From positions 62,001-126,000 of the forward strand of contig NZ_BLAE01000004.1 in NCBI RefSeq assembly GCF_009687865.1: DNA of 64,000 nt, read 5' to 3'. Positions 1 through 64,000 of this stretch are shown here, piece after piece. The position numbers were made by a program, and so were the translations under genes. The DNA comes from Acrocarpospora macrocephala. Lineage in GTDB: Bacteria > Actinomycetota > Actinomycetes > Streptosporangiales > Streptosporangiaceae. The first letter of the stretch is position 1, and each line of letters opens with the position of its first letter. The notes under the pieces were generated by a model. It worked only from the letters and a program-made list of their open reading frames with translations, was not told the origin of the DNA and did not search any database.

Positions 1-1188
1 GTCCCACTGTCGGACCAGGGGATGTGCCAGCAGCGCGCGCAGCGCCACCCGGCGGTCGCCGGTCCGGGCCGCCTCGATGGTCAGGATCTCGTACGCGGTG
101 ACCGCCTGGACCAGGCCGAGCATCTCCGGGGCCAGCGCCGCGACCGGTACCGGATGTGCCCCAGCGGTGTCCACTGTGGCCGGTACCTCGACTACGGTCT
201 CATCGGACAGCCCGTCGATCGTCCCGTTGTTGCGCACGTTGACGTAATGGTGGGCGCCGTCCCCGGTCAGCAGCGAGGTCGCCAGGGCCGCGGCGGCCTC
301 GCTGTAGTAGGCGCCACCGCGCTTGTCCAGCAGAGCCGGCTTGTGGTCCAGCGCCGGGTCGGCGTACATCTTCAGCAGGGTCTGCTCGATGTCCAGAACC
401 TCGTCGGCGCGGTGCGGTCCGCCGGCTCGCGCCTCGGTCGCGCGGTCGGTGCGGTAGAAGTAGTGCAGGTAGTAGGAGGGGATCGCACCGAGCGTGCGCA
501 TCAGCTCGGCGGGTGCGTCGACCAGGTCGCCGATGTCATCGGACGCCAGCATCTCGGGCAGCCGGTCAATGCCGTCGACGAGTACCCGGCGGATCCAGGA
601 GAGGTGATTGAGCCCGGCATGGTCGAGCCGCACCCGGTCCGGATCCACCCCGAGCCGGGCGGCCAGCCGGCGCTGGAGCCCGATCGCCACGTTGCACAGC
701 CCCAGCGCGCGGTGCCCCTCGTCAAGCAGTGCCCGGGTGACCATGCCGACCGGGTTGGTGAAGTCGACGATCCAGGCATCATGCCGCGCCCGCCGCGCCA
801 CCAGGTCCGCGATCGCCAGCACGACCGGTATCGTGCGCAGCCCTTTGGCGAAGCCGCCTGGGCCAGTGGTCTCCTGCCCCAGCAGTCCGAACCTGCCGGG
901 CAGGGTCTCGTCAACCAGCCTGGCCCGCTGGCCGCCGATGCGGAGCTGGATCAGCACGGCCGCGGCCCCGTCCACCGCAGCGTCCGGTGACGTGGTGGTC
1001 ACGAGCCGGCCGGCGAAGCCTTGCCTGGCAAGGATACGGCGGGCCAGACCGCCGACGATCTCGAGCCGGTCGGCGGCGACGTCCTGTAATACCAGTTCCT
1101 CCACCGCCAGCACGCGCGAACGGCGGGCGAATCCTTCGATCAGTTCGGGGGTGTAAGTGCTGCCACCACCGATCACCGCAATCTTCAT
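1..1188 (-). CDS. Family 4 glycoside hydrolase (6-phospho-beta-glucosidase type), C-terminus beyond window
   Basis: I translated 396 codons from the ATG at 1188; the frame is open through base 1, so the end lies outside. The protein opens with an NAD-binding motif, VIGGGSTYTPEL (about residues 5-16). It also has GLCNVAIG with Cys165 and GLNHL with His195, the positions that bind the metal in GH4 enzymes. GH4 enzymes use NAD+ and Mn2+ and usually cleave 6-phosphoglycosides in the cytoplasm by an oxidation-elimination mechanism. It is the last gene of the leftward murQ-anmK-GNAT operon, 81 bases after the GNAT stop. In that setting a 6-phospho disaccharide from peptidoglycan is an attractive substrate, but this is inference. 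Family full length is about 420-440 residues, so perhaps 30-40 are missing. Confidence 0.9.
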   Translation of the reverse strand, partial: MKIAVIGGGSTYTPELIEGFARRSRVLAVEELVLQDVAADRLEIVGGLARRILARQGFAGRLVTTTSPDAAVDGAAAVLIQLRIGGQRARLVDETLPGRFGLLGQETTGPGGFAKGLRTIPVVLAIADLVARRARHDAWIVDFTNPVGMVTRALLDEGHRALGLCNVAIGLQRRLAARLGVDPDRVRLDHAGLNHLSWIRRVLVDGIDRLPEMLASDDIGDLVDAPAELMRTLGAIPSYYLHYFYRTDRATEARAGGPHRADEVLDIEQTLLKMYADPALDHKPALLDKRGGAYYSEAAAALATSLLTGDGAHHYVNVRNNGTIDGLSDETVVEVPATVDTAGAHPVPVAALAPEMLGLVQAVTAYEILTIEAARTGDRRVALRALLAHPLVRQWD

Positions 1189-1269
1189 GGGTTCCTCGTT
1201 CGCTTTCCGTTTCCGATACTTCTTTGCCAGCCAGGTCGACGCCGGCGTTGCCGTCTATGGCGCGGTGGA

Positions 1270-1779
1270 TCACGTCGAGCGCGCCGGTCGGAGGTACCGG
1301 ATCTGGGGGGTACGCAACCGGGCATCGGTCAACCGGCCGCCGTCCGGGCGGAAACCCTCCCGCTCGTAGAGCCGGCGGGCGGCGGCGTTGCCCTCGAACA
1401 CCCAGAGCCGGACGTCCACATCGGACATCTGGTCGAGGGCGTGGCGCAGCAGGCGGCGCCCGACCCCGGCCCGCCCCGCGGACGGGTGGACGTAGAGCGA
1501 GACGAGGCAGCCGCCGCCGGGGTGCTCGTCGTCGGCGCCGTAGCTGGCGAAGCCGATCGGCCGGTCGCGATCGTCCACAGCGGCGACGGTGTGCTGTCCC
1601 GTGGTGCCCAGCCGCCGGGAGAGGGCGGCGGTCCAGTGCGCGGCGTCCAGTCCGTCGATGACGTCGTCGGGTACCACTCCCCGGTATCCGCCGCGCCATG
1701 CCGCCAGGAACACCTCGGCCAGCGCGTCCGCGTCCGCCGCTGTGGCCGGGCGCAGGGCCGCCGTCGCGGATGTCGTCAT
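1270..1779 (-). CDS. GNAT family N-acetyltransferase
   Basis: This 169-residue single-domain GNAT has the acetyl-CoA pyrophosphate loop visible as GRAGVGRRLL (about 101-110) after the strand CLVSLYVHPS, and the typical late motif NAAARRLYEREGF. Its ATG overlaps the anmK stop in an ATGA junction, so it is translationally coupled to the MurNAc recycling genes. The acceptor is unknown. An amino sugar or a muropeptide amine is possible from context only. Confidence 0.85.
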   Translation of the reverse strand: MTTSATAALRPATAADADALAEVFLAAWRGGYRGVVPDDVIDGLDAAHWTAALSRRLGTTGQHTVAAVDDRDRPIGFASYGADDEHPGGGCLVSLYVHPSAGRAGVGRRLLRHALDQMSDVDVRLWVFEGNAAARRLYEREGFRPDGGRLTDARLRTPQIRYLRPARST

Positions 1780-2945
1780 CGGATGCGCATCCGGCGGGGC
1801 GTCACGGTCGCCGGTTCCGGCAGTCGCAGCGGGCGGGCGCCGGGCGTGAAGGAGCCGAGGATCGAGCCGGTCCGCGCGCCGGTCGCCGACGGTATCGTGC
1901 CCGGCAGGCCGTGCACCGACAGGTACCCGAGCAGCGCCATCAGGTAGGCCTCCTTACCCTGGGGCGGCAGCCCGAAGTCGTCGATGCCACGCAGCCGGGT
2001 AGGCGCCGACAGCGCCGCGATGCGCGCCATGAGCGTGGGGTTGCGCACGCCGCCGCCGGCGACGACCAGTTCGGCCAGGTCCTGCGCGCGGCCGGCGTCG
2101 GCGACCAGGCGCGCGGTCAGCTCGGTCAGCGTGGCGAGCAGGTCCTCGGTGCCGATGGCCAGGTCGCCGACGGCGTTACGGACGTAGCCGGCGTGGAACA
2201 GCTCCTTGCCGGTCGACTTGGGTGGGGGCAGCCGGTAGTAGGGCTCCGCCAGCAACCGGTCCAGCAGCCCGCGGTGGACGGTCCCGGCGGCGGCGAGCGC
2301 ACCGTCGGTGTCCATTCGCCGCGCGCCGCCGGTGGCGTCGGCCACCGCGCCGTCCATCAGCGCGCTCGCCGGTCCGATGTCGTACGCGAGCACGTCGCCG
2401 GCGCCGTCCTGGACCGTGATGTTGGCGATGCCGCCGAGGTTCAGCGAGCCGCGCCGCACGCCTTCGGAGAGCACGAGCATCGCGTCCAGAGTGGACGCCA
2501 GAGGTGCCGCGTGGCCGCCCCGGGTGAGGTCCCGGGTACGCAGGTCGGTGACGGTGGCGACGCCGGTCGCTTCGGCGATCCACGCGGCGGCGCCCAGCTG
2601 CAGCGTACCCAGAGCCTGTCCCCCTTCGACCCAGTGGAAGACCGTCTGTCCGTGTGACACCACGAGGTCGGCGGCACCTCCCGCGAGCCGCTCGTTGGCG
2701 GCGGCGGCGACCGAGCCGAATAGCCGGCCCAGCTCGGTGTGCAGCCGGCACACCTCCTCGAACGTGGTCGCGTGCGGTGGCAGCGCGGTGGCGATCCGGG
2801 CGCGCAGCTCATCCGGCAGCGGCTCGCTGTGCAGGCCGCGCGGCCGGCAGACGATCTCGTCCCCGGCCAGCGAGAGGTCGGCGACGGCCGCGTCGACCGC
2901 GTCGTAGGAGGTGCCGCTGATCATGCCGATGACCGTGAGGTCCAC
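1776..2945 (-). CDS. anmK: Anhydro-N-acetylmuramic acid kinase
   Basis: AnmK opens 1,6-anhydro-MurNAc and phosphorylates it to MurNAc-6-P in the cytoplasm. Seen here are the N-terminal phosphate loop GMISGTSYDAVD (residues 7-18), HGQTVFH (about 98-104), the Asp-containing TDLRTRD..GGHAAPL block (about 133-149) and NLGGIANIT (about 169-177). The usual GPGN element reads DIGPASALMD, a divergence. I chose the GTG at 2945 because GGAG sits 6 bases upstream and it gives 389 residues, the family length. An upstream ATG at 3056 would add 37 non-homologous residues and overlap murQ. The gene lies between murQ and a coupled GNAT gene. Because imported MurNAc would arrive unphosphorylated, the enzyme may also accept MurNAc (inference). 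Confidence 0.92.
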   Translation of the reverse strand: MDLTVIGMISGTSYDAVDAAVADLSLAGDEIVCRPRGLHSEPLPDELRARIATALPPHATTFEEVCRLHTELGRLFGSVAAAANERLAGGAADLVVSHGQTVFHWVEGGQALGTLQLGAAAWIAEATGVATVTDLRTRDLTRGGHAAPLASTLDAMLVLSEGVRRGSLNLGGIANITVQDGAGDVLAYDIGPASALMDGAVADATGGARRMDTDGALAAAGTVHRGLLDRLLAEPYYRLPPPKSTGKELFHAGYVRNAVGDLAIGTEDLLATLTELTARLVADAGRAQDLAELVVAGGGVRNPTLMARIAALSAPTRLRGIDDFGLPPQGKEAYLMALLGYLSVHGLPGTIPSATGARTGSILGSFTPGARPLRLPEPATVTPRRMRIR

Positions 2946-3036
2946 TGTGGACTCCAATATCGCTGGGCCGGTTCCGGTCGGGATCGGTGGTGTCGGCAGC
3001 CGCGTGGGCACATCGTGGTGGACACCGCCGGGTGCT

Positions 3037-3987
3037 TCATGCCGGTTCTGGGTCACCGAGGGCGGCTCGCAGGCTTGACGCCTTGGCGAGTACGGCGGCG
3101 GCCTGCTCCCGGGTCAGATTGCGCGACAGCATCAGGACCGCGGTCTTGACCGAACCTTCGGATCGGGCGAGGGCTCGCCGGGCTTCAGCCGCTGAGCGGC
3201 CGGTGACGAGCATGACTGCCTGCTCGGCTCGGGCACGCAGCTTCTCATTGGTCGGTTGAAGGCCGACCATGATGTTGCCGTAGGTCTTTCCGAGCCGGAT
3301 CATGGTTACCGTCGAGATCATGTTCAGCACCAGCTTCTGCGCGGTGCCGGCCTTCAGGCGTGTCGACCCTGCGATGATCTCTGGCCCGACGACGACCTCG
3401 ATCGCGTGATGGGCGGCTTGCCCGATGAGGGAGTCGGGGTTGCATGCGACCGCGACGCTCAGCGCGTGCCGCCGACGTGCGAACTCGAGTGCGCCGACCA
3501 CGTAACGGGTTCGGCCGGATGCGGAGATGCCGACGACGACATCCGATGGGTTGAGTCCGATGCCTTCGAGCGCGTCGGCTCCGCCTTGCGCGTCATCCTC
3601 GGCGTCTTCGACGGCGGTCCGGATCGCCGCGTCTCCGCCGGCGATGATTCCGGTGACGACGGAGGGGTCGGTGTTGAACGTGGGGGGGCATTCGCTGGCA
3701 TCGAGGATGCCGAGCCTGCCGGCCGTGCCGGCACCGATGTAGATGAGCCGCCCGCCCGCTCGCATCCGGTCCGCGATGTCGTCGATCGCGCGGCTGATCT
3801 GGGGAAGCACCGCCGCCACGGCTAACGAGATGCCCTGGTCCTGTTCGTTCATCAGGGTGACGAGTCTGTCCGTGGGCAGAGTGTCGAGATTGCGGAGCTC
3901 TTCGGCGACGGCCTCGGTGGTGAGCGCCGACAGTTCGGCGCGGACGTGGTCGAGAGTGCCTCGCGTTTCATTGCCGAGGTCAGACAC
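3037..3987 (-). CDS. murQ: N-acetylmuramic acid 6-phosphate etherase
   Basis: MurQ removes D-lactate from MurNAc-6-P to give GlcNAc-6-P. The 316-residue protein is a single SIS-fold etherase of normal length. It has IGAGTAGRLGILDASECPPTF (given here as separate motifs: GTAGRLG about 87-93 and DASECPPTF about 97-105) with catalytic Glu99, and AVEDAEDD with Glu130 matching the second acid of the E. coli enzyme. The GISASGRT loop (about 153-160) binds phosphate. The start is a GTG with a weak AAAGG upstream. It is first in the leftward operon and diverges from the MurR/RpiR regulator gene. Confidence 0.96.
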   Translation of the reverse strand: MSDLGNETRGTLDHVRAELSALTTEAVAEELRNLDTLPTDRLVTLMNEQDQGISLAVAAVLPQISRAIDDIADRMRAGGRLIYIGAGTAGRLGILDASECPPTFNTDPSVVTGIIAGGDAAIRTAVEDAEDDAQGGADALEGIGLNPSDVVVGISASGRTRYVVGALEFARRRHALSVAVACNPDSLIGQAAHHAIEVVVGPEIIAGSTRLKAGTAQKLVLNMISTVTMIRLGKTYGNIMVGLQPTNEKLRARAEQAVMLVTGRSAAEARRALARSEGSVKTAVLMLSRNLTREQAAAVLAKASSLRAALGDPEPA

Positions 3988-4120
3988 GGATTACGTACCT
4001 TTCGTGGGGGAGGTCGGAGCGGACGGCGAGCATTTCCGTCTCCGTAAGGTTCCGGGGTCCACGCGGTGTTCAGGTCGCGGACGCCGAGTTCGCTGAGCAG
4101 GTCCGACGGTAGGAGGCGAT

Positions 4121-4188
4121 GAAATGAATTTACAACAAGCCCATTACTTGCGAAAGTCATTGACGAGCGGCGATCATGTCCATAGCCT
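4121..4188 (+). promoter_or_regulatory. Divergent murQ/murR control region with a sigma-A-like promoter
   Basis: TTGACG (4160-4165), a 17-base spacer and TAGCCT (4183-4188) form a good vegetative promoter reading toward the regulator gene. GAAAGTCATTGAC (4152-4164) overlaps its -35 box. The same pattern, GAAAnTnATTGAC, occurs at 6380-6392 over the promoter of the import genes. A second A/T-rich near-palindrome, GAAATGAATTTAC (4121-4133), lies nearer murQ. These are candidate MurR operators. The whole 268-base gap between the two genes holds no coding signal. Confidence 0.55.
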
Positions 4189-4255
4189 GACAGCCGCGTG
4201 AGGTGACCGAGCGGACAGACAGGATGTGGCTAGCGGTGTCATTGGGGACTTACCT

Positions 4256-5128
4256 GTGAGCATTCAGAGCGACATCCAGGCGCGCGCCGAGTCCTTTCCG
4301 CCCACCATGCGGCGCATCGCCGACGCGATCCTCGATCGGCCGCAACTCATGGTTGACAGCACCATCAGTGAGGTCGCCCGGGCCTGTGACACCTCCGAGG
4401 CGTCGATCGTCCGATTCTGCCGAACCCTCGGTTTCACTGGCTTTCCCCAGCTGAAGTTGCAGATGGCCGCCGAGCTGGCGAAGGAGTCCGCCGAGTTCGG
4501 TGGCGGCGAGCCAGGCAGTTATGGCGCCGACATCAGCCCGTCCGACACACTCGCCGAGATGGCCGCCAAGATCGCGAACAGCGAGATCCTCGGCATCCGC
4601 GAGACTGTCGACAACATCGACTTCGACGTGCTGCGGAGCGTCGTGCGCAAGCTGGATCGCGCCAAGCGCGTCGTGCTGTTCGGAGTCGGGGCCAGCAACG
4701 TCGGCGCTCAGGATCTCGCCCAGAAGCTCCTGCGGATCGGCCATGTGGCGCTCGCCTTCCACGACGCGCACGCCGCTCTGGTCTCCTCGGCTCTGCTGGG
4801 CGCCGCCGACGTCGCGATCGGCTTTTCCCACAGCGGCAGGACCAAGGAGACGAACGCGTTTCTGCGCGCCGCGAAGGACAGCGGCGCGTACACCGTCGCC
4901 GTGACGAACGTGCCTGACTCGCCGCTGACCGGGCACGCCGACGCCGTGCTGCGCACAGCGGTCCGGGAGACCACCTTCCGTTCGGGCGCGATGGCAAGCC
5001 GGATCGCGCAGTTGACCATCGTGGACTACCTGTTCGTCGGTGTCGCGCGCAGTCGCTATGAACACACCGTTCAGGCGCTGAAGAGCACGTACGAGATCGT
5101 CCGAGAGTTGCGAGACGACCCGCAATGA
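4256..5128 (+). CDS. murR: MurR/RpiR family transcriptional regulator (HTH plus SIS)
   Basis: About 290 residues with an N-terminal HTH_6 domain (TISEVARACDTSEASIVRFC, near residues 35-54) and a C-terminal SIS sugar-phosphate binding domain with GVGASNVGAQD and GFSHSGRTKE. Regulators of this family sense sugar phosphates. Next to murQ the ligand is probably MurNAc-6-P or GlcNAc-6-P. I prefer the GTG at 4256 because GGGGA lies 7 bases upstream; an in-frame ATG at 4226 has only AGG immediately before it. It is transcribed away from murQ and followed 24 bases later by namZ. Confidence 0.9.
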   Translation: MSIQSDIQARAESFPPTMRRIADAILDRPQLMVDSTISEVARACDTSEASIVRFCRTLGFTGFPQLKLQMAAELAKESAEFGGGEPGSYGADISPSDTLAEMAAKIANSEILGIRETVDNIDFDVLRSVVRKLDRAKRVVLFGVGASNVGAQDLAQKLLRIGHVALAFHDAHAALVSSALLGAADVAIGFSHSGRTKETNAFLRAAKDSGAYTVAVTNVPDSPLTGHADAVLRTAVRETTFRSGAMASRIAQLTIVDYLFVGVARSRYEHTVQALKSTYEIVRELRDDPQ

Positions 5129-5152
5129 TCCGGCCGAAACGGAGTAAAGGCC

Positions 5153-6352
5153 ATGACAGCGCAGCGCACCCGTACCGGTGTCGAGGTCGTCCTCGGCGGC
5201 CCGCGGGTTATCAGGGGCACCAGCATCGGCCTGCTCACCAACTTCACTGGAACGACGCCGGATCTCGGCCGGACGGTTGACGCGCTGGTGGCCGCCGGCG
5301 CTCCGGTCACGGCCCTGTTCGGCCCGGAGCACGGACTCAACGGTTCCGTGCAGGCTGGGCAGACCGAGACCAGCACGTACGACCCACCTACCGGGCTGCC
5401 GATCTTCGACACCTACTTGCGGAACGGCCGCGAGCTGGCCGAACTCCTGGCCGCCTCGGGTGTCGACACGATCGTGTTCGACATGCAGGACCTCGGAGTT
5501 CGCTTCTACACCTACATCTGGTCGATGTACGACTGCATGCAGGCCGCGGCGCGAACAGGGGTGCGCTTCGTCGTGCTCGACCGTCCGAATCCCCTCGGCG
5601 GGGCAGTTTTGTCCGGCCCGGGCCTCGACGTCGCGGGGTACGGCAGTTTCGTCGGCCGCGCCGACATCCCCCTGCGCCACGGTCTGACCGCGGGTGAGCT
5701 CGCGCGCTTGTTCAACACCAGGGATCTGCCCGCCCAGGGCCTTCGCGTCGACCTGGATGTCGTGCCGATGTCCGGCTGGGACGTGGCCGCCGACTTCGAT
5801 CGCACCCACCTTCCCTGGGTTGCGCCGTCGCCGAACATACCGACCCTCGACACGGCCTTCGCCTACTGCGGCACAGGGCTCTTCGAGGGAACGAACCTCA
5901 GCGAGGGGCGCGGTACGACCCGGCCGTTCGAGACGATCGGGGCGCCTTACGTCGACGGACGGCTACCGGCGCGCCTGCGCGAGACCGAGACGGCAGGCGT
6001 TGTGTTCAGAGATGTCTGGTTCACCCCGACCTTCCACAAGTACGCCGGCGAGACCATCCGCGGCGTTCAATTGCACATCTCCGACCGGTCAGCGTACGAC
6101 CCTGTCGCGACGGCGCTCACCGTGCTCGACGCCGTCGCCGACCTGTACCCCGGCCAATTCGGCTTTCTGCCACCCGACGAACGGGTGGATCCACCGGAAC
6201 GCGGCTACGCCGTCGACCGGCTCTGGGGATCGGCACGGTTGCGCGAGGCCGTACAGGCGGGCCGGTCCGTCCTGGCGCTCAACCCCGGCGCGGAAGCCGT
6301 CGAGGCGGTCTACGGCGACGACGTGCTGCTCTATCCCCGCGGTTCCATGTAA
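5153..6352 (+). CDS. namZ: Exo-beta-N-acetylmuramidase NamZ-like (DUF1343, GH171)
   Basis: This 399-residue protein matches the DUF1343 family along its length: GLLTNFTG (about 26-33), ALFGPEHGLNG (about 54-64), VFDMQDLGVRFYTYIW, VLDRPNPLGG and SEGRGTTRPFE. NamZ of Bacillus subtilis releases MurNAc from the non-reducing end of peptidoglycan fragments, and its gene also sits with murQ and murR. No signal peptide is visible (the start is MTAQRTRTG), so it may act inside the cell on imported oligosaccharides or leave by another route. It follows the regulator by 24 bases and likely shares its transcript. Confidence 0.88.
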   Translation: MTAQRTRTGVEVVLGGPRVIRGTSIGLLTNFTGTTPDLGRTVDALVAAGAPVTALFGPEHGLNGSVQAGQTETSTYDPPTGLPIFDTYLRNGRELAELLAASGVDTIVFDMQDLGVRFYTYIWSMYDCMQAAARTGVRFVVLDRPNPLGGAVLSGPGLDVAGYGSFVGRADIPLRHGLTAGELARLFNTRDLPAQGLRVDLDVVPMSGWDVAADFDRTHLPWVAPSPNIPTLDTAFAYCGTGLFEGTNLSEGRGTTRPFETIGAPYVDGRLPARLRETETAGVVFRDVWFTPTFHKYAGETIRGVQLHISDRSAYDPVATALTVLDAVADLYPGQFGFLPPDERVDPPERGYAVDRLWGSARLREAVQAGRSVLALNPGAEAVEAVYGDDVLLYPRGSM

Positions 6353-6379
6353 ATCAGCGCCAGGCAAAGCCGGTCTGCT

Positions 6380-6416
6380 GAAAATTATTGACATCCCCTC
6401 TTGGCGCGAAGACAAT
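6380..6416 (+). promoter_or_regulatory. Promoter with candidate MurR operator before the import genes
   Basis: Consensus TTGACA (6388-6393), a 17-base spacer and GACAAT (6411-6416) form a likely sigma-A promoter. GAAAATTATTGAC (6380-6392) overlaps the -35 and matches the sequence over the regulator's own promoter at 4152-4164 at most positions. This suggests that one repressor controls both transcripts. Confidence 0.55.
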
Positions 6417-6475
6417 CTTGGTCCAACGGGCAGAATGCCCCGATTCGCCGAACCGACCGTGCTCGAGGAAGACCG

Positions 6476-7450
6476 ATGACGCAACCCACCTGCACCGCGA
6501 CGATCAGAGCGTTCCGTCCTGGAGACGGGCCGGCGATCGCTCTGGCCTGGACGGCGGCGGCGCCAGGAGACGGCATCACCTACAACCGCTTCCGCGACCT
6601 GTTCCTCCTCGACCGCAACTTCGACGCCGCCGGCCTGCTCGTAGCCGAGCAGGATGGTGACGTTGTCGGCGCCGCCTACGGCGTGCGCCGCCTCATTCCC
6701 GCCGACGGAGCCGACCTGGAGCCGGACTCCGGCTGGATTCCCTTCTTCTTCGTCATCCCGCGGGCGCGTCGCCAGGGCCTCGGCTCCCGACTTGTCCGCG
6801 CCGTCATGGAATGGTTGGCGGGCAAGGGCGCGAAGACCGGGTACTTCTCGTCGTACACGCCCAACTACTTCCTCCCCGGACTGGACACAGCCCGGTACCC
6901 CGACGCCGCGCGGGTGCTCGCCTCGCTCGGCTTCACCACCCAGTACGAGTGCGTCGCGATGGACCTCAGCCTCAACGAGTACGAGGTCCCCGAGCGCATC
7001 CGCCAGCGCGTCGCGGCGCTGCACGCGGACGGCTGGACCTTCGGATCACCCAGCGGCGACGACCTGGTCGACCTGGTCGGCATCGCCGGAAGCCGTTTCA
7101 ACTCCGACTGGGCGCGAGGAATTCGCGAGGCCGTGCTCGGCGGGCAGCCGCTCGAACGCATCATCACGGTACGCAACCCGGATGGCGTGATGCTCGGCTG
7201 GGCGATGCACGGCACCTACGAGAACGTTGTCGAACGCTTCGGACCCTTCGGCGTCCTGCCCGAGAGCCGCGGCACCGGCCTCGGCGAGATCCTGCTCCAC
7301 CTCACCCTGGAGCGGATGCGGGCATCGGGAGCACACAGTGCCTGGTTCCTGTGGACCGGGGAGACCTCCCCGGCAGGCCGTCTGTACGCGAAGACCGGCT
7401 TCACGATTACCCGCACGTTCGCGGTTCTGCATGCGCCGCTCGCGACGTGA
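6476..7450 (+). CDS. Tandem GNAT-domain acetyltransferase
   Basis: The 324-residue product has two GNAT-like halves. The first carries ARRQGLGSRLVRAVMEWL (near 100-117). The second has PESRGTGLGEILLHL with a following AGRLYAKTGF motif near the C-terminus. GAGGAAG lies 5 bases before the ATG at 6476. Duplicated GNAT proteins often have one active and one structural half. It stands at the head of the importer transcript, but its acceptor is not evident. An amino sugar or muropeptide amine would fit the neighbours. Confidence 0.8.
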   Translation: MTQPTCTATIRAFRPGDGPAIALAWTAAAPGDGITYNRFRDLFLLDRNFDAAGLLVAEQDGDVVGAAYGVRRLIPADGADLEPDSGWIPFFFVIPRARRQGLGSRLVRAVMEWLAGKGAKTGYFSSYTPNYFLPGLDTARYPDAARVLASLGFTTQYECVAMDLSLNEYEVPERIRQRVAALHADGWTFGSPSGDDLVDLVGIAGSRFNSDWARGIREAVLGGQPLERIITVRNPDGVMLGWAMHGTYENVVERFGPFGVLPESRGTGLGEILLHLTLERMRASGAHSAWFLWTGETSPAGRLYAKTGFTITRTFAVLHAPLAT

Positions 7451-7483
7451 CACGCAACCCTCACCGGCACCGAGAGGAACATC

Positions 7484-8785
7484 ATGAGACCAGCCCTGTT
7501 CGGCCGGAGCCGAACAGCCAGATTAACGCTCGTCGCGAGCACCGTGGCACTCGCCCTGTCGGCATGTGGCGGCGGTGGCGGATCCGCAAGCGACAACGGC
7601 AAAGTCACCCTCACCTTCTTGAGCCACTACGGCGACGAGCCCCTGAAGAGCGGCATCTCCAAGCTCATCGACGAATGGAACGCGGCGCACCCCGACATCC
7701 AAGTCAAACAGCAGGCGGTCAGCTTCGACGACCTGCTCACCACGCTCAACGTCCGTCAGACGGGCGGACAGGGCGCGGACATCCTCAGCTCCTACGCATT
7801 GTGGGGCGGCCAGCTCGCCGCGAACGGCGTGCTCGATCAGCCGCCCGCCGACGTCGCCAAGGACATCGCGGAGAACTACAGCCCGGCCGCCGCAGCCGCT
7901 GTCACATCAGGAACCGGGCAGGTGTTCGGCTACCCGACCGAGTTCAACACATACGTACTGTTCTACAACAAGAAGCTGCTCGCCGACGCCGGCTACGACA
8001 CGCCGCCGTCTGACTGGGCCCAGCTCAAAGAGATCGCGGAAAAGACCACCAAGAAGGACTCGTCCGGCAACTACCAGGTCGAAGGCCTGAGCCTGATCCA
8101 GGGCGGCGACAACCAGACCGCGCATCCGTTCTTCTCCCTGCTCAACTCCGCCGGCGGCACGTTCCTCGGGGCCGGCGGCGACTCCGCGCTGGACGACACG
8201 GCGAAGTCGGTGATGCAACTGGAGGCCGACCTCGCCAAGTCCGGCGCGACGACGACCTCGATCTCGCCGACCAAGACCTTCCCCAGCAACGGGGTGGCCA
8301 TGGCCATCCAGGCGAGTTGGTGGATCGGCAGCCTGAAGGAGTCGATGAAGGACGGCTACGCGAACGTCGGTACCGCTCCGGTGCCCGGTCCCAACGCGGG
8401 TGAGAAGGGGTCGCTGGCCTACGCCTTCTTCACCGGCGTGAACGCCAAGAGCAAGCACAGGCAGCAGGCGTGGGAGTTCCTTACCTGGCTGAATTCCAAC
8501 AAGAACAAGGAGGGCGTGACGGGGATGGGCGACTTCCTCGCCACCAACGGCCTCATCCCGCCGCGAAAGGCCGACGCCGCCATCCTCGGCGCGAAGCTCC
8601 AGGCCACCGATCCGAATCTCAAGCCGATCTACGAGGCCGCCGGCTACGCGATGGCGGAGTCGAACGCCGCCAATGGCTACAAGGCGAAGACCTCGCTGCA
8701 CAACGCGCTCAACAGGATCCTCGTCAACCAGGCTCCGGTCGACCAGACGTTCAATGACCTGATCGCCGAAATCAGCCGCAAGTAG
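7484..8785 (+). CDS. Sugar ABC transporter substrate-binding lipoprotein
   Basis: The 433-residue protein begins with a lipoprotein signal peptide ending in LALSACGGGGG, so the mature protein is anchored by Cys (about residue 28) on the outer face of the membrane. The body is a family 1 (MalE-like) binding protein: FLSHYGDEPLKSGISKLI at the start and GVAMAIQASWWIGSL in the middle. Two permease genes follow after a stem-loop. No ATPase is encoded here, as is usual for actinomycete importers served by a shared MsiK-type ATPase. MurNAc or GlcNAc-MurNAc is the inferred cargo. Confidence 0.9.
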   Translation: MRPALFGRSRTARLTLVASTVALALSACGGGGGSASDNGKVTLTFLSHYGDEPLKSGISKLIDEWNAAHPDIQVKQQAVSFDDLLTTLNVRQTGGQGADILSSYALWGGQLAANGVLDQPPADVAKDIAENYSPAAAAAVTSGTGQVFGYPTEFNTYVLFYNKKLLADAGYDTPPSDWAQLKEIAEKTTKKDSSGNYQVEGLSLIQGGDNQTAHPFFSLLNSAGGTFLGAGGDSALDDTAKSVMQLEADLAKSGATTTSISPTKTFPSNGVAMAIQASWWIGSLKESMKDGYANVGTAPVPGPNAGEKGSLAYAFFTGVNAKSKHRQQAWEFLTWLNSNKNKEGVTGMGDFLATNGLIPPRKADAAILGAKLQATDPNLKPIYEAAGYAMAESNAANGYKAKTSLHNALNRILVNQAPVDQTFNDLIAEISRK

Positions 8786-8793
8786 CGGTCCGT

Positions 8794-8826
8794 GGGTGAC
8801 GGGAGGGAACCGCCGCCCCGTCACCC
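8794..8826 (+). terminator. Intercistronic stem-loop after the binding-protein gene
   Basis: GGGTGACGGG (8794-8803) and its exact complement CCCGTCACCC (8817-8826) flank a 13-base loop, 8 bases after the binding-protein stop and before the permease genes. No T-run follows. It is best read as a partial terminator or mRNA stabiliser giving more binding protein than permease, a common arrangement in binding-protein operons. Confidence 0.6.
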
Positions 8827-8862
8827 GCGACCCGACAGCCCTGGCCAGGGGAGGCGAGGCAC

Positions 8863-9798
8863 ATGACAGAAACGTACGCCGGCGCGACGCGCGGGGCGCC
8901 GACCCGGCCGGGCGCCGGCAGACCGCGAAGGCAAGGACGTGCCGGCTACCTCTTCCTGGCGCCTTCCCTGCTGTTCTTCACCGTCTTCCTGATCCTGCCG
9001 TCCCTCTTCGCGATCTTCCTGTCCCTGTCGCAATGGGGCGGCTACGACCTCACGCAGATCACGTTCATCGGCGTGCGGAACTACGGCGACATTCTCAATT
9101 TCGACAGCACCTTCCTCTCACCGATCCTGGTGAACACCCTCCTGTTCGCGGCCCTGTCCGTGATTCCGGCGGTTGCCGGGTCGCTGCTGGTCGCGCAGTG
9201 TATCGAGCGGCTGCGGTTCCAGGGCTTCTGGAGATTCCTCTACTTCCTCCCCGTCGTCGCGACCGTCGTCGCGATCGGCAACGTGTGGAAAATGATGTAT
9301 CAGCCCTCCGGCCTCATCAACGGCATCCTGAACATGCTCCACATCAACTCCATCGGGTTCCTTTCCGACCCGACAGCCGCCCTTCCCTCGGTCGCCGTTG
9401 TCCAGGCGTGGGCGTCGATAGGTTCCGCGGTGCTTATCCTCACCGCCGGCATCAAGGCGATCGACCGCACGGTATACGAGGCAGCCGAGATCGACGGAGC
9501 GAACAGCTGGAACACGTTCTGGGGCATCACGCTCCCGCTGCTGCGCCCGTCACTGCTCTTCGTGTTCATCACGCAATGCATCGCGGGGATGCAGTCGTTC
9601 GCCCTCATCATTGTGATGACCAAAGACGGTGGACCGGCCAACGCCACGAATGTCGCCGCCTTCGAGATGTATCAGCAGGCCTTCAGGTTCGGCGCCTGGG
9701 GAACCGCGAGCGCGATGGCGATGGTGCTCTTCGTCATCATCTTCGTTGCCACCCTGATCCAGCTCTGGATCGGTCGACGAGCAGGAGAAGACGACTGA
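8863..9798 (+). CDS. Sugar ABC transporter permease (MalF type)
   Basis: The 311-residue membrane protein starts after a basic N-terminus with the segment YLFLAPSLLFFTVFLILPSL and has about six membrane helices. The cytoplasmic EAA loop that contacts the ATPase reads EAAEIDGANSWNTFWGITLP (around residues 206-225). Its stop TGA overlaps the ATG of the next permease. It pairs with the preceding lipoprotein in the putative amino-sugar importer. Confidence 0.92.
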   Translation: MTETYAGATRGAPTRPGAGRPRRQGRAGYLFLAPSLLFFTVFLILPSLFAIFLSLSQWGGYDLTQITFIGVRNYGDILNFDSTFLSPILVNTLLFAALSVIPAVAGSLLVAQCIERLRFQGFWRFLYFLPVVATVVAIGNVWKMMYQPSGLINGILNMLHINSIGFLSDPTAALPSVAVVQAWASIGSAVLILTAGIKAIDRTVYEAAEIDGANSWNTFWGITLPLLRPSLLFVFITQCIAGMQSFALIIVMTKDGGPANATNVAAFEMYQQAFRFGAWGTASAMAMVLFVIIFVATLIQLWIGRRAGEDD

Positions 9799-10682
9799 TG
9801 GCCCGCGGCAACAGACGACACCGCCCTCCCTGGCTCTCCTACACCCTCGTCGCGATCGGCGGCGTGCTCATGGCGCTGCCGTTTCTCGACATGATCTCCA
9901 GCTCGTTCAAAGGTTCTGGTGAATACGGAATACTCCCGTACCACTTTCTCCCGGACTCCTTCACCTGGAGCAACTACGCGGCCGCGTTCGACCAGCTCCA
10001 GCTCGGCCGGTTGTTTCTGAACAGCGTGATCGTGACCCTGACCGTGACCGCGGCCGTGCTGGTGACCTCGGCGATGGGCGGCTACGCGCTGGCCAAGCTG
10101 CGCTTCCGCGGCAGAGACGTGATCTTCCGTTTCGTCCTGGCCACCATGATGCTTCCCCCGTTCCTGCTGCTGATCCCCGATTTCATCATCATGTTGAACT
10201 GGCCGCTGACCGGCGGGAACAATATCCTCGGCCAGGGCGGCGACGGCGGCATGACGACCAGCATCGTCTCGCTGATGCTCCCGTTCCTGGTGAGTGGTTT
10301 CGGGATATTTCTGATGCGCCAATTCATGATCGGCGTACCGGATGAGATGCTGGAGGCGGCCCGGATCGACGGGGCAGGCGAATGGCGCCTGTTTTACAAC
10401 ATCGTCCTTCCGCAGACAGGTCCCGTGGCCATCACACTCGGCCTCGTCACGTTCGTCAGCCAATGGAACGAGTACATCTGGACGTCGCTCATCGCGTCCA
10501 CGAACCCGGACCTGATGACGCTTCCGGTCGGCATCCAGCTCCTCCAGAGCTTCATCGACCCGAACCGGACGACGCCGATCGTCATGGCCGGCATCATCAT
10601 CAGCACCCTGCCGGTGCTCATCATCTTCCTTTTCTTCCAGAGGTACTACGTCCGCGGCGTGATGCTGAGTGGGATGAAGTAA
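9798..10682 (+). CDS. Sugar ABC transporter permease (MalG type)
   Basis: This 294-residue protein begins at the ATG at 9798, which shares one base with the previous stop (TGATG). Six hydrophobic segments are visible, and the EAA loop reads EAARIDGAGEWRLFYNIVLP near residues 196-215. The tail FFQRYYVRGVMLSGMK is typical of MalG-type subunits. It forms the pore with the upstream permease. Confidence 0.92.
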   Translation: MARGNRRHRPPWLSYTLVAIGGVLMALPFLDMISSSFKGSGEYGILPYHFLPDSFTWSNYAAAFDQLQLGRLFLNSVIVTLTVTAAVLVTSAMGGYALAKLRFRGRDVIFRFVLATMMLPPFLLLIPDFIIMLNWPLTGGNNILGQGGDGGMTTSIVSLMLPFLVSGFGIFLMRQFMIGVPDEMLEAARIDGAGEWRLFYNIVLPQTGPVAITLGLVTFVSQWNEYIWTSLIASTNPDLMTLPVGIQLLQSFIDPNRTTPIVMAGIIISTLPVLIIFLFFQRYYVRGVMLSGMK

Positions 10683-10709
10683 CGACGAGCCAGATGAAAC
10701 GGAGCGACC

Positions 10710-11399
10710 GTGCACAGGACAGTCCTCGCCGTCGGCGGCCACATCGGAGATATGGACCTCACCGCGGGGCCGGCTCTCGCCAAGCTCATCGATGACGGCG
10801 ACCGGGCGATCCTCCTTGCCTGCACCTACGGTGAGCGGGGCCACCCCCACCTCAGCCCCAGCGAATATCGCATCCAGAAGATCCGCGAGGGCGAGCAGTT
10901 CGCCGCTGACATCGGCGCGGAGTTCCGCGTGCTCGACTACTCCGACGGCTTCCTCCCCGATAACGACGAGGCGGCGAACCAGATCGCGGACATCATCCGT
11001 GCGGAAAAGCCGGACACCGTCATCACTCATTGGCGCAAGAGCATCCACCGAGATCACGAGCGCGCGGCGATCCTCGTTGAGCGGGCGCGATTCCTGGCCT
11101 CGCTGCCGGTGGACAGTCCGCTGGGCCGGCACGGGGTAAAGCAGATACTGCACGCGGACAACTGGGAGGACGCAGAAGGATTCTCCCCCGACCTCTACAT
11201 TCCCATCCCCGCTGCCGCCTTCCAGCGCTGGCGGGCCGCGATCGAAAAGCAGGCGTTCGCCCGCGGCGAGACGTACGGCTTCCGCTACCTCGACTACTAC
11301 ACGGCGATGATGACGGCGAAAGGCTGCTTGGCGAGCACTGACCGGGCGTGCGGCTTTGCCGTAGCCGGAAGCCGCAGTTCCGAACTCGCAGGACCGTGA
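10710..11399 (+). CDS. PIG-L/LmbE family deacetylase, altered active-site motif
   Basis: The 229-residue protein has the PIG-L fold signature, but the usual AHPDDE is replaced by GGHIGDMD (residues 9-16). By alignment His11 and Asp14 keep two zinc ligands, while the Asp acting as general base in MshB-type enzymes is Gly13. A later HRDHERAA supplies the third His. The family removes N-acetyl groups from GlcNAc-containing substrates. It closes the importer operon 27 bases after the permease, so an imported amino sugar is the likely substrate. Start is GTG, with GGAG upstream. Confidence 0.82.
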   Translation: MHRTVLAVGGHIGDMDLTAGPALAKLIDDGDRAILLACTYGERGHPHLSPSEYRIQKIREGEQFAADIGAEFRVLDYSDGFLPDNDEAANQIADIIRAEKPDTVITHWRKSIHRDHERAAILVERARFLASLPVDSPLGRHGVKQILHADNWEDAEGFSPDLYIPIPAAAFQRWRAAIEKQAFARGETYGFRYLDYYTAMMTAKGCLASTDRACGFAVAGSRSSELAGP

Positions 11400-11594
11400 G
11401 GGTGGCCGGGCCGAGACCAACGGAATCGTAGTTATGGATAGGCGGTGCGTTCGCCAGGGAGAGGGCTGTGCGGGCCGGACATACTTACGCCCACCGCGCC
11501 ATCGGACGGTGGCGGGCAGGTGTTGGAGGGGCGCGATGAGGCACCTCTCCCGGCAGGCCAGGAACCCCGGACCGCTAGGCCCGGTATAAGGGTC

Positions 11595-12239
11595 ATGGAC
11601 TACGTTCAGCGCTATGGCAGGGCCGCACGCTGGTTCCACGCCTTCGTCTACCTGGTCATGTTGGTGCTGTTGTCGACCGGTTGGTGGTTCGTCCTCGACG
11701 ACTACCGGGGTCACCTGCTGGGCCTGCCCGACGGCGACATCCACGAGTGGACCGGCCTGCTGTTCGTGCTCGTGACCCTCGGCTACGCCGTAGGGCGCGC
11801 CCGGGCCGCCCGCGCCTTCGTCCGGGAGTCACTGGAACGCGAGCCGGGCGACGGCCGCTGGCTGGCCGCCTGGCCCAGGGCCGCGCTCACCGGCCGCTTC
11901 CCCCGCCACGAGGGCCACTACGACCCCGGCCAGCGCCTGGCCAACCTGGTCATGCTGGCCACCTTCGCCGTCATGGCCCTGACCGGGCTGGGCATGCTGT
12001 ACCTGCCCTCCCTCCTGCTGCTGGCCGACCTGCACCGCTGGACCACCTTCCTGCTCACCCCCGTCGTCGTCGGCCACGTCCTGGTGGCCGCCGGGCTGCT
12101 GCCCGGCTACCGAGGCGTCTGGCGCTCCATGCACCTGGGCGGGCGGCTGCCGCGCCCGGTTGCCGCCCGGATCTGGCCAGGCTGGCTCGCGCGGCAGGAC
12201 AGTGGCAAACCCACCGAACCTGGCGAACCTGCTGAATAA
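11595..12239 (+). CDS. Cytochrome b561/formate dehydrogenase gamma-like membrane cytochrome b
   Basis: The 214-residue protein has four hydrophobic helices starting near residues 18, 52, 118 and 153. Each carries a His placed to bind haem: WFHAFVYL, IHEWTG, LHRWTTF and VVGHVLVA. Such di-haem cytochromes pass electrons between quinone and a dehydrogenase or hydrogenase. No partner oxidoreductase lies next to it. The ATG at 11595 is chosen because upstream codons have no homologous look and AAGGG precedes it. The 195-base gap before it shows no gene. Confidence 0.8.
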   Translation: MDYVQRYGRAARWFHAFVYLVMLVLLSTGWWFVLDDYRGHLLGLPDGDIHEWTGLLFVLVTLGYAVGRARAARAFVRESLEREPGDGRWLAAWPRAALTGRFPRHEGHYDPGQRLANLVMLATFAVMALTGLGMLYLPSLLLLADLHRWTTFLLTPVVVGHVLVAAGLLPGYRGVWRSMHLGGRLPRPVAARIWPGWLARQDSGKPTEPGEPAE

Positions 12240-12241
12240 CC

Positions 12242-12266
12242 GGGGTCAGCGAGTCGCGCTGACCCC
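12242..12266 (+). terminator. Rho-independent-type hairpin after the cytochrome gene
   Basis: GGGGTCAGCG (12242-12251) pairs exactly with CGCTGACCCC (12257-12266) across a five-base loop, starting 2 bases after the stop codon. No strong T-run follows, as is common in Actinobacteria. Confidence 0.7.
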
Positions 12267-12374
12267 CAGCACGGCACCGAGCAGTGACCGGCAAACACCC
12301 ATCCATGGCACATCCCAGCAGGGGGAAGTGGGTGTAACCGCAGGTCAGGCAGATGATCGGCCTGATCGCAAGGG

Positions 12375-12448
12375 TAGGGCGGGTGGGACTTGAACCCACG
12401 ACCCACGGATTATGAGTCCGATGCTCTGACCGGCTGAGCTACCGCCCC
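12375..12448 (-). tRNA. tRNA-Met (CAT anticodon, elongator type)
   Basis: A full cloverleaf reads on the minus strand from 12448 to 12375. The acceptor stem is GGGGCGG/CCGCCCT (first pair G-U), the D stem GCTC/GAGC, the anticodon loop CTCATAA, and the T stem GTGGG/CCCAC with TTCAAGT. The CCA end is not encoded. The loop CTCATAA fits elongator Met better than initiator or the lysidine-modified Ile tRNA. The outermost anticodon-stem pair is a U-U mismatch. Confidence 0.93.
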
Positions 12449-12539
12449 GCAATGGTGGAGTCTCTCACAAGTTTGGCAGCAGGGGGATGTATGGGTGGTA
12501 GGTGAGATCAACTTTTGTCATGGGAGAGGCGTATAAAGA

Positions 12540-12568
12540 CGCCGCCGCCCGGGGTTCGGGCGGCGGCG
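12540..12568 (-). terminator. Terminator of the protease gene
   Basis: CGCCGCCGCCCG (12540-12551) and CGGGCGGCGGCG (12557-12568) form a perfect 12-bp stem with a five-base loop, 11 bases past the leftward protease stop. On the minus strand it is followed by TCTTTAT. Confidence 0.8.
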
Positions 12569-12579
12569 TGGGTGGGATG

Positions 12580-14031
12580 TTATGGGCGGGTCGAGCCTAC
12601 GGAGTAGGCGCCGGAGCCGCTGTAGGCGTGGACGCGGAGGCGGTAGTAGCCCGCGGTGCCGCTGTAGGAGACGGTCTCGTCAGGTCCTGAGCTGGTGCCG
12701 CTCGCGACGGCGACCCAGGCGCTGCCGTTCCAGCGCTGCAGGTAAAGGTCGAAGTCGACGCCAGTAGGTCCGTCGAGGCAGGCGCTGTGGGTGCCGGAGA
12801 CGGTGGACTGGTAGTAGGAGTTGTTCGGGAGGTAGACGTTCGCGCCGCTGGTCAGCGAGCCGGTGTAGGTGTTGGCGTAGCCGGAGCAGGTCCCGCCGCC
12901 GCCTCCGCCGCCCTGGGTGACGAGCGTCAGTCCGTACGCGGAGAGGATCTCGTTGACCGGCTGGAAGTAGGTCGTGCCGCCGGAGGTGCAGTTGCCGGAG
13001 CCGCCGGAGGTGACGCCCTGGGCCTGGTCGCCGGAGATCCAGGAGCCGCCGGAGTCGCCGGGCTCGGCGCAGACGTTGGTGCGGGTCAGGCCGGTGACGG
13101 TGCCCTGGGAGTAGGTGACGGTGGCGTTGAGCTGCTGGACGGTGCCGCAGTGCCAGCCGGTGGTGGAGCCGGAGCGGCAGATGGAGCCGCCGACGACCTG
13201 GGCGCTGGAGCCGGCCACGTTCACGGTGCTGCCGCCGGAGCCGATGACGACGGGGCGGGGGGTCCAGTTGGCGTTGACGGCGACCCAGGCGTAGTCGTTG
13301 CCGGGGAAGGAGGAGGCCTGGAAGGTGCCCTGGGCGACCCGGTTGAAGCCCTGGGTGGAGGCGCCGGCGGTGCCGCAGTGGCCGGCGGTGACGAAGCCGT
13401 TGGTGGTGCCGCGGGTGATCGAGAAGCCGATCGAGCAGCGTCCGCTGTTGTTGATGTAGTACGCCTCGCCGCCGCGTAAGTCGTAGTACGGCTGCGGCTG
13501 CTCCTGCGTGGCTTCGATGCGGACCGCGCCCGCGTCGACGCCGCTGGCCGCGACGAAGGCTTCGGCGGCGGCCTGGTCGCGGGAGAGCACGACGACGGTG
13601 TTGGCGCGCACGTCGACGTAGTAGCTGGGGACGGTGGCGGGGGCGGTGACGGCGTCCAGGCGGGCCTTCACGGCGTCCAGGTCGGCGAGGGTACGCGTGA
13701 CGACCTGGGCTTTCGCGCCGGACGCGGTGATGGCGGAGGCCGCGCCGGCGTCGGTGACGGCGACGGTGAGGGTGGCGGCGTCGCCGCTGAGCCAGGAGCC
13801 GGCGAACCGGTCCCCGAGGGTGGTGCGGATCTTGCCTTCCACCTTGCCGAGCCGCTTCTCGTTCAGCAGCCGGGTTTCGGCCTGCTCAGCGGTGAGGTTC
13901 AGGTCCCGCTGGAGGGCCTGGACCATGGTCGGCGCTGGTTTCTCTGAGGCCGTGGCGGGGGTGGAGGTGAGGATGAGGGCGACGCCGAGGGTGAGGGCGC
14001 TCGCCGCGCTCAGGATGTGCCTGCTGCGCAT
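12580..14031 (-). CDS. Secreted streptogrisin-like serine protease with C-terminal PPC domain
   Basis: The 483-residue preproprotein has a signal peptide (about 1-29, ending ATASEK), an alpha-lytic-protease-type prodomain (to about 180) and an S1E protease domain. The catalytic triad is visible as His218 (TAGHCG), Asp246 (NDYAWV) and Ser327 (GDSGGS). A poly-Gly linker (about 374-380) leads to a roughly 100-residue pre-peptidase C-terminal (PPC) beta domain with DFDLYLQRW and YRLRVHAYSG. Start is the ATG at 14031 with AAGGAG upstream; the frame extends further but without signal character. A LysR gene lies upstream in the same direction, with a palindrome between them. Confidence 0.93.
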   Translation of the reverse strand: MRSRHILSAASALTLGVALILTSTPATASEKPAPTMVQALQRDLNLTAEQAETRLLNEKRLGKVEGKIRTTLGDRFAGSWLSGDAATLTVAVTDAGAASAITASGAKAQVVTRTLADLDAVKARLDAVTAPATVPSYYVDVRANTVVVLSRDQAAAEAFVAASGVDAGAVRIEATQEQPQPYYDLRGGEAYYINNSGRCSIGFSITRGTTNGFVTAGHCGTAGASTQGFNRVAQGTFQASSFPGNDYAWVAVNANWTPRPVVIGSGGSTVNVAGSSAQVVGGSICRSGSTTGWHCGTVQQLNATVTYSQGTVTGLTRTNVCAEPGDSGGSWISGDQAQGVTSGGSGNCTSGGTTYFQPVNEILSAYGLTLVTQGGGGGGGTCSGYANTYTGSLTSGANVYLPNNSYYQSTVSGTHSACLDGPTGVDFDLYLQRWNGSAWVAVASGTSSGPDETVSYSGTAGYYRLRVHAYSGSGAYSVGSTRP

Positions 14032-14116
14032 CGGGTCTCTCCTTGGGGGTGGGAGTGCCGTCAACGTAACGGTGCGAATCCCCCGCGAGGACCTACCAAT
14101 TGCCCCCCACCATGGA

Positions 14117-14137
14117 GTTATGGCACCGTGCCATAAC
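14117..14137. promoter_or_regulatory. Perfect 21-bp palindrome upstream of the protease
   Basis: GTTATGGCAC (14117-14126), one central base, then GTGCCATAAC (14128-14137). It contains T-N11-A, the LysR-box pattern, overlaps the last codons of the LysR gene and lies about 86 bases before the protease start. An operator for that LysR protein is the simplest reading; a short terminator for the LysR gene is the alternative. Confidence 0.5.
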
Positions 14138-15077
14138 CATGATTTCGGTCCAGCCAATTCGAGTACGCCGGGCTCTGGCGTGCCGCGTCCTCGTGTGCGG
14201 CCTTGGCGTGGCCGACGATCTGGGCGGCCTTCTCGGCGGCGGGCGTCTCCGGATGCCAGCCCAGCAGCTGCCGCCAGCGCAACGGCGTGCCGATGATCGG
14301 CAGGGCGACCAGGCCTTCGCTCAGCCGGAACGTGCCCTGACACAGCGCCACGGCCCGCCCCACCCTCACCAGATGCACGCAGGTCGCCACATCCGTCTCA
14401 TAGATGGTCGCGGGGGTGAATCCGGCGCGCGCGGCCGCCACCGCGAAGCACTCGCCGAAACAGCCGTCGCCGGGCGTGACCGCCCACTGCTCGTCGGCGA
14501 GCGCGCCGAGCTCGACCTCGAGTTCCCCGGCCAGCGGATGCTCCGAGGACACCAGCACGAAAACCGGATCCATCGCCACGAGCGCCCACGAAACGGCTTC
14601 GTCGCCGGGCGCCCGGGTGTCCCCGCAGACCCCGATCAGCGCGTAGTCGAGCCGCCCGAGCATCACCTTGGTCGCCAGCTCGCCGGTGGACCACGAGGTG
14701 GCCGTGGTGATGACCGCGTCCGGTTCGGCCTGCGCCAGCCGGTCCACCAGGCCGCCCAGGATCGGCCCGTTGGCCGCCCCGATCCGGTAGCGCCGCCCTG
14801 GCTCGCCGCCGTTGGCCAGCCGCGCCGCCTCTTCCTGCAGTTGCCGTACGGCGGGCAGCAACACCTGCGCGCGGGCCAGCACGAACTCGCCCAGCGGGGT
14901 GGGCCGCGAGCCGGTGTGGTCACGCTGGAACAGGGCGCCCCCGAGCGCCCTCTCGATTCGTTTGAGCTGCGCGGTCAGCGCGGGCTGCGCCAGCCCGAGC
15001 ACGGTGGCCGCTTTGCTGACGCTGCCGGTCTCGGCGACCGTGCGCACAATGCGGAGATGGCGGAGCTCCAAGTCCAT
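14118..15077 (-). CDS. LysR family transcriptional regulator
   Basis: 319 residues: N-terminal winged helix with SVSKAATVLGLAQPALTAQLKRIE (given here as SVSKAATVLG and AQPALTAQLKRIE, about 19-44) and a substrate-binding effector domain. The protein starts MDLELRHLRIVRTV, typical of the family. Upstream of its start, TATG (15088-15091) and CATA (15099-15102) form a possible autoregulatory site resembling the palindrome at its 3' end. The regulated gene is probably the downstream secreted protease. Confidence 0.92.
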   Translation of the reverse strand: MDLELRHLRIVRTVAETGSVSKAATVLGLAQPALTAQLKRIERALGGALFQRDHTGSRPTPLGEFVLARAQVLLPAVRQLQEEAARLANGGEPGRRYRIGAANGPILGGLVDRLAQAEPDAVITTATSWSTGELATKVMLGRLDYALIGVCGDTRAPGDEAVSWALVAMDPVFVLVSSEHPLAGELEVELGALADEQWAVTPGDGCFGECFAVAAARAGFTPATIYETDVATCVHLVRVGRAVALCQGTFRLSEGLVALPIIGTPLRWRQLLGWHPETPAAEKAAQIVGHAKAAHEDAARQSPAYSNWLDRNHGYGTVP

Positions 15078-15243
15078 AGCCAGACCGTATGACTACGACA
15101 TAACTCCAGCAATGATGATTTGTCACACATTCTGACTAGTCAAGTCGGAAATGGGTGGTCAAGACTCGGTCGAGGGGCGTACGGCCTGGGAATTCACCGG
15201 GTAGGGGCGCTGGCGGGGGCGGTGCCGTACAAGGGGGATCGTT

Positions 15244-16356
15244 GTGGGGATTTGGCGGCGGATGACGGCGATCACCTTCCTGGTCGCGAGCGCCGCCGGA
15301 TGTGCCACGACGCCCTGCCCCAGCAGCGGGACCGAAGTCGTATTCGAGCGGACCCGCCCGCCCGTCCAGCAAAGCTTCAAGATCGGCCTGCTGCTGCCCG
15401 AGTCCGAGACCATCAGGTACGAGAAGTTCGACCGCCCCTACATCACCAAGTCCGTCAAGAAATCCTGCCCCAACTGCACGCTCGTCTACGCCAACGCCAA
15501 GCAGGATCCCCTCCGGCAGCAGCAGCAGATCGACGCGATGCTCGCCGGCGGCGTCGATGTTCTCATCCTCGACGCCGTGGACGCCGAGGCCATCTCCCCC
15601 TCGGTCCAGAAGGCCGAAAAGCAGGGCGTCAAAATCGTGGCGTACGACCGGCTGGCCGATGGCCCCATCCACGCCTACAGCTCCATCGACAACATCGAGG
15701 TCGGGAAGATGCAGGGCCAGGCCCTGCTCGACGCGCTGAAGGCGGGCGGAAATCCCTTCCGGGGCCCGATCGTCATGATCAATGGTGCGCCCGACGATCC
15801 CAACGCGCGCGAATTCAAGAAGGGCGCGCACCAGGCCCTGGATGGCCACGTGGTGATCGGCCGGGAGTACGACACCCCTGACTGGAGCCCGGAGCGGGCC
15901 AGGATCCAGGCGAGCGGCGCGTTCGCCACGCTCGGCGCGGACCGGGTCATCGGGGTGTACTCCGCCAACGACGGCATGGCCGGGGGCATCGCGGACGCCA
16001 TGAAGGCCGCGGGCGTCCCGAAGGGCACCCCGCTGACCGGCCAGGACGCCGATCTCGCCGCGATCCAGCGGATCCTGCTCGGCACCCAGACCATGACCAT
16101 CTACAAGCCGATCAAGCCGGAGGCGGAGAGCGCCGTCCAGATGGCCATCGATCTCGCGGCCGGCCGGCCGGTCAAGGCGCCGAGCACGGTGACCAACGAC
16201 ACGGTCAGCCGCATCCCCGCGATGATCATCGCCCCGATGGTGGTCACCAGGGACAACATCAAGGACACCGTGGTACGGGACGGCTTCTGGACGGTGAACG
16301 AGATCTGCGCCCCCAAGAACGTGAAACCGGCCTGCGAGTCCACCGGGCTGACGTGA
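15244..16356 (+). CDS. Orphan xylose-type (XylF-like) sugar-binding lipoprotein
   Basis: The 370-residue protein begins with a short lipoprotein signal, FLVASAAGC, then a type I periplasmic-binding fold. GLLLPESETIRYEKFDRPY, ILDAVDAEAI and GQDADLAAIQRIL...GTQTMTIYKP closely recall XylF of the xylose importer. The GTG at 15244 has GGGGGA upstream. No xylG/xylH genes flank it; a flavoprotein gene follows after 12 bases. It may feed an importer encoded elsewhere or serve as a sensor. The 166-base gap before it holds only the LysR control region. Confidence 0.85.
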   Translation: MGIWRRMTAITFLVASAAGCATTPCPSSGTEVVFERTRPPVQQSFKIGLLLPESETIRYEKFDRPYITKSVKKSCPNCTLVYANAKQDPLRQQQQIDAMLAGGVDVLILDAVDAEAISPSVQKAEKQGVKIVAYDRLADGPIHAYSSIDNIEVGKMQGQALLDALKAGGNPFRGPIVMINGAPDDPNAREFKKGAHQALDGHVVIGREYDTPDWSPERARIQASGAFATLGADRVIGVYSANDGMAGGIADAMKAAGVPKGTPLTGQDADLAAIQRILLGTQTMTIYKPIKPEAESAVQMAIDLAAGRPVKAPSTVTNDTVSRIPAMIIAPMVVTRDNIKDTVVRDGFWTVNEICAPKNVKPACESTGLT

Positions 16357-16368
16357 GATCGTCACGGC

Positions 16369-16887
16369 ATGACCACAGGCAAGGTCCTCTACATCATCGT
16401 GTGCGCCGCCGGAGCCGCCGCCGACGTCGGCAGGCTGGTGACCTTGGCTCAAGCCGAGGGATGGGTCGTCCAGATCGTCGCCACCCCGTCCGCCCTCGAC
16501 TTCATCGACGTTCCCGCCTTGGAGAAGCAGACCGGCCGCCCCATTCGAAGCCGCTACCGCAAACCGGACGAGCCCAAACCCTCCCGGCCCGACGCCATCA
16601 TCGTGGCCCCCGCCACCTACAACACGATCAACAAATTCGCCCTGGGCATCGCCGACACCTACGCCCTGGGCCTCCTCGCCGAAGCTCCCGGACTCGGAAT
16701 CCCCGTCGTCGTCCTCCCCTTCGTCCAGACCGCGCTGGCCACTCGTGTCCCGTTCCTGCGCGCGGTCGGCGAACTACGCGACGAAGGCGTCCGCGTCCTC
16801 ATCGGCCCAGGGGAAATCGAACCCCGGGACTCGGGTGACTATCCGTGGAGCCGGACGCTTGAGGTTCTCGCCGAATTGAGCTCATAG
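16369..16887 (+). CDS. Small flavoprotein (phosphopantothenoylcysteine decarboxylase-like fold)
   Basis: A 172-residue single flavoprotein domain: VLYIIVCAAGAAADVGRLV at the N-terminus, then DAIIVAPATYNTINKFALGIADTYA (seen as IIVAPATYNTINK and GIADTYA), the FMN-binding signature of this fold, and VVLPFVQTALA. Members decarboxylate peptidyl or pantothenoyl cysteine or have unknown roles. It follows the binding lipoprotein by 12 bases with no obvious functional link. Confidence 0.75.
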   Translation: MTTGKVLYIIVCAAGAAADVGRLVTLAQAEGWVVQIVATPSALDFIDVPALEKQTGRPIRSRYRKPDEPKPSRPDAIIVAPATYNTINKFALGIADTYALGLLAEAPGLGIPVVVLPFVQTALATRVPFLRAVGELRDEGVRVLIGPGEIEPRDSGDYPWSRTLEVLAELSS

Positions 16888-16935
16888 ACCAGGCGGATCC
16901 GCCCGTCTCGGGAAAGGTGTGCGACAAGTATGTCC

Positions 16936-17541
16936 TCACCGTCTGTACGCCCCCGCGCGCGTCGCAGCCACGGCGGCTTCGGCGGCGCGGTCCGCCGTGG
17001 CTTCGTCGAGTGGGTCGGCGCTGGTCAGCAGGCGGTAGTAGAGGGGCGCGGAGACGGCGCGGATCACGTCGTGGGGATCGGTGCCTTCGGGGGCCTCGCC
17101 CCGGTCGATGGCCTGCCGCACGCAGGGGGCCCATTCGGCGATGCGGATGGCGTAGAAGCGGTGCAGAGCGTCGGCCGTTCCGGCGTCGCAGGTGGCGGCT
17201 GCGATCACCGCCTTGAACAGCTTCCCCTGGCGCGGATCGGCCAGGGTGCGCTGCACGAGCCGGGCGTTGGCCTTGAGGTCGCCGAGCAGCGAGCCGGTCT
17301 CGGTGCGCGGCAGTGACTGCTCGGCCATGTCGACCAGCAGGTCGGCCACCAGGCTGGTCACCGTTCCCCAGCGGCGGTAGACGGTGGTCTTGCCCACGTC
17401 CGCGCGGCGGGCGATGTCGGCGAGGTCAAGATGGGCGAAGCCCTGCTCCGCCAGGGCGTCCCCCGCCGCCCGCAGCACCGCCGCCCGCACCCGCGCCGTA
17501 CGGCCCCCGGGGCGTACGGTTCCCGGATTCGCCTCTTCCAT
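16936..17541 (-). CDS. TetR family transcriptional regulator
   Basis: 201 residues with the N-terminal HTH: LADIARRADVGKTTVYRRWG (about 40-59). It is divergent from an aldo-keto reductase gene 92 bases away. The inverted repeat at 17541-17562 covers its own start codon, so autorepression is likely. The C-terminal ligand domain resembles the TetR_C_33-type regulators of small reductases. Confidence 0.9.
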   Translation of the reverse strand: MEEANPGTVRPGGRTARVRAAVLRAAGDALAEQGFAHLDLADIARRADVGKTTVYRRWGTVTSLVADLLVDMAEQSLPRTETGSLLGDLKANARLVQRTLADPRQGKLFKAVIAAATCDAGTADALHRFYAIRIAEWAPCVRQAIDRGEAPEGTDPHDVIRAVSAPLYYRLLTSADPLDEATADRAAEAAVAATRAGAYRR

Positions 17542-17562
17542 AACGGAACTCCGGTTTCGTTA
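17541..17562. promoter_or_regulatory. TetR operator 1
   Basis: TAACGGAAC (17541-17549), a four-base centre and GTTTCGTTA (17554-17562) form an inverted repeat with one mismatch in nine pairs. It overlaps the TetR start codon. Confidence 0.65.
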
Positions 17563-17592
17563 GTGGGCCATCTCTGCTACGTTTGCCTTATC

Positions 17593-17616
17593 TTAACGGA
17601 ACCAGAGAACCGTTAA
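17593..17616. promoter_or_regulatory. TetR operator 2
   Basis: TTAACGG (17593-17599), ten bases, CCGTTAA (17610-17616). It shares TAACGGAAC with operator 1 and lies 17 bases before the aldo-keto reductase start. Confidence 0.6.
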
Positions 17617-17633
17617 GCACGAGAGGATTGATC

Positions 17634-18668
17634 ATGGAGTTCAGGCGGTTGGGTGCGTCGGGCCTCAAGGTGCCCGCGCTCAGTTTCGGCGCGGGGACCT
17701 TCGGCGGCCGAGGACCGATGTTCGAAGCCTGGGGCAACACCGGCGTCCGGGAGGCGCGCCGCTTGGTGGACATCTGCCTGGAAGCCGGAGTCACCATGTT
17801 CGACACCGCCGACGTCTACTCCGGCGGAGTTTCGGAAGAGGTGCTGGGCGAAGCGATCAGAGGACGCCGTGACCAGGTGATCCTGTCCACCAAGACCAGC
17901 CTCCCGATGGGCGACGGCCCTAACGACGCGGGTTCCTCACGCTCGCGCCTGATCGCCGCATGTGAGAACGCGCTGCGCCGCCTCGGCACGGATTACATCG
18001 ACCTGTTCCAGATGCACGCCTTCGACGCCGGCACACCGATCGAGGAGGTCCTGTCCGCACTCGACGACCTCGTAAGGGCCGGAAAGATCCGCTACATCGG
18101 CGCCTCCAACTTCTCCGGCTGGCAACTGATGAAGTCACTGTCGATCTCAGAGAAGTACGCCCATGCACGTTATGTCGCCCATCAGGTCTACTACTCCCTG
18201 GTCGGCCGCGACTACGAATGGGAACTGATGCCCCTGGCGATCGACCAAGGCGTCGGAGCAGTCGTCTGGAGCCCGCTCGGCTGGGGAAGACTGACCGGCA
18301 AAATACGCCGCGGCCAGCCACTCCCCGCCCACAGCCGACTGCACCAAACCGCGGACTACGGCCCGCCAGTGGAGAACGAGGACCTCTTCCGCGTGGTCGA
18401 CGCCCTCGACGAGATCGCAAAGGAGACCGGGAGAACGATTCCGCAAGTCGCCATCAACTGGCTCCTCCAGCGACGAACGGTGTCATCGGTCATCATCGGC
18501 GCCCGGAACGAGGCCCAACTACGAGACAACCTTGGTGCCATCGGCTGGACGCTGACAACCGACCAGATGTCCAGGCTCGACGCCGCCAGCTCCAGAACAG
18601 CGCCATATCCATACTTCCCCTACCAGCGCCAGGAAGGCTTCGCCCGACTTTCACCCGTTGCATGGTGA
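17634..18668 (+). CDS. Aldo/keto reductase
   Basis: A 344-residue TIM-barrel NADPH oxidoreductase. The tetrad is visible: DTADVYSGG (Asp, Tyr), STKTSL (Lys) and DLFQMHAFD (His). Late NADP-binding motifs VSSVIIGARNEAQLRDN are present. Start is the ATG at 17634 with GAGAGGA upstream. It diverges from the TetR gene, with two shared operators, so it is probably induced by that regulator's ligand. Confidence 0.93.
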   Translation: MEFRRLGASGLKVPALSFGAGTFGGRGPMFEAWGNTGVREARRLVDICLEAGVTMFDTADVYSGGVSEEVLGEAIRGRRDQVILSTKTSLPMGDGPNDAGSSRSRLIAACENALRRLGTDYIDLFQMHAFDAGTPIEEVLSALDDLVRAGKIRYIGASNFSGWQLMKSLSISEKYAHARYVAHQVYYSLVGRDYEWELMPLAIDQGVGAVVWSPLGWGRLTGKIRRGQPLPAHSRLHQTADYGPPVENEDLFRVVDALDEIAKETGRTIPQVAINWLLQRRTVSSVIIGARNEAQLRDNLGAIGWTLTTDQMSRLDAASSRTAPYPYFPYQRQEGFARLSPVAW

Positions 18669-18873
18669 TGTGATCCCTGCGGTGCGCGGCCGATCCCTCG
18701 CTGGAAACGCACATCGACAGCGATTAGCGCATGAACCTCGAAGGCTTCGGCTGGATATCGTGATAAATCCGGCTATCCTGATCCAAAAGCAGTCGTCGAT
18801 GGTCTGGGCGTGCCGCTGAAAACGCCTTCGATATGAACATTTACTCTCTCGCGGGAGCGTGCCGCGCTCACGC

Positions 18874-19389
18874 ATGAGCGCCATCCACGTCCGAACACGC
18901 AAGGATCTGCGCCGCCAGCGCCGCAGACGTCCACCACAGTGCCTCGATCATCTGTACGCGGCCCCGCTGTGGCCGCTGCACAGCGCCAACCTGGGCACCC
19001 TGCTCCGTACCTGCGACGCGGCCGGCGCATGCCTGGCCGTGCCGCGCTTGCCGTGGGTCCCCGAAGCACTGGCACGAGGCAACACGCTCCGGCAACCCGC
19101 TTGCGTGCACTGGGTGCGCAATCCCGTCACCTGGCTGACCGAACAGCGCGCGTCGGGAGCCCACATCCTCGGAGTCGAACTGGCCGACAACGCCATCCAC
19201 CTGGCCGACCTGCCCATGGCCCGCCAGCCGACCATCGCCGTCCTGGGCCACGAAAGCGACGGCATCCCCCCAGAAGCCCTCGACCTCCTCGACGCCGTCG
19301 TGGAAATCCCCATGATCGGCACAGGAGCCAGCCTCAACGTCGCCGTCGCCGGTTCCCTCGTACTCTACAAACTCGCCGGTTTCGTATAG
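18874..19389 (+). CDS. SpoU/TrmH family RNA 2'-O-methyltransferase
   Basis: About 171 residues with the three SPOUT motifs: NLGTLLRTCDAAGA (motif 1), AVLGHESDGIP (motif 2) and IPMIGTGASLNVAVAGSLVLY (motif 3, seen as IPMIGTG and SLNVAVAGS). It forms the knotted AdoMet site and methylates a ribose in rRNA or tRNA; target unknown. The start is uncertain between a GTG at 18859 and this ATG; neither has an ideal ribosome site. The 205 bases before it show nothing recognisable. Confidence 0.85.
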   Translation: MSAIHVRTRKDLRRQRRRRPPQCLDHLYAAPLWPLHSANLGTLLRTCDAAGACLAVPRLPWVPEALARGNTLRQPACVHWVRNPVTWLTEQRASGAHILGVELADNAIHLADLPMARQPTIAVLGHESDGIPPEALDLLDAVVEIPMIGTGASLNVAVAGSLVLYKLAGFV

Positions 19390-19393
19390 GCGC

Positions 19394-19780
19394 TCACATA
19401 GTGGACGGCCAACGACCTTCGGCCGGCTGCGCCTCGGCTGGCCCGGGCCATGGCGGCATGGTGATGGCCACGATCTCCAGAACGGTGGTTCCGCTGTTCC
19501 TGAACTGGAACGCGACCCCTACGGGGATAGTGAGCGATAAGCCTTGTTCGAGGAGAATCTCGTAGTTTTCGTCGTCCAGGTTCTGCCACATTGCGCCGAT
19601 GCCGGCGACGACATACCAGATCTCCTCGACCGTGCGATGCCGTACAGCCCGGGAGACCGCACCAGGCGGCAACTCAAAGTGCGCCATACTGCCACGCTCC
19701 GTGGCACACAGCAGCCGAACAGACGAACCATCGGGCGCCAAATCATCTACCTCAGGGGACAAACGCTTCCACTGGGGCAT
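19394..19780 (-). CDS. Cupin-domain protein
   Basis: About 128 residues forming one cupin barrel: VRHRTVEEIWYVVAGIGAMW carries the metal-binding His and Glu of motif 1, and IPVGVAFQFRNSG is motif 2, although its usual His is replaced. I favour the ATG at 19780 (MPQWKRLSPEVDDL), with GAAGG upstream, over the one at 19810. Function unknown; it converges on the SpoU gene with 4 bases between stops. Confidence 0.8.
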   Translation of the reverse strand: MPQWKRLSPEVDDLAPDGSSVRLLCATERGSMAHFELPPGAVSRAVRHRTVEEIWYVVAGIGAMWQNLDDENYEILLEQGLSLTIPVGVAFQFRNSGTTVLEIVAITMPPWPGPAEAQPAEGRWPSTM

Positions 19781-19805
19781 TCGGCCCGCGCCTTCACGAT
19801 CTGCG

Positions 19806-19839
19806 GCCATAAAGCACGGTATATCGCCATAAGCACGGT
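19806..19839. repeat. Short tandem direct repeat upstream of the cupin gene
   Basis: GCCATAAAGCACGGT (19806-19820) is followed by GCCATAAGCACGGT (19826-19839), 20 bases apart. The position in the promoter region of the leftward cupin gene suggests a double regulator-binding site. Confidence 0.45.
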
Positions 19840-19939
19840 CGCCAGCGGTGAGGAGCTTCGTGACTCCGCTCGGGGCTATCTCTGGAGACCCCCACTACCT
19901 GTTGGTGCACGGGTACTTTCGTCGGGCCAGCATGCCAAT

Positions 19940-20248
19940 ATGAGCGCGCCAGCCAGCCATGACGTTCCCGAGCAGCCCCGGGTCCCCCGGACCGCCGACG
20001 GGATCGCCGCCGCGCTCTCCGGCAGCCGCCGTATGGAGTTCTACCGGCAGCTCGGCACAGCCCCTTTGGAGCAGGCGGAGACCGTCCTGCGCCGCTGGTG
20101 GGGCGAGGCGATGCTCGACACCGACCCGGCCTTGAAGGACGTGGAGCGGGACATCCGCCAGGGGCGGGCACCTGGGGGCGCAGCTGCCGATGAGGTCTTC
20201 CCCGACTGGGCCGACCATGTGGCCCGGGCGCGAGCCCGCCGGGAATGA
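19940..20248 (+). CDS. DUF6247-type small protein, probable antitoxin
   Basis: 102 residues, acidic C-terminal half, with RTADGIAAALSGSRRMEFYR and RRWWGEAMLDTDP. It resembles the small DUF6247 proteins found before RelE/ParE-like toxins in actinomycetes; I recognise this from memory and from the neighbour. The ATG of the following broken toxin gene overlaps its stop (ATGA). The family role as antitoxin is inferred. Confidence 0.65.
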   Translation: MSAPASHDVPEQPRVPRTADGIAAALSGSRRMEFYRQLGTAPLEQAETVLRRWWGEAMLDTDPALKDVERDIRQGRAPGGAAADEVFPDWADHVARARARRE

Positions 20249-20570
20249 GTTATCGCGCTGAGCTGCACCCGTTCGCGTTAGCCCAGATGAAGTGCCGTTC
20301 GAGGCCGTTCAGGCTCTGGCGGCCAGGACGGCGGAACTGATCGAAGAACCGTGGGACGCCGTCGCCGTCTATCCTGACGATCCGTCGTTCCGGAGAACGG
20401 TGTTCGGCGATTTCGGGGTCATGGCGTTCCATGTCGATGAGGACGCCGAGTTGATCATGATCTACAGCGTGGTCTGGGCGGGCTGGCCCTCACCCCCAAC
20501 ACGGACCACGCGGTGCGGGGGTATCTGCGGCGGGGCCTGGATAGGCGTCAGCCACATACGCTTCGACTGA
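20245..20570 (+). pseudogene. Frameshifted RelE/ParE-like toxin
   Basis: From the ATG at 20245 the frame reads MSYRAELHPFALAQMK. It then needs a one-base shift near 20290-20293 to continue as VPFEAVQALAARTAELIEEP and on to FGDFGVMAFHVDEDAELIMIYSVVWAG, which has the beta-strand pattern of RelE-like toxins. Adding one base between AAG and TGC restores the frame. The tail after VVWAG also looks altered. The broken toxin beside an intact antitoxin suggests decay, unless it is a sequencing error. Confidence 0.6.
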
Positions 20571-20651
20571 TCCGAGCCCACCGGGCCGCCTTGATGGAGG
20601 CGTGAGGATGCGGTCATCATGGGCACTCCACACCCGGCGCGGAGGAGCGGA

Positions 20652-21008
20652 ATGATCTCTCAGCGGATCGCCCGGATCTGTGAGTTGCATGGGGATGACC
20701 TGGCTGGGTTCCTGGCGGGCACGGACGCCGCGGTGTTGCTCGACCGGGTGGTCGGGGTGGTTCGGGCGGGTCGGTCTCCTGATGAGGATGAGCTGGATGC
20801 TCTGGACGACGCGCTGGCGGCTCTCGGCGTTGACGCGGGGACCGGCGGGACCCGGGGATTCGAACCGGTGCCGGGACTGGGCGGCGGGCATCCGGTGATC
20901 GAGTTCTGGGCTTGTCCGACGGGGGCCTGTGATCGGCGGGTCTGGCGGGCGGGGGAAGTCTGCACGCTCCTTGAGCGGCCGATGCGCGTGCTGCGGCTGA
21001 CCACGTGA
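20652..21008 (+). CDS. Small acidic hypothetical protein, first of a coupled trio
   Basis: 118 residues from the ATG at 20652, preceded by GGAGGAG. It begins MISQRIARICELHGDD and has an acidic helical stretch DEDELDALDDALAALG. The C-terminal half (PVIEFWACPTGACDRRVW) carries two Cys. I do not recognise the family. Its stop overlaps the GTG of the membrane-protein gene, so the two are translated together. Confidence 0.65.
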   Translation: MISQRIARICELHGDDLAGFLAGTDAAVLLDRVVGVVRAGRSPDEDELDALDDALAALGVDAGTGGTRGFEPVPGLGGGHPVIEFWACPTGACDRRVWRAGEVCTLLERPMRVLRLTT

Positions 21009-21874
21009 CCGGGTTCTTCGCCGAACTGGGGAAGAAGGTCGCGGAACGGTGGCTTTCGCTGCTTCTGTTGCCGGGGTTCCTGTTGGTGGCGGCGTGGGTA
21101 GCTGGCGTCAGGCTCGGGCATGGGAATGCCTTGGGGGCGCTCGATCTGGCGGACTGGCTGACGGGGACGGCGACTGCGGCGCAGTTGGCCCTGGCGGCGG
21201 CCGGGATGCTGGCCGTGTCCGCAGGGTTGGGTTTGGCGGCGGCGGCCGGCGGGGTCGCGATCATGCGGCTGTGGACGGCCCGGGGGGCGCGGGCGCCGCT
21301 GGTGTGGCTGACGCGGCGCAGGGAACGGCGCTGGAAGCACGCCCAAGCCGAGATCATGCTCTCCATCGAGGAGGAAAGACTCGCCGGTCTCGCGGATCTC
21401 GTCAACGCCAGGAACGCGATCTGCCTGGTCCCTTCGGCCCGGCCGATGTGGATCGGGGACCGGTTGCGTGCGGTCGATCAGCGGGTGCTGCGCTCCTACG
21501 ATCTGGATCTGGCGGGCGTCTGGCCGCGGTTGTGGCTGGTGCTGCCCGGGGAAGCGCGGACCGAGATCGCGGTCGCTTACGAGAGTCTGGCCGCCGCCGC
21601 GCGGTTGATGGCGTGGGGTTTGCTCTACCTCCCGGTGGCCGTGTTCTGGTGGCCCGCCGCGATTGTCGCGCTGGTCACCTGCGTGACGGCGTGGGTACGG
21701 GCGAGAGCGGCCGCTGAGACATTCGGCTCACTCCTGGAATCCGCCATCGATTTGTACGCCCTAGACCTGGCCGCACACCTCAAACTAGACGCGGAAGGCC
21801 CGTTGAGCCGGGAGACCGGACTGGCGGTCACCCGGCTGGTCAGAAAGGATTTCATCGAGCTGACGGATCCCTGA
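21005..21874 (+). CDS. Membrane protein of unknown function
   Basis: 289 residues. Hydrophobic segments are visible near 16-37 (LSLLLLPGFLLVAAWVAG), 58-88 (rich in Ala/Gly) and 205-240 (LLYLPVAVFWWPAAIVALV). A soluble stretch of about 115 residues with basic RRRERRWKHAQ separates them. It overlaps its upstream neighbour by GTGA and ends at the start of the WD40 gene. No known family is obvious. Confidence 0.75.
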   Translation: MTGFFAELGKKVAERWLSLLLLPGFLLVAAWVAGVRLGHGNALGALDLADWLTGTATAAQLALAAAGMLAVSAGLGLAAAAGGVAIMRLWTARGARAPLVWLTRRRERRWKHAQAEIMLSIEEERLAGLADLVNARNAICLVPSARPMWIGDRLRAVDQRVLRSYDLDLAGVWPRLWLVLPGEARTEIAVAYESLAAAARLMAWGLLYLPVAVFWWPAAIVALVTCVTAWVRARAAAETFGSLLESAIDLYALDLAAHLKLDAEGPLSRETGLAVTRLVRKDFIELTDP

Positions 21875-21888
21875 TGGGGGCTCGACGA

Positions 21889-23877
21889 ATGAACGGACTG
21901 CGCGCGGCGGTGCTGGCGGTGCTGCTACTGGCGACCGGTTCCGGCGCCGTGGTGGCGGCCCGGCAGGTGCTGACCGCGCGCGACGGGGTCGAGTCGGTAC
22001 GGCTGGCCGCGCAGAGCGAGAACGTCGCCGCGGTCGATCCGGCGATGTCCCGCTTGCTGGCGGTGGCCGCCTGGCGGTCCGCGCCGACCCCGGAGGCCCG
22101 CCGAAGCCTGCTGGCTGCCCTCACCCGCCCGCTCACCGCCGTGCTGCGGGGGCACCGCAACAGCGTGTACGCGGTGGCGTACAACCAGGACGGAACCCTG
22201 CTGGCCAGCGGCGGCGCGGACGGCACGCTGTGGATCTGGGACGCGCGCTCCGCCAAGCCGACGGGTCAGCCGATCAGGGGACACCGGGGCGCGATCACGC
22301 AGGTGACGTTCGCCGCGAACGACCGGGTGATCACCGCGAGCCGGGATCGCACGATCCGGATCTGGAACGGGGAGAAACAGGTCGGCAAGCCGATCCGCGG
22401 CACGATCGTCGCGCCCGACCCCCGCGGGCGTGTCCTCGCGGTGGGCGACCAGAACGGCGTGCCCCGCCTGATCAACATGACCACCCGCCGCCAGCTCGGC
22501 CGCGCGTTCCCCCGCCACCCGAGCGGCCTCCGCGACCTGACCTTCGACGGCAGAACCCTGACCACATACGACAACGCGGGCGTCCTGCGCATTTGGAACG
22601 CCCGCACGCATCGCCTGATCGGCCGGGTCGCGGGCGGACCAGGCCCTGTCACGATAAATCAGGGCAACATGGCGTTCACGCTGCAGGGCACGCTGAGACG
22701 GCTGGACCTCGGGACCCGGCAACAGACCAGCCGGCCGATCAAGGGCGACTTCGTGGCCCTCGCGTCGAAGGGAAACCTGCTCGCCACCGCCCAGCGAAAC
22801 GGCGCGGTGCACGTCCTGGAATCGGGCGTCCCCCTGGCCGAACCGTTCCGCGCCGGAACCGTGCGCGACCTGGCGATCAGCCCGGACGGCCAGTGGCTGG
22901 CCACCGCCAGCGACGACGAGGTCATCCGCATCTGGGACCTCGCCCTGACCCGCAAACTAAGCGGCGAACCCATGACCACCACCCCGGAAATAAGGGTGTC
23001 CACGACAACCGCCGCCCCAGGAGCCATCGATCCGAGAACCCCCACCCCCGGAAGAAGCAGCGCCAGCACCAGCACCCCAAGCCCCGACGGCACCACCCTC
23101 GCCGTCGGCGACACCGCCGGCCGCACCCAGCTTTTCGACATAAAAACCGGGAAACCAGCAGGCGCCCCCATGGCCTGCCGCCCAGGAGTCGTCAACGCGG
23201 TCGCCTTCAGCCCCGACGGCCAAGGCCTGGCCACCGCGACCGCCGGCAGCATCTGCCTCTGGGACGCCCGCACCCAGCGCCAGCTCCACAAGCGCCTCAC
23301 CGGCCACACCGGCCAGGTGAACACCCTCACCTACTCCCCCGACGGCCGCTATCTCGTCTCCGGCGGCGACGACCACACGATCCGCTGGTGGGACGTGACC
23401 ACCGGCACCCCGATCGACCTCACCCTCGCCCAGGCGAGCGGCATCTCCGCCCTCGCCTTCGACCCGAGCGATCCCACCCACCTGGCCACCGGCACCGAGA
23501 ACGGCACCGTACGCCTCTGGAACGTCACCGACAAACTCCCGATCGGCCCGCCCTTCCTCGGCCACACGACCCCCGTGACCTCGATCGCGTTCAGCGGCGA
23601 CACCCTCGCCACCGCCGCCGGAAATATCCGCCTATGGGACCTGACCACCCACAAACAACTCGGCTCCCCTCTCGGCCGCGCCCTGCGTACGGTCACCTTC
23701 AGCCCCGACGGACGCGAGCTGATCGGCGGCGGCCCGGCCGGGACCAGACGGTTGTGGAACCCCGCCCTGACCCCCGACCCGGCCACCGAACTCTGCGCCC
23801 TGGCCAGGCGCTTCCCGCCACCCCTCGACCTCCCGTCCTACCTGCCGGACCGGAACTACCCCGAGATCTGCCCCTGA
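21889..23877 (+). CDS. Membrane-anchored WD40-repeat protein
   Basis: About 662 residues: one N-terminal membrane helix (AAVLAVLLLATGSGAVVAA), a short helical region with AAWRSAPTPEARRSLLAAL, then roughly a dozen WD40 blades such as GHRNSVYAVAYNQDG and SGGDDHTIRWWD. The helical segment and the Cys-containing tail (LPSYLPDRNYPEIC) resemble the C-terminal half of actinomycete NACHT/STAND-WD40 proteins, but no NTPase domain is present. The ATG at 21889 has GGGGG upstream; an ATG at 21874 overlapping the previous stop is also possible. The gene's end overlaps the convergent glycosyltransferase by 22 bases. Confidence 0.82.
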   Translation: MNGLRAAVLAVLLLATGSGAVVAARQVLTARDGVESVRLAAQSENVAAVDPAMSRLLAVAAWRSAPTPEARRSLLAALTRPLTAVLRGHRNSVYAVAYNQDGTLLASGGADGTLWIWDARSAKPTGQPIRGHRGAITQVTFAANDRVITASRDRTIRIWNGEKQVGKPIRGTIVAPDPRGRVLAVGDQNGVPRLINMTTRRQLGRAFPRHPSGLRDLTFDGRTLTTYDNAGVLRIWNARTHRLIGRVAGGPGPVTINQGNMAFTLQGTLRRLDLGTRQQTSRPIKGDFVALASKGNLLATAQRNGAVHVLESGVPLAEPFRAGTVRDLAISPDGQWLATASDDEVIRIWDLALTRKLSGEPMTTTPEIRVSTTTAAPGAIDPRTPTPGRSSASTSTPSPDGTTLAVGDTAGRTQLFDIKTGKPAGAPMACRPGVVNAVAFSPDGQGLATATAGSICLWDARTQRQLHKRLTGHTGQVNTLTYSPDGRYLVSGGDDHTIRWWDVTTGTPIDLTLAQASGISALAFDPSDPTHLATGTENGTVRLWNVTDKLPIGPPFLGHTTPVTSIAFSGDTLATAAGNIRLWDLTTHKQLGSPLGRALRTVTFSPDGRELIGGGPAGTRRLWNPALTPDPATELCALARRFPPPLDLPSYLPDRNYPEICP

Positions 23878-24764
23878 GCCGCCACGTAGTCGTTGCACTG
23901 CGGCAGCCCCAGCTCCCGGATGATGTCGTTGAGCTCGAAGAAGTTGAGCTCGCCGATCCGGGGCAGCAAGTCGATGATCGGGGTTCCGTACTTGCGTGCC
24001 ATGTATCGGTAGTTCTCCGCCGCCTGGTCGTTGTTGCCGTCGAAGCTCTTCGGGTGGGGCACGTGGATCGCGGTCGCGGCGCGATTGAGGACGAAACGGG
24101 CGCCATCGCGGTGCAGGCGGTACCCGAGGTCGAGGTCCTCGCCGCCCCAGCGGCGGAACTCCTCGTCGAACATGCCGACCGCGTGGAGTTGCGCGGTCCT
24201 GGCGGAGACGTTGCAGGTCCAGTAGTTCAGCCAGGGCGCGGGCAGGTCGGCGAAGTCGTCGCCGTACCTGGCGTAGAAGATCTCACGGACGTCCAGCCAC
24301 TGGCCGGTGCGCTCGAGCTTGGCGATGGTGGCATCCGGGTTGGCGAAGTCGATCGCCTTGAGAATGAGGATCGCGTCCTCGTTGTCGAGATTGAAGCAGT
24401 AGACGTAGCCGCAGACCGCGAGCGGGACGTCGGAGCTCGCGTGGCTGGCGAGGTGGGCGTCCAGGAAGGTGGTGCTGGCCAGCACGCCGGCGTCCATCAG
24501 CACGGTGATGTCCGCCGACGCTTGGGACAGGCCGAGATTGCGGGCCTGGGCGGCCCGGTGGCCGAGATCTTCCTGGAAGAAGTAGCGGAGATTGAGTCGG
24601 TCGCGGAAGGAGTCCACCATGGCCTTGGTGCCGTCGCTCGACCCGTCGTCCCCGATCAGCACCTCGAACTGATCCGGAGGCAGGGTCTGCCGAGTGAGCG
24701 AGTTGAGGGTGTGGCGGAGCAGTTCTTCCCGGTTGTACGTCGGAATCACCACGCTGCATTTCAT
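23856..24764 (-). CDS. Family 2 glycosyltransferase (paralog A)
   Basis: 302 residues, GT-A fold: CSVVIPTYNREELLRHTLNSL at the start (seen as VVIPTYNR), GDDGSSDGT for nucleotide-sugar binding, VLMDAGV at the DXD position, and GT27-like C-terminal motifs FDEEFRRWGGEDLDLGYRL. No membrane helices. Very similar along its length to the enzyme at 25769-26665. Its ATG overlaps the stop of the decarboxylase gene. It likely adds a sugar to a cell-surface or natural-product glycan. Confidence 0.9.
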   Translation of the reverse strand: MKCSVVIPTYNREELLRHTLNSLTRQTLPPDQFEVLIGDDGSSDGTKAMVDSFRDRLNLRYFFQEDLGHRAAQARNLGLSQASADITVLMDAGVLASTTFLDAHLASHASSDVPLAVCGYVYCFNLDNEDAILILKAIDFANPDATIAKLERTGQWLDVREIFYARYGDDFADLPAPWLNYWTCNVSARTAQLHAVGMFDEEFRRWGGEDLDLGYRLHRDGARFVLNRAATAIHVPHPKSFDGNNDQAAENYRYMARKYGTPIIDLLPRIGELNFFELNDIIRELGLPQCNDYVAAQGQISG

Positions 24765-25717
24765 CGAAAACTCCCCAGATCGGTACGGAACCAGCTGATC
24801 GTTCGAGCGATGCCCTCCCGGATGCCGACGGCCGGAGACCAGCCGAGCAGCCGGTGGGCCAGCCGCGTGTCCGGGCGGCGTTTCTCCGGGTCGTCCTGGC
24901 CGAGCGGCGCGTACACGAACCGGAGCGGGTTGCCGGTCTGGTCGGCGATCAGCCCGGCGATGTCCAGGACGGCCATCTCGTCGGTGCTGCCCAGGTTCAC
25001 CGGGCCGCGATGCGGCGAACGCATGAGCGCCAGCAGCGCGTCCACCATGTCGTCGACGTAGCAGAGGGAACGGGTCTGCTTCCCGGTGCCGTTGATCGAG
25101 AACGGCCGCCCGGCGAGCGCCTGCGCGATGAAGCTGGGCACCACCCGGCCGTCGTCCAGCCGCATCCGGGGGCCGAACGTGTTGAAGATCCGCGCGATCG
25201 CGACATCGGTGCCGTACGCGCGGTGGTAGGCCACCGTGAGCGCTTCCGCGTAACGTTTGGCCTCGTCGTAGACCGATCGCGGGCCGACCGTGTTGACGTT
25301 GCCCAGATACGACTCCGGCTGCGGGTGTTCGAGCGGATCGCCGTACACCTCGGAGGTGGAGGCGAGCAGGAAGCGCGCGTCCTTGGCGCGGGCCAGGGCG
25401 AGCACGTTGTCGGTGCCGGCGGAGCCGGCGCGCAGCGTCTCCAGCGGCAGGCGCTGGTAGTCCACCGGCGAGGCCGGGGAAGCCAGGTGGAAGATCTCGT
25501 GGATCGGGCCGGGGATGTCCAGCGGCTCGACCACGTCGGCCGTGATCAGCTGGAAGCCGGGCGCGGCCCGCAGGTGGGCGATGTTCGCCTCGCGGCCGGT
25601 GGAGAAGTTGTCGGCGCAGACGACCTGGCAGCCGTCGCGCAGCAGCCGGTCGCAGAGGGTCGATCCGATGAAACCGGCGCCGCCCGTGACGAGCACGCGG
25701 GTCGGGTCCAAGCGCAT
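24761..25717 (-). CDS. UDP-glucuronate decarboxylase-like NAD-dependent epimerase/dehydratase
   Basis: 318-residue extended SDR. Rossmann motif TGGAGFIGS (11-19), STSEVYGDPLEHPQPE with the TSE signature (121-123), and Tyr150/Lys154 in SVYDEAKR, which together match UDP-xylose synthases. These convert UDP-glucuronate to UDP-xylose through a 4-keto intermediate. Placed between two glycosyltransferase genes, it probably supplies the pentose donor. Other UDP-sugar 4-epimerases cannot be excluded. Confidence 0.85.
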   Translation of the reverse strand: MRLDPTRVLVTGGAGFIGSTLCDRLLRDGCQVVCADNFSTGREANIAHLRAAPGFQLITADVVEPLDIPGPIHEIFHLASPASPVDYQRLPLETLRAGSAGTDNVLALARAKDARFLLASTSEVYGDPLEHPQPESYLGNVNTVGPRSVYDEAKRYAEALTVAYHRAYGTDVAIARIFNTFGPRMRLDDGRVVPSFIAQALAGRPFSINGTGKQTRSLCYVDDMVDALLALMRSPHRGPVNLGSTDEMAVLDIAGLIADQTGNPLRFVYAPLGQDDPEKRRPDTRLAHRLLGWSPAVGIREGIARTISWFRTDLGSFR

Positions 25718-25768
25718 ATAACGGAGTCCTCTCGTGAAAAACCCGTCGGCGCTCGGGTGGGTACGGCG

Positions 25769-26665
25769 TTACCTGGCGGCCACGTAGTCCGCGCAGGCGG
25801 GCATGCCGCGCAGCGTGATGATGTCGTTCAGATTGAAGAAGTTCACGTCCGGGATGGACAGCAGCAGCCGGGTGATGGGCGTGCGGTATCTGTCCGCCAT
25901 CCGCCGGTAGTTGGCGTCGGCCTCGGCGTTGTTCTCCGACTCGCTCTTCGGGTGCGGGCTGTGGATCGCGACCGCGTCCCGGTTGAGCACGAAGTATGCG
26001 CCGTCACGGTGCAGCCGGTAGCCGAGGTCGATGTCCTCGCCGCCCCACGCGACGAAGTCCTCGTCGAAGCCGCCGACCGCGCGCAGCTGGTCGGTCCTGG
26101 CCGAGACGTTGCAGGTCCAGTAGTTCATCCAGGGCGCGGGCAGATACCCGTAGTCGTCGCCGTATTTGGTGTAGAAGTCCTCGCGCATGTCCAGCCACTG
26201 CCGGTTCGCGCGCAGCATCGCGATGGTGGCGTCGGGGTTGCCGAAGTCGATGGTGCGGTTCATCAGGTCGGCGTCCTCGCCGCCGAAGTTGTAGCAGAAC
26301 ACGTAGCCGGTGACCGCGATCGGCCGCTCGGCGGCGGCGTGGCTGGCCAGGTGGGCGCGCAGGCAGCCGGAGCCGGGCAGCACGCCGCAGTCGAACAGCA
26401 CGCAGACCTCCGCCTTGGCCTGGAAGATGCCGACGTTGCGGGTCTTGGCGGCCCGGTAGCCTTCGCGTTCCCTGAAGGAGTAGCGCAGGTCCAGCCGGTC
26501 CTCGAAGGCGCGCGCCACCTCGGCGGTGCCGTCGTCGGAGCCGTCGTCGACGACGATGACCTCGAACTCCTCGCGCGGGAGCGTCTGCAGGGTCAGGGCG
26601 TGGAGCGTGTGCCGCAGGAGTTCGGCCCGGTTGTACGTCGGGATGACGACGCTGCATCTGAGCAT
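25769..26665 (-). CDS. Family 2 glycosyltransferase (paralog B)
   Basis: 298 residues with the same architecture as the neighbour at 23856: VVIPTYNRAELLRHTL, VVDDGSDDGT, LFDCGVLPG, WMNYWTCNVSARTDQLRAVGG (seen as NYWTCNVSA) and GGEDIDLGYRLHRDG. The two probably arose by duplication and then diverged in acceptor or donor. The start is ATG at 26665; the gene follows the flavin enzyme by 7 bases. Confidence 0.9.
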   Translation of the reverse strand: MLRCSVVIPTYNRAELLRHTLHALTLQTLPREEFEVIVVDDGSDDGTAEVARAFEDRLDLRYSFREREGYRAAKTRNVGIFQAKAEVCVLFDCGVLPGSGCLRAHLASHAAAERPIAVTGYVFCYNFGGEDADLMNRTIDFGNPDATIAMLRANRQWLDMREDFYTKYGDDYGYLPAPWMNYWTCNVSARTDQLRAVGGFDEDFVAWGGEDIDLGYRLHRDGAYFVLNRDAVAIHSPHPKSESENNAEADANYRRMADRYRTPITRLLLSIPDVNFFNLNDIITLRGMPACADYVAAR

Positions 26666-26672
26666 GGGTGCC

Positions 26673-27821
26673 TCATAGGTAATAGGTGTTCGGGTCGAGC
26701 CCGCAGAGGACGCGACCGTAAAGTTCCAGGTTGGTGTCGGGGTGCATCAGGGCGTGCAGGTTGATCGCGCGCACGTCCCGCTCGATCTGCTGGATGGGCA
26801 CGGTGTCGTAGATCGACGAGCCGCCGCTGGCCGTGTTCAGGATGTCCACGGCCTCCTTCACCAGCTGGCAGACCGCGCCCATGTCGGCGCGGGCCCGCGC
26901 CCGGTCCTTCATCGTCCAGGTCGTGGTGGTGTCCACCTGCGTGGCCAGCCGGTCGGCGTGGAACCAGGCTTCGTCGATCTTCATCTCGGCGGTGGCGACC
27001 TGCAGGTGGGTGATCGGGGCTTCGCGCTGGCTGGTGTAACCGGTGTAGGTGATGCCGCGCTGGGGCAGGCGGTTCATAAACGCGCCCATCGCCGCCCTGG
27101 CCAGGCCGATCAGCGTGCCGACCGAGGACGCCGAGGCGGTGGGCAGCAAGGGCGCGCGGTAGACGGGCGTGTCCGCGTTCAGGCGTGAGGCGTACTGCTC
27201 GTGCAGGATCGCGCCGAGCGGGAGCACCCGGACGGCCGGAACGTGCACGTCGGTGGCGATCGTGCTCACGCTGCCCGAGCCTTTGAGACCGGTCGTGTAC
27301 CAGTCGTCCATGATCTCCAGATCGGACATCGGGACCAGCGCCATGATCGGCCCGCTGCTCTCGGTGGCGGCGGCGATCACCTGCCACTGGCTGTGCAGGG
27401 CGCCGCTCATGAACGCCCACTGGCCGGTCACCGTGTAGCCGGAGCCCTTGGGCGTGGCCACCGCCGTCGGGCTGAGCGTCGCGCAAATCCGCACGTCCGG
27501 GGCCGAGAACACCTCGTCCTGGACCTCGTCGGGGAACAGGCAGGTCAGCCAGGTCGCGATCGACCACACGGCGGCGGTCCAGGCGGTCGAGCCGTCCCCC
27601 TGCCCGAGCACGCTGAGCACCTCGGTGAGGGTACGGCTGTCGCAGGCGTACCCGCCGTACCGCTCCGGGACTCGGAGTTTGAAGACGCCCGCGTCGCCCA
27701 TCGCCTCGATGGACAGCGGGTGCAGGCGGCGGTGCCCCTCCGACCAGTACGCGTTTCCGCGCAACAATGGCACGATTCTTCCGGCACGCTCCGCTAATTC
27801 GGGTTTCTGTAGCGTTTCCAT
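26673..27821 (-). CDS. Acyl-CoA dehydrogenase-fold flavin monooxygenase (HsaA/NcnH type)
   Basis: 382 residues from the ATG at 27821, which has GAGGAGGG just upstream; an earlier ATG at 27920 gives an unlikely tail. The fold shows RVPERYGGY, GDGSTAWTAAVWSIATW, VTGQWAFMSGALHSQW and a C-terminal QIERDVRAINLHALMHPD. This matches the class D flavin monooxygenases (HsaA, NcnH) and sugar N-oxygenases rather than true acyl-CoA dehydrogenases. Substrate unknown; next to glycosyltransferases and UXS a sugar or aglycone hydroxylation is plausible. Confidence 0.8.
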   Translation of the reverse strand: METLQKPELAERAGRIVPLLRGNAYWSEGHRRLHPLSIEAMGDAGVFKLRVPERYGGYACDSRTLTEVLSVLGQGDGSTAWTAAVWSIATWLTCLFPDEVQDEVFSAPDVRICATLSPTAVATPKGSGYTVTGQWAFMSGALHSQWQVIAAATESSGPIMALVPMSDLEIMDDWYTTGLKGSGSVSTIATDVHVPAVRVLPLGAILHEQYASRLNADTPVYRAPLLPTASASSVGTLIGLARAAMGAFMNRLPQRGITYTGYTSQREAPITHLQVATAEMKIDEAWFHADRLATQVDTTTTWTMKDRARARADMGAVCQLVKEAVDILNTASGGSSIYDTVPIQQIERDVRAINLHALMHPDTNLELYGRVLCGLDPNTYYL

Positions 27822-27928
27822 GACCCTCCTCGAATGAGACGGTAGGTCCCATCCCCGAGGAGTCGCATCTTCTGAAATGCCGGGTGTTTCGAAATCATTC
27901 GATAACGGGAAATAGTGCAAACGCCCGA

Positions 27929-28678
27929 TTAAATGCTCATGCCGCCGTCCACCTGGACCGGGCTGCCGGTCATGAACGAGCTGTCGTCGCTGGCCAGGAA
28001 GAGCACCACCCGGGCCACCTCATCCGGGTCGGCGTGCCGGGCCAGCGGGATGTGCGCGTCGAACAGCCGGGCGGCCTCCTCGGGGGGCGCGCCGGTGACG
28101 GCCGTCTCGATCGTGCGCTGGAAGTCGTTGGCGACCGGCCCCGGGTGCACGGTGTTGACCCGGATCCCGCGGGGCGCGACCTCCTTGGCGAGCGTGCGCA
28201 TCAGCCCGACCAGGGCGTGCTTGGCCGTCGCGTACGCGCTGACCCCCGCGTCCGAGGTCAGCCCGACCACGCTGGAGGTGATGATCACGCTGCCGCCGTC
28301 CGACATCACGGGCAGCGCGTGTTTGCAGACCAGGAACGAGCCCCGGACGTGCACGGCCAGCACCCGGTCGAACACCTCGTCCGGGTAGTCGACCACCGGC
28401 GCGACCACCCCGGCGATCCCGGCGTTGCTGAAGACCACGTCCAGCCTGCCGTACCGGCCGATGACGGCGTCGACGGCGGCGCGGACCTGCTCTGCGTCGG
28501 AGACGTCGGTCACCCGGGCGGCGCAGCCGAGCTCGGCGGCCCCCGCGGCCAGGCCGGGCTCGTCCACGCCCGCGAGCATGACCTGGGCGCCTTCGGCCGT
28601 GAAGAGCCGGGCCGTGGCCATGCCCAGGCTGCCCTCACCGCCGGTGATCAGCGCGACCTTGCCGTCGAGACGTCCCAT
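27929..28678 (-). CDS. Short-chain dehydrogenase/reductase
   Basis: 249 residues, classical SDR: TGGEGSLG cofactor loop (12-19), NAG motif SNAGIAG (about 84-90), catalytic Ser near 136, Tyr149 and Lys153 in YATAK. C-terminal SPVQVDGGMSI is typical. It starts 4 bases after the AraC gene stop, so they are cotranscribed. Confidence 0.92.
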   Translation of the reverse strand: MGRLDGKVALITGGEGSLGMATARLFTAEGAQVMLAGVDEPGLAAGAAELGCAARVTDVSDAEQVRAAVDAVIGRYGRLDVVFSNAGIAGVVAPVVDYPDEVFDRVLAVHVRGSFLVCKHALPVMSDGGSVIITSSVVGLTSDAGVSAYATAKHALVGLMRTLAKEVAPRGIRVNTVHPGPVANDFQRTIETAVTGAPPEEAARLFDAHIPLARHADPDEVARVVLFLASDDSSFMTGSPVQVDGGMSI

Positions 28679-28682
28679 GCGT

Positions 28683-29699
28683 TCATGGTCGGGGCAGCGG
28701 CGAAGCCTCGTCTTGCCCGCGAGCGCACAGCGCTTGACCGTGACGGTACTCCCGGGGCGACAGGCCGAAGGCGGCCTTGAAGATGCGGCTGAAGTGCGAG
28801 GCGTCGGTGTAGCCCCACCTGACGGCGATCGCGCTGACCGGGCGGAGGAGCTGCAGCGGGTCGCGCAGGTCGCGACCGCACCGGTCCAGGCGGCGCTCCC
28901 GGATCCAGGCGAGCACGGTGGTGCCCTCGGCCCGGAACAGCTTGTGCAGGTAACGCGTGGAGATGTGGTGCGCGCCCGCGATCTCGGCGGGACCGAGGCC
29001 GGGGTCGCCGAGGTGGGCCTCGATGTAGGAGGTGATGCGCAGGAACAGCGCGTTGCGGATGCTGCCGGGGTCGGCGGTGAGGTCCAGCCGCCCGGCCAGC
29101 GTGGTGGCGACCAGGTCGATGACGTTTCCGGCCAGCCTGGCTCCGCCGTGCGTCTCCACCTCCTCCAGCAGAGCGCCGATCTGGAGCAGGAACGGGCCGA
29201 CGAGCGCGCCGAGGCCGGAGTCGCCGGAGATCGGCGTGGCGGTGATCTGGGCGATCCGGTCCTGCGGCAGGCCCAGCATCGTGCGCGGGAAGATCAGCAC
29301 GAGCAGCCGGGAGGGGTCCTCGAAGGTCAGCGTGTAGGGCCGGTCGGTGTCGTACACCGCGAATTCGCCCGGGTTGAGCACGGCCTGGCGGCCGTCCTGG
29401 CCGAGCAGCCCGCGGCCGCTGACGACCAGGCCGAGCTTGTAGCACTCGGCGGGCGCGGCCGTGGTCAGCTTGGCGGTGCGGTGGGCGGCGTGCGCGCCGG
29501 TGTCGACGTCGTAGACGCCGAGCGCGCCCAGGGTGGCCCCGCGCAGCCGTCCGTCGAATCCGGCGTCCTCGCGCGGGAAGGACGCTTCGAGCGGGACGAA
29601 CGCGTGGGAGACCACATGGCGCCAGTAGTCGCGGCGCTCGCCGCTCGACACGTTCTCGGTGTCGGCCAGGTACGGCATGGAGACAGCCTGCGAGCCCAT
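28683..29699 (-). CDS. AraC family transcriptional regulator (cupin plus HTH)
   Basis: 338 residues: an AraC-binding-like cupin domain (about 30-190, with LNPGEFAVYDTDRPYTL) and a C-terminal HTH pair (HHISTRYLHKLFRAEG and WGYTDASHFSRIFKAAFG). It heads the leftward operon with the SDR and faces the ABC transporter operon across 114 bases, so it may control both. The start is ATG at 29699 or 29678; neither has a clear ribosome site. Confidence 0.9.
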   Translation of the reverse strand: MGSQAVSMPYLADTENVSSGERRDYWRHVVSHAFVPLEASFPREDAGFDGRLRGATLGALGVYDVDTGAHAAHRTAKLTTAAPAECYKLGLVVSGRGLLGQDGRQAVLNPGEFAVYDTDRPYTLTFEDPSRLLVLIFPRTMLGLPQDRIAQITATPISGDSGLGALVGPFLLQIGALLEEVETHGGARLAGNVIDLVATTLAGRLDLTADPGSIRNALFLRITSYIEAHLGDPGLGPAEIAGAHHISTRYLHKLFRAEGTTVLAWIRERRLDRCGRDLRDPLQLLRPVSAIAVRWGYTDASHFSRIFKAAFGLSPREYRHGQALCARGQDEASPLPRP

Positions 29700-29813
29700 G
29701 CACTGGCAGTCAAGGGATGTTCCCTGACGTACAAGACCGAATGAGCTGGAGCTTTGACAATAGCGGCACAGGTGCTGGGGGCCGAACCGCCTGTCCCGAG
29801 CGGAGGCGCCACA

Positions 29814-31046
29814 TTGTTGACCTACCACCCGACCCGCAGGATGTTCCTGGGCGCGCTCGGCATTGCCTCGATCGCGGGCTGCTCGGCCGGGCTCAGGGAG
29901 AGCTCCGGCGGCGGCCAGACCCTGAAGATCGGCTACGTCAGCCCGCGGACCGGGCCGCTGGCGGTGTTCGGCGAGTCCGACGACTACGTGCTCGGCAAGG
30001 TCAGGACCGCCCTGTCCAAAGGGCTGTCGATCGGCGGCCGGACCTATCCGGTGGAGATCGTCGTCAAGGACACCCAGTCCAGCGCGGCCCGGGCGGCCGA
30101 GGTGGCGGGCGAGCTGATCCAGCGGGACAAGGTGGACATCGTGCTGGCGACCTCGACGCCGGACACCACCAATCCGGTGTCGGACCAGTGCGAGGCGGCG
30201 AAGGTGCCGTGTGTCGCCACGATCTGCCCGTGGGAGATCTGGGCGGACGGGCGGCCCGCGCCGACCTACTCCTACCTGCACTTCATCGGCACCCAGCAGG
30301 AGGTCGAGGTCTTCGCCGGGCTCTGGGCGCGCGCGGACACCAACCAGGTGGTCGGCGGGCTGTGGCCGAACGACACCGACGGCGAGCTGTACCGGCGTTT
30401 CGTCACGGCCAAGACCGGGTGGAAGGTGGTGGATTCGGGCGCGTACGAGGACGGCACCCAGGACTACACCTCGATCCTGGCGGCGTTCGCCGGCGGCGAG
30501 GCGGAGATCCTGCAGGCGGCGCCGATCCCGCCGGACTGGGTGACGTTCTGGCGGCAGGCCGCGCAGAACAGGTTCCGGCCGAAGATCGTGTCGGTGGCCA
30601 AGGCCATGCTGTTCCCGAGCGTCGCGGAGACCCTCGGGGAGCTGGCCGAGGGTCTGGTCGCGCCGGTGTGGTGGTCGTCGGCGTTTCCGTACCGGTCGTC
30701 GCTGGACGGGAGCACCGCCAGGGAGTTCGCCGACGGCTACGGGCGGCAGTGGACGCCGCCGATGGGGTTCAACCACGCGCTGTTCGAGATCGCGGTCGCC
30801 GCGTTCAAGGCCGCCGCCGATCCGAAGGACCACGCGGCCGTCGCGGCCGCGATCGGCACCCTGAAGGGGGAGGCGATCAGCGGGCGGTACGACTTCACCG
30901 CCGGGCCCAGCAAGAACGTGTCGCTGGCGCCCGACCTGCTCGGGCAGTGGCGCAGGAACACCTCAGGCAAGTACGACCTGGTCATCGTGGACAACACGCT
31001 CGACCCCACGATTCCCGTGCAGGGCGAGTTCACTCCGCTCCGATGA
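29814..31046 (+). CDS. Branched-chain-type ABC substrate-binding lipoprotein 1
   Basis: About 410 residues. A twin-Arg/lipobox leader (TRRMFLGALGIASIAGC) suggests Tat export and lipidation. The body is a Peripla_BP_6 fold: GYVSPRTGPLAVFGE, EIVVKDTQSS and STPDTTNPVSDQCE. I start at the TTG at 29814 (or 29817) because GGAGG lies 7 bases upstream. Its stop overlaps the LivH ATG. A close paralog lies three genes downstream. Substrate not evident; the family covers amino acids, amides and aromatic acids. Confidence 0.87.
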   Translation: MLTYHPTRRMFLGALGIASIAGCSAGLRESSGGGQTLKIGYVSPRTGPLAVFGESDDYVLGKVRTALSKGLSIGGRTYPVEIVVKDTQSSAARAAEVAGELIQRDKVDIVLATSTPDTTNPVSDQCEAAKVPCVATICPWEIWADGRPAPTYSYLHFIGTQQEVEVFAGLWARADTNQVVGGLWPNDTDGELYRRFVTAKTGWKVVDSGAYEDGTQDYTSILAAFAGGEAEILQAAPIPPDWVTFWRQAAQNRFRPKIVSVAKAMLFPSVAETLGELAEGLVAPVWWSSAFPYRSSLDGSTAREFADGYGRQWTPPMGFNHALFEIAVAAFKAAADPKDHAAVAAAIGTLKGEAISGRYDFTAGPSKNVSLAPDLLGQWRRNTSGKYDLVIVDNTLDPTIPVQGEFTPLR

Positions 31047-31882
31047 TCGCGGCGCTGGTTCAGGGGGTTCTGGTCGGCGGCACGTACGCGCTGGTGGCGT
31101 GCGGGCTTTCGCTGGCGTTCGGGGTGATGCGGCTGGTCAACATCGCGCACGGCGATCTGGCGGTGTGCGGGGCGTATCTGGCGCTGGTGGTGGCGACCGG
31201 GCTCGGGGTGCCGGTGCTGGCCGCCGTGCCGCTGATCCTGCCGCTGGCGTTCGGGGTGGGGGTGGTGCTGCAGCTGGTGTTGTTCGAGCGGGCGCTGCGG
31301 GGTGGGGTGCTGGCGCCGGTGCTGGTCACGTTCGGGCTGTCGGTGCTGATCCAGAACCTGCTGGTGACGGGGGCCTCGGCGAATCCGCGGTCGCTGGACG
31401 GCGGGGCGTTCGCGCTGGCCGGGTTCGAGGCCGGTGGGGTGGCGGTGTCGTGGCTGCGGGTGGCGGGGTTCGCGGTCGCCGTGGTGGTGCTGGGGTCGTT
31501 GCATCTGGTGCTGGCGCGGACGGGGTTCGGGCGGCGGGTGCGGGCCACGGCGGACGATCTCGAGGCGGCGCGGCTGGCGGGGGTCCGGGTGCGGCCGGTG
31601 TTCGCGGGGGTGGCGGGGATCTCGGTGGCGACGGCGGCGCTGGCCGGGGTGTTTCAGGGGTTGATGTCGACGTTCGATCCGTACGCGGGCGGGCTGATCC
31701 TGATCTTCGCCTTCGAGGCGGTGGTGATCGGCGGGCTGGGGTCGTTGTGGGGGACGCTCGGCGGGGGGATCGTGCTCGGGGTCACGCAGCAGCTGGTCGC
31801 CCTGTGGGATGTGCGGTTCGCGGTGCTCGCGGTGCATGTGCTGTTCTTCGTGGTGCTGGTGGTCCGGCCGGTACGCCCATGA
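31043..31882 (+). CDS. LivH-type ABC permease
   Basis: 279 residues, almost wholly hydrophobic, with the family opening GTYALVACGLSLAFGVMRLVNIAHG (seen as GLSLAFGVM and NIAHGDL) and the ATPase-contact region EAVVIGGLGSLWGTL. It is joined by ATGA overlaps on both sides to the binding-protein and LivM genes. Confidence 0.93.
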   Translation: MIAALVQGVLVGGTYALVACGLSLAFGVMRLVNIAHGDLAVCGAYLALVVATGLGVPVLAAVPLILPLAFGVGVVLQLVLFERALRGGVLAPVLVTFGLSVLIQNLLVTGASANPRSLDGGAFALAGFEAGGVAVSWLRVAGFAVAVVVLGSLHLVLARTGFGRRVRATADDLEAARLAGVRVRPVFAGVAGISVATAALAGVFQGLMSTFDPYAGGLILIFAFEAVVIGGLGSLWGTLGGGIVLGVTQQLVALWDVRFAVLAVHVLFFVVLVVRPVRP

Positions 31883-32805
31883 GATACATCGCCGGATTTA
31901 TCGTCATATTGCTGGCGGGGGTGCCGTACATGCTGGGGCCGGCCGTGGAGCAGCCGCTGGTGACGCTGTTCTCGCTGGTGGCGATGGCGAGCTGGTGGAA
32001 TCTACTGGCGGGGTTCACGGGGCTGACGTCGTTCGGGCAGCAGGCGTATCTGGGCGTCGGGGCTTATGGGCTCTATGTGCTGGCGCTCGCGGGGATCGAT
32101 CCGTTCGTGGCGATTCCGCTGGCGGCGGTGCTGGCGGGGGTCGTGGCGCTGCCGGTCTCGTTTCCGGTGCTCCGGCTGTCGGGGGGACACTTCGCCGTCG
32201 CGACCTGGGTGCTGGCCGAGATCTTCCGCCTGTCGGTGACGCTCTCCCCCGCCATCGGCGGCAACACCGGCGTCTCCCTCCCCGGCATATCCGGATATTT
32301 GCCGCTATTGCGGCAGGCGGTCGTGTACTGGTGGGCGCTCGCGATCGCGGCCGGTTCGGTGCTGGCGGTGTGGCTGCTCGCCCGCGGCCGGTACGGCTTG
32401 GCCGCCCGCGCGGTCGGCGATGACCCGGTCACGGCGGCGAGTTCGGGGATTCGGGTGGCCCGCATCCGGCGCTGGGCCTACTGCCTGGCCGCCGCGGGCA
32501 CCGGCGCGGTCGGCGCGCTGCTGTTCACCCACACGCTCTACGTGCAGCCGGGATCGATCTTCGGCGTGCAGTACAGCGTGCTGATGATGTTCATGGTCCT
32601 GATCGGCGGCCTCGGCACGATCGAAGGCCCGGTGGCCGGGGCGCTGATCTTCTTCGCCCTGCAGCAGACCCTGGCCGCCCACGGCCCCTGGTATCTGGTC
32701 CTGCTCGGCGCGGTCGCCGTCGCCGTCACGCTCTTCGCCCCGCGCGGCCTCTGGGGCCACCTGGGACGCCCCCTGTTCCCCATCGCCCACCTCCAGGAGA
32801 GATAG
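31879..32805 (+). CDS. LivM-type ABC permease
   Basis: 308 residues with LLAGFTGLTSFGQQAYLGVGAYG (seen as SFGQQAYLGVGAY), the LivM signature, and the C-terminal VLIGGLGTIEGPVAGA. It forms a heterodimer with the preceding LivH. The next binding-protein gene starts directly after its stop. Confidence 0.93.
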   Translation: MRYIAGFIVILLAGVPYMLGPAVEQPLVTLFSLVAMASWWNLLAGFTGLTSFGQQAYLGVGAYGLYVLALAGIDPFVAIPLAAVLAGVVALPVSFPVLRLSGGHFAVATWVLAEIFRLSVTLSPAIGGNTGVSLPGISGYLPLLRQAVVYWWALAIAAGSVLAVWLLARGRYGLAARAVGDDPVTAASSGIRVARIRRWAYCLAAAGTGAVGALLFTHTLYVQPGSIFGVQYSVLMMFMVLIGGLGTIEGPVAGALIFFALQQTLAAHGPWYLVLLGAVAVAVTLFAPRGLWGHLGRPLFPIAHLQER

Positions 32806-34083
32806 ATGGAACGCCGAACGTTACTCAAGGGCCTGGGCCTGTCCGCCCTGGCCGCCACCGGCTGCAGCACGTCGATCCGGGGTTCCGGCGCGACCGGCAC
32901 CGACACGATCGTGATCGGGTTCGTCAGCCCGCAGACCGGGCCGCTGGCCGGATTCGCCTCCGGCGACGCGTTCGTCGTGGACACGATCCGCAAGACCCAG
33001 GCGTTCGCGGGCGGCATCACCTCCGGAGGCAGGAAGTACACGGTCGAGATCGTGGTCAAGGACACCCAGTCCGACCCGAACCGGGCCTCCCAGGTCGCGC
33101 GCGAGCTGATCCTGCAGAACCACGCCGACATGATCGTCACCAGCTCGACGCCGGAGACGACCAACCCGGTGGCGACCGTCTGCGAAGCCCAGGGGGTGCC
33201 GTGTGTGTCGGCGGTGGTGCCGTGGCAGGCGTGGTATTTCGCCCGGCAGGCCGATCCGGCCAAGCCGAAGCCGTTCACGTACACGACGATGTTCTTCTTC
33301 GGGGTCGAGCAGTTCGGCGGGTGTTTCGTCCCGATGTGGGAGCGCGTTCCGAACAGCAAGGCCGTGGCCGGGATGTTCCCCAACGACGCGGACGGCAACG
33401 CGTTCCGGGGGGCGTGGCCGGACATCATCAAGGACGCCGGGTACACGTGGGTGGACGGCGGTTCGTACACGAACGGCACCACCGACTACAGCTCGATGAT
33501 CTCGAAGTTCAAGGAGGAGGACTGCGAGATCTTCATCAACGCGCCGATCCCGCCCGACTTCAACACGATGTGGAAGCAGGCCGCGCAGCAGGGCTTCAAG
33601 CCCAGACTGGCCACGGTCGCCAAAGTGCTGCTGTTCCCGGCGGACACGGTGGCACTGGGTGATCTGGTGAACAACATCGCGACGGACTCGTGGTGGGGTC
33701 CGTACATGCCGTACACGTCCTCGCTGGACGGGAGCACGGCGAAGGCGCTCGCCGACGCCTACCAGACGGCGAGCGGGAAGCAGTGGCTGCAGACGCTCGG
33801 CTCGACCTACTCGCTGTTCGAGGTGGCCCATCAGGCGTTCACGGCCGTGGACGCGCCACACGACCGCAAGGCCGTCGCCGCCTTGTTGCAGAAGATGAGT
33901 TATGCCGGGATTTCCGGGCCGCTCGACTGGACCAAGGGTCCCGTGCCGGGGGTGGCCATCCAGCAGCCGGTCGGGGTGCAGTGGAAGAAGGGCACGGACT
34001 TTCCGTACGAGATGGTGGTCGTCGACAACAGCCTCAACCCCGCCGTCCCGGTCGGCGCCGACCTCACCCCGACGAACCCGTGA
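32806..34083 (+). CDS. Branched-chain-type ABC substrate-binding lipoprotein 2
   Basis: 425 residues, leader MERRTLLKGLGLSALAATGC (twin-Arg-like with lipobox). It is clearly paralogous to the lipoprotein at 29814: GFVSPQTGPLAGF, EIVVKDTQSDPN and STPETTNPVATVCE occur in the same order. Its separate place between LivM and LivG suggests that a second ligand is handled by the same transporter. Confidence 0.9.
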   Translation: MERRTLLKGLGLSALAATGCSTSIRGSGATGTDTIVIGFVSPQTGPLAGFASGDAFVVDTIRKTQAFAGGITSGGRKYTVEIVVKDTQSDPNRASQVARELILQNHADMIVTSSTPETTNPVATVCEAQGVPCVSAVVPWQAWYFARQADPAKPKPFTYTTMFFFGVEQFGGCFVPMWERVPNSKAVAGMFPNDADGNAFRGAWPDIIKDAGYTWVDGGSYTNGTTDYSSMISKFKEEDCEIFINAPIPPDFNTMWKQAAQQGFKPRLATVAKVLLFPADTVALGDLVNNIATDSWWGPYMPYTSSLDGSTAKALADAYQTASGKQWLQTLGSTYSLFEVAHQAFTAVDAPHDRKAVAALLQKMSYAGISGPLDWTKGPVPGVAIQQPVGVQWKKGTDFPYEMVVVDNSLNPAVPVGADLTPTNP

Positions 34084-34832
34084 ACGTGCTCGAACTCGAC
34101 CGGATCACCAAACGGTTCGGCCGGGTTACGGTGGCCGACGAGCTCACTCTCTCGGTACGGCAAGGCGACGCCGTCGGCGTGGTCGGGCCCAATGGCGCGG
34201 GCAAGACCAGCCTGTTCGGGATGATCTCCGGGGATCTGCGGCCGGACGCCGGAGAGGTGCGCTTCGACGGGCATCGGGTGACGCTGCTCGATCCGTCGGT
34301 CCGGTGCCGGTTGGGCATTGGCCGTACCTATCAGGTGCCCCGGCCGTTTCTCGGGCTGAGCGTCTTCGAGAACACGCTGGTCGCCGCGCAGCAAGGAGCC
34401 AGGACGCGGGGGCGGGCCAGTTACGCGCTGGCCGCGCGGGTGCTCGGCGAGACCGGGCTGGCCGATCTGGCCGGGCGGCCCGCCGCGCAACTCGGGCTGC
34501 TCCAGCGCAAACGGCTCGAGCTGGCGCGCGCGCTGGCCACCCGGCCGAAGCTGCTGCTGCTCGACGAGGTCGCGGGCGGGCTCACCGATCCGGAGGTGAC
34601 CGAGCTGGTCGCCCTGATCACCGCCGCCCGCGAGCGCGAAGGCCTGGCCGTCCTCTGGATCGAGCATGTCGTCCGCGCCCTGACCGCGACGGTCGACCGG
34701 CTGATCTGCCTGGCCGGTGGCCGGATCATCGGCGACGGCGGGCCGCTGGAGGTGCTCGCGTCTCCGGCGGTGAAGGAAGTCTTCCTCGGGACCGCCGACG
34801 CCCTCACCGAAGCGGAGGACCGCGATGCTTGA
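34080..34832 (+). CDS. LivG-type ABC ATPase
   Basis: 250 residues: Walker A GPNGAGKT (36-43) and Walker B LLLLDEVAGGL. The signature region reads QLGLLQRKRLELARAL, so the usual LS(G/Y)GQ is degenerate (LGLLQ). The GTG start overlaps the previous stop (GTGA). A weak signature motif may be compensated by the LivF partner. Confidence 0.9.
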   Translation: MNVLELDRITKRFGRVTVADELTLSVRQGDAVGVVGPNGAGKTSLFGMISGDLRPDAGEVRFDGHRVTLLDPSVRCRLGIGRTYQVPRPFLGLSVFENTLVAAQQGARTRGRASYALAARVLGETGLADLAGRPAAQLGLLQRKRLELARALATRPKLLLLDEVAGGLTDPEVTELVALITAAREREGLAVLWIEHVVRALTATVDRLICLAGGRIIGDGGPLEVLASPAVKEVFLGTADALTEAEDRDA

Positions 34833-35532
34833 AGTGCGGAAGCTGAGCGCCGACCACGGGCAGTTGCGCGCGGTGCACGAGCTCAGCCTGGTGCTGGAGC
34901 CCGGCCAGGTGCACGCCGTCATCGGCGCGAACGGCGCGGGCAAGTCGACCCTGCTCCGGGCCATCGCCGGGTTGCATCCGCCCTCGTCCGGGTCCGTCCT
35001 GCTGGATGGCGAGGACATCACCCGGGAGCCGCCGGAACAGCGGGTCACCCGCGGGCTCTGCCTGGTCCCGGAAGGACGCCGGCTGTTCTCCTCGCTCTCG
35101 GTGGAGGAGAACCTGCTGGTCGGACGGCATCGCGCGGCGACCGGACCATGGAATCTCGGCAAGGTCTACGAACTGTTCCCGTGGATGCGGGAACGCCGCC
35201 GCCAGCCCGCCACCCAGCTGTCCGGCGGCGAGCAGCAGGCGGTCGCGATCGGGCGCGCCCTGGTGGCCAACCCCCGCATGCTGCTCCTGGACGAACTCTC
35301 GCTCGGGCTCTCGCCAAAGATCGTCCAGCAGATGTACGCGCTGATGCCGCGCCTCCTCGAAACCGGGATGGCGATCCTCCTGGTCGAACAGGACGTCAGC
35401 CAGGCCATCCGGGTCGCGTCCCGACTGCAATGCCTCCTGGAGGGCCGAACCACCCTCGACGGCCGCCCCCGCGACTTCACCCCAGCACAGATCGAGGCAG
35501 CCTATTTCGGCTTACGAGAGGAAAGCGAGTGA
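34825..35532 (+). CDS. LivF-type ABC ATPase
   Basis: 235 residues with Walker A GANGAGKST, an intact signature QLSGGEQQAVAIGRAL, and Walker B LLLDELSLGL. The GPEGR-like loop LVPEGRRLFSSLSVEENL is typical of LivF. The start overlaps livG by 8 bases. It completes one full transporter set. Confidence 0.95.
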   Translation: MLEVRKLSADHGQLRAVHELSLVLEPGQVHAVIGANGAGKSTLLRAIAGLHPPSSGSVLLDGEDITREPPEQRVTRGLCLVPEGRRLFSSLSVEENLLVGRHRAATGPWNLGKVYELFPWMRERRRQPATQLSGGEQQAVAIGRALVANPRMLLLDELSLGLSPKIVQQMYALMPRLLETGMAILLVEQDVSQAIRVASRLQCLLEGRTTLDGRPRDFTPAQIEAAYFGLREESE

Positions 35533-35620
35533 ACTTCCCAAGCACCACCACTCATAGCGCGCCCGCGCTGACCACCCCCTACACCATCACTCAAAGCGCG
35601 ACCCTGGCATGCCGCCCGCT

Positions 35621-35684
35621 GCCCCTCTTGGCACCGGTGCGGCGAGAACCATCACCAGCGCGAACGGCGCCGGATAACGGCGAG
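35621..35684. repeat. 64-base dispersed intergenic repeat, copy A
   Basis: Starts GCCCCTCTTGGC and ends with AACGGCGCCGG then ATAACGGCGAG. Copy B at 53750-53813 has the same length and differs mainly in a central block of about 14 bases. Each copy contains an internal near-duplication of GGCGCCGG-CGGCGAG. It lies in the 198-base gap between livF and the fused permease gene. Confidence 0.6.
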
Positions 35685-35730
35685 CAACCCGGCGGGCCGG
35701 CAGCTTCATTGGGGTGCGGAGGGAACGTCG

Positions 35731-37623
35731 GTGAACTGGGTTAACGCGATTGTGCAAGGTGTTCTGTTGGGTGGGCTCTATGCGTTGTTCGCGTGTGGGC
35801 TTTCGCTCATGTTCGGAGTTATGCGGATCATTAGTCTCGCGCATGGGGATTTAGCGGTTGCCGCCGCTTATATCGTGGTTGCGCTTGGGCCTGCACCTTG
35901 GTCGTTTGTTATTGTGATTCCGCTGTTTGGGGTTTTGGGGTATTTGCTGCAGAGGTCGCTTATTCAGGCGAGTATCGATCGAGGGCCGTTGACCACGTTG
36001 CTGGTCACGTTCGGGCTTTCTGTGGTGATTGCGAACTTGTTGCTTGAGGTGTTTACGGCAGACAGTCACTCTTTTGATACGGGAGCGTTCGCGTCGGGGT
36101 CTGTTGAGATCGTGGACGGGCTTTCGGTGGGGTATCTGTCGATCGCGGTGTTCGTGGCGGCGGTGGCCGTACTCGTTGGGTTGCAGCTGTTCATGAGCAG
36201 GTCGGGGACCGGGCGGTTGATTCGGGCGGTGGCCGATGATCCGGAGGCTGCGCGGTTGTCGGGGGTCGGACACCGGCATGTGTTCGGGATTGCGGCGGCG
36301 ATCGCGTTTGCGACGGTGGCGCTGGCGGGGTTGGCGTTTGGGATGTACTCATCGTTTGCGCCCTCGTCGGGGACTTCGCGGTTGTTGTTCGCGTTCGAGG
36401 CTGTTGTCATCGGTGGGCTCGGGTCGTTGTGGGGGACTTTGCTCGGCGGCGTAGTGCTCGGGCTTTCGCAGGCCATCGGGGCGCAGATCAATCTGAGTTA
36501 TGCCGTTATTGCTGGACATTTGGTCTTTCTGGCGGTTCTGGCCCTGCGGCCGCAGGGGCTCACTGGCGCCGGCGCGCCTCGCGCGTGGTTTTCCCCTCTG
36601 CGGCGGGCGCGCCGGTTTCTCGACGTACGGCGGGCGGTGTCGGCTTTGCCGCGTCCTCTCTCTTCCGGGGGAGGCCCTCGGGAGGGAGCGGCTCGGCCGT
36701 CTATCACGGCTGTGACGGTTGTCGTCGTGGGTGTGGCGGGGTTGGCCTGCCTGCCGTACGTCGTGTTTTCGGGCACTACGGACACGTTGGTGAATCTGTT
36801 CATTTTGCTGACGATGGCGAGCGCGTGGAATCTGCTGGCCGGGTACGGCGGGCTGGTTTCGGTGGGGCAGCAGGCGTTTGTGGGGTTGGGGGCGTATTTC
36901 GTGCTGATGCTGGCCCAGCGGGGGGCCGATCCGTTCGCGGCTATTCCGCTGGCGGTGATCGGGTGCGGGGCGGTCGCGCTGGTGTTCTCGTGGTTGGTGT
37001 TCCGGCTGCGTGGGGGATATTTCGCCATTGCTACGTGGGTGGTGGCGGATGTGTGCCAGCTGGTGATCAGCCGGTTTCCCGCGCTTGGTGGCGGGACGGG
37101 GGCGAGTGTGCCCGGGCTTGCGGGGATCGATCCGGCTTTGCTGGGAGCGATGACGTACTGGGCCGCGCTGGCGGTCGCGGTGCTCACGGTCGGAGGGATC
37201 TTTCTGGCGTTGCGGACGCGGCTGGGGCTCGCGCTGACCGCGATCCGGGATGACGAGACGGGGGCTCGGAGTCTGGGCGTGGGCGTGGCGCGGACGCAGC
37301 GGATCGTTTACGTGCTGGCCGCGTTCGGGTGCGGGGCGGCGGGGGCGTTGCTGGCGGTGAGCCAGCTCAACGTGGAGCCGACGTCGGCTTTCGCAGTCCA
37401 ATGGACAGCCCAGATGATCTTCGTGACGGTGATCGGCGGGCTCGGGTCAGTGGAAGGACCGATCGTCGGGACGGCGCTCTACTTCGTCCTCCAGCAAGCG
37501 CTGGCCGGATACGGCGCCTGGTATTTGATCATTCTGGGCCTGCTCGCGACGGGGGTCGCCATCTGGGCGCCGCGCGGATTGTGGGGGTTGGTCGCACACC
37601 GACGGGCCGCTTCGCTCACCTGA
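35731..37623 (+). CDS. Fused LivH-LivM ABC permease
   Basis: 630 residues. Residues about 1-285 are LivH-like (GLYALFACGLSLMFGVMRIISLAHG, seen as CGLSLMFGVM). After a basic linker rich in Arg and Pro (about 286-325), the rest is LivM-like (GGLVSVGQQAFVGLGAYF, IGGLGSVEGPIVG). GTG start. No ATPase or binding protein is encoded with it, so it probably shares those of the preceding operon. It uses GTT, TTG and GGG codons visibly more often than its neighbours in the first 750 bases, which may mean separate ancestry. Confidence 0.9.
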   Translation: MNWVNAIVQGVLLGGLYALFACGLSLMFGVMRIISLAHGDLAVAAAYIVVALGPAPWSFVIVIPLFGVLGYLLQRSLIQASIDRGPLTTLLVTFGLSVVIANLLLEVFTADSHSFDTGAFASGSVEIVDGLSVGYLSIAVFVAAVAVLVGLQLFMSRSGTGRLIRAVADDPEAARLSGVGHRHVFGIAAAIAFATVALAGLAFGMYSSFAPSSGTSRLLFAFEAVVIGGLGSLWGTLLGGVVLGLSQAIGAQINLSYAVIAGHLVFLAVLALRPQGLTGAGAPRAWFSPLRRARRFLDVRRAVSALPRPLSSGGGPREGAARPSITAVTVVVVGVAGLACLPYVVFSGTTDTLVNLFILLTMASAWNLLAGYGGLVSVGQQAFVGLGAYFVLMLAQRGADPFAAIPLAVIGCGAVALVFSWLVFRLRGGYFAIATWVVADVCQLVISRFPALGGGTGASVPGLAGIDPALLGAMTYWAALAVAVLTVGGIFLALRTRLGLALTAIRDDETGARSLGVGVARTQRIVYVLAAFGCGAAGALLAVSQLNVEPTSAFAVQWTAQMIFVTVIGGLGSVEGPIVGTALYFVLQQALAGYGAWYLIILGLLATGVAIWAPRGLWGLVAHRRAASLT

Positions 37624-37680
37624 CAACCTTTCGACACGTCCGTCACCCACGGCCCCGAGACTGATGAGCCCTTCGCGTTG

Positions 37681-37727
37681 GAGTAAATTCATCAGTTGTT
37701 GATTTACTCTTGGCTCGGTCGTAATCT
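37681..37727 (+). promoter_or_regulatory. Promoter and inverted-repeat operator of the rph-like gene
   Basis: TTGATT (37699-37704), 17 bases, then TAATCT (37722-37727) form a promoter. GAGTAAAT (37681-37688) and ATTTACTC (37702-37709) are exact inverted repeats 13 bases apart that overlap the -35 box, so a repressor site is likely. AAGGAGG (37734-37740) is a strong ribosome site for the ATG at 37748. The known rifamycin-associated element (GC-rich 19-bp repeat) is not seen. Confidence 0.6.
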
Positions 37728-37747
37728 GGCCGCAAGGAGGCGGTCAC

Positions 37748-40274
37748 ATGTCGTACATCCTGAAATTTCGGGATATTGGGGTGGAGGATCTCGGGCTGGT
37801 CGGCGGGAAGGCGCTCAACCTGGGGATTCTCACCGCGGCGGGGCTACCGGTCCCGCCGGGCGTGGTCGTCACCACCGAGGCGTACGAGCAGGTGGCGGGC
37901 TCGCTCGACCTGGGCTCCCCCGAGCTGGCGGCCGACCCGGCGCGGGCCAGGGCGCTGGTGATGGGCGCGGCGATTCCGGACGACATCGCGAAAGCCGTGC
38001 GGCAATTCGGGGACGTGCCGGTGGCGGTGCGGTCGTCGGCCACGGCGGAGGACCTGCCGTACGCGAGTTTCGCCGGGCAGCAGGACACCTACCTGAACGT
38101 GATCGGCGGCGACGCCGTGCTCGACGCGGTGCACCGCTGCTGGGCGTCATTGTGGACCGACAGGGCGGTGGCGTACCGGGCGGCGAACGGGATCGACCAC
38201 CGGGCGGTCCGGCTGGCGGTCGTCATCCAGGAGATGGTCCAGTCCGAGGTGGCGGGCGTCATGTTCACCGCCAACCCGGTGACCGGCCGCCGCCGCGAAG
38301 CGGTCATCGACGCCAGCCCCGGCCTCGGCGAAGCCGTCGTGTCGGGGGCGGTCAATCCCGACCATTTCGTCGTACGGGACGGGCGGATCCTGGAGCGGCG
38401 GCTGGGTGACAAGCGCGTGGCCGTACGATCCCTGGCCGGAGGCGGAGTCGAGCATGTCGCGGCCGAGCACGACGCGGCGTGCCTCACCGACGCGCAGGTG
38501 CTCGCGCTGGCCGAGCTCGGGAACCAGGTCGAGGACCATTACGGATCGCCGCAGGACACCCGAGTGGGCGATCGACGCCAACGGCACGCTGTGGCTGACC
38601 CAGGCCCGGCCGATCACCACGCTCCACCCCATTCCGCAGGGCCCGCCGGGGCTGCGGGCGTATTTCTGCTTCAGCCTGGCGCAGGGCCTGACCCGCCCGA
38701 TCACGCCGATGGGCATATCGGCGCTCCGCATGATGTCGGCATCGGTCTCCGCGACCGTGTTCGGCTCCCCCGTCGCCGACCCGCGCGCCGGAGCCTCCGC
38801 GTTCCACGAGGCAGGCGGAAGGATCTTCGTCGACCTGACCCCCGTCCTGCGCAGCAGCCTCGGCCGGGCGCTCGTGCCGCGCGTCTTCGACGTGATGGAG
38901 GCCCGCTCGGCCACCGTCATGCGCGGCCTGTTCGGCGAACCCGAGTTCAGCGTCACCCACCGCTCCAAGCGCCCCGCGATCCGCCGTGCGCTGAAGCTGG
39001 CCTGGAGGTTCCGCATTCTCCCGCACGCCGTCCAGGCCATCGCCAGCCCGGAGAAGGCCCGGCGGCGCGTGGCACAGCTCGGCACCGACCTGAAGGCCCG
39101 CCTCCCGCTGCCACCCGGCGTGACCCCGCTGGACCACGCCGAATGGCTGCTGTCCACCCAGATGATCCCGATCGTCCCCTCGATCCTGCCCGCCGTCGCA
39201 CCTGGCTTCATCATGCTCGGCCTGGCCGGCAAACTCCTCGGCGGCAAGGCCAAGCCCGGCGAGCTCGCGAGCGTACTCCGCGGCCTCCCGCACAACGTCA
39301 CCACGGAGATGGACCTGGAACTCTGGCACCTCGCCGAACGCATCAGAAGACACCCGGAAGCCACCGCACTCCACGACAACCCGCTTCCCCCGCCGGTACG
39401 CGAAGAACTCGACGGCTTCCTGACCCGGTACGGCGATCGCGCGGTCGCCGAGATCGACCTCGGCCTGCCCCGCTGGCGCGAGGACCCATCCCACGTGATC
39501 GGCGTCCTCGCCAACCTCCTACGCCTGGAGGATCCGTCCCTGGCCCCCGACGCCCTGTTCGCGAAAGGCGCGGCCGAAGCCGAAACGATGATCGCCGACC
39601 TGGCCCACCGCGCCGGTCGGCTACGCGGCCCCTTTATCCGATTTGCCCTGGGCCGGGCCAGAGCCCTCGCCGGGCTACGCGAACTCCCCAAGTACTACCT
39701 GGTGGTGGCGCTGGCGACCGTACGCGATCTGCTGCGGCAGGTCGGCGCGGACCTGGCCGAACGCGGCGCGATCGAGAAACCCGACGACATCTTCTTCCTC
39801 ACCCTGCCCGAAGCCCGCGAAGGCGGCGACCTGCGCACCACCGTCACCCAGCGCCGCGACGACTACACCCGCGAACTGCGCCGCCGCCGCATCCCCCGCA
39901 TCCTCCTCTCCGACGGCACCGAACCCGAAGCTGTCGCCCACACAACCCCCACCGCCGACGGCGCCTTGACCGGCACCCCTGCCTCCTCCGGCCAGATCAC
40001 CGGCACCGCCCGCGTCATCCTCGACCCGATCGGCGCCCACCTGGAGCCCGGCGAGATCCTCGTCTGCCCCTCCACCGACCCCGGCTGGACTCCCCTCTTC
40101 CTCACCGCCGCCGGCCTGGTCATGGAAATGGGCGGCGCCAACTCCCACGGCGCGGTCGTCGCCCGCGAGTACGGCATCCCCGCAGTCGTCGGCGTCCCCC
40201 ACGCCACCGAATCCATCAAAACCGGCCAGCAGATCACCATCGACGGCACCTCAGGAACGGTGACCTCCTCCTGA
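37748..40274 (+). pseudogene. rph: Rifampin phosphotransferase-like gene with a one-base frameshift
   Basis: The N-terminal ATP-grasp/PPDK domain (VGGKALNLG, AVRSSATAEDLPYASFAGQ, MFTANPVTGRR) reads in frame from 37748 to about 38558. The remaining middle domain and C-terminal PEP-utiliser His domain (MEMGGANSHGAVVAREYG) read in another frame to 40274. Dropping one C from the CCC at 38559-38561 restores QDT-EWAIDANGTLWLTQARPI and one protein of about 841 residues, the normal Rph size. Rph phosphorylates rifamycins using ATP. Real inactivation and a homopolymer sequencing error are both possible; codon use stays normal on both sides. Confidence 0.8.
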
Positions 40275-40401
40275 GCCCTTCGTGAGGCTGCCAAACGTCC
40301 CCCGGATTGCCTGAGGGGCCGATCCCCATCACCGCGACAGCCTTCACCGGCTGACCGGACGCTCGATTGATGACTCCGGGTTGGATATCTACGCTCGACC
40401 C

Positions 40402-41466
40402 ATGGGAATCCCCACCGAACCAATCGGTAGCATCCCCCGTCCCCCCGCGCTGCTGACCGCGCTCGCCGATCACGCAGCGGGCCGGATCACCGCCGATGAG
40501 CTGGCCGAACACCAGGACAAAGCCGTCGCCGACACGATCGCCCGGCTGACCCAGCTGGGCTGTCCCGTCCTGGTCGACGGTGAACAGTCCAAGCCGAGCT
40601 TCGTCGGGTACCCCATCAACGGCCTGACCAACCTCAGCCCGGACGGCGCGATCATCCCCTTCGCCGACGGCCACACCAGGCAACTCCCCCACCTGACCAG
40701 CGGCCCCTTCAGTTACCAGACCCACGCGGACACCTACCTCAAAGCCGCCCAGCGCCACACCACTTCGCCCATCAAGCAAGCCGTCATCGCCCCCTCCGCG
40801 CTGAGCCTGCTGTACCCCGCGGGCGGCATCCCCGGCTATCCGCGTGAAACTTTCATCGCCGACCTGCTCGATGCCGCGGAAGCCGACATCCGCGGCTGCC
40901 TGGACGCGGGCGCGCATGTGGTGCAACTCGACTTCACCGAAGGCCGCCTGTCCCTCAAACTCGACCCCAGCGGCGGCGTCCTCGACGCCTTCATCGCCCT
41001 GAACAACCAGGTCCTCGAACGCTTCACCCCCGAGGAACGAGCCAGGATCGGCGTGCACACCTGCCCCGGCGGCGACCAGGACTCCACCCACAGCCTGGAC
41101 ATCGACTACGCGGGCCTGCTCCCGAAACTGTTCCAGCTACAGGCGGGCAACTTCTACGTCCAGCTGGCCAGCGAGCCCGACCCTGACCGCGTCCTGACCA
41201 TCATCGCGACCCACCTCCCCGCCGGAGCACGCGCCTTCATCGGCGTAACCGACCCGATCAACCCAACCCCCGAAACCCCAGATCAGGTACGCGACCGCGT
41301 CTTGGCCGCCGCCCGCCACATCCCCCCAGCCCAACTGGGCACCTGCGACGACTGCGGCTTCTCCCCCTTCGCCGACGACACCTCCACCTCCCGCGACCTC
41401 GCCTTCGCCAAGATCGCCGCCCGCCTGGAAGGCACCGCTCTCGCCTCCGACGCACTCACCGGGTGA
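40402..41466 (+). CDS. Cobalamin-independent methionine synthase-like protein (MetE C-terminal domain)
   Basis: 354 residues, corresponding to only the C-terminal barrel of MetE. It has SKPSFVGYPI, QLDFTEGRL, the zinc-binding HTCPGG (His, Cys) and GTCDDCGFSPF with the second Cys. Stand-alone MetE-C proteins transfer methyl groups to homocysteine or other thiols from varied donors. I choose the ATG at 40402 (MGIPTEPIGS) over one 21 bases upstream. Its end overlaps the convergent NUDIX gene by 11 bases. Confidence 0.85.
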   Translation: MGIPTEPIGSIPRPPALLTALADHAAGRITADELAEHQDKAVADTIARLTQLGCPVLVDGEQSKPSFVGYPINGLTNLSPDGAIIPFADGHTRQLPHLTSGPFSYQTHADTYLKAAQRHTTSPIKQAVIAPSALSLLYPAGGIPGYPRETFIADLLDAAEADIRGCLDAGAHVVQLDFTEGRLSLKLDPSGGVLDAFIALNNQVLERFTPEERARIGVHTCPGGDQDSTHSLDIDYAGLLPKLFQLQAGNFYVQLASEPDPDRVLTIIATHLPAGARAFIGVTDPINPTPETPDQVRDRVLAAARHIPPAQLGTCDDCGFSPFADDTSTSRDLAFAKIAARLEGTALASDALTG

Positions 41467-41926
41467 CCAGCTGGAGCAACTCCCTGTGCCCGTCGGGCAT
41501 CCCGGCGGGCAACTCATCCGGCTCGAACAGCCGCGCCTCAAGAATCTCCCGCTCATCCAGCACAAGTCCGTCAAGCCCGCCGATCAGGGTGGCCTCGTAA
41601 TACACCTCAATCCGCAACTTGAATCCGCTGTTCACCTTGAGCAGCCGCCCCACCTCCACGGTCAGCCCTGTCTCCTCCCGTACCTCCCGCACGATCGTGT
41701 CCTCATGCCGCTCCCCCTTCTTCGCGCACCCGCTCGGAAACCCCCACGGCCTCTCTACAGGCCACAACCGATGCCGAAGCAACAACACCCGCCCATCCTC
41801 GGCCCGCACCACCCCCGTGACCCCGCACATGAACTTCGCGCTCACCACCCAGAGAAGCCGCCACTGAACCGGCTTCACCAGCCGCCACAGCTTCGCAATC
41901 AACGCGTTCACGCCCACCTCCGGCAT
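41456..41926 (-). CDS. NUDIX hydrolase
   Basis: 156 residues with the Nudix box GFPSGCAKKGERHEDTIVREVREETGL (core REVREETGL, about 79-87; the leading GG..G is changed to GFPSGCAKKGE). Hydrolyses nucleoside diphosphate-linked compounds; substrate unknown. It is an isolated gene. Confidence 0.88.
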   Translation of the reverse strand: MPEVGVNALIAKLWRLVKPVQWRLLWVVSAKFMCGVTGVVRAEDGRVLLLRHRLWPVERPWGFPSGCAKKGERHEDTIVREVREETGLTVEVGRLLKVNSGFKLRIEVYYEATLIGGLDGLVLDEREILEARLFEPDELPAGMPDGHRELLQLVTR

Positions 41927-42035
41927 CCGACGCCCGGCTTCACTGTGCCAGACAACCGGCGCCCATCAGCGAGAAGCCGCAGGGACCTGTCCGCGGAATC
42001 CATCGCCGGTCATTGACACGATGGTGGCCATTGGA

Positions 42036-42962
42036 TCAGTGATGTGTGCGTAGGGCGGTGATCAGCCAGGTGAAGGCGGGAATGACGGAAGTGCCTGGAG
42101 AGCGGCCGTTTATGGTGGCCAGGAGTCGCCAGTAGCGCTCCATTTGGATGTCCGCGAGAGTCCCCAGCCGTCGAGCGAGTTCCGCGCGATCCTCGGCCGA
42201 CCTTCCGGCACCGACGATCCGGTCCACGATGACCTGCCCTGCGGTTGAATCCGGCCGAATCCCTTCGGCCAGCGCTGGGTCGGCGTGTTCCAGCACCCGC
42301 CGCCGGAGCTCGAAGCCCTCGTCGAACCACGGTTCCAGCGATTCGCTGAGCACGACCTGTCGCAGCCGTTCGCGGAACTCGTCGTCCGCGACCAGTTCCG
42401 CCAGCTCAAGCCAGGCGTCGACCTGCTCGGACGTGGGATCGTCTGGGAGTTCTCCTGGCATCTCACGCATCCACTCGGCGACCACCATGGCGTCGTCGTC
42501 GAGTTCGATGCCCGCGAACACGCCACCGACGAAGTCGTCGATGACCTGCTGCCGCTCCGACGCCGACAGTCGCGCGAGTTTGTGCATGATCTGTGCCTCC
42601 TCTGCCGTGCCGCCCCGCTTGGCGACCGTGCTCAGTACGGCACGGCGCAGGCGTAGCGTCCGGATCTCCGCGTCCAATGCCCGCACGTGGGTGGTGGCCA
42701 CCTCGGCGACCGTGACCCGCTGGGAAAGGATCTCCTGGATGGTCTCGAGTCCGATGCCAAGCTCGCGCAGCGTGCGTACCAGCTCGAAACGGGCGACGGC
42801 GGCCGCGTCGAACAGCCGGTATCCGCCCGCTGACCGCTGGACGTCCGCGACCACGCCGCGATCGGCCCAGAACCTGATCGTGTGCACGGACAGGCCGGTA
42901 CGCCGAGCCAGTTGCCCGATCGTGAAAAGCTCCGCGTCATCGTTCACGGCACCAACCTGCAC
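42036..42962 (-). CDS. MerR family transcriptional regulator with long effector domain
   Basis: 308 residues: N-terminal winged helix (FTIGQLARRTGLSVHTIRFW) followed by a coiled-coil and a helical C-terminal domain of over 150 residues rich in acidic residues (GELPDDPTSEQVDAWLELAEL). The extended domain resembles TipA-like drug-binding regulators. GTG starts at 42962 and 42947 are both possible. The likely target is not visible; it is flanked by a NUDIX gene and a tandem HxlR gene in the same direction. Confidence 0.88.
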   Translation of the reverse strand: MQVGAVNDDAELFTIGQLARRTGLSVHTIRFWADRGVVADVQRSAGGYRLFDAAAVARFELVRTLRELGIGLETIQEILSQRVTVAEVATTHVRALDAEIRTLRLRRAVLSTVAKRGGTAEEAQIMHKLARLSASERQQVIDDFVGGVFAGIELDDDAMVVAEWMREMPGELPDDPTSEQVDAWLELAELVADDEFRERLRQVVLSESLEPWFDEGFELRRRVLEHADPALAEGIRPDSTAGQVIVDRIVGAGRSAEDRAELARRLGTLADIQMERYWRLLATINGRSPGTSVIPAFTWLITALRTHH

Positions 42963-42996
42963 CCTCGACCTACTCGAGAGTCAAACCCGAGTACGG

Positions 42997-43923
42997 TCAG
43001 GCCGGGCGTTCCACCGCGACCTCGTGGCCGCGCAACGGCACCAGACAGCCGTCACAGCGGAGTCGCGGGTGGAAGTCCTGGCCGCAGGTGTGCGTGTACA
43101 CCATGGCCGGACCTTCGGGGGCCCGATACCAGCGCTGCCCCCAGTCGATGGCGGTGATGACCACGGGGAAGAACGCGCGGCCCTTCTCGGTGAGGTGGTA
43201 GCTGGGCCAGTCGGCGCGCTCCGCGCTCGGGCTCTGCTCGAAGACGCCCAGTTCGCAGAAGACCCGCAGCCGCTCCGCGACGATCGTCGGCGGGGCGCCA
43301 AGGCGCTGCTCGAAGTCGCGGAAGCGGTGCAGGCCCTGGAAGGAGGCGCCCAGGATGGCCGCCGACCAGCGGTTCCCGATCAGCGTCATGGTCTGCGGGA
43401 AGACGCCCGCGACGGTGGAGCGCCGCCGGGTGGTGGCGGCCGGGACGGACCGTTCCCAGGTGCCGCTCGGGCCGAATCCGCCGTGGATGTCGCGGGGGCG
43501 CACCGGCTTGGCGCAGGCGGCGCAGGTCAGCACCGGCAGGAACGGCTCGCCGCAGCGCCGGTGCACCATGACGGGCAGCGACTCGACGTGTTCCGGCACC
43601 CAGGCCGCCTCCCACGCCCACACCGACAGCAGCACCGGCCACAGGTCGCGGCCGCGTTTGGTCAGGCGGTATTCGAAGCGCCGGCCCTCGTACTCGGCCT
43701 TCTCGAAGACGCCCATGTCGGTGAGGGTGCTCAGCCGCCGGGTCAGCACGGCGTGCGAGATGGGCAGCGCCTCCCGCCACTCGCCGTAGCGGCGCACGCC
43801 GAGCATCGCGTACCGCAGGATGAGCAGATTCCACTCGTCGCCGATCAGGCCGAGCGTGAAGCCGATCGCATTGGCGCCGCCGGTGGGCAGCGCGGTCGGC
43901 CGGTCCGGCGGGTGGACGAGCAC
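42997..43923 (-). CDS. Tandem HxlR-type regulator with two Cys/His motifs
   Basis: 308 residues made of two HxlR winged-helix domains. The first (about 18-110) has ISHAVLTRRLSTLTDMGVFEK, the second (about 175-265) PTIVAERLRVFCELGVFEQ. Each is followed by a Cys/His cluster: HRRCGEPF...TCAACAKP (about 123-139) and HTCGQDFHP...RCDGC (about 280-296), which look like zinc ribbons. HxlR proteins are normally about 110-residue dimers, so this is a covalent dimer. It directly precedes and is codirectional with nothing downstream but lies 21 bases after the carotenoid oxygenase stop, so the two are probably cotranscribed. Confidence 0.88.
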   Translation of the reverse strand: MLVHPPDRPTALPTGGANAIGFTLGLIGDEWNLLILRYAMLGVRRYGEWREALPISHAVLTRRLSTLTDMGVFEKAEYEGRRFEYRLTKRGRDLWPVLLSVWAWEAAWVPEHVESLPVMVHRRCGEPFLPVLTCAACAKPVRPRDIHGGFGPSGTWERSVPAATTRRRSTVAGVFPQTMTLIGNRWSAAILGASFQGLHRFRDFEQRLGAPPTIVAERLRVFCELGVFEQSPSAERADWPSYHLTEKGRAFFPVVITAIDWGQRWYRAPEGPAMVYTHTCGQDFHPRLRCDGCLVPLRGHEVAVERPA

Positions 43924-43944
43924 GTGTCCCTCCAGCGGGGGTGG

Positions 43945-45453
43945 TCAGAGCCGCAGGGCCTGGACCGGTGAGTCCGCCGCGCGCCAGCCGGGGATGCTGT
44001 CCCCGGCTGCCCAGGTGGCGTGGGTGCCGCTGGAGACGCGTTCCGGCAGCGTGATCCGCGCGATCGGTCCTTCGGCGATCCGGGCCGCGTCGAAGATCAG
44101 ACACTCGGAGCGATCATCGTTCATGTCGGTGGTCAGCGTAACAACATAACCGTCGTCCTCAGCCGACGATCCGTTACGCGGGGCCATGGCGGGTTCGCTG
44201 CCGTAGACGCCCGGCGGGAGCGCGAACCGGTCCTCGGCGCCGGTGCGCAGGTCGTGGCGGACCAGGCCGTCGAACAGGAACCAGCCTTCGACGCCGGTGG
44301 CCGCGTAGGCGTAGCGGTAGCCGAGGCCGCCGAAGGCGCTGTTGAGCACGCCGAACTCGGTGATCGAGTCGGTCAGGCGTTCCTCCCGGCACTGGCCGGT
44401 GACCAGGTTGAGCCGCCAGCGGTGCAGCCGGGTCTGCATGCGGTCGAGCGCGAGGAACCGAAACATGCGCTGGTAGTAGCCGCCGTCGCCGGTGTCCTTG
44501 GGTTCCGGGTCGCCCTGGAAGAAGCCGTCCAGCACGATCTCGTCGCCGTCCTCGTAGGCGTTGACCCAGTGCAGGACGTAGGTCGGGTCGGCTTCGAACC
44601 ACTGCACCTTGGTGCCCTTGCGCGGGATCACGCCCAGCCGGGTCGGCAGCTCGGGATGGAACCGGGCCGCGTACCGGCCGCGCGCCATCAGCTCGGGCTC
44701 CCAGAACATCGGGCAGTCGTTGAGGATGGCGTAGTTCTCGGTGAACGCCATGTCGTGCGGCAGCCGCGGCCCCGGCAGCGGGATGTCCACGTAGTGGCTG
44801 AGCCGGTCGTCCGCGCCGACCACCCCGTAGTGCATGTACGGCTCATCGGTGCCGTAGTTGAAGAACAGCAGCTCGCCGGTGCGCGGATCGACCTTCGTGT
44901 GCGCCGACACCCCGCACGCGTAGGGAAAGTCGCCGCCCCAGCTGGCCTTGCCGAGCGTCTCCAGCGTCAGCGGATCCAGCCGGTAGAGATCCCCGCACTG
45001 GTAGAAGCTGGTCAGCGCCACCCCGGCGTGCACGACCACGTCGGTGCTGGAAGCGTCCTTCATCCGCCCCCGCGCGCCCCACCCGTCCTCGCGCGGTGAC
45101 GTGGCCGGGCGTTCCGCGATACCCGCCCAGAGCGGCTTGCCCGCCTCCGCCTCCAGCAGGAACCCGTCGGTGCGGATGAACCTGTTCCGGTAGAACGCCT
45201 TGCCGTCCCGGAACCCGATCACGTGCACCATGCCGTCCCCGTCGAACGGGTGGTAGCGCTCCAGCGCGGGATGTACCGGGTTCTCGGTGTTGCGGAGGTA
45301 GACGCCGTCGAGGTCGGCCGGGATCTCGCCGACCACCTCCAGGTCGTCCGCGCGCCACTCGGTGGTCTGCGGCCGCCACGGCCCGGTCCGGTACGGATGG
45401 TCGTCATCCTCCGGCAGGGTCGACAGGACGCGTCCGACGACGTCGACGTCCAC
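43945..45453 (-). CDS. Carotenoid/stilbene cleavage oxygenase
   Basis: 502 residues, seven-bladed propeller family. The four iron-binding His are visible: His185 (SAHTKV), His233 (LPHDMAF), His295 (VLHWVNAYEDGD) and His478 (SGTHATW). The N-terminus has GVYLRNTENP and HPFDGDGMVH. No signal peptide. Enzymes of this family split a C=C bond in carotenoids, stilbenes or phenylpropenes. Two thiolases nearby suggest that the product is degraded further through CoA esters. Confidence 0.93.
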   Translation of the reverse strand: MDVDVVGRVLSTLPEDDDHPYRTGPWRPQTTEWRADDLEVVGEIPADLDGVYLRNTENPVHPALERYHPFDGDGMVHVIGFRDGKAFYRNRFIRTDGFLLEAEAGKPLWAGIAERPATSPREDGWGARGRMKDASSTDVVVHAGVALTSFYQCGDLYRLDPLTLETLGKASWGGDFPYACGVSAHTKVDPRTGELLFFNYGTDEPYMHYGVVGADDRLSHYVDIPLPGPRLPHDMAFTENYAILNDCPMFWEPELMARGRYAARFHPELPTRLGVIPRKGTKVQWFEADPTYVLHWVNAYEDGDEIVLDGFFQGDPEPKDTGDGGYYQRMFRFLALDRMQTRLHRWRLNLVTGQCREERLTDSITEFGVLNSAFGGLGYRYAYAATGVEGWFLFDGLVRHDLRTGAEDRFALPPGVYGSEPAMAPRNGSSAEDDGYVVTLTTDMNDDRSECLIFDAARIAEGPIARITLPERVSSGTHATWAAGDSIPGWRAADSPVQALRL

Positions 45454-45552
45454 GCACGTGCTCCTTTTAATTAGAAAGTCGTGATCTGGACAGCCGCGGC
45501 GGTGAGGAGCCTGGTCGGTGGCTATGCGGCTGTCTATGGGACGGGTTTCTGG

Positions 45553-46761
45553 TTAATACTCGTTACCGACGACGAAGCTGACCGTGGTGGTCGTGCTGCC
45601 GCCGATGTTCAGGGTGCCGAACCGGCGCGCCCCTTCGATCTGGTACGCCCCGGCCCGCCCGGTCACCTGGCGGGCGGCGTCCAGCACCATCCGGACCCCG
45701 GTGGCGCCGACCGGATGGCCGCCGCCGATCAGCCCGCCGCTGGGATTGACGGGGATGCGCCCGCCGATCTCCAGGTCGCCGTTCTCGACGGCCTTCCAGC
45801 TCTCGCCAGGCCCGGTGATGCCGAAGTGGTCGATGGCCGCGTATTCGGACATGGTGAAGCAGTCGTGGGTCTCGATGCCGTCGAGCGCGTCCACGCCGGG
45901 GATTCCGGCGCGGGCGAAGGCGTCGAGAACGGTGTTGCGCACGTGCGGCAGCACGTACGGCTCCGCCGCGCTGCGGGCCAGCTTCTGGGCGAGCGGCAGC
46001 CCGACCGTGCGGTGGCCCCAACCTTGGATCCTGGCTTTGGGCGCCTTCGAGCGGGCCAGGAATCGTTCCCCGACGAGCACGACCCCGGCCCCGCCGTCGG
46101 TGATCTGGCTGCAGTCGGTGCGGCGCACCCGGCCTTCGACGATCGGGTTGGCGGTGTCGTCGGCGGTGAAGCTGGCGTCGGTGAAGGTCCAGCCGCGGGT
46201 CTGCGCGTTCGGGTTGGCGCGGGCGTTGCGGAAGTTGAGCTCGGCGATGGCGTGCAGGTGGGCGTCGTCGAGGCCGTAGCGGCGGTCGTACTCGTCGGCG
46301 AGGGCGCTGAACATGTAGGGCCACATGAAGCGGGCGTCCTCGCCCTCGTGGCCGATCCAGGCGGCGGCGCCGAGATGCCCGGCCGCGTCGTCGCCGGAGA
46401 CGGTGCGTTCCAGTTCGAGGCCGAGGACGAGGGCGGAGTCGTACCTGCCGGATTCGATGTCGGCCATGGCGGCGAGCAGGGCGACGCCGCCGGAGGCGCA
46501 GGCGGCTTCGTGCCGGGCGGCGGGCACTTCCCAGAATTCCGGCATGACGGTGGCGGGCATGCCGCCGAGCTGGCCCTGCCGGGTGAACAGCTGGCCGAAG
46601 GCGTTGCCGACGTGGATGACGCCGATGTCGGCGGCGTCCACCCCGGCGTCTTCGAGGGTTCCGGCCGTGACCGCCTCGGTCAGGTCGCCGAATTCCCGAT
46701 CGTCCCGGCACCAGTTCCGGGCGAAGTCCGTTTGGTGGCCGCCCAGGATCCATACTGACAT
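45553..46761 (-). CDS. SCP2/SCP-x type thiolase
   Basis: 402 residues. Active-site Cys88 in EAACASGG, ETHDCFTMSEY and GGHPVGATG supply the other catalytic groups of the SCP-x-like thiolases. It runs opposite to a second thiolase 49 bases away. Usual role: last step of side-chain or fatty acyl beta-oxidation. A DUF35 OB-fold partner is not seen. Confidence 0.92.
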   Translation of the reverse strand: MSVWILGGHQTDFARNWCRDDREFGDLTEAVTAGTLEDAGVDAADIGVIHVGNAFGQLFTRQGQLGGMPATVMPEFWEVPAARHEAACASGGVALLAAMADIESGRYDSALVLGLELERTVSGDDAAGHLGAAAWIGHEGEDARFMWPYMFSALADEYDRRYGLDDAHLHAIAELNFRNARANPNAQTRGWTFTDASFTADDTANPIVEGRVRRTDCSQITDGGAGVVLVGERFLARSKAPKARIQGWGHRTVGLPLAQKLARSAAEPYVLPHVRNTVLDAFARAGIPGVDALDGIETHDCFTMSEYAAIDHFGITGPGESWKAVENGDLEIGGRIPVNPSGGLIGGGHPVGATGVRMVLDAARQVTGRAGAYQIEGARRFGTLNIGGSTTTTVSFVVGNEY

Positions 46762-46810
46762 GGTTCCTTACTACAATAATGAGAGTGACGCGTCAAAGAG
46801 AGGCGTAACC

Positions 46811-48013
46811 GTGTCCGACGTCTTCCTGCTGGATTACGTGCGCACTCCCCGGGCGAAGGGCTCAGCCCGCGGTTCCCTGCACCATCAGAGCCCGGTGGAC
46901 CTGGTCGCGGCGCTGCAGCGGGCTCTGGTGGATCGCACCGGCCTGGATCCCGGCGCGGTCGAGGACGTGATCGTCGGTTCCGCCTCCCAGGTGGACGAGC
47001 AGGGCGCCAACCTGGCGCGGACCGCCACCCTGCTGGCCGGGTGGGGCGACGGCGTGCCCGGCGGGACGATCAACCGGTTCTGCGCCTCGGGCGTGGACGC
47101 GGTGGCCCAGACCTCGGCCAGAATTCGCGCCGGCGACATCGGCCTGGCGGTGGCCGGCGGGGTGGAGAGCGTCTCCCGGGTGCCGATGTACAGCGACCGG
47201 GGACCGCTGTGGACACACCCGGAGACGGTCCGGCGGATCGGGTCGATCCACATGGGCGTGGCCGCCGACCTGAACGCCACCATCGACGGCTGGACCCGCG
47301 ACCAGCTGGACGCGTACGCGGTGGAGACCCACACCAAGGCCGCCGCCGCCTGGGATCGCGGCGACTACGCCGGGTCCGTGCTCCCGATGACCCGCGCCGA
47401 CGGCTCGGTCTTCGACCGGGACGAGCTGATCCGCCCGGGCACCACGGCGGAGAGCCTCAAGGCCCTCGCCCCGGCCTTCGGCGACCTCGGCCAGGACCCC
47501 ATCGCGCTCGCCGCCCACCCGGAGGTCGGCGAGATCAACCACCTGCACACGGTCGGCAGCTCCCCCGCGCTGGCCGACGGCGCGGCCCTGCTCCTGCTCG
47601 GCACCCGGGCGCAGGCCGACCGGCACGGCCTGCGCCCCCGCGCCCGCGTCCTCGCCAGCGCGACCGCCGCCGTGGACCCCGTGATCATGCTTACGGCCGG
47701 CCAGGAGGCGATCGAGAAGGTCCTCGCCAAAGCCGGGCTCACCCCCGCCGACATCGACGTCTACGAGTTCGCCGAAGCCTTCTCCGCGCTCTGCCTGCGC
47801 CTGCGCCGCGACCTCGGCCCCGGCCCCGACCGGCTCAACCCCGGCGGCGGCACGATCGCCATGGGCCACGCTTTCGGCGCCACCGGCGCGATCATGGTCG
47901 GTGGCTGCGCCGACGCCCTCGAACGCCTCGGCGGCCGGTACGGCGTGGCCGCCGTCAGCGGCGCCGCCGGACTCGGCGTGGCCGTCCTGATCGAGCGGGT
48001 GACCGAGTGGTGA
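46811..48013 (+). CDS. Acetyl-CoA acyltransferase-like thiolase lacking the second Cys
   Basis: 400 residues from a GTG at 46811. Nucleophile Cys91 (NRFCASGVDAV), EFAEAFSA and GHAFGATG (His353) are present. At the C-terminus the CxGGG loop that carries the acid/base Cys in FadA/PhaA enzymes reads VSGAAGLG, with Ser383 in place of Cys. The change may slow Claisen chemistry or mark a different acyl transfer. Divergent from the SCP2 thiolase. Confidence 0.9.
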   Translation: MSDVFLLDYVRTPRAKGSARGSLHHQSPVDLVAALQRALVDRTGLDPGAVEDVIVGSASQVDEQGANLARTATLLAGWGDGVPGGTINRFCASGVDAVAQTSARIRAGDIGLAVAGGVESVSRVPMYSDRGPLWTHPETVRRIGSIHMGVAADLNATIDGWTRDQLDAYAVETHTKAAAAWDRGDYAGSVLPMTRADGSVFDRDELIRPGTTAESLKALAPAFGDLGQDPIALAAHPEVGEINHLHTVGSSPALADGAALLLLGTRAQADRHGLRPRARVLASATAAVDPVIMLTAGQEAIEKVLAKAGLTPADIDVYEFAEAFSALCLRLRRDLGPGPDRLNPGGGTIAMGHAFGATGAIMVGGCADALERLGGRYGVAAVSGAAGLGVAVLIERVTEW

Positions 48014-48032
48014 CCGTGGCCCCGGAACGCGC

Positions 48033-48842
48033 CTAGGGTTTGCGGCCGAGACCTCCGAATTGGAAGACCTCGCGGTCGGTGTACTCGGTGGACGCGTCGG
48101 GATGCCACTGCGGCAGCGAGACGATGCCGGGCGGGAGCAGCTCGAAGCCCTCGAAGAGTTCGGCCAGCTGCTCCGGGGTGCGGAGCAGAATCTCGGTGGC
48201 ACCGCTGGCGTTCCAGGCGGCGGCCGCCTTGTCCATCGACGGGCTGCTCACGCTGTGCGCGATCCCCAGGTAGCTGCCGGACGCGAGCGCGTCCACCAGC
48301 ACGGTCACCGCGTCGTGGAGCAGGGTGTCGTCGGTCACGAATTCCAGCACGCCCATCAGCATCAGGCCGATCGGCCGCGCGAAGTCCAGCGTGTCGGTGG
48401 CCGCCTGCAGGATGGGCTCCGGGTCGCGCAGGTCGGCGTCGATGTAGTCGATCCCGCACTCCAGGCCGCACCCGAGCAGAGCCCTGGCATGGACCAGCAC
48501 GATCGGATCATTGTCGACATAGACGATCCTGGCGCACGGGTTGACCCGCTGCGCGACCTGGTGGATGTTGTCCGCCGTCGGAATGCCGGTGCCGATGTCC
48601 AGGAACTGGTCGATCTCCTTGTCGCCCGCCAGGAAGCGCACCACCCTGCCGATGAACTGCCGTTCGGCCCTGGCGATGATCGGCAGATCCGGCATGAGTT
48701 TGATGATCTCGTCGCTGACCGCGCGGTCGGCGGCGTAGTTGTCGGTGCCACCCAGCCAGTAGTCCCAGACACGTGCCGGATGCGGCACCGAGGTGTCGAT
48801 CCGGCGCAGCACGCGGGACAGCTCCGCCGACTGCTGGGTCAT
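48033..48842 (-). CDS. SAM-dependent methyltransferase, DUF574/Methyltransf_19 family
   Basis: 269 residues from the ATG at 48842, preceded by GAGGGGA. Opens with SVPHPARVWDYWLGGTDNYAADR, a family hallmark (VWDYWLGGTDNY). It then has the AdoMet loop FLDIGTGIPTADN and VYVDNDPIVLVHA. These proteins are abundant in actinomycetes, but substrates are unknown. It converges on the thiolase gene with 19 bases between them. The 264 bases on its upstream side carry no intact gene. Confidence 0.92.
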   Translation of the reverse strand: MTQQSAELSRVLRRIDTSVPHPARVWDYWLGGTDNYAADRAVSDEIIKLMPDLPIIARAERQFIGRVVRFLAGDKEIDQFLDIGTGIPTADNIHQVAQRVNPCARIVYVDNDPIVLVHARALLGCGLECGIDYIDADLRDPEPILQAATDTLDFARPIGLMLMGVLEFVTDDTLLHDAVTVLVDALASGSYLGIAHSVSSPSMDKAAAAWNASGATEILLRTPEQLAELFEGFELLPPGIVSLPQWHPDASTEYTDREVFQFGGLGRKP

Positions 48843-49106
48843 GACATCCCCTCTTTCGGTTCGGCTCTCCAGCCTAGACGAGCACCCCTCCACAGATGGG
48901 GACAAACAGCCCAAACAGCGGCAATTCACCCTCCAGTGGTTGTCCCAGGAATCGGAATATTTCCCCAGATCAGCCCTCGCGGAGGCGGTCCACGGTGACG
49001 CCGCGGAGCAGGAGTTCGGACAGGGCGGCGGCGAGCAGCAGGTCATCTGGCTCCCCTGGCTAGATCACGCCCATCCTACGGATCGAGGCTAATTTCATAA
49101 CTTAGT

Positions 49107-50294
49107 TTAACTTGCCGCATGAAGGCGCAGAGGTGCGCTCGTGTCCAGGAACTCCTCCAGCACCAGAGTGGCCGCGCCGAGCGCCACCGCGTCGGGACCG
49201 AGCTCGCCCAGGATGATCGAGGTCGCGTTGCACGGCTGGGCGAGCGAGTTCGCGCGGGCGGCGGCCCGGATACCCGGCAGCAGGTCACGGCCGATCATCA
49301 GCCCGGCCCAGCCGCCGATCAGGATGCGCTCGGGATTGAGCAGGTTGATGAGGTTGGCCAGGCCCATGCCCAGGTAGGCCACGGTCTCCTCGATCACCTG
49401 GGAATCGCTCTCCAGCACCCGGCCGAGCGCGGCCTGCCAGTCCGTGGTGCGGGTCGCGACCCCGGCCCGGTCGAGAATGCCCTCCGCCCCGATGTACGCC
49501 TCCAGGCAGCCGCGGCCGCCGCACCGGCACTGCCGCCCGTCCAGCGCGATCTTCGTGTGCCCCCACTCCCCCGCGCTGTTGCTGGACCCCCGCATCACCA
49601 CCCCGTCGGCCACCACGGTCGCCCCCACCCCGGACCCGATCAGCACGATCACCGCGTGCGCGGCCCCCCGCCCGGCCCCGAACCAGAGTTCGGCCTGCCC
49701 CATCGTCTTGGCGCCGTTGTCGATGAACACCGGCAGCGAGGTGCCCGCCCGCATCAGCGCCCCCAGCGGCACGCCGTCCCAGCCGAAGGTTTTGGCGTGG
49801 ATGAGCGTGTCCTGGCCGCGTTCCACGATGCCGGGCACGCCGATGCCGACGCCCAGCACCCGGTCAGCGGGCACCCCGCCGTCGGCCAGCACCACGTCGA
49901 TGCCCGCCAGGATCCGGCGGGTGACCAGCTCGATGTCATGGTGGGAGGGCCGCAGGCTGTAGTCGACCCGGGCCTTCTCGGTCATCTCCAGGTCGAACAG
50001 CTCGACCCGGACGTGCGTCTCGGCGACATCCACGCCGATCACGTAGCCGTACGCCGGATTGACCCGCAGCAGCACCCGCGGTCGCCCACCGTCGGAGTCC
50101 ACCTGACCGGCCTCGACGATGATGTTGTCGGCCAGCAGGTCGCCGGTCATGGTGCTGATCGTGGCGGCGCTGAGCCCGGTGAGCCCGGTGAGCTCGTGGC
50201 GGCTGGCCGGGCCGTCGAAGTAGAGCGTGCGCAGCAACATGCCGCGGTTGCCCCGCCGCACGTCCCGGACCGTCCTGCGCTCCGGCCTCGCCAT
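49107..50294 (-). CDS. ROK family transcriptional regulator
   Basis: 395 residues: N-terminal winged HTH (GPASRHELTGLTGLSAATIS) and a sugar-kinase-like ROK domain. ROK signatures: GVGIGVPGIV, NGAKTMGQAE, GEWGHTKI and the zinc-binding CRCGGRGCLEAY. It is divergent from the ABC importer genes, with an inverted repeat in the shared region, and probably represses them until a sugar binds. Confidence 0.93.
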   Translation of the reverse strand: MARPERRTVRDVRRGNRGMLLRTLYFDGPASRHELTGLTGLSAATISTMTGDLLADNIIVEAGQVDSDGGRPRVLLRVNPAYGYVIGVDVAETHVRVELFDLEMTEKARVDYSLRPSHHDIELVTRRILAGIDVVLADGGVPADRVLGVGIGVPGIVERGQDTLIHAKTFGWDGVPLGALMRAGTSLPVFIDNGAKTMGQAELWFGAGRGAAHAVIVLIGSGVGATVVADGVVMRGSSNSAGEWGHTKIALDGRQCRCGGRGCLEAYIGAEGILDRAGVATRTTDWQAALGRVLESDSQVIEETVAYLGMGLANLINLLNPERILIGGWAGLMIGRDLLPGIRAAARANSLAQPCNATSIILGELGPDAVALGAATLVLEEFLDTSAPLRLHAAS

Positions 50295-50312
50295 GCGTCT
50301 GCCTCCCCGTGC

Positions 50313-50333
50313 TTAGTTCAATACGTGAACCTA
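50313..50333. promoter_or_regulatory. Candidate ROK operator
   Basis: TTAGTTCA (50313-50320), five bases, then TGAACCTA (50326-50333): an inverted repeat with mismatches at the outer end, 19 bases from the ROK start codon. The core CTTAGTT recurs at 49098 and, inverted as AACTAAG, at 56410, near other ends of the cluster. Confidence 0.5.
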
Positions 50334-50485
50334 TAGTCGCGACGCTCTCACCTCGGCCGCAACCGGGACGAAGCCAATCGACAAGGGTAGCCCGCGTTGC
50401 GTTACCAAAGCGTTTCCCGCGGAGGGCTGATCTTTTTTTGCATCTTACATTATCGTCTGTGCAACCCCCGATGAAGGAGATGGAA

Positions 50486-51703
50486 ATGATCAGGAGAGTC
50501 ACCGGCATCGCCGCGGTCGCGGCGCTGCTCGCCGGACTCACCGCTTGCGGCGGCTCCGAGGAGGCCGCAGGGTCCACGACCCTGACGTACTGGATGTTCC
50601 AGGACCGGACTCCGCAGGCGGGTGAAGTCGTCGAGAAGATCCGTACCGACTTCGAGAAGGCCAACCCGGGCGTCACCGTCAAGATCGTCAAGATTCCCAA
50701 GGACGACTACAACACCAAGCTGGGCAGCGCGGTGGCCGCCGGGACCGTCCCCGACGTCGGCATCCTCGACCAGCCCCTGGTCGCCCGGTACGCGCTGGAC
50801 AAGACCATCGTCGAGATGCCCGCCGGCACGGTCAACGAGGCGGACTTCTTCGAGGGGGCCCTGAACACCAACCGCGTCGACGGCAAGCTGTACGGCCTGC
50901 CCGTCGACCACACCGCCGTCGCGCTCTTCTACAACAAGAAGCTGGTCCCCACCCCGCCCAAGACCTGGGACGAGCTCAAGCAGATGAGCGACGCCATCCA
51001 CAAGGCCGACCCGAAGGTGGCCGGCATCGTGGTGCCCAAGGGCGACGGCTACGGCGCCTGGATGTGGCCGGGCGTGGTGCACGGCGCCGGCGGCGAGATG
51101 GTCGACGAGGCGAACAAGAAGATCCTCTTCGACCAGCAGCCGGCCGTGGACGCGCTGCAGCTCTGGGTGGACCTGCTGCCCTCCTCGCCGCGCGAGATCA
51201 CCGACTCCGACCTGGCCTTCGCCAACGGCCTGGCCGGGATGATGATCTCCGGGCCGTGGGACGTCGCCACCATCAAGGACCAGTTCCCCGAGCTCGACTT
51301 CAACGTCGCGCCGCTGCCGTACAAGACGACGCCGGCCGGGAACATCGGCGGCGAGAACGCCGTGGTGTTCGCCAAGGGCACGAACGCGGCCCTGGCCTGG
51401 AAGTGGCTCGCGTTCCTGACCAACTCCGACAACAACACCCAGCTCGCGCAGGCGCTCGGCGGCTTCCCGATCAACAAGGCCGCGGCCGAGCGGGACGCCG
51501 CCACCTTCGGCGAGCAGCAGCAGGGCTTCCTGGAGCAGCTCAAGGTCGCCCACGCCCGCCCGGCGCTGCCGGACTGGATCAAGATCAACGATGAGTTCAT
51601 CGCCCCCGCCATCGAGGCCGCGCTGAGCGGCAAGGTCACCTCCCAGCAGGCGCTCACCGAAGCCGCGAACAAGACGCGGGCCCTGCTCGGCTGGAACAGC
51701 TAA
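50486..51703 (+). CDS. Sugar ABC transporter substrate-binding lipoprotein
   Basis: 405 residues from the ATG at 50486; AAGGAG lies 8 bases upstream, so two earlier in-frame ATGs are less likely. Signal AVAALLAGLTACGGSEE gives a lipidated Cys. The fold is MalE-like (YWMFQDRTPQAGEVV, LYGLPVDHTAVALFYNKKL, MMISGPWDVATIKD). It is first in an importer operon divergent from the ROK gene. Confidence 0.93.
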   Translation: MIRRVTGIAAVAALLAGLTACGGSEEAAGSTTLTYWMFQDRTPQAGEVVEKIRTDFEKANPGVTVKIVKIPKDDYNTKLGSAVAAGTVPDVGILDQPLVARYALDKTIVEMPAGTVNEADFFEGALNTNRVDGKLYGLPVDHTAVALFYNKKLVPTPPKTWDELKQMSDAIHKADPKVAGIVVPKGDGYGAWMWPGVVHGAGGEMVDEANKKILFDQQPAVDALQLWVDLLPSSPREITDSDLAFANGLAGMMISGPWDVATIKDQFPELDFNVAPLPYKTTPAGNIGGENAVVFAKGTNAALAWKWLAFLTNSDNNTQLAQALGGFPINKAAAERDAATFGEQQQGFLEQLKVAHARPALPDWIKINDEFIAPAIEAALSGKVTSQQALTEAANKTRALLGWNS

Positions 51704-51721
51704 CGCGGAAGCGAGGCAATC

Positions 51722-52687
51722 GTGGCATCTCCGGTGCTGGCCGAAAGGCCCGCCGTGGAGCCCCGGCCCGGGCGGCGCCGCCGCCCGGGAATCGGGCGCT
51801 CGGACCAGCTGATCGGGTGGCTGCTGATCACGCCCGCGCTGGTCTACTTCGTCGTCTTCCTGCTCTACCCGGCCGTGGCCGCGCTCTACTACAGCTTCAC
51901 CGACTGGAACCTGCGCACCGCCCCCAACTGGGTCGGTTTCGCGAACTACACCGAACTACTCTTCAACGACGTCGAGTTCCCGCATTTCTGGAAATCGGTG
52001 CAGGTCACCCTGCAGTACACGCTGATCGCGGTGCCGCTCACGCTGGTCTCCGCGCTGGCGCAGGCGCTGCTGATCAACGCCATCCGGCGGGGCTCCAACA
52101 CGTTCCGGCTCCTGCTCTTCCTGCCCGTGGTCACCGCGGAGGCGGCGGTCGGCGCGATCTGGCGCTGGCTCTACGACCCGCAGTACGGTTTGATCAACGC
52201 GGCGCTCGGCCTGGTCGGCATTCCCAAGCAGAACTGGCTGAACACCCCCGAACTGGTCATCCCCGCGCTGGCGTTCATCGCGGCCTGGCAGTGCGGCATC
52301 TCGATGATCATCTATTTGGCCGGTTTGAAGGGCATCCCCGAGTCGATCCGGGAGGCGGCCATCATCGACGGCGCCGGCCCGGTGCAGCGGTTCTGGAAAG
52401 TGGTCGTGCCGATGCTCAGGCCGACCACGTTCTACCTGGTGGTGACCGGCACCATCGCGGCACTTCAGGTGTTCGGGCTGGTCTATGTGATCTTCTCTGG
52501 CGGCGGCGGGCGGAGCGTGACCGGCGGTCCGGAACAGTCCGGGCTGGCTTACGTGCTCCACATCTACCTGTACGCGTTCCGGTATGACGCGATGGGCGCG
52601 GCCTGCGCGATGTCCTTCATGCTGCTGGTGTTGATCATGATCGTGACGGCGCTCCAGTTCAAGTTCCTGAAGCAGGAGGCGTCGTGA
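51722..52687 (+). CDS. Sugar ABC transporter permease (MalF type)
   Basis: 321 residues, GTG start with GAGG upstream. A basic N-terminus is followed by six hydrophobic segments. The EAA loop reads EAAIIDGAGPVQRFWKVVVP (near 215-234). It overlaps the next permease by GTGA. The loop pairs with a shared ATPase encoded elsewhere. Confidence 0.93.
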   Translation: MASPVLAERPAVEPRPGRRRRPGIGRSDQLIGWLLITPALVYFVVFLLYPAVAALYYSFTDWNLRTAPNWVGFANYTELLFNDVEFPHFWKSVQVTLQYTLIAVPLTLVSALAQALLINAIRRGSNTFRLLLFLPVVTAEAAVGAIWRWLYDPQYGLINAALGLVGIPKQNWLNTPELVIPALAFIAAWQCGISMIIYLAGLKGIPESIREAAIIDGAGPVQRFWKVVVPMLRPTTFYLVVTGTIAALQVFGLVYVIFSGGGGRSVTGGPEQSGLAYVLHIYLYAFRYDAMGAACAMSFMLLVLIMIVTALQFKFLKQEAS

Positions 52688-53529
52688 TCGCCCGTCAGGT
52701 GCGTAAGGCGCCCATCTACGTGGCGCTGGTGTTGCTGTCGCTGGTGTCGGTGGTGCCGTTCATCTGGATGCTGGCCACCTCGTTTAAGCACAGCTCGGAC
52801 ATCTACACCAAAGTGCCCAGCCTGCTGCCCCTGGACAAGCAGACCGGCGAGTGGGCGGCGACGCTGGAGAACTACGACCATGTGCTCGGGATCGGCGGGC
52901 TCGGGCAGGCGTTCCTCAACAGCATCTGGGTGTGCGCGATCCTGGTGCCGGCCAAACTGCTGATCGACGCGCTGGCGGCGTACGCGTTCGCGCGCATTCC
53001 GTTTCCCGGGCGGGACAAGCTGTTCGTGGTGTTCCTGGCCGGGATGATGGTGCCGACGATCACGCTGCTGGTGCCGCGGGTGCACATCACGCAGGTGCTC
53101 GGGATGTACGACACGAGGTGGGGGCTGATCCTGCCCAATATCGCATCGGTGCTGGATATTTTTCTGTTGCGGCAGTTCTTCATGTCGTTGCCGGGAGAAC
53201 TGGAGGAGGCCGCCCGGATCGACGGGGCCGGGCGGATGCAGATCTTCTGGCGGATCGTGGTCCCGCTCTCCAAGCCGGTGCTGGCGGTGGTGACGATCAC
53301 CAGCTTCATCTTCCACTGGAATGATCTGGTGTGGCCGTTGGTGGTGACCAACGATCCCGAGCTGAACACCCTGCCGCTGGCGTTGCAGCAGCTGGCCAGC
53401 ACCGAGTCGGGGCGGGCCTACTACATCATGGCGGGGGCCGCACTGTCGGTGATCCCGGTGATCATCGTGCTGCTGATCTTCCAACGGCGGATCATGCAGG
53501 GCATCGCCTTCACCGGCCTGAAGACCTGA
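52684..53529 (+). CDS. Sugar ABC transporter permease (MalG type)
   Basis: 281 residues, GTG start overlapping the previous stop. Six membrane segments; the EAA loop is EAARIDGAGRMQIFWRIVVP (about 178-197). The end LIFQRRIMQGIAFTGLKT is typical. A strong terminator follows 30 bases downstream, closing the operon. Confidence 0.93.
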   Translation: MIARQVRKAPIYVALVLLSLVSVVPFIWMLATSFKHSSDIYTKVPSLLPLDKQTGEWAATLENYDHVLGIGGLGQAFLNSIWVCAILVPAKLLIDALAAYAFARIPFPGRDKLFVVFLAGMMVPTITLLVPRVHITQVLGMYDTRWGLILPNIASVLDIFLLRQFFMSLPGELEEAARIDGAGRMQIFWRIVVPLSKPVLAVVTITSFIFHWNDLVWPLVVTNDPELNTLPLALQQLASTESGRAYYIMAGAALSVIPVIIVLLIFQRRIMQGIAFTGLKT

Positions 53530-53558
53530 CCCGGGTGCCGACCGGAAGCCGGAAACAC

Positions 53559-53588
53559 GAGCCGGGGTGTGGAGGGACACCCCGGCTC
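53559..53588 (+). terminator. Terminator of the ROK-cluster importer operon
   Basis: GAGCCGGGGTGT (53559-53570) pairs perfectly with ACACCCCGGCTC (53577-53588) over a six-base loop, just after the MalG stop. Confidence 0.85.
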
Positions 53589-53740
53589 AAACATTTCATC
53601 CACACGAGCCCGGGGCGTGGAAGGACGAGCTGGCTCAGACACTCAACCGGGGCGTGGAAGAACGAGCTGGCTCGGACACTCAACCGGGGTGTAGAGACAA
53701 CCTGGTTCAGGCATTTCCCCCATCTGCCTGCATTTCCCCC
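53559..53740. repeat. Tandem array of degenerate hairpin units
   Basis: The CCGGGG(T/C)GT core recurs at 53562, 53610, 53647 and 53684 (spacing 48, 37, 37). Each of the first three units ends in a GGCTC able to pair with an upstream GAGC. Later units lose pairing, and the tail carries two copies of GCATTTCCCCCATCTG. It appears to be a terminator amplified in tandem and then decaying. It fills most of the 310-base gap between the permease and the dehydrogenase gene. Confidence 0.7.
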
Positions 53741-53749
53741 ATCTGAGCG

Positions 53750-53813
53750 GCCCCTCTTGGCGCCGGGACGGCGAGAAGCGACGCGGACGCAAACGGCGCC
53801 GGATAACGGCGAG
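53750..53813. repeat. 64-base dispersed intergenic repeat, copy B
   Basis: Same length and ends as copy A at 35621-35684, with about three quarters of positions identical, highest in the first 12 and last 22 bases. No ORF is contained. It lies between the hairpin array and the 3' end of the dehydrogenase gene. Confidence 0.6.
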
Positions 53814-53839
53814 GACCGGCACCTGTCCCGTCAGATGTC

Positions 53840-54871
53840 TCAGGCGGTGATCGCGAGGACGGTCGGATCGACGGGGTGTTTCAAGGGCTGTCCGGCCAAA
53901 GCGCGGGACACCTCGTCGGCGGCTGATTCGCCCAGTCTGTGGAGTTCGTTACCGAGCGCCCCGGCCACGTGCGGGGTCAGGACGACGTTGGGCAAATCCC
54001 ATAATGGCGAGTCCAATGGCGGGATTTCAGGGTCGGTCACGTCGAGTACGGCCGAAAGGCGGCCGGTGCGGAGTTCGGCGAGGAGGGCGGGTTCTTCCAC
54101 GAGGGAGCCTCGGGCGGTGTTGATGAGGGTCGCGCCGTCGGGCATCGAGGCCAGCAGGCGGGCGGTGACCAGGCCCCGGGTCTCCTCGGTGGCCGGAGCG
54201 TGGACGGAGACGACGTCACAGGTGGCGAACAGGTCGTCCAGGGTGACCAGGGTGGCGCCGAGATCTTTGGCGGTGGCGGCATCGACGTACGGGTCGGAGA
54301 GCAGGACCGTGAAGTCGAAAGGTCTCAGCAGGGTGAGGACGCGGCGGCCGATCTTGGAGGCGCCGAGCAGGCCCACCGTTCGGTGGTAGTTGCCGATGGT
54401 GAGGTTCCTGCGGGGAAGGTTGAGGTCGGCGCGGGTGGCGCGGTATTCGCGGGCGAGCGTGGGGACGGCTTTGCCGGCCAGGAGGATCATGGCCAGCGTG
54501 TACTCGGCGACGGGGACGGCGTTGGCGTCGGCGGCGGAGCTGACCGGAATGCCGCGGTCGAAGACGTCGAGGCTGAGGTGGCCTTTGACCGTTCCGGCGG
54601 CGTGAACGACGGCTCGCAATCTGGGCGCGTGCGCCAAAGCGGCGGAATCCAGTCGCGGGCTTCCCCAGCCGGTCAGGAGGACGTCCGCCGCGCGGAGGCG
54701 GTCACGCGACCGCGCGGACTGGAAGTCGATCAGCGGATCGGTCAGATCGATCTCGGCGACCGCTTGGAGGCGCTCCGCGATCGGGGGCGGGAACAAGCGC
54801 GGCGGGAGATCGGGGAACATCGCGAGTTCGACGCGCGTTTGGACCCGCGCGCCCGTCGTCAACGAGTCCAC
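53840..54871 (-). CDS. D-2-hydroxyacid dehydrogenase (NAD-dependent)
   Basis: About 343 residues. The NAD-binding domain shows VGLLGASKIGRRVL. Catalytic Arg is in NTARGSLVEE, Glu in DVTDPEIPP and His in LTPHVAGALGNE. The start is uncertain: a GTG at 54871 overlaps the aldehyde dehydrogenase end by 13 bases, a TTG at 54862 by 4. Reduces a 2-keto acid or oxidises a 2-hydroxy acid, and works in the same transcript as the aldehyde dehydrogenase, perhaps on a sugar-acid intermediate. Confidence 0.88.
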   Translation of the reverse strand: MDSLTTGARVQTRVELAMFPDLPPRLFPPPIAERLQAVAEIDLTDPLIDFQSARSRDRLRAADVLLTGWGSPRLDSAALAHAPRLRAVVHAAGTVKGHLSLDVFDRGIPVSSAADANAVPVAEYTLAMILLAGKAVPTLAREYRATRADLNLPRRNLTIGNYHRTVGLLGASKIGRRVLTLLRPFDFTVLLSDPYVDAATAKDLGATLVTLDDLFATCDVVSVHAPATEETRGLVTARLLASMPDGATLINTARGSLVEEPALLAELRTGRLSAVLDVTDPEIPPLDSPLWDLPNVVLTPHVAGALGNELHRLGESAADEVSRALAGQPLKHPVDPTVLAITA

Positions 54872-56265
54872 GAGGGAACGTCGAGGGGCGTGCGCTGGAC
54901 GCCGATCCACTGGCGGCGGGTGAAGCCGGGCATCTGGTTCTCCGCGCCGTGCCGGGCGTGGGCGTCGTTGACGTGGACCTCGCCCGCCTGGAGGCGCTCC
55001 GCGACGGTCATGCCGCGGATGAGGTCGGCGCTGAAGACCGAGTTCATCAACATCGGGTAGCCGTTGACGAGCGCGACGGCCTCCTCCTCGGAGTCGACCA
55101 CGGTGATCGGGATGACCGGGCCGAAGATCTCCTCGGTGAAGGCGGGCATGTCGGGCGTGACACCGGTGAGCACGGTCGGCCGGTAGAACAGGCCCTCGTA
55201 GGTGCCGCCGGTGGTCACCTTGGCGCCCTTGGCGATGGAGGGCTGCACGATCGTCTGGTGGACGCGGTCGCGCTGGGTCTCGCTGATCAGCGGGCCGAGA
55301 TCGACGTCCTCGCGGACGGGGTCGCCGACGCGGAGCGCCGCCACCCGTTGGGTCACCGTCTCGGCGTACCGGTCGGCGACGGAGCGCAGGACGATGTGGC
55401 GGCTGGCGCTGATGCAGGTCTGGCCCTGGAATTCGAGCGAGGCGATGAGCGCGCACGAGGCGGCCAGGTCGAGGTCGGCGTCGTCGAGGACGACGAAGGC
55501 GTTGGAGCCGCCGAGTTCGAGGCGGATCTGGCGCAGGTCGGTGGCGGCCGAGGCGGCGATGGCCAGGCCGACCTCGCGGGAGCCGGTGAAGTCGAGCAGG
55601 TCCAGGCCGCGGTGCTCGGCGAGCGCGTGGCCCGCGTCGGGTCCGTCGCCGGTGACCAGGTTGAACACGCCCGGCGGGAACCCGGCGTGGTGGGCGGCTT
55701 CGGCGAGGATCTGGCCGCCGAGGATGGGGGTGAGTTCGGCGGGTTTGAGGACGATGGTGTTGCCGAAGGCGAGGCCGGGGGCGACGGCGCGCATCGCGAG
55801 GTTGAGGGGATAGTTCCAGGGGGTGATGATGCCGATCACGCCCAGGGGGACCGCGCGGGAGAGGGAGAGCTTTCCCGCTTTGTACGGCTGGAGAATGTCG
55901 CCGGCGGACTGGGTGGCCTGAACCGAGGAGATGGCGAGCTGGCGCAGGCCCGCCGAGACCTCGTCCTCGGCTTTGGCGCGGACGCCGCCGGTTTCGCGCA
56001 TGCTGAGGTCGATCAGCTCGTCGTACCGGCCGCGGAGGTGCGCCGCGAAGCGGTCCAGATGCGCGGCGCGTTCCGGGGCGCTGAGGGCGGCCCAGCCCGG
56101 TTGGGCGGCGCGGGCGGCGGCGACGGCGCGATCGACGTCGGCGGGGGTGGCCTGGGCGTATTCGCCGATCTGCTCGCCGGTCGCCTTCTCGCGTACGGGG
56201 GCGGTGGTGGCCGGGGTGAAGGCGCCGTCGATGTAGAGCTTGCCGGAGGCGAGGGAGGCGGTCAT
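54859..56265 (-). CDS. NAD(P)-dependent aldehyde dehydrogenase
   Basis: 468 residues. Catalytic Glu250 (RLELGGSN) and Cys284 (GQTCIS), with ITPWNYPLNLA for cofactor binding. N-terminal LYIDGAF is typical of the soluble tetrameric class. Together with the downstream 2-hydroxyacid dehydrogenase and the divergent DUF2264 gene it suggests oxidation of a sugar-derived aldehyde. No signal peptide. Confidence 0.93.
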   Translation of the reverse strand: MTASLASGKLYIDGAFTPATTAPVREKATGEQIGEYAQATPADVDRAVAAARAAQPGWAALSAPERAAHLDRFAAHLRGRYDELIDLSMRETGGVRAKAEDEVSAGLRQLAISSVQATQSAGDILQPYKAGKLSLSRAVPLGVIGIITPWNYPLNLAMRAVAPGLAFGNTIVLKPAELTPILGGQILAEAAHHAGFPPGVFNLVTGDGPDAGHALAEHRGLDLLDFTGSREVGLAIAASAATDLRQIRLELGGSNAFVVLDDADLDLAASCALIASLEFQGQTCISASRHIVLRSVADRYAETVTQRVAALRVGDPVREDVDLGPLISETQRDRVHQTIVQPSIAKGAKVTTGGTYEGLFYRPTVLTGVTPDMPAFTEEIFGPVIPITVVDSEEEAVALVNGYPMLMNSVFSADLIRGMTVAERLQAGEVHVNDAHARHGAENQMPGFTRRQWIGVQRTPLDVPSWTR

Positions 56266-56283
56266 GGCGCAGATTCTAAACTT

Positions 56284-56424
56284 ACTCGTATGCCTAAAAT
56301 AAGGTCTTGACCACGGTTTTCTGGCCGACTACCGCGTCGATTTTTCCGGATATATCACGATCGAGGACCACGGGGCGTGTCGGGTGTGGCGACTTCTGAT
56401 GATACTTAAAACTAAGTCTTGACA
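56284..56424 (+). promoter_or_regulatory. Divergent control region of the aldehyde dehydrogenase and DUF2264 genes
   Basis: Two related A/T-rich blocks occur: CCTAAAATAAGGTCTTGACC (56293-56312) and CTTAAAACTAAGTCTTGACA (56405-56424). Each joins a small palindrome to a TTGAC -35-like box. The second contains AACTAAG, the inverse of the CTTAGTT core near the ROK gene, so ROK control of this transcript is plausible. Clear -10 boxes are not seen. Confidence 0.45.
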
Positions 56425-56491
56425 GCTCTGGTTCGGAGCGGCCACCCTTCCCGGTGAAGCGCATTCACCCACCGACCCCGGGGGACCCGCA

Positions 56492-58324
56492 GTGGAACGA
56501 TCGGCCTGGTCAGTAGCTCTGGAAGATCGCGGGGAGATGCGGGGGCTGGTGCGGGAGCTGGTGGCGCCGCTGCTTCCCCGGTTCAGTTCGGGGCGTGCCC
56601 GGCTGCGGCTCGGGGGCAACGCCGCGCACTATCCGGACGCGGCGGCCGAGCTGGAGTCGTTCGCCCGGCCGCTCTGGGGGCTGGCGCCGCTGGCGGCTGG
56701 CGGTGGGGCTTTCGAGCACTGGGATCTGTGGCGGGAAGGGCTCGCCAACGGCACCGATCCGGGGCATCCCGAGTATTGGGGGGCGGTCACCGACATCGAT
56801 CAGCGTTTGGTGGAGACCGCCGCCATCGGCCTCGCTCTGGCGCTCGCTCCCGAAACGATCTGGGATCCGCTCACGGGACGCCAGCGCGACGCCGTCGCCA
56901 CCTGGCTTCAGAACGCGATGACCGTCAAGGCTGTCGAGAACAACTGGCAGTTCTTTCCTGTGCTCGTCGGGCTTGGGCTGAAGCGGATCGGCGTCGAGGC
57001 GGCTCCGGTGGCGGAGCGGCTTGATCTGCTGGAGTCGTATGGGGTTGGAGCTGGTTGGTACAGCGATGGGCGTAATCCGCAGCGGGATTACTACATCCCG
57101 TTTGCGATGCACTACTACGCCCTGATCTACGCCGCTCTGGGGGACGATCCTGCCCGAGCCTGCCGTCTGAAGGAGCGCGCGGCCATGTTCGCGCATGACT
57201 TCCAGCACTGGTTCACCGCCGATGGCGCTGCCGTGCCGTACGGGCGGAGCATGACCTACCGCTTCGCTCAGGGGGCGTTCTGGGGCGCTCTCGCCTTCGC
57301 CGACGTGGAAGCTCTCCCGTGGGAGGTGGTCAAGGGCCACCTGCTTCGCCATGTGCGTTGGTGGCTTAGTCATCCGATCCAGGACGGGTCCGGACTTCTC
57401 ACGATTGGGTACGCGTATGCGCAGCCGCATCTCGCTGAGCAGTACAACGCGCCCGGGTCTCCGTACTGGGCGTTGAAGGCCTTTCTGCCCCTGGCCCTGC
57501 CCGAGACCCACGCGTTCTGGCAGGCCGGGGAGACCGCCGCGCCGCCCCTCCCGGTGACCAGCACCCAGCCGGATCCCGGCGTCACCCTGATGCGCTGCGA
57601 GGAAGGCCGCCAAGTGGTCATGCTGACCTCCAGCCAGCATCACAACTGGGTACGCCACGGCGCGGCCAAATACACGAAGTTCGCTTACTCGACCGCGTTC
57701 GGCTTCAGCGTTCCCGCGGGGACGTGGGGGTTGGAACAGGGCGCTTTCGACAGCACTCTCGCGCTGAGCGACGACGGCGACCATTGGCGGCCGTGCGAGA
57801 TCCCCCAGGATCCCTCGGCGCATGCCGGTCTTCACTACTTCCGGTGGAACCCCTGGCCGGATGTGGATATCGAAACGTGGCTCATCGCGTACGCGCCTTG
57901 GCATGTGCGGATCCACCGCGTCCGCTCGGACCGTACCCTGCAAACCGCCGAAGGAGCTTTCGCCCTGAACCGCGACGTGCGCTGCCACCGGACCGAGACA
58001 GGGCCAGGGCACGCCCGCCTGCTGTCCCCCGCCGGGCTCTGCCAGATCGAGGACCTCGCGCCGTCGCCCGCGCGCCGGGGAGAGCTCGTCGCGGCGCTCC
58101 CCGGCACCAACGTGATGGCCCCCCGGACGACGATCCCCACCCTGCTCGCCGAACTCGCGCCCGGCGAACACTGGCTGGCCTGTGCGGTGCTGGCCCTGTC
58201 CGACCCACCGGTGGAATGGGCGAATCCCCCCAGCCTGACCCACACCCTTGCCGAGCAGGACCCGGTGGCCGCACGCCTGATCCGGTCGCCGCCTTGGCTC
58301 AGCGACCGCGCGCCCGGCGGATGA
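56492..58324 (+). CDS. DUF2264 protein, GH154-like (beta-glucuronidase family)
   Basis: 610 residues, GTG start with GGGGGA upstream. The long N-terminal helical toroid shows WGLAPLAAGGGAFEHWDLW, NNWQFFPVLVGLGLKRIG, YSDGRNPQRDYYIPFAMHYY and YGRSMTYRFAQGAFWGAL, all hallmarks of DUF2264. The C-terminal half is a beta-sandwich. DUF2264 became glycoside hydrolase family 154, whose first known member is an exo-beta-glucuronidase. No signal peptide, so it should act on imported oligosaccharides. Substrate here is inferred. Confidence 0.88.
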   Translation: MERSAWSVALEDRGEMRGLVRELVAPLLPRFSSGRARLRLGGNAAHYPDAAAELESFARPLWGLAPLAAGGGAFEHWDLWREGLANGTDPGHPEYWGAVTDIDQRLVETAAIGLALALAPETIWDPLTGRQRDAVATWLQNAMTVKAVENNWQFFPVLVGLGLKRIGVEAAPVAERLDLLESYGVGAGWYSDGRNPQRDYYIPFAMHYYALIYAALGDDPARACRLKERAAMFAHDFQHWFTADGAAVPYGRSMTYRFAQGAFWGALAFADVEALPWEVVKGHLLRHVRWWLSHPIQDGSGLLTIGYAYAQPHLAEQYNAPGSPYWALKAFLPLALPETHAFWQAGETAAPPLPVTSTQPDPGVTLMRCEEGRQVVMLTSSQHHNWVRHGAAKYTKFAYSTAFGFSVPAGTWGLEQGAFDSTLALSDDGDHWRPCEIPQDPSAHAGLHYFRWNPWPDVDIETWLIAYAPWHVRIHRVRSDRTLQTAEGAFALNRDVRCHRTETGPGHARLLSPAGLCQIEDLAPSPARRGELVAALPGTNVMAPRTTIPTLLAELAPGEHWLACAVLALSDPPVEWANPPSLTHTLAEQDPVAARLIRSPPWLSDRAPGG

Positions 58325-58369
58325 CCTCCTCTGCCGTGAGCGGACGGACCTCGTGGGTGATGCGTGACG

Positions 58370-59047
58370 TCAATTCGCGTCCGAGTCGAGGAACGCACCC
58401 GCGACAGATGCGAAATCGTCAGGGGAATCCGTGTGAATGTTGTGGCCTGCGTCAATGATGACGAACTTCGCGTCAGGGATGATTTCGGCTACTTCCGCGA
58501 GGACCGCAGGGGGGATTAGGCCGCCGGATTCGCCGCCGCTGAGGACGAGCGTCGTGGCGGTGATGGCCGGCAGGCGATCCCACCACGCGGGGTCGGGGGC
58601 GCGAAGGCCGCGCCGGATCGGGTCGACCAGGCGCCAGTCGAAATCCACCGGTTCGTCGGGCTCGGGGAAGGAGTCCACGTGCACGGCCGGAGGGCGGCGG
58701 GGCGGGGCGGGTGGCTCTTCGAGGACCATGCGCCGGATCAGGGCCGGGTGCTCCTGCGCGATCCGGATGGCGATCGCGCCGCCCATCGAATGGCCGATCA
58801 GATCGATCTGATCGAATCCACGTTCTTTGATGAAGGCCACCACGTCCGCCACCATCAGATCGACGCTGTATTCGGCCGCGCGAGGGCTGCGGTCATGGCC
58901 TCGCGCGGCCAGGGCGAAGGTGTGCCGGTCAAGCCCGGAGACGAAGAAGTCCCAGGTTTCCGGACGGCTGGTCAGCCCGTGAAGCAGGAACAGCGGAATC
59001 CCTCCGGGCACGCCCCGCTCCACGTACGCAAGTTCGACGATGCTCAT
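58370..59047 (-). CDS. Alpha/beta hydrolase
   Basis: 225 residues with the nucleophile elbow GHSMGGAIA (about 96-104), oxyanion region FLLHGLTSRPETW and the terminal DAGHNIHTDSP carrying the catalytic His. Likely an esterase or lactonase; substrate not evident. It converges with the DUF2264 gene 45 bases away. Confidence 0.92.
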   Translation of the reverse strand: MSIVELAYVERGVPGGIPLFLLHGLTSRPETWDFFVSGLDRHTFALAARGHDRSPRAAEYSVDLMVADVVAFIKERGFDQIDLIGHSMGGAIAIRIAQEHPALIRRMVLEEPPAPPRRPPAVHVDSFPEPDEPVDFDWRLVDPIRRGLRAPDPAWWDRLPAITATTLVLSGGESGGLIPPAVLAEVAEIIPDAKFVIIDAGHNIHTDSPDDFASVAGAFLDSDAN

Positions 59048-59073
59048 ATCGAGCAGGCTAACGGGTGCCCAAA

Positions 59074-59388
59074 TCAGATATGCGGGGCCAGATCGGCCAG
59101 AATCATCCGCTTGGGCTTGGCGCCCTTGATCTGGTGGATGATCTCACCGTCGCGGTAGAGGTTGAGGGTCGGATAGCCGAGGACGTTGTAGCGCATCGCC
59201 ACCTCGGGATGGTCGTCGGCGTTGAGTTTGGCGATGATGAGGCGGTCGCCGTACTCGGCGTCGATCTCGTCCAGGATCGGGGCGAGCATCTTGCAGGGCG
59301 GGCACCAATCGGTCCAGAAGTCCACCAGGACGGGACGGTCGCTCTTCAGCACGTCCTCGTCGAAACTCTCCGTCGTCACTGTGATCAT
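59074..59388 (-). CDS. Thioredoxin with CPPC active site
   Basis: 104 residues, start at the ATG at 59388 with CAGGAG upstream. The redox site is WCPPC (28-32) instead of the usual WCGPC, then YNVLGYPTLNLYRDGE with the cis-Pro. The ATG overlaps the stop of the MerR gene, so regulator and thioredoxin are made together. Confidence 0.92.
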   Translation of the reverse strand: MITVTTESFDEDVLKSDRPVLVDFWTDWCPPCKMLAPILDEIDAEYGDRLIIAKLNADDHPEVAMRYNVLGYPTLNLYRDGEIIHQIKGAKPKRMILADLAPHI

Positions 59389-59759
59389 TGGGTTCTCCTG
59401 ATCGCGCATCCAGGGCAGGCCTGCTTCAGCTGAGTGGCGACCTCGGTCCTCCGGGCGACCAGCGCCTGGATCTCCGCGTCGATCTCGGCCAGCTTGCGCT
59501 GGTAGACGGCGACGGATTCCGGGCAGGCGTTCCCTGACGCGTGCCCGGCCCGCAGGCAGGCGACGAACGGCCGGGCGTCCTCAAGCGTGAACCCCACGGC
59601 CATCAGCGAACGAATCTGAGCGACCAGCCGGATATCGGCCTCGTCATACTCCCGATAGCCGTTCGCGGCCCGCCGAGCCAGGATCAGCCCCTGCTCCTCG
59701 TAATGCCGCAACGCCCGAGCACTCACCCCCGCCCGCCGCGCCAACTCCCCAATCCGCAT
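59385..59759 (-). CDS. MerR family regulator with C-terminal cysteines
   Basis: 124 residues: HTH (MRIGELARRAGVSARALRHY), a dimerisation helix, and Cys at 68, 79, 115 and 118, the last pair in ACPGCAIRR. The cysteines could bind a metal or form a redox switch, which fits coupling to a thioredoxin gene. Start at 59759 with GGAGGG upstream, rather than the GTG/ATG at 59795. Confidence 0.9.
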   Translation of the reverse strand: MRIGELARRAGVSARALRHYEEQGLILARRAANGYREYDEADIRLVAQIRSLMAVGFTLEDARPFVACLRAGHASGNACPESVAVYQRKLAEIDAEIQALVARRTEVATQLKQACPGCAIRRTQ

Positions 59760-59810
59760 CGACCCTCCACCAGCACCCACCACCGGCGGCAACACCCACC
59801 GGCCCTCCGA

Positions 59811-59841
59811 ACGTAAACGCTCACACCAACGTCAAGGTCAA
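59811..59841 (-). promoter_or_regulatory. MerR-type promoter with 19-base spacer
   Basis: On the minus strand TTGACC (59841-59836) is followed by 19 bases and TTACGT (59816-59811). The long spacer is the hallmark of promoters that MerR proteins activate by DNA twisting. It reads into merR-trx and implies autoregulation. The rest of the 361-base gap (59760-60120) shows no convincing gene. Confidence 0.45.
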
Positions 59842-60077
59842 GCCCCCACTTCCCACCACACACCGGCGGGAGATCGGCCGGGAGCGCCGAAACCGGCACG
59901 GACGCCACCTCCCGCACGTACCGGCGAGCGATGTCCGAGGGCCTTCCGCGACCATCCGTTCGTGAGGTCACGTGGGTAGCCGCACCGATATGCCGGTCTT
60001 GGCGCCACAAGGCCCATATAGGCACACGGAAATGCCTCGCGCGACGTCCACCTAATGACCGTGTCCGATGCCGCAGC

Positions 60078-60097
60078 GCCGGGTCCGTACGCCCGGC
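60078..60097 (-). terminator. Possible terminator of the aldehyde dehydrogenase gene
   Basis: GCCGGG (60078-60083) and CCCGGC (60092-60097) form a small hairpin 24 bases after the leftward stop; a second weaker stem (CCGCTT/AAGCGG) lies between it and the stop. No T-run. Confidence 0.4.
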
Positions 60098-60120
60098 ACC
60101 GCTTGTCGGACGTGAAGCGG

Positions 60121-61671
60121 CTAGGCGATGGCGCGGTCGGGGATGGTCGTGTAGTCGGGGAAGTTGCCGGGGAGGCGTTCGTCCTCGGGGCCCTGGGTGA
60201 CCGCGCGGACCAGGAGTTCGCCGCCGACGAACGCCCCGCGCCAGGAGCCGCCGAGGCCGCCGAAGAGCTCTTCGCGGTCGCCGCGGGAGCGTGGCTTGTT
60301 GAGGCCGACCTTGAAGGCGCGGACTTCGGTGGCGAGACGGCGAGCGGTGCGGGCGTCGTCGCAGGAGATGGTCGCGACCAGGGCGCCGTTGCTGGCGTTC
60401 ATCGCGGCCAGCAGTTCGGCCTCGGTGTCGACGAGCACGATCGTGTCCACGGGGCCGAAGGGTTCGGCGTGGAAGAGCGGCGAGGATCCGGGTGGGGTGA
60501 GGATCGCCACCGGTGCAAGGTATGCGGATATGTCCTGACCAGGAAGGAACCGGCCATCGTCGAGCGAGCCGCGGAACAACGGCACGCCGCCCTTGGCGAT
60601 GGCGTCGTCGATCTGATCGGTCAGATCCTTCACCTTGGCGTTGTTGATCAGCGGCCCGAAGTCGAGCTCGGGCAGCGGATCGTCCGGCGACTCCACCGCG
60701 AGCGGATGCCCGAACCGCACCCCCTGCACCGCGGGCAGATACGCCGCCACGAACTCATGGAACAACGACCGCTGCACCACGAACCGCGGATACGCGGTGC
60801 ACCGCTGCTTCGCGTAGTCGAACGTGGCGCGAATCTGCCGCGACAGGGTCTGCCAATCGCTGAAATCCCAGACCCCCCAGCAGTTGAGGCCCTCCTGCTC
60901 CAGCACGTGCCGCCGCCCGAGATCGGCCAGCGAGGTGGCGACCTGCCCACCCGCGTCCCGGCCTCCCACGAAGGAGACGCAGCCCAGCTCCTGCCCCCGC
61001 ACCAGCGCCGGCGAGAGTTCGGCCCCTCCCCCGCTGACCAGCGTCAACGGCACCCCCTCCCGCACGGCCAGCGCACAGGCCAGGGTGAGACAGGACAGCC
61101 CGCCGTCGGTCGGAGTCTTCGCGATGGCCGCGTTGCCCGCCAGCGCCTGCACGAGCATGGCGTGCATCAGCACGCTCATCGGATAGTTCCAGCTGGCGAT
61201 GTTGCTGACCGGCCCGGGCAACGGCACGCGCCCGGCGAGCATGCGCTCGATCTCCTCGACATACCACCGCACGCCCTCGATACAGCGATCCACGTCGGCG
61301 AGCGCGAGCCGCCACGGCTTGCCGATCTCCCACACCAGCAGCAGCGCCAGCAGCTCCCGATGCGCGGTCATCGAATCCAGCGCCGCGGTGACCCGCGCCT
61401 GCCGCTCGGCGAGCGGCATGTGCCGCCACTGCCGATGGTCGTCGAACGCGGCCCGCACGGCCCGCACCGCCGCCGACCGATCCAGCCGGGGCGGCCCCGC
61501 GATCGTCGTCCCGTCCACCGGCGTGACCCCCGGCACCGGCCTCCCGTCACGCTGCCAGATCCCGCCCCAGTGGTTGAGCACCCGGTCATCGTGAAACGCC
61601 TCCGGCGCCTCCGCGCAACACCGGCTGTACGCGTCCTGCCAGGACATACCCGGTTTGAGAACGAGCGGCAT
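60121..61671 (-). CDS. Atypical aldehyde dehydrogenase family protein
   Basis: 516 residues from the ATG at 61671 (GGAAG upstream). Catalytic Cys291 lies in QRCTAYPR. The region of the general base reads RHVLEQEGLN (Glu258, Glu260) in place of LELGG. The cofactor motif is NIASWNYPMS. The first 50 residues (FHDDRVLNHWGGIW) are not found in common classes. It is downstream of gcl and may oxidise or supply a small aldehyde such as glycolaldehyde or glyoxylate (inference). Confidence 0.87.
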   Translation of the reverse strand: MPLVLKPGMSWQDAYSRCCAEAPEAFHDDRVLNHWGGIWQRDGRPVPGVTPVDGTTIAGPPRLDRSAAVRAVRAAFDDHRQWRHMPLAERQARVTAALDSMTAHRELLALLLVWEIGKPWRLALADVDRCIEGVRWYVEEIERMLAGRVPLPGPVSNIASWNYPMSVLMHAMLVQALAGNAAIAKTPTDGGLSCLTLACALAVREGVPLTLVSGGGAELSPALVRGQELGCVSFVGGRDAGGQVATSLADLGRRHVLEQEGLNCWGVWDFSDWQTLSRQIRATFDYAKQRCTAYPRFVVQRSLFHEFVAAYLPAVQGVRFGHPLAVESPDDPLPELDFGPLINNAKVKDLTDQIDDAIAKGGVPLFRGSLDDGRFLPGQDISAYLAPVAILTPPGSSPLFHAEPFGPVDTIVLVDTEAELLAAMNASNGALVATISCDDARTARRLATEVRAFKVGLNKPRSRGDREELFGGLGGSWRGAFVGGELLVRAVTQGPEDERLPGNFPDYTTIPDRAIA

Positions 61672-61714
61672 CAGGTCTTCCTTTCCTACGGATATGCGGC
61701 GAACCGTCACCATG

Positions 61715-61746
61715 GACGGAAGGTCGATCGGACGGAAGGTCGATCG
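61715..61746. repeat. 16-base tandem repeat before the aldehyde dehydrogenase
   Basis: GACGGAAGGTCGATCG occurs twice without a gap (61715-61730, 61731-61746), about 45 bases before the leftward start at 61671. A duplicated regulator site is plausible. Confidence 0.5.
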
Positions 61747-61795
61747 GAGAGGCTGGTCAAAGTCGCCGGAGCGGTTTCAACCCTGAGTAGACGAT

Positions 61796-61833
61796 CTCTC
61801 CCGCTTCGGAGGGGTTCGGGGTAAGCGGGAGAG
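61796..61833 (-). terminator. Stem-loop between gcl and the aldehyde dehydrogenase
   Basis: CTCTCCCGCTT (61796-61806) pairs with AAGCGGGAGAG (61823-61833), 11 bp with a 16-base loop, in the 340-base gap after gcl. No T-run follows. Confidence 0.45.
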
Positions 61834-61838
61834 GCGGG

Positions 61839-61985
61839 CTAGAGCTGGTCCCCCGCCCCCCATCTCCCCGGGTGGGGCGACTTGTCGAACTTCTTGAAGC
61901 GCGGGGCCGAGCTCGTCGGTGCCCGGGATCGACGCGAGCAGCTGGGCCAGGCCCACCGATTCGCCGACCTCCAGGCCGGAGCTCG
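61839..61985 (-). pseudogene. Possible C-terminal gene remnant downstream of gcl
   Basis: On the minus strand one frame reads GESVGLAQLLASIPGTDELGP and another continues FKKFDKSPHPGRWGAGDQL to a TAG at 61839. Each half looks protein-like, and a one-base shift near 61900 would join them. No start codon or family is recognised. It may be a decayed gene tail or chance. Confidence 0.25.
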
Positions 61986-62011
61986 CCTCCGTCGGCCGGG
62001 GGCGTTGACGC

Positions 62012-63736
62012 TCAGTCGGACCAGTCGATGGCGTGGGCGAGGCGAGGTAAGGGCTCGAACTCCTTGATGGCGTCGAGGGAGCGGCCCATGGCCGCGTTGG
62101 CCTCACGTTCGACCATGACCTCGACGAGGACGGGAAGCTGCTCCCGGGCGGACTCGACGCTCGCCCAGGCCAGGGCGCCTTCGAGATCACCGGGGGACTC
62201 GACGCGGCGAGCCGGGCAGCCGAACGCCTCCATGACCTTGACGTGATCGATTCCGCCCTCGCCATAGTGCAGGTCGACGGCGAAGTTCATGTCATACGGA
62301 ATCTCCGCCTGCCTGATCAGCCCCAGATACTCGTTATTGATCATCACGATCACAAACGGGATCCGGTACTGCGCGGCCACCGCGATCTCCTCCATCAGGA
62401 ACTGGAAGGAGTAGTCGCCCACAACCGCCACGACCTCACGATCGGGGAAGGCGCACTTGACGCCCATCGCGGCCGGGATCTCCCAGCCGAGCGGCCCGGC
62501 CTGACCGCAGACGAGGTAACGGCGCGGCAGGTAGGTGCGCTGGAACTGCCCCGACCAGATCTGGTAGAGCCCGATCGCGGTCACGAACGTGGTGTCGGGT
62601 CCGTAGAACTCGTTGATCTCCCGGAACACCCGGGGCGGCTTGATCGGGACGTCGTCGAAGTCGTCGCGCCGCGCCATCGTGTCGCGCAGTTCCCCGACCC
62701 GGCGCGCCCACCGGCCGGCCCGCTGCGGCTTGGTCCGGTGCCGCGCCTCGGCGGCCATCGCGGCGAGCGTCGGCTGGGCATGCCCGACCACCCCCAGATC
62801 GGGCTCGAAGACACGCCCGATCTGGGTCGGCTCGATGTCCACGTGAATGAACGAGCGGCCCTTCCGATACACATCGAGGTCGCCGGTGTGCCGATCCCCG
62901 AACCGCGCCCCCACGGCGAGCACCAGATCGCTCTCCAGGAACGCCGCGTTGCCCCACCGCGTCTGCGTCTGGATTCCCGCCATCCCCGCGAACAACGGGT
63001 GATCCTCGGGAAAGGCGCCTTTGCCCATCAGCGTGACCTGGACCGGCACCTGAAGATGCTCGGCGAGGGCCCGCAACTCGGCCGTCGCGTCAGCGATGAT
63101 CACTCCGCCCCCGGCCAGGATCAGCGGCCGCTCGGCTCGGGCGAGCATGTCCACCGCCGCGCGCACGGCCGAAGGCGTCGGTTCCGGCACGTCCACCGGG
63201 AACGGCGCGTCCAGTTCGGGATCGTAGAGGCAGGTGCCCCGCTGGACGTCGACCGGCAGATCGATGAGCACCGGGCCCGGCCGTCCGGAGCGGGCGATCC
63301 GGAACGCCTCCCGGAACACCCACGGCGCCTGAGCGGGCTCCTTGAGCTGGACGGCCCACTTCGTCACGGGCCTGGCGATCTCCACGATGTCGACCGCCTG
63401 GAAGGACTCCTGATGGAGTTTGGCGCGCTCGGCCTGCCCGGTGACGCAGATCATCGGGATCGAGTCGGCGAGCGCCGTGTAGAGCCCGGTGATCATGTTG
63501 GTCCCGGCGGGCCCGGAGGTCCCGATACAGACCCCGACGTTTCCGGTCACCCGCGACCAGCCGTCGGCGGCGTGCGTCCCGCCCTCCTCGTGGCGCACCG
63601 TGATGTGCCGGATCGAGCTGTGCTGGAGGGCGGCGTAGAGCGGGAGTATCGCCGCGCCCGGGATGCCGAAGACGGTGTCGACGCCCTCGGACTCCAGGAC
63701 CGCGACCACGGCCTCCATGCATGGAATCCGCTTCAT
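62012..63736 (-). CDS. gcl: Glyoxylate carboligase-like ThDP enzyme
   Basis: 574 residues aligning with E. coli Gcl throughout: FGIPGAAILPLY, CIGTSGPAGTNMITGLY, QAVDIVEIARPV, IDIEPTQIGRV, NCGQAGPLGWEIP-like CGQAGPLGWEIP, and GDYSFQFLMEE...NNEYLGLIRQ for ThDP/Mg. Gcl joins two glyoxylates to tartronate semialdehyde and CO2. Unlike E. coli Gcl, which has Val51, this protein has Glu50 in VRHEEGG, the canonical ThDP-activating Glu. The ATG overlaps the reductase stop (ATGA), so the next step of the pathway is coupled. Confidence 0.88.
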   Translation of the reverse strand: MKRIPCMEAVVAVLESEGVDTVFGIPGAAILPLYAALQHSSIRHITVRHEEGGTHAADGWSRVTGNVGVCIGTSGPAGTNMITGLYTALADSIPMICVTGQAERAKLHQESFQAVDIVEIARPVTKWAVQLKEPAQAPWVFREAFRIARSGRPGPVLIDLPVDVQRGTCLYDPELDAPFPVDVPEPTPSAVRAAVDMLARAERPLILAGGGVIIADATAELRALAEHLQVPVQVTLMGKGAFPEDHPLFAGMAGIQTQTRWGNAAFLESDLVLAVGARFGDRHTGDLDVYRKGRSFIHVDIEPTQIGRVFEPDLGVVGHAQPTLAAMAAEARHRTKPQRAGRWARRVGELRDTMARRDDFDDVPIKPPRVFREINEFYGPDTTFVTAIGLYQIWSGQFQRTYLPRRYLVCGQAGPLGWEIPAAMGVKCAFPDREVVAVVGDYSFQFLMEEIAVAAQYRIPFVIVMINNEYLGLIRQAEIPYDMNFAVDLHYGEGGIDHVKVMEAFGCPARRVESPGDLEGALAWASVESAREQLPVLVEVMVEREANAAMGRSLDAIKEFEPLPRLAHAIDWSD

Positions 63737-64000
63737 GCGTTGATCCTTTCGATGACCTTGAGCAGCGCCGAGTGGTCGAGCGAGCCGTGGCCCTGGGCGC
63801 GGGCGGCGGCGATGAGCTGGGCCACGACTCCGGTGAGCGGCAGCGCCACGCCGGCCTCCCGGGCGGCGGCGATGATGATGCCCATGTCCTTGTCGTGCAG
63901 GTCGATCCGGAAGCCGGGGGCGAACTCCCGTTTGATCATGGAGTGCCGCTTGAGTTCGAGGATGCGGGACCCGGCGAGCCCGCCCGCGAGCACGTCGAGG
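63733..64000 (-). CDS. Tartronate semialdehyde (2-hydroxy-3-oxopropionate) reductase, N-terminus beyond window
   Basis: Only the last 89 residues are present. LDVLAGGLAGSRILELK and FRIDLHDKDMGIIIAAAREAGVALPLT (seen as LHDKDMGI) match the C-terminal helical domain of beta-hydroxyacid dehydrogenases of the GarR type. SLDHSALLKVIERIN ends it. It reduces tartronate semialdehyde to glycerate, directly after Gcl chemistry, and is coupled to gcl by an ATGA overlap. Confidence 0.85.
   Translation of the reverse strand, partial: LDVLAGGLAGSRILELKRHSMIKREFAPGFRIDLHDKDMGIIIAAAREAGVALPLTGVVAQLIAAARAQGHGSLDHSALLKVIERINA

Follow-up and report, generated by a model that had tools for sequence, protein, structure and literature searches.

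What becomes of uronic acids in a bacterium that carries a GH154 enzyme and none of the hydrolases with which such enzymes are paired? Proteins of family GH154 were re-characterised in 2025 as β-D-glucuronate dehydratases, and their product, a Δ-4,5 uronide, is passed to a GH88/105 hydrolase (PMC12269599). The question is raised by a gene cluster of Acrocarpospora macrocephala lying in the window (the whole stretch of 64,000 nucleotides that was analysed). A sequence-only reading had described it as a group of genes for a ROK regulator, a sugar importer, two dehydrogenases and a DUF2264 protein.

A conserved cluster around a DUF2264/GH154 protein

Each of these genes was found where that reading had placed it, with Pfam matches far above the cut-offs. 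The ROK-family transcriptional regulator (49107–50294, minus strand; PF00480, E=1.5e-45) scores below every NCBIfam kinase, NagC and Mlc cut-off, and is 93–96% identical in three congeners. On the plus strand lie genes for a sugar-type ABC solute-binding lipoprotein with the lipobox LTAC (50471–51703; PF13416, E=1.6e-40), a UgpA/MalF-type permease (51722–52687; PF00528) and a UgpE/MalG-type permease (52684–53529; PF00528, E=4e-19). A binding protein with two permeases constitutes a CUT1-type sugar ABC importer; no ABC ATPase gene is found within the cluster, and the ATPase is presumably a shared one encoded elsewhere. An NAD-type D-2-hydroxyacid dehydrogenase (2-HADH) of a DUF2264-linked subfamily (53840–54871; PF02826, E=3.4e-48) and an aldehyde dehydrogenase (ALDH; 54859–56265; PF00171, E=2.3e-134) are encoded on the minus strand, and the DUF2264/GH154 protein, with its DUF2264_C domain, on the plus strand (56492–58324; PF10022, E=2.6e-121; PF20938, E=3.5e-46). 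The α/β hydrolase gene at 58370–59047 (minus strand; PF00561) adjoins or lies near DUF2264 in congeners, at 56–88% identity; it is a neighbour conserved in the genus whose membership of the pathway is unproven.

The gene order of the cluster recurs in other Acrocarpospora genomes at 70–99% identity, so the grouping is not due to chance, and it is largely kept in Herbidospora too. At a nearby sister locus in Sphaerisporangium album (L125), the ROK regulator, importer and DUF2264 are kept, and the 2-HADH and ALDH are absent within 9 kb.

The proposal that ROK controls the cluster is supported in part. In the ROK/binding-protein intergenic region, the palindrome GTTCA-ATACG-TGAAC (GTTCA-N5-TGAAC; 50316–50330) is conserved in the alignment of four congeners and is a candidate ROK operator. 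The divergent ALDH/DUF2264 promoter region (56266–56491) has a different conserved element, an imperfect direct repeat with TAAAATAAGGTCTTGACC at 56295 and TAAAACTAAGTCTTGACA at 56407. When the palindrome was sought in the DUF2264 promoter region, the best match was 12/21, no better than background, which speaks against a single ROK operator at both promoter regions.

A predicted uronate 4,5-dehydratase

The DUF2264 protein, encoded by the only such gene in its genome, matches PF10022 with 405 bits, against a cut-off of 25. All ten active-site residues of BcGDH (E74, R78, N176, N177, W178, F181, Y229, R285, Y289 and Y354) are kept (as E55, R59, N150, N151, W152, F155, Y201, R252, Y256 and Y318), and nine of the ten are invariant across 118 DUF2264 homologues. 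Its sequence matches in the PDB are 9o4u, 9nwf and 8oi4. An AF2 model (pLDDT 87.5) finds its best PDB fold matches in 8oi4 and 9o4u (E from 1e-14 to 1e-12), with uronate β-elimination lyases of families PL35, PL8, PL17, PL15 and PL33 as the next neighbours. Uronate 4,5-dehydratase activity has been demonstrated for GH154 members including BT3677, the founding one (PMC12269599), and the glucuronate on which BcGDH and BT3677 act is glycosidic rather than free. A search by family name for DUF2264 and DUF993 found no papers in the literature collection used. The earlier link to GH154 and uronates holds. Since the protein has no signal peptide at its start, its placement in the cytosol also holds, and we consider it most likely, given these residues and the model, to be a cytosolic uronate 4,5-dehydratase.

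The genome and the usual partners

Family searches of the whole genome, which is 98.6% complete, returned no GH88/105 (PF07470) and no uronate isomerase UxaC (PF02614), extending to the genome what the sequence-only reading had said of the isomerase. KduI is likewise absent from the genome: the lone PF04962 match scores as IolB, above the TIGR04378 cut-off, and was rejected as KduI. Elsewhere in the genome, outside the DUF2264 cluster, are predicted glucarate-pathway genes, one for KdgD (387 bits, cut-off 374) and one GudD-like (779 bits, below the cut-off of 829). These genes could serve an oxidative route, but the suggestion that released sugar is handled oxidatively has to be recast, as the genome has no standard releasing hydrolase (GH88/105). 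Such a route had been called not standard for glucuronate; oxidative uronate and aldarate routes are ordinary in bacteria, and the unusual element here is the 2-HADH.

A dehydrogenase in the place of GH88/105

We called DUF2264 loci with GH88/105 type A and those with the 2-HADH type B. Of the 87 loci assigned to a type, which come from Actinomycetota, Pseudomonadota, Bacillota and other groups, 37 had GH88/105, 50 had the 2-HADH and none had both; among named loci the counts were 32, 35 and 0, with 13 having neither. Profile HMMs confirmed the 2-HADH at 50/50 type-B and 0/37 type-A loci, and GH88/105 at 35/37 type-A loci. An HMM made from the type-A partners matched at 0/50 type-B loci, and a hidden GH88/105 was rejected on this ground and on the absence of PF07470 from the genome. 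The 2-HADH lies within 15 kb at 30/67 DUF2264 loci, and neither partner is nearby at about a quarter of DUF2264 loci. Among Actinomycetes, it occurs in 47 of 49 genomes with DUF2264 versus 13 of 198 without.

Much of the exclusivity count reflects the relatedness of the loci, such that naive Fisher tests overstate it; a kinship-aware contrast test has just 3–5 informative, phylogenetically independent pairs, every one of which points the way expected (median sign-test p 0.125). The DUF2264 tree requires at least eight partner switches, and Rhizobium johnstonii 3841 carries one type-A and one type-B locus in the same genome. In Sinorhizobium meliloti, LacI, DUF2264, 2-HADH and TIM-barrel genes overlap in one operon. 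Across phyla, the 2-HADH stands beside DUF2264 where GH88/105 would otherwise be. The sequence-only reading was also right to suspect that both dehydrogenases are part of the cluster.

The association extends to other sources of unsaturated uronates. PL8 lyases and alginate lyases both produce Δ-4,5 uronates. Where the 2-HADH occurs without DUF2264, a PL8 lyase lies within 10 kb at 7/84 loci versus 0.3 expected, and the 2-HADH also adjoins alginate-lyase-like genes. Some PL8/2-HADH genomes (G076, G138, G155 and G226, for example) have no GH88/105.

The 2-HADH of the window starts at GTG 54871 or ATG 54820, and accordingly its gene overlaps or abuts the ALDH stop. Arg239, Glu267 and His286, with the NAD-binding Asp178, are invariant across 17 homologues, and the AF2 model (pLDDT 89.4) has the fold of D-2-HADHs.

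A proposed route

We propose, with a probability of about one half, that the DUF2264 dehydratase leads to 4-deoxy-5-keto-uronate, which is then reduced by the 2-HADH and oxidised by the ALDH. The ABC system would import a small uronide or uronic acid, from which the cytosolic DUF2264 protein would eliminate the 4-OH (or a 4-O-linked group) and H5, with Tyr256 as acid, Tyr201 as base and the participation of Arg252. The product would be a Δ-4,5-unsaturated uronate, formed with no glycoside hydrolysis. Because the genome has no GH88/105, we infer a substrate with an elimination product that would open directly, either a free uronic acid or a reducing-end uronic acid with a 4-linked group. The opened 4-deoxy-5-keto-uronate would have a 2-keto-acid end, which the 2-HADH could reduce with NADH, and an aldehyde end, which in Acrocarpospora the ALDH could oxidise, regenerating NADH. 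We know of no downstream pathway for 4-deoxy-uronate, the product of 2-HADH reduction. If the ALDH acts before the reductase, 5-keto-4-deoxyglucarate would result, which the genome's KdgD could drain.

More broadly, and more tentatively, this 2-HADH subfamily, often with a PF01261 TIM barrel and here with an ALDH, may offer a hitherto unrecognised way of processing Δ-4,5-unsaturated uronates or 4-deoxy-5-keto-uronate in place of GH88/105 and KduI/KduD. In Actinomycetota, Rhizobiales and some Bacillota it would work with GH154 dehydratases and with lyases of the PL8 and alginate types. The free-substrate part of the proposal fails to cover every locus, because the imported Δ-disaccharide in PL8/2-HADH genomes lacking GH88/105 would still need cleavage.

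Alternative explanations

The ALDH might be a passenger of the 2-HADH operon with a different or lost role, which we regard as unlikely, at perhaps one chance in a few. The ALDH is seen only in the genus Acrocarpospora and two relatives (Herbidospora/G036 and G026), and its Pfam match spans 8–430 of 461, the C-terminus being shorter than the model and lacking its last part. That short C-terminus is common to five species, so a sequencing frameshift was rejected as its cause. Against a passenger role, the protein is kept at 81–99% identity in the same position in these five species, directly abutting the 2-HADH, with its catalytic Cys, Glu and Asn motifs intact (TPWNY 148, LELGG 249, GQTC 281).

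It is improbable that the 2-HADH is a downstream hydroxypyruvate/glyoxylate reductase working on small aldolase products, with the TIM barrels as hydroxypyruvate isomerases. The enzymes nearest to it are indeed of the PGDH, GhrB and McyI types, some TIM-barrel neighbours match TIGR03234 weakly, and the DUF993 protein at some loci may be an aldolase. However, every match is far below the curated cut-offs, for which reason the TIM-barrel neighbours were also rejected as curated hydroxypyruvate isomerases, and one would expect an enzyme of general downstream use to turn up at GH88/105 loci as well.

We consider it very unlikely that the 2-HADH, with its recurrent PF01261 TIM-barrel neighbour or with the Gfo/Idh/MocA-DUF993-TIM set, splits the Δ-4,5-unsaturated glycoside by oxidation and elimination, directly replacing GH88/105. 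Such redox-assisted cleavage would account for the exclusivity and for the PL8/2-HADH loci without any GH88/105, and PF01261 proteins do occur at 17/49 type-B and 16/52 2-HADH-only loci versus 0/37 GH88/105 loci. Yet 2-HADH substrates are 2-hydroxy or 2-keto acids, a group that the glycosidic ring does not offer, ordinary D-2-HADHs have the same conserved Arg/Glu/His triad, and no TIM-barrel gene adjoins the window cluster.

Equally slight is the chance of an ordinary β-glucuronidase cluster, as in the sequence-only reading, in which imported glucuronides are hydrolysed by DUF2264 and the glucuronate set free goes to the dehydrogenases: older assignments of GH154 members as exo-β-1,6-glucuronidase or β-galactosidase (as cited in PMC12269599) and the glucarate genes would fit, but the glycosidase activity of recombinant preparations was gone after further purification, the founding member is a dehydratase and the site has no glycosidase-type catalytic pair (PMC12269599), and with the dehydratase active site kept here and uronate lyases as fold neighbours we rejected that identity.

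Relation to known systems and implications

The proposed dehydratase route differs from its closest parallels in the partners of the enzyme. The chondroitin pathway of Bacteroides caccae PUL25 has BcGDH, with the same ten active-site residues and the same fold, paired with the GH88 BcGH88 (PMC12269599), whereas in Acrocarpospora, whose genome has no GH88/105, a two-domain enzyme stands beside a 2-HADH and an ALDH. BT3677 shares the two-domain architecture, with the second domain near the active site, but PMC12269599 mentions no 2-HADH as its partner. The same paper also cites ulvan degradation, where the oligosaccharide dehydratase P29_PDnc works with GH105: the logic of a dehydratase and an unsaturated uronyl hydrolase is shared, but the dehydratase is unrelated to DUF2264 and the system again depends on GH105. 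The Rhizobium pRL12/p42f loci with DUF2264, GH88, heparinase II/III and ABC genes have the same DUF2264 subfamily (47–49% identity) and an ABC importer, with GH88 where Acrocarpospora has the 2-HADH.

In KduI/KduD and DhuI/DhuD, an isomerase and a reductase act on 4-deoxy-5-keto-uronate and are encoded next to its producers (PMC12838403), and the TIM barrel and 2-HADH of type-B loci would be an analogous pair. The families differ: KduI and DhuI belong to the KduI/IolB and RpiB families, and KduD and DhuD are short-chain dehydrogenases (PMC12838403), in place of PF01261 and a D-2-HADH.

In 2025 the GH154/DUF2264 enzymes were recast as dehydratases that require GH88/105 as partner. For much of the family that role falls to a 2-HADH instead, and the two have been swapped several times in evolution, with both versions within one Rhizobium genome. 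This recurrence suggests that uronic acids are broken down by a route not recognised so far, and it opens a missing step of their catabolism to direct testing in tractable organisms such as S. meliloti, R. johnstonii and Streptomyces. If the proposal is true, many annotations as "hydroxyacid dehydrogenase" and "GH154 glucuronidase" would be corrected, and the handling of uronates without the textbook enzymes would be explained in many actinomycetes and rhizobia.

Cluster content and regulation

All genes that the sequence-only reading had named at 49107-58324 are present, and each passed its family test: a ROK regulator, a binding-protein lipoprotein, two CUT1-type permeases, a D-2-hydroxyacid dehydrogenase (2-HADH), an aldehyde dehydrogenase (ALDH), and a protein with DUF2264 and DUF2264_C domains, which lacks a signal peptide, in keeping with the cytosolic location proposed for it. 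The same cluster was found in congeners, among them Acrocarpospora pleiomorpha, A. corrugata, and A. catenulata, with gene order and strand kept across the genus (identity 70-99%) and largely kept in Herbidospora. Sphaerisporangium album retains the ROK, importer, and DUF2264 genes, with neither 2-HADH nor ALDH found within 9 kb. The ALDH (54859-56265) lacks the final portion of the Aldedh domain; this shortened C-terminus is common to five species and possibly marks a distinct subfamily. As read from the sequence, the upstream stretch (43945-48013) encodes one protein resembling carotenoid oxygenases and a pair resembling thiolases (45553-46761, minus strand; 46811-48013, plus strand). Read in the same way, the downstream stretch (59074-63736) encodes a thioredoxin and a regulator of the MerR type, together with another ALDH (60121-61713), unrelated to that of the cluster, and an enzyme of the thiamine-diphosphate kind (62012-63736).

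ROK control, which had been suggested for the cluster, is likely for the importer and less certain for the enzymes, because the palindrome GTTCA-N5-TGAAC, kept across the genus, sits between the ROK and binding-protein genes, and the ALDH/DUF2264 divergent region has no good copy of it. That region carries a different conserved repeat.

DUF2264 activity

Only 8oi4, labelled a GH154 beta-galactosidase, and 9o4u/9nwf, the beta-D-glucuronate dehydratase of B. caccae (BcGDH), are solved structures related by sequence to the DUF2264 protein. The BcGDH study detected no glycosidase activity once purification was adequate and demonstrated that water is eliminated across C4-C5; it found BT3677, the founding GH154 member, to be likewise a dehydratase, and proposed that the family be reclassified (PMC12269599). 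The window protein keeps 10/10 active-site residues tested in that study, nine of them invariant in 118 homologues. Its AlphaFold2 model (pLDDT 87.5) first matches 8oi4 and 9o4u and then, over the whole two-domain length, toroid-plus-beta-sandwich uronate lyases (PL35, PL8, PL15, PL17, PL33). Together, these observations make dehydratase chemistry much more likely than hydrolysis; the earlier interpretation was right in part, with its glucuronidase to be replaced by a dehydratase. A same-subfamily protein (49% identity) lies between GH78, GH28, and GH2 genes on a plasmid of the haloarchaeon Halopiger xanaduensis (locus L206), where neither GH88/105 nor 2-HADH is annotated nearby.

2-HADH and GH88/105 as alternative partners

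Known GH154-type dehydratases supply GH88/105 hydrolases (PMC12269599). The host genome (12.1 Mb, completeness 98.6%) encodes no PF07470 (GH88/105) protein. Of the 247 Actinomycete genomes covered, 49 have DUF2264, 60 have the subfamily to which the window's 2-HADH belongs, and 34 have GH88/105 above cut-off. 2-HADH is present in 47/49 genomes with DUF2264 versus 13/198 without, and both exceptions have GH88/105 beside DUF2264. Within 15 kb of 67 Actinomycete DUF2264 loci, 2-HADH was found in 30 and GH88/105 in 5, never both. A GTDB scan gave 80 named loci, spread over Actinomycetota, Pseudomonadota, Bacillota, and further groups: 35 with 2-HADH, 32 with GH88/105, none with both, and 13 with neither. 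HMM checks agreed with these counts (2-HADH in 50/50 2-HADH-type and 0/37 GH88/105-type loci; GH88/105 in 0/50 and 35/37, respectively). As a caution, neighbouring rows in these counts are related; a test confined to independent contrasts found just 3-5 pairs to be informative, each of them pointing the expected way (median p 0.125). At least eight switches between the two labels are needed on the DUF2264 tree, and Rhizobium johnstonii 3841 carries one locus of each type. In most Rhizobiales loci 2-HADH directly follows DUF2264, and on S. meliloti pSymB the LacI, DUF2264, 2-HADH, and TIM-barrel genes overlap end to start.

The catalytic Arg, Glu, and His and an NAD-type Asp are invariant in the 2-HADH, whose sequence is thus that of a competent NAD-dependent enzyme. 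At loci without DUF2264, a PL8 lyase lies within 10 kb in 7/84 cases versus 0.3 expected, and alginate-lyase-like genes adjoin others. PL8 and alginate-type lyases yield delta-4,5 uronates, as DUF2264, acting as a dehydratase, probably does. A PF01261 TIM-barrel gene accompanies 2-HADH in 17/49 DUF2264 loci and 16/52 others, and occurs in 0/37 GH88/105 loci. A set of three genes, encoding a Gfo/Idh/MocA oxidoreductase, DUF993, and a PF01261 TIM barrel, recurs beside 2-HADH at L143 (13337-16614), L184 (3936-7081), L090 (11312-14456), and L098. These loci come from Rhizobium, from Scopulibacillus and, in two cases, from Actinomycetes; for DUF993, the literature searched held no described function. 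In a third context, seen in one Actinomycete family (f21), 2-HADH adjoins a TIM-barrel gene, mostly near several alpha-amylase-family genes; this type of context, without DUF2264 or lyase, comprises L070, L072, L075, L076, L082, L084, L086, L088, L089, and L091-L093.

A possible route

If DUF2264 acts on a free or reducing-end uronate, elimination would lead by direct opening to 4-deoxy-5-keto-uronate, which would explain why GH88/105 is not needed. This KduI substrate has a 2-keto acid at its C5-C6 end and an aldehyde at C1 (PMC12838403), for which D-2-HADH and ALDH, respectively, would be the natural enzymes, with NADH balanced between the two steps. Were ALDH to act first, the product would be 5-keto-4-deoxyglucarate, the KdgD substrate. 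The host genome lacks UxaC, bearing out the reported absence of a uronate isomerase, and KduI was not found (the sole family match is IolB). Glucarate-pathway genes do lie elsewhere in it, one for KdgD (scoring above cut-off) and one for a protein resembling GudD, and they offer the pathway an oxidative end. On contig C84 (22541-24744; L057, 542-2745), a glucarate-dehydratase-like enolase is directly followed by a 2-HADH of a different subfamily. Contig C42 (~34600-38500; L208) holds a PL8 lyase-like gene that may be broken, since its pieces (PF02278 matches at 37310-37558 and 38080-38472) lie in different frames and no single ORF is called across the region.

Some genomes pairing PL8 with 2-HADH also lack GH88/105, which direct opening leaves unexplained; for these, redox-assisted cleavage remains a rival. 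We infer that direct opening, with D-2-HADH and ALDH acting on 4-deoxy-5-keto-uronate, may operate here. The finding reaches beyond the window, pointing to 2-HADH as an alternative partner for GH154 dehydratases.
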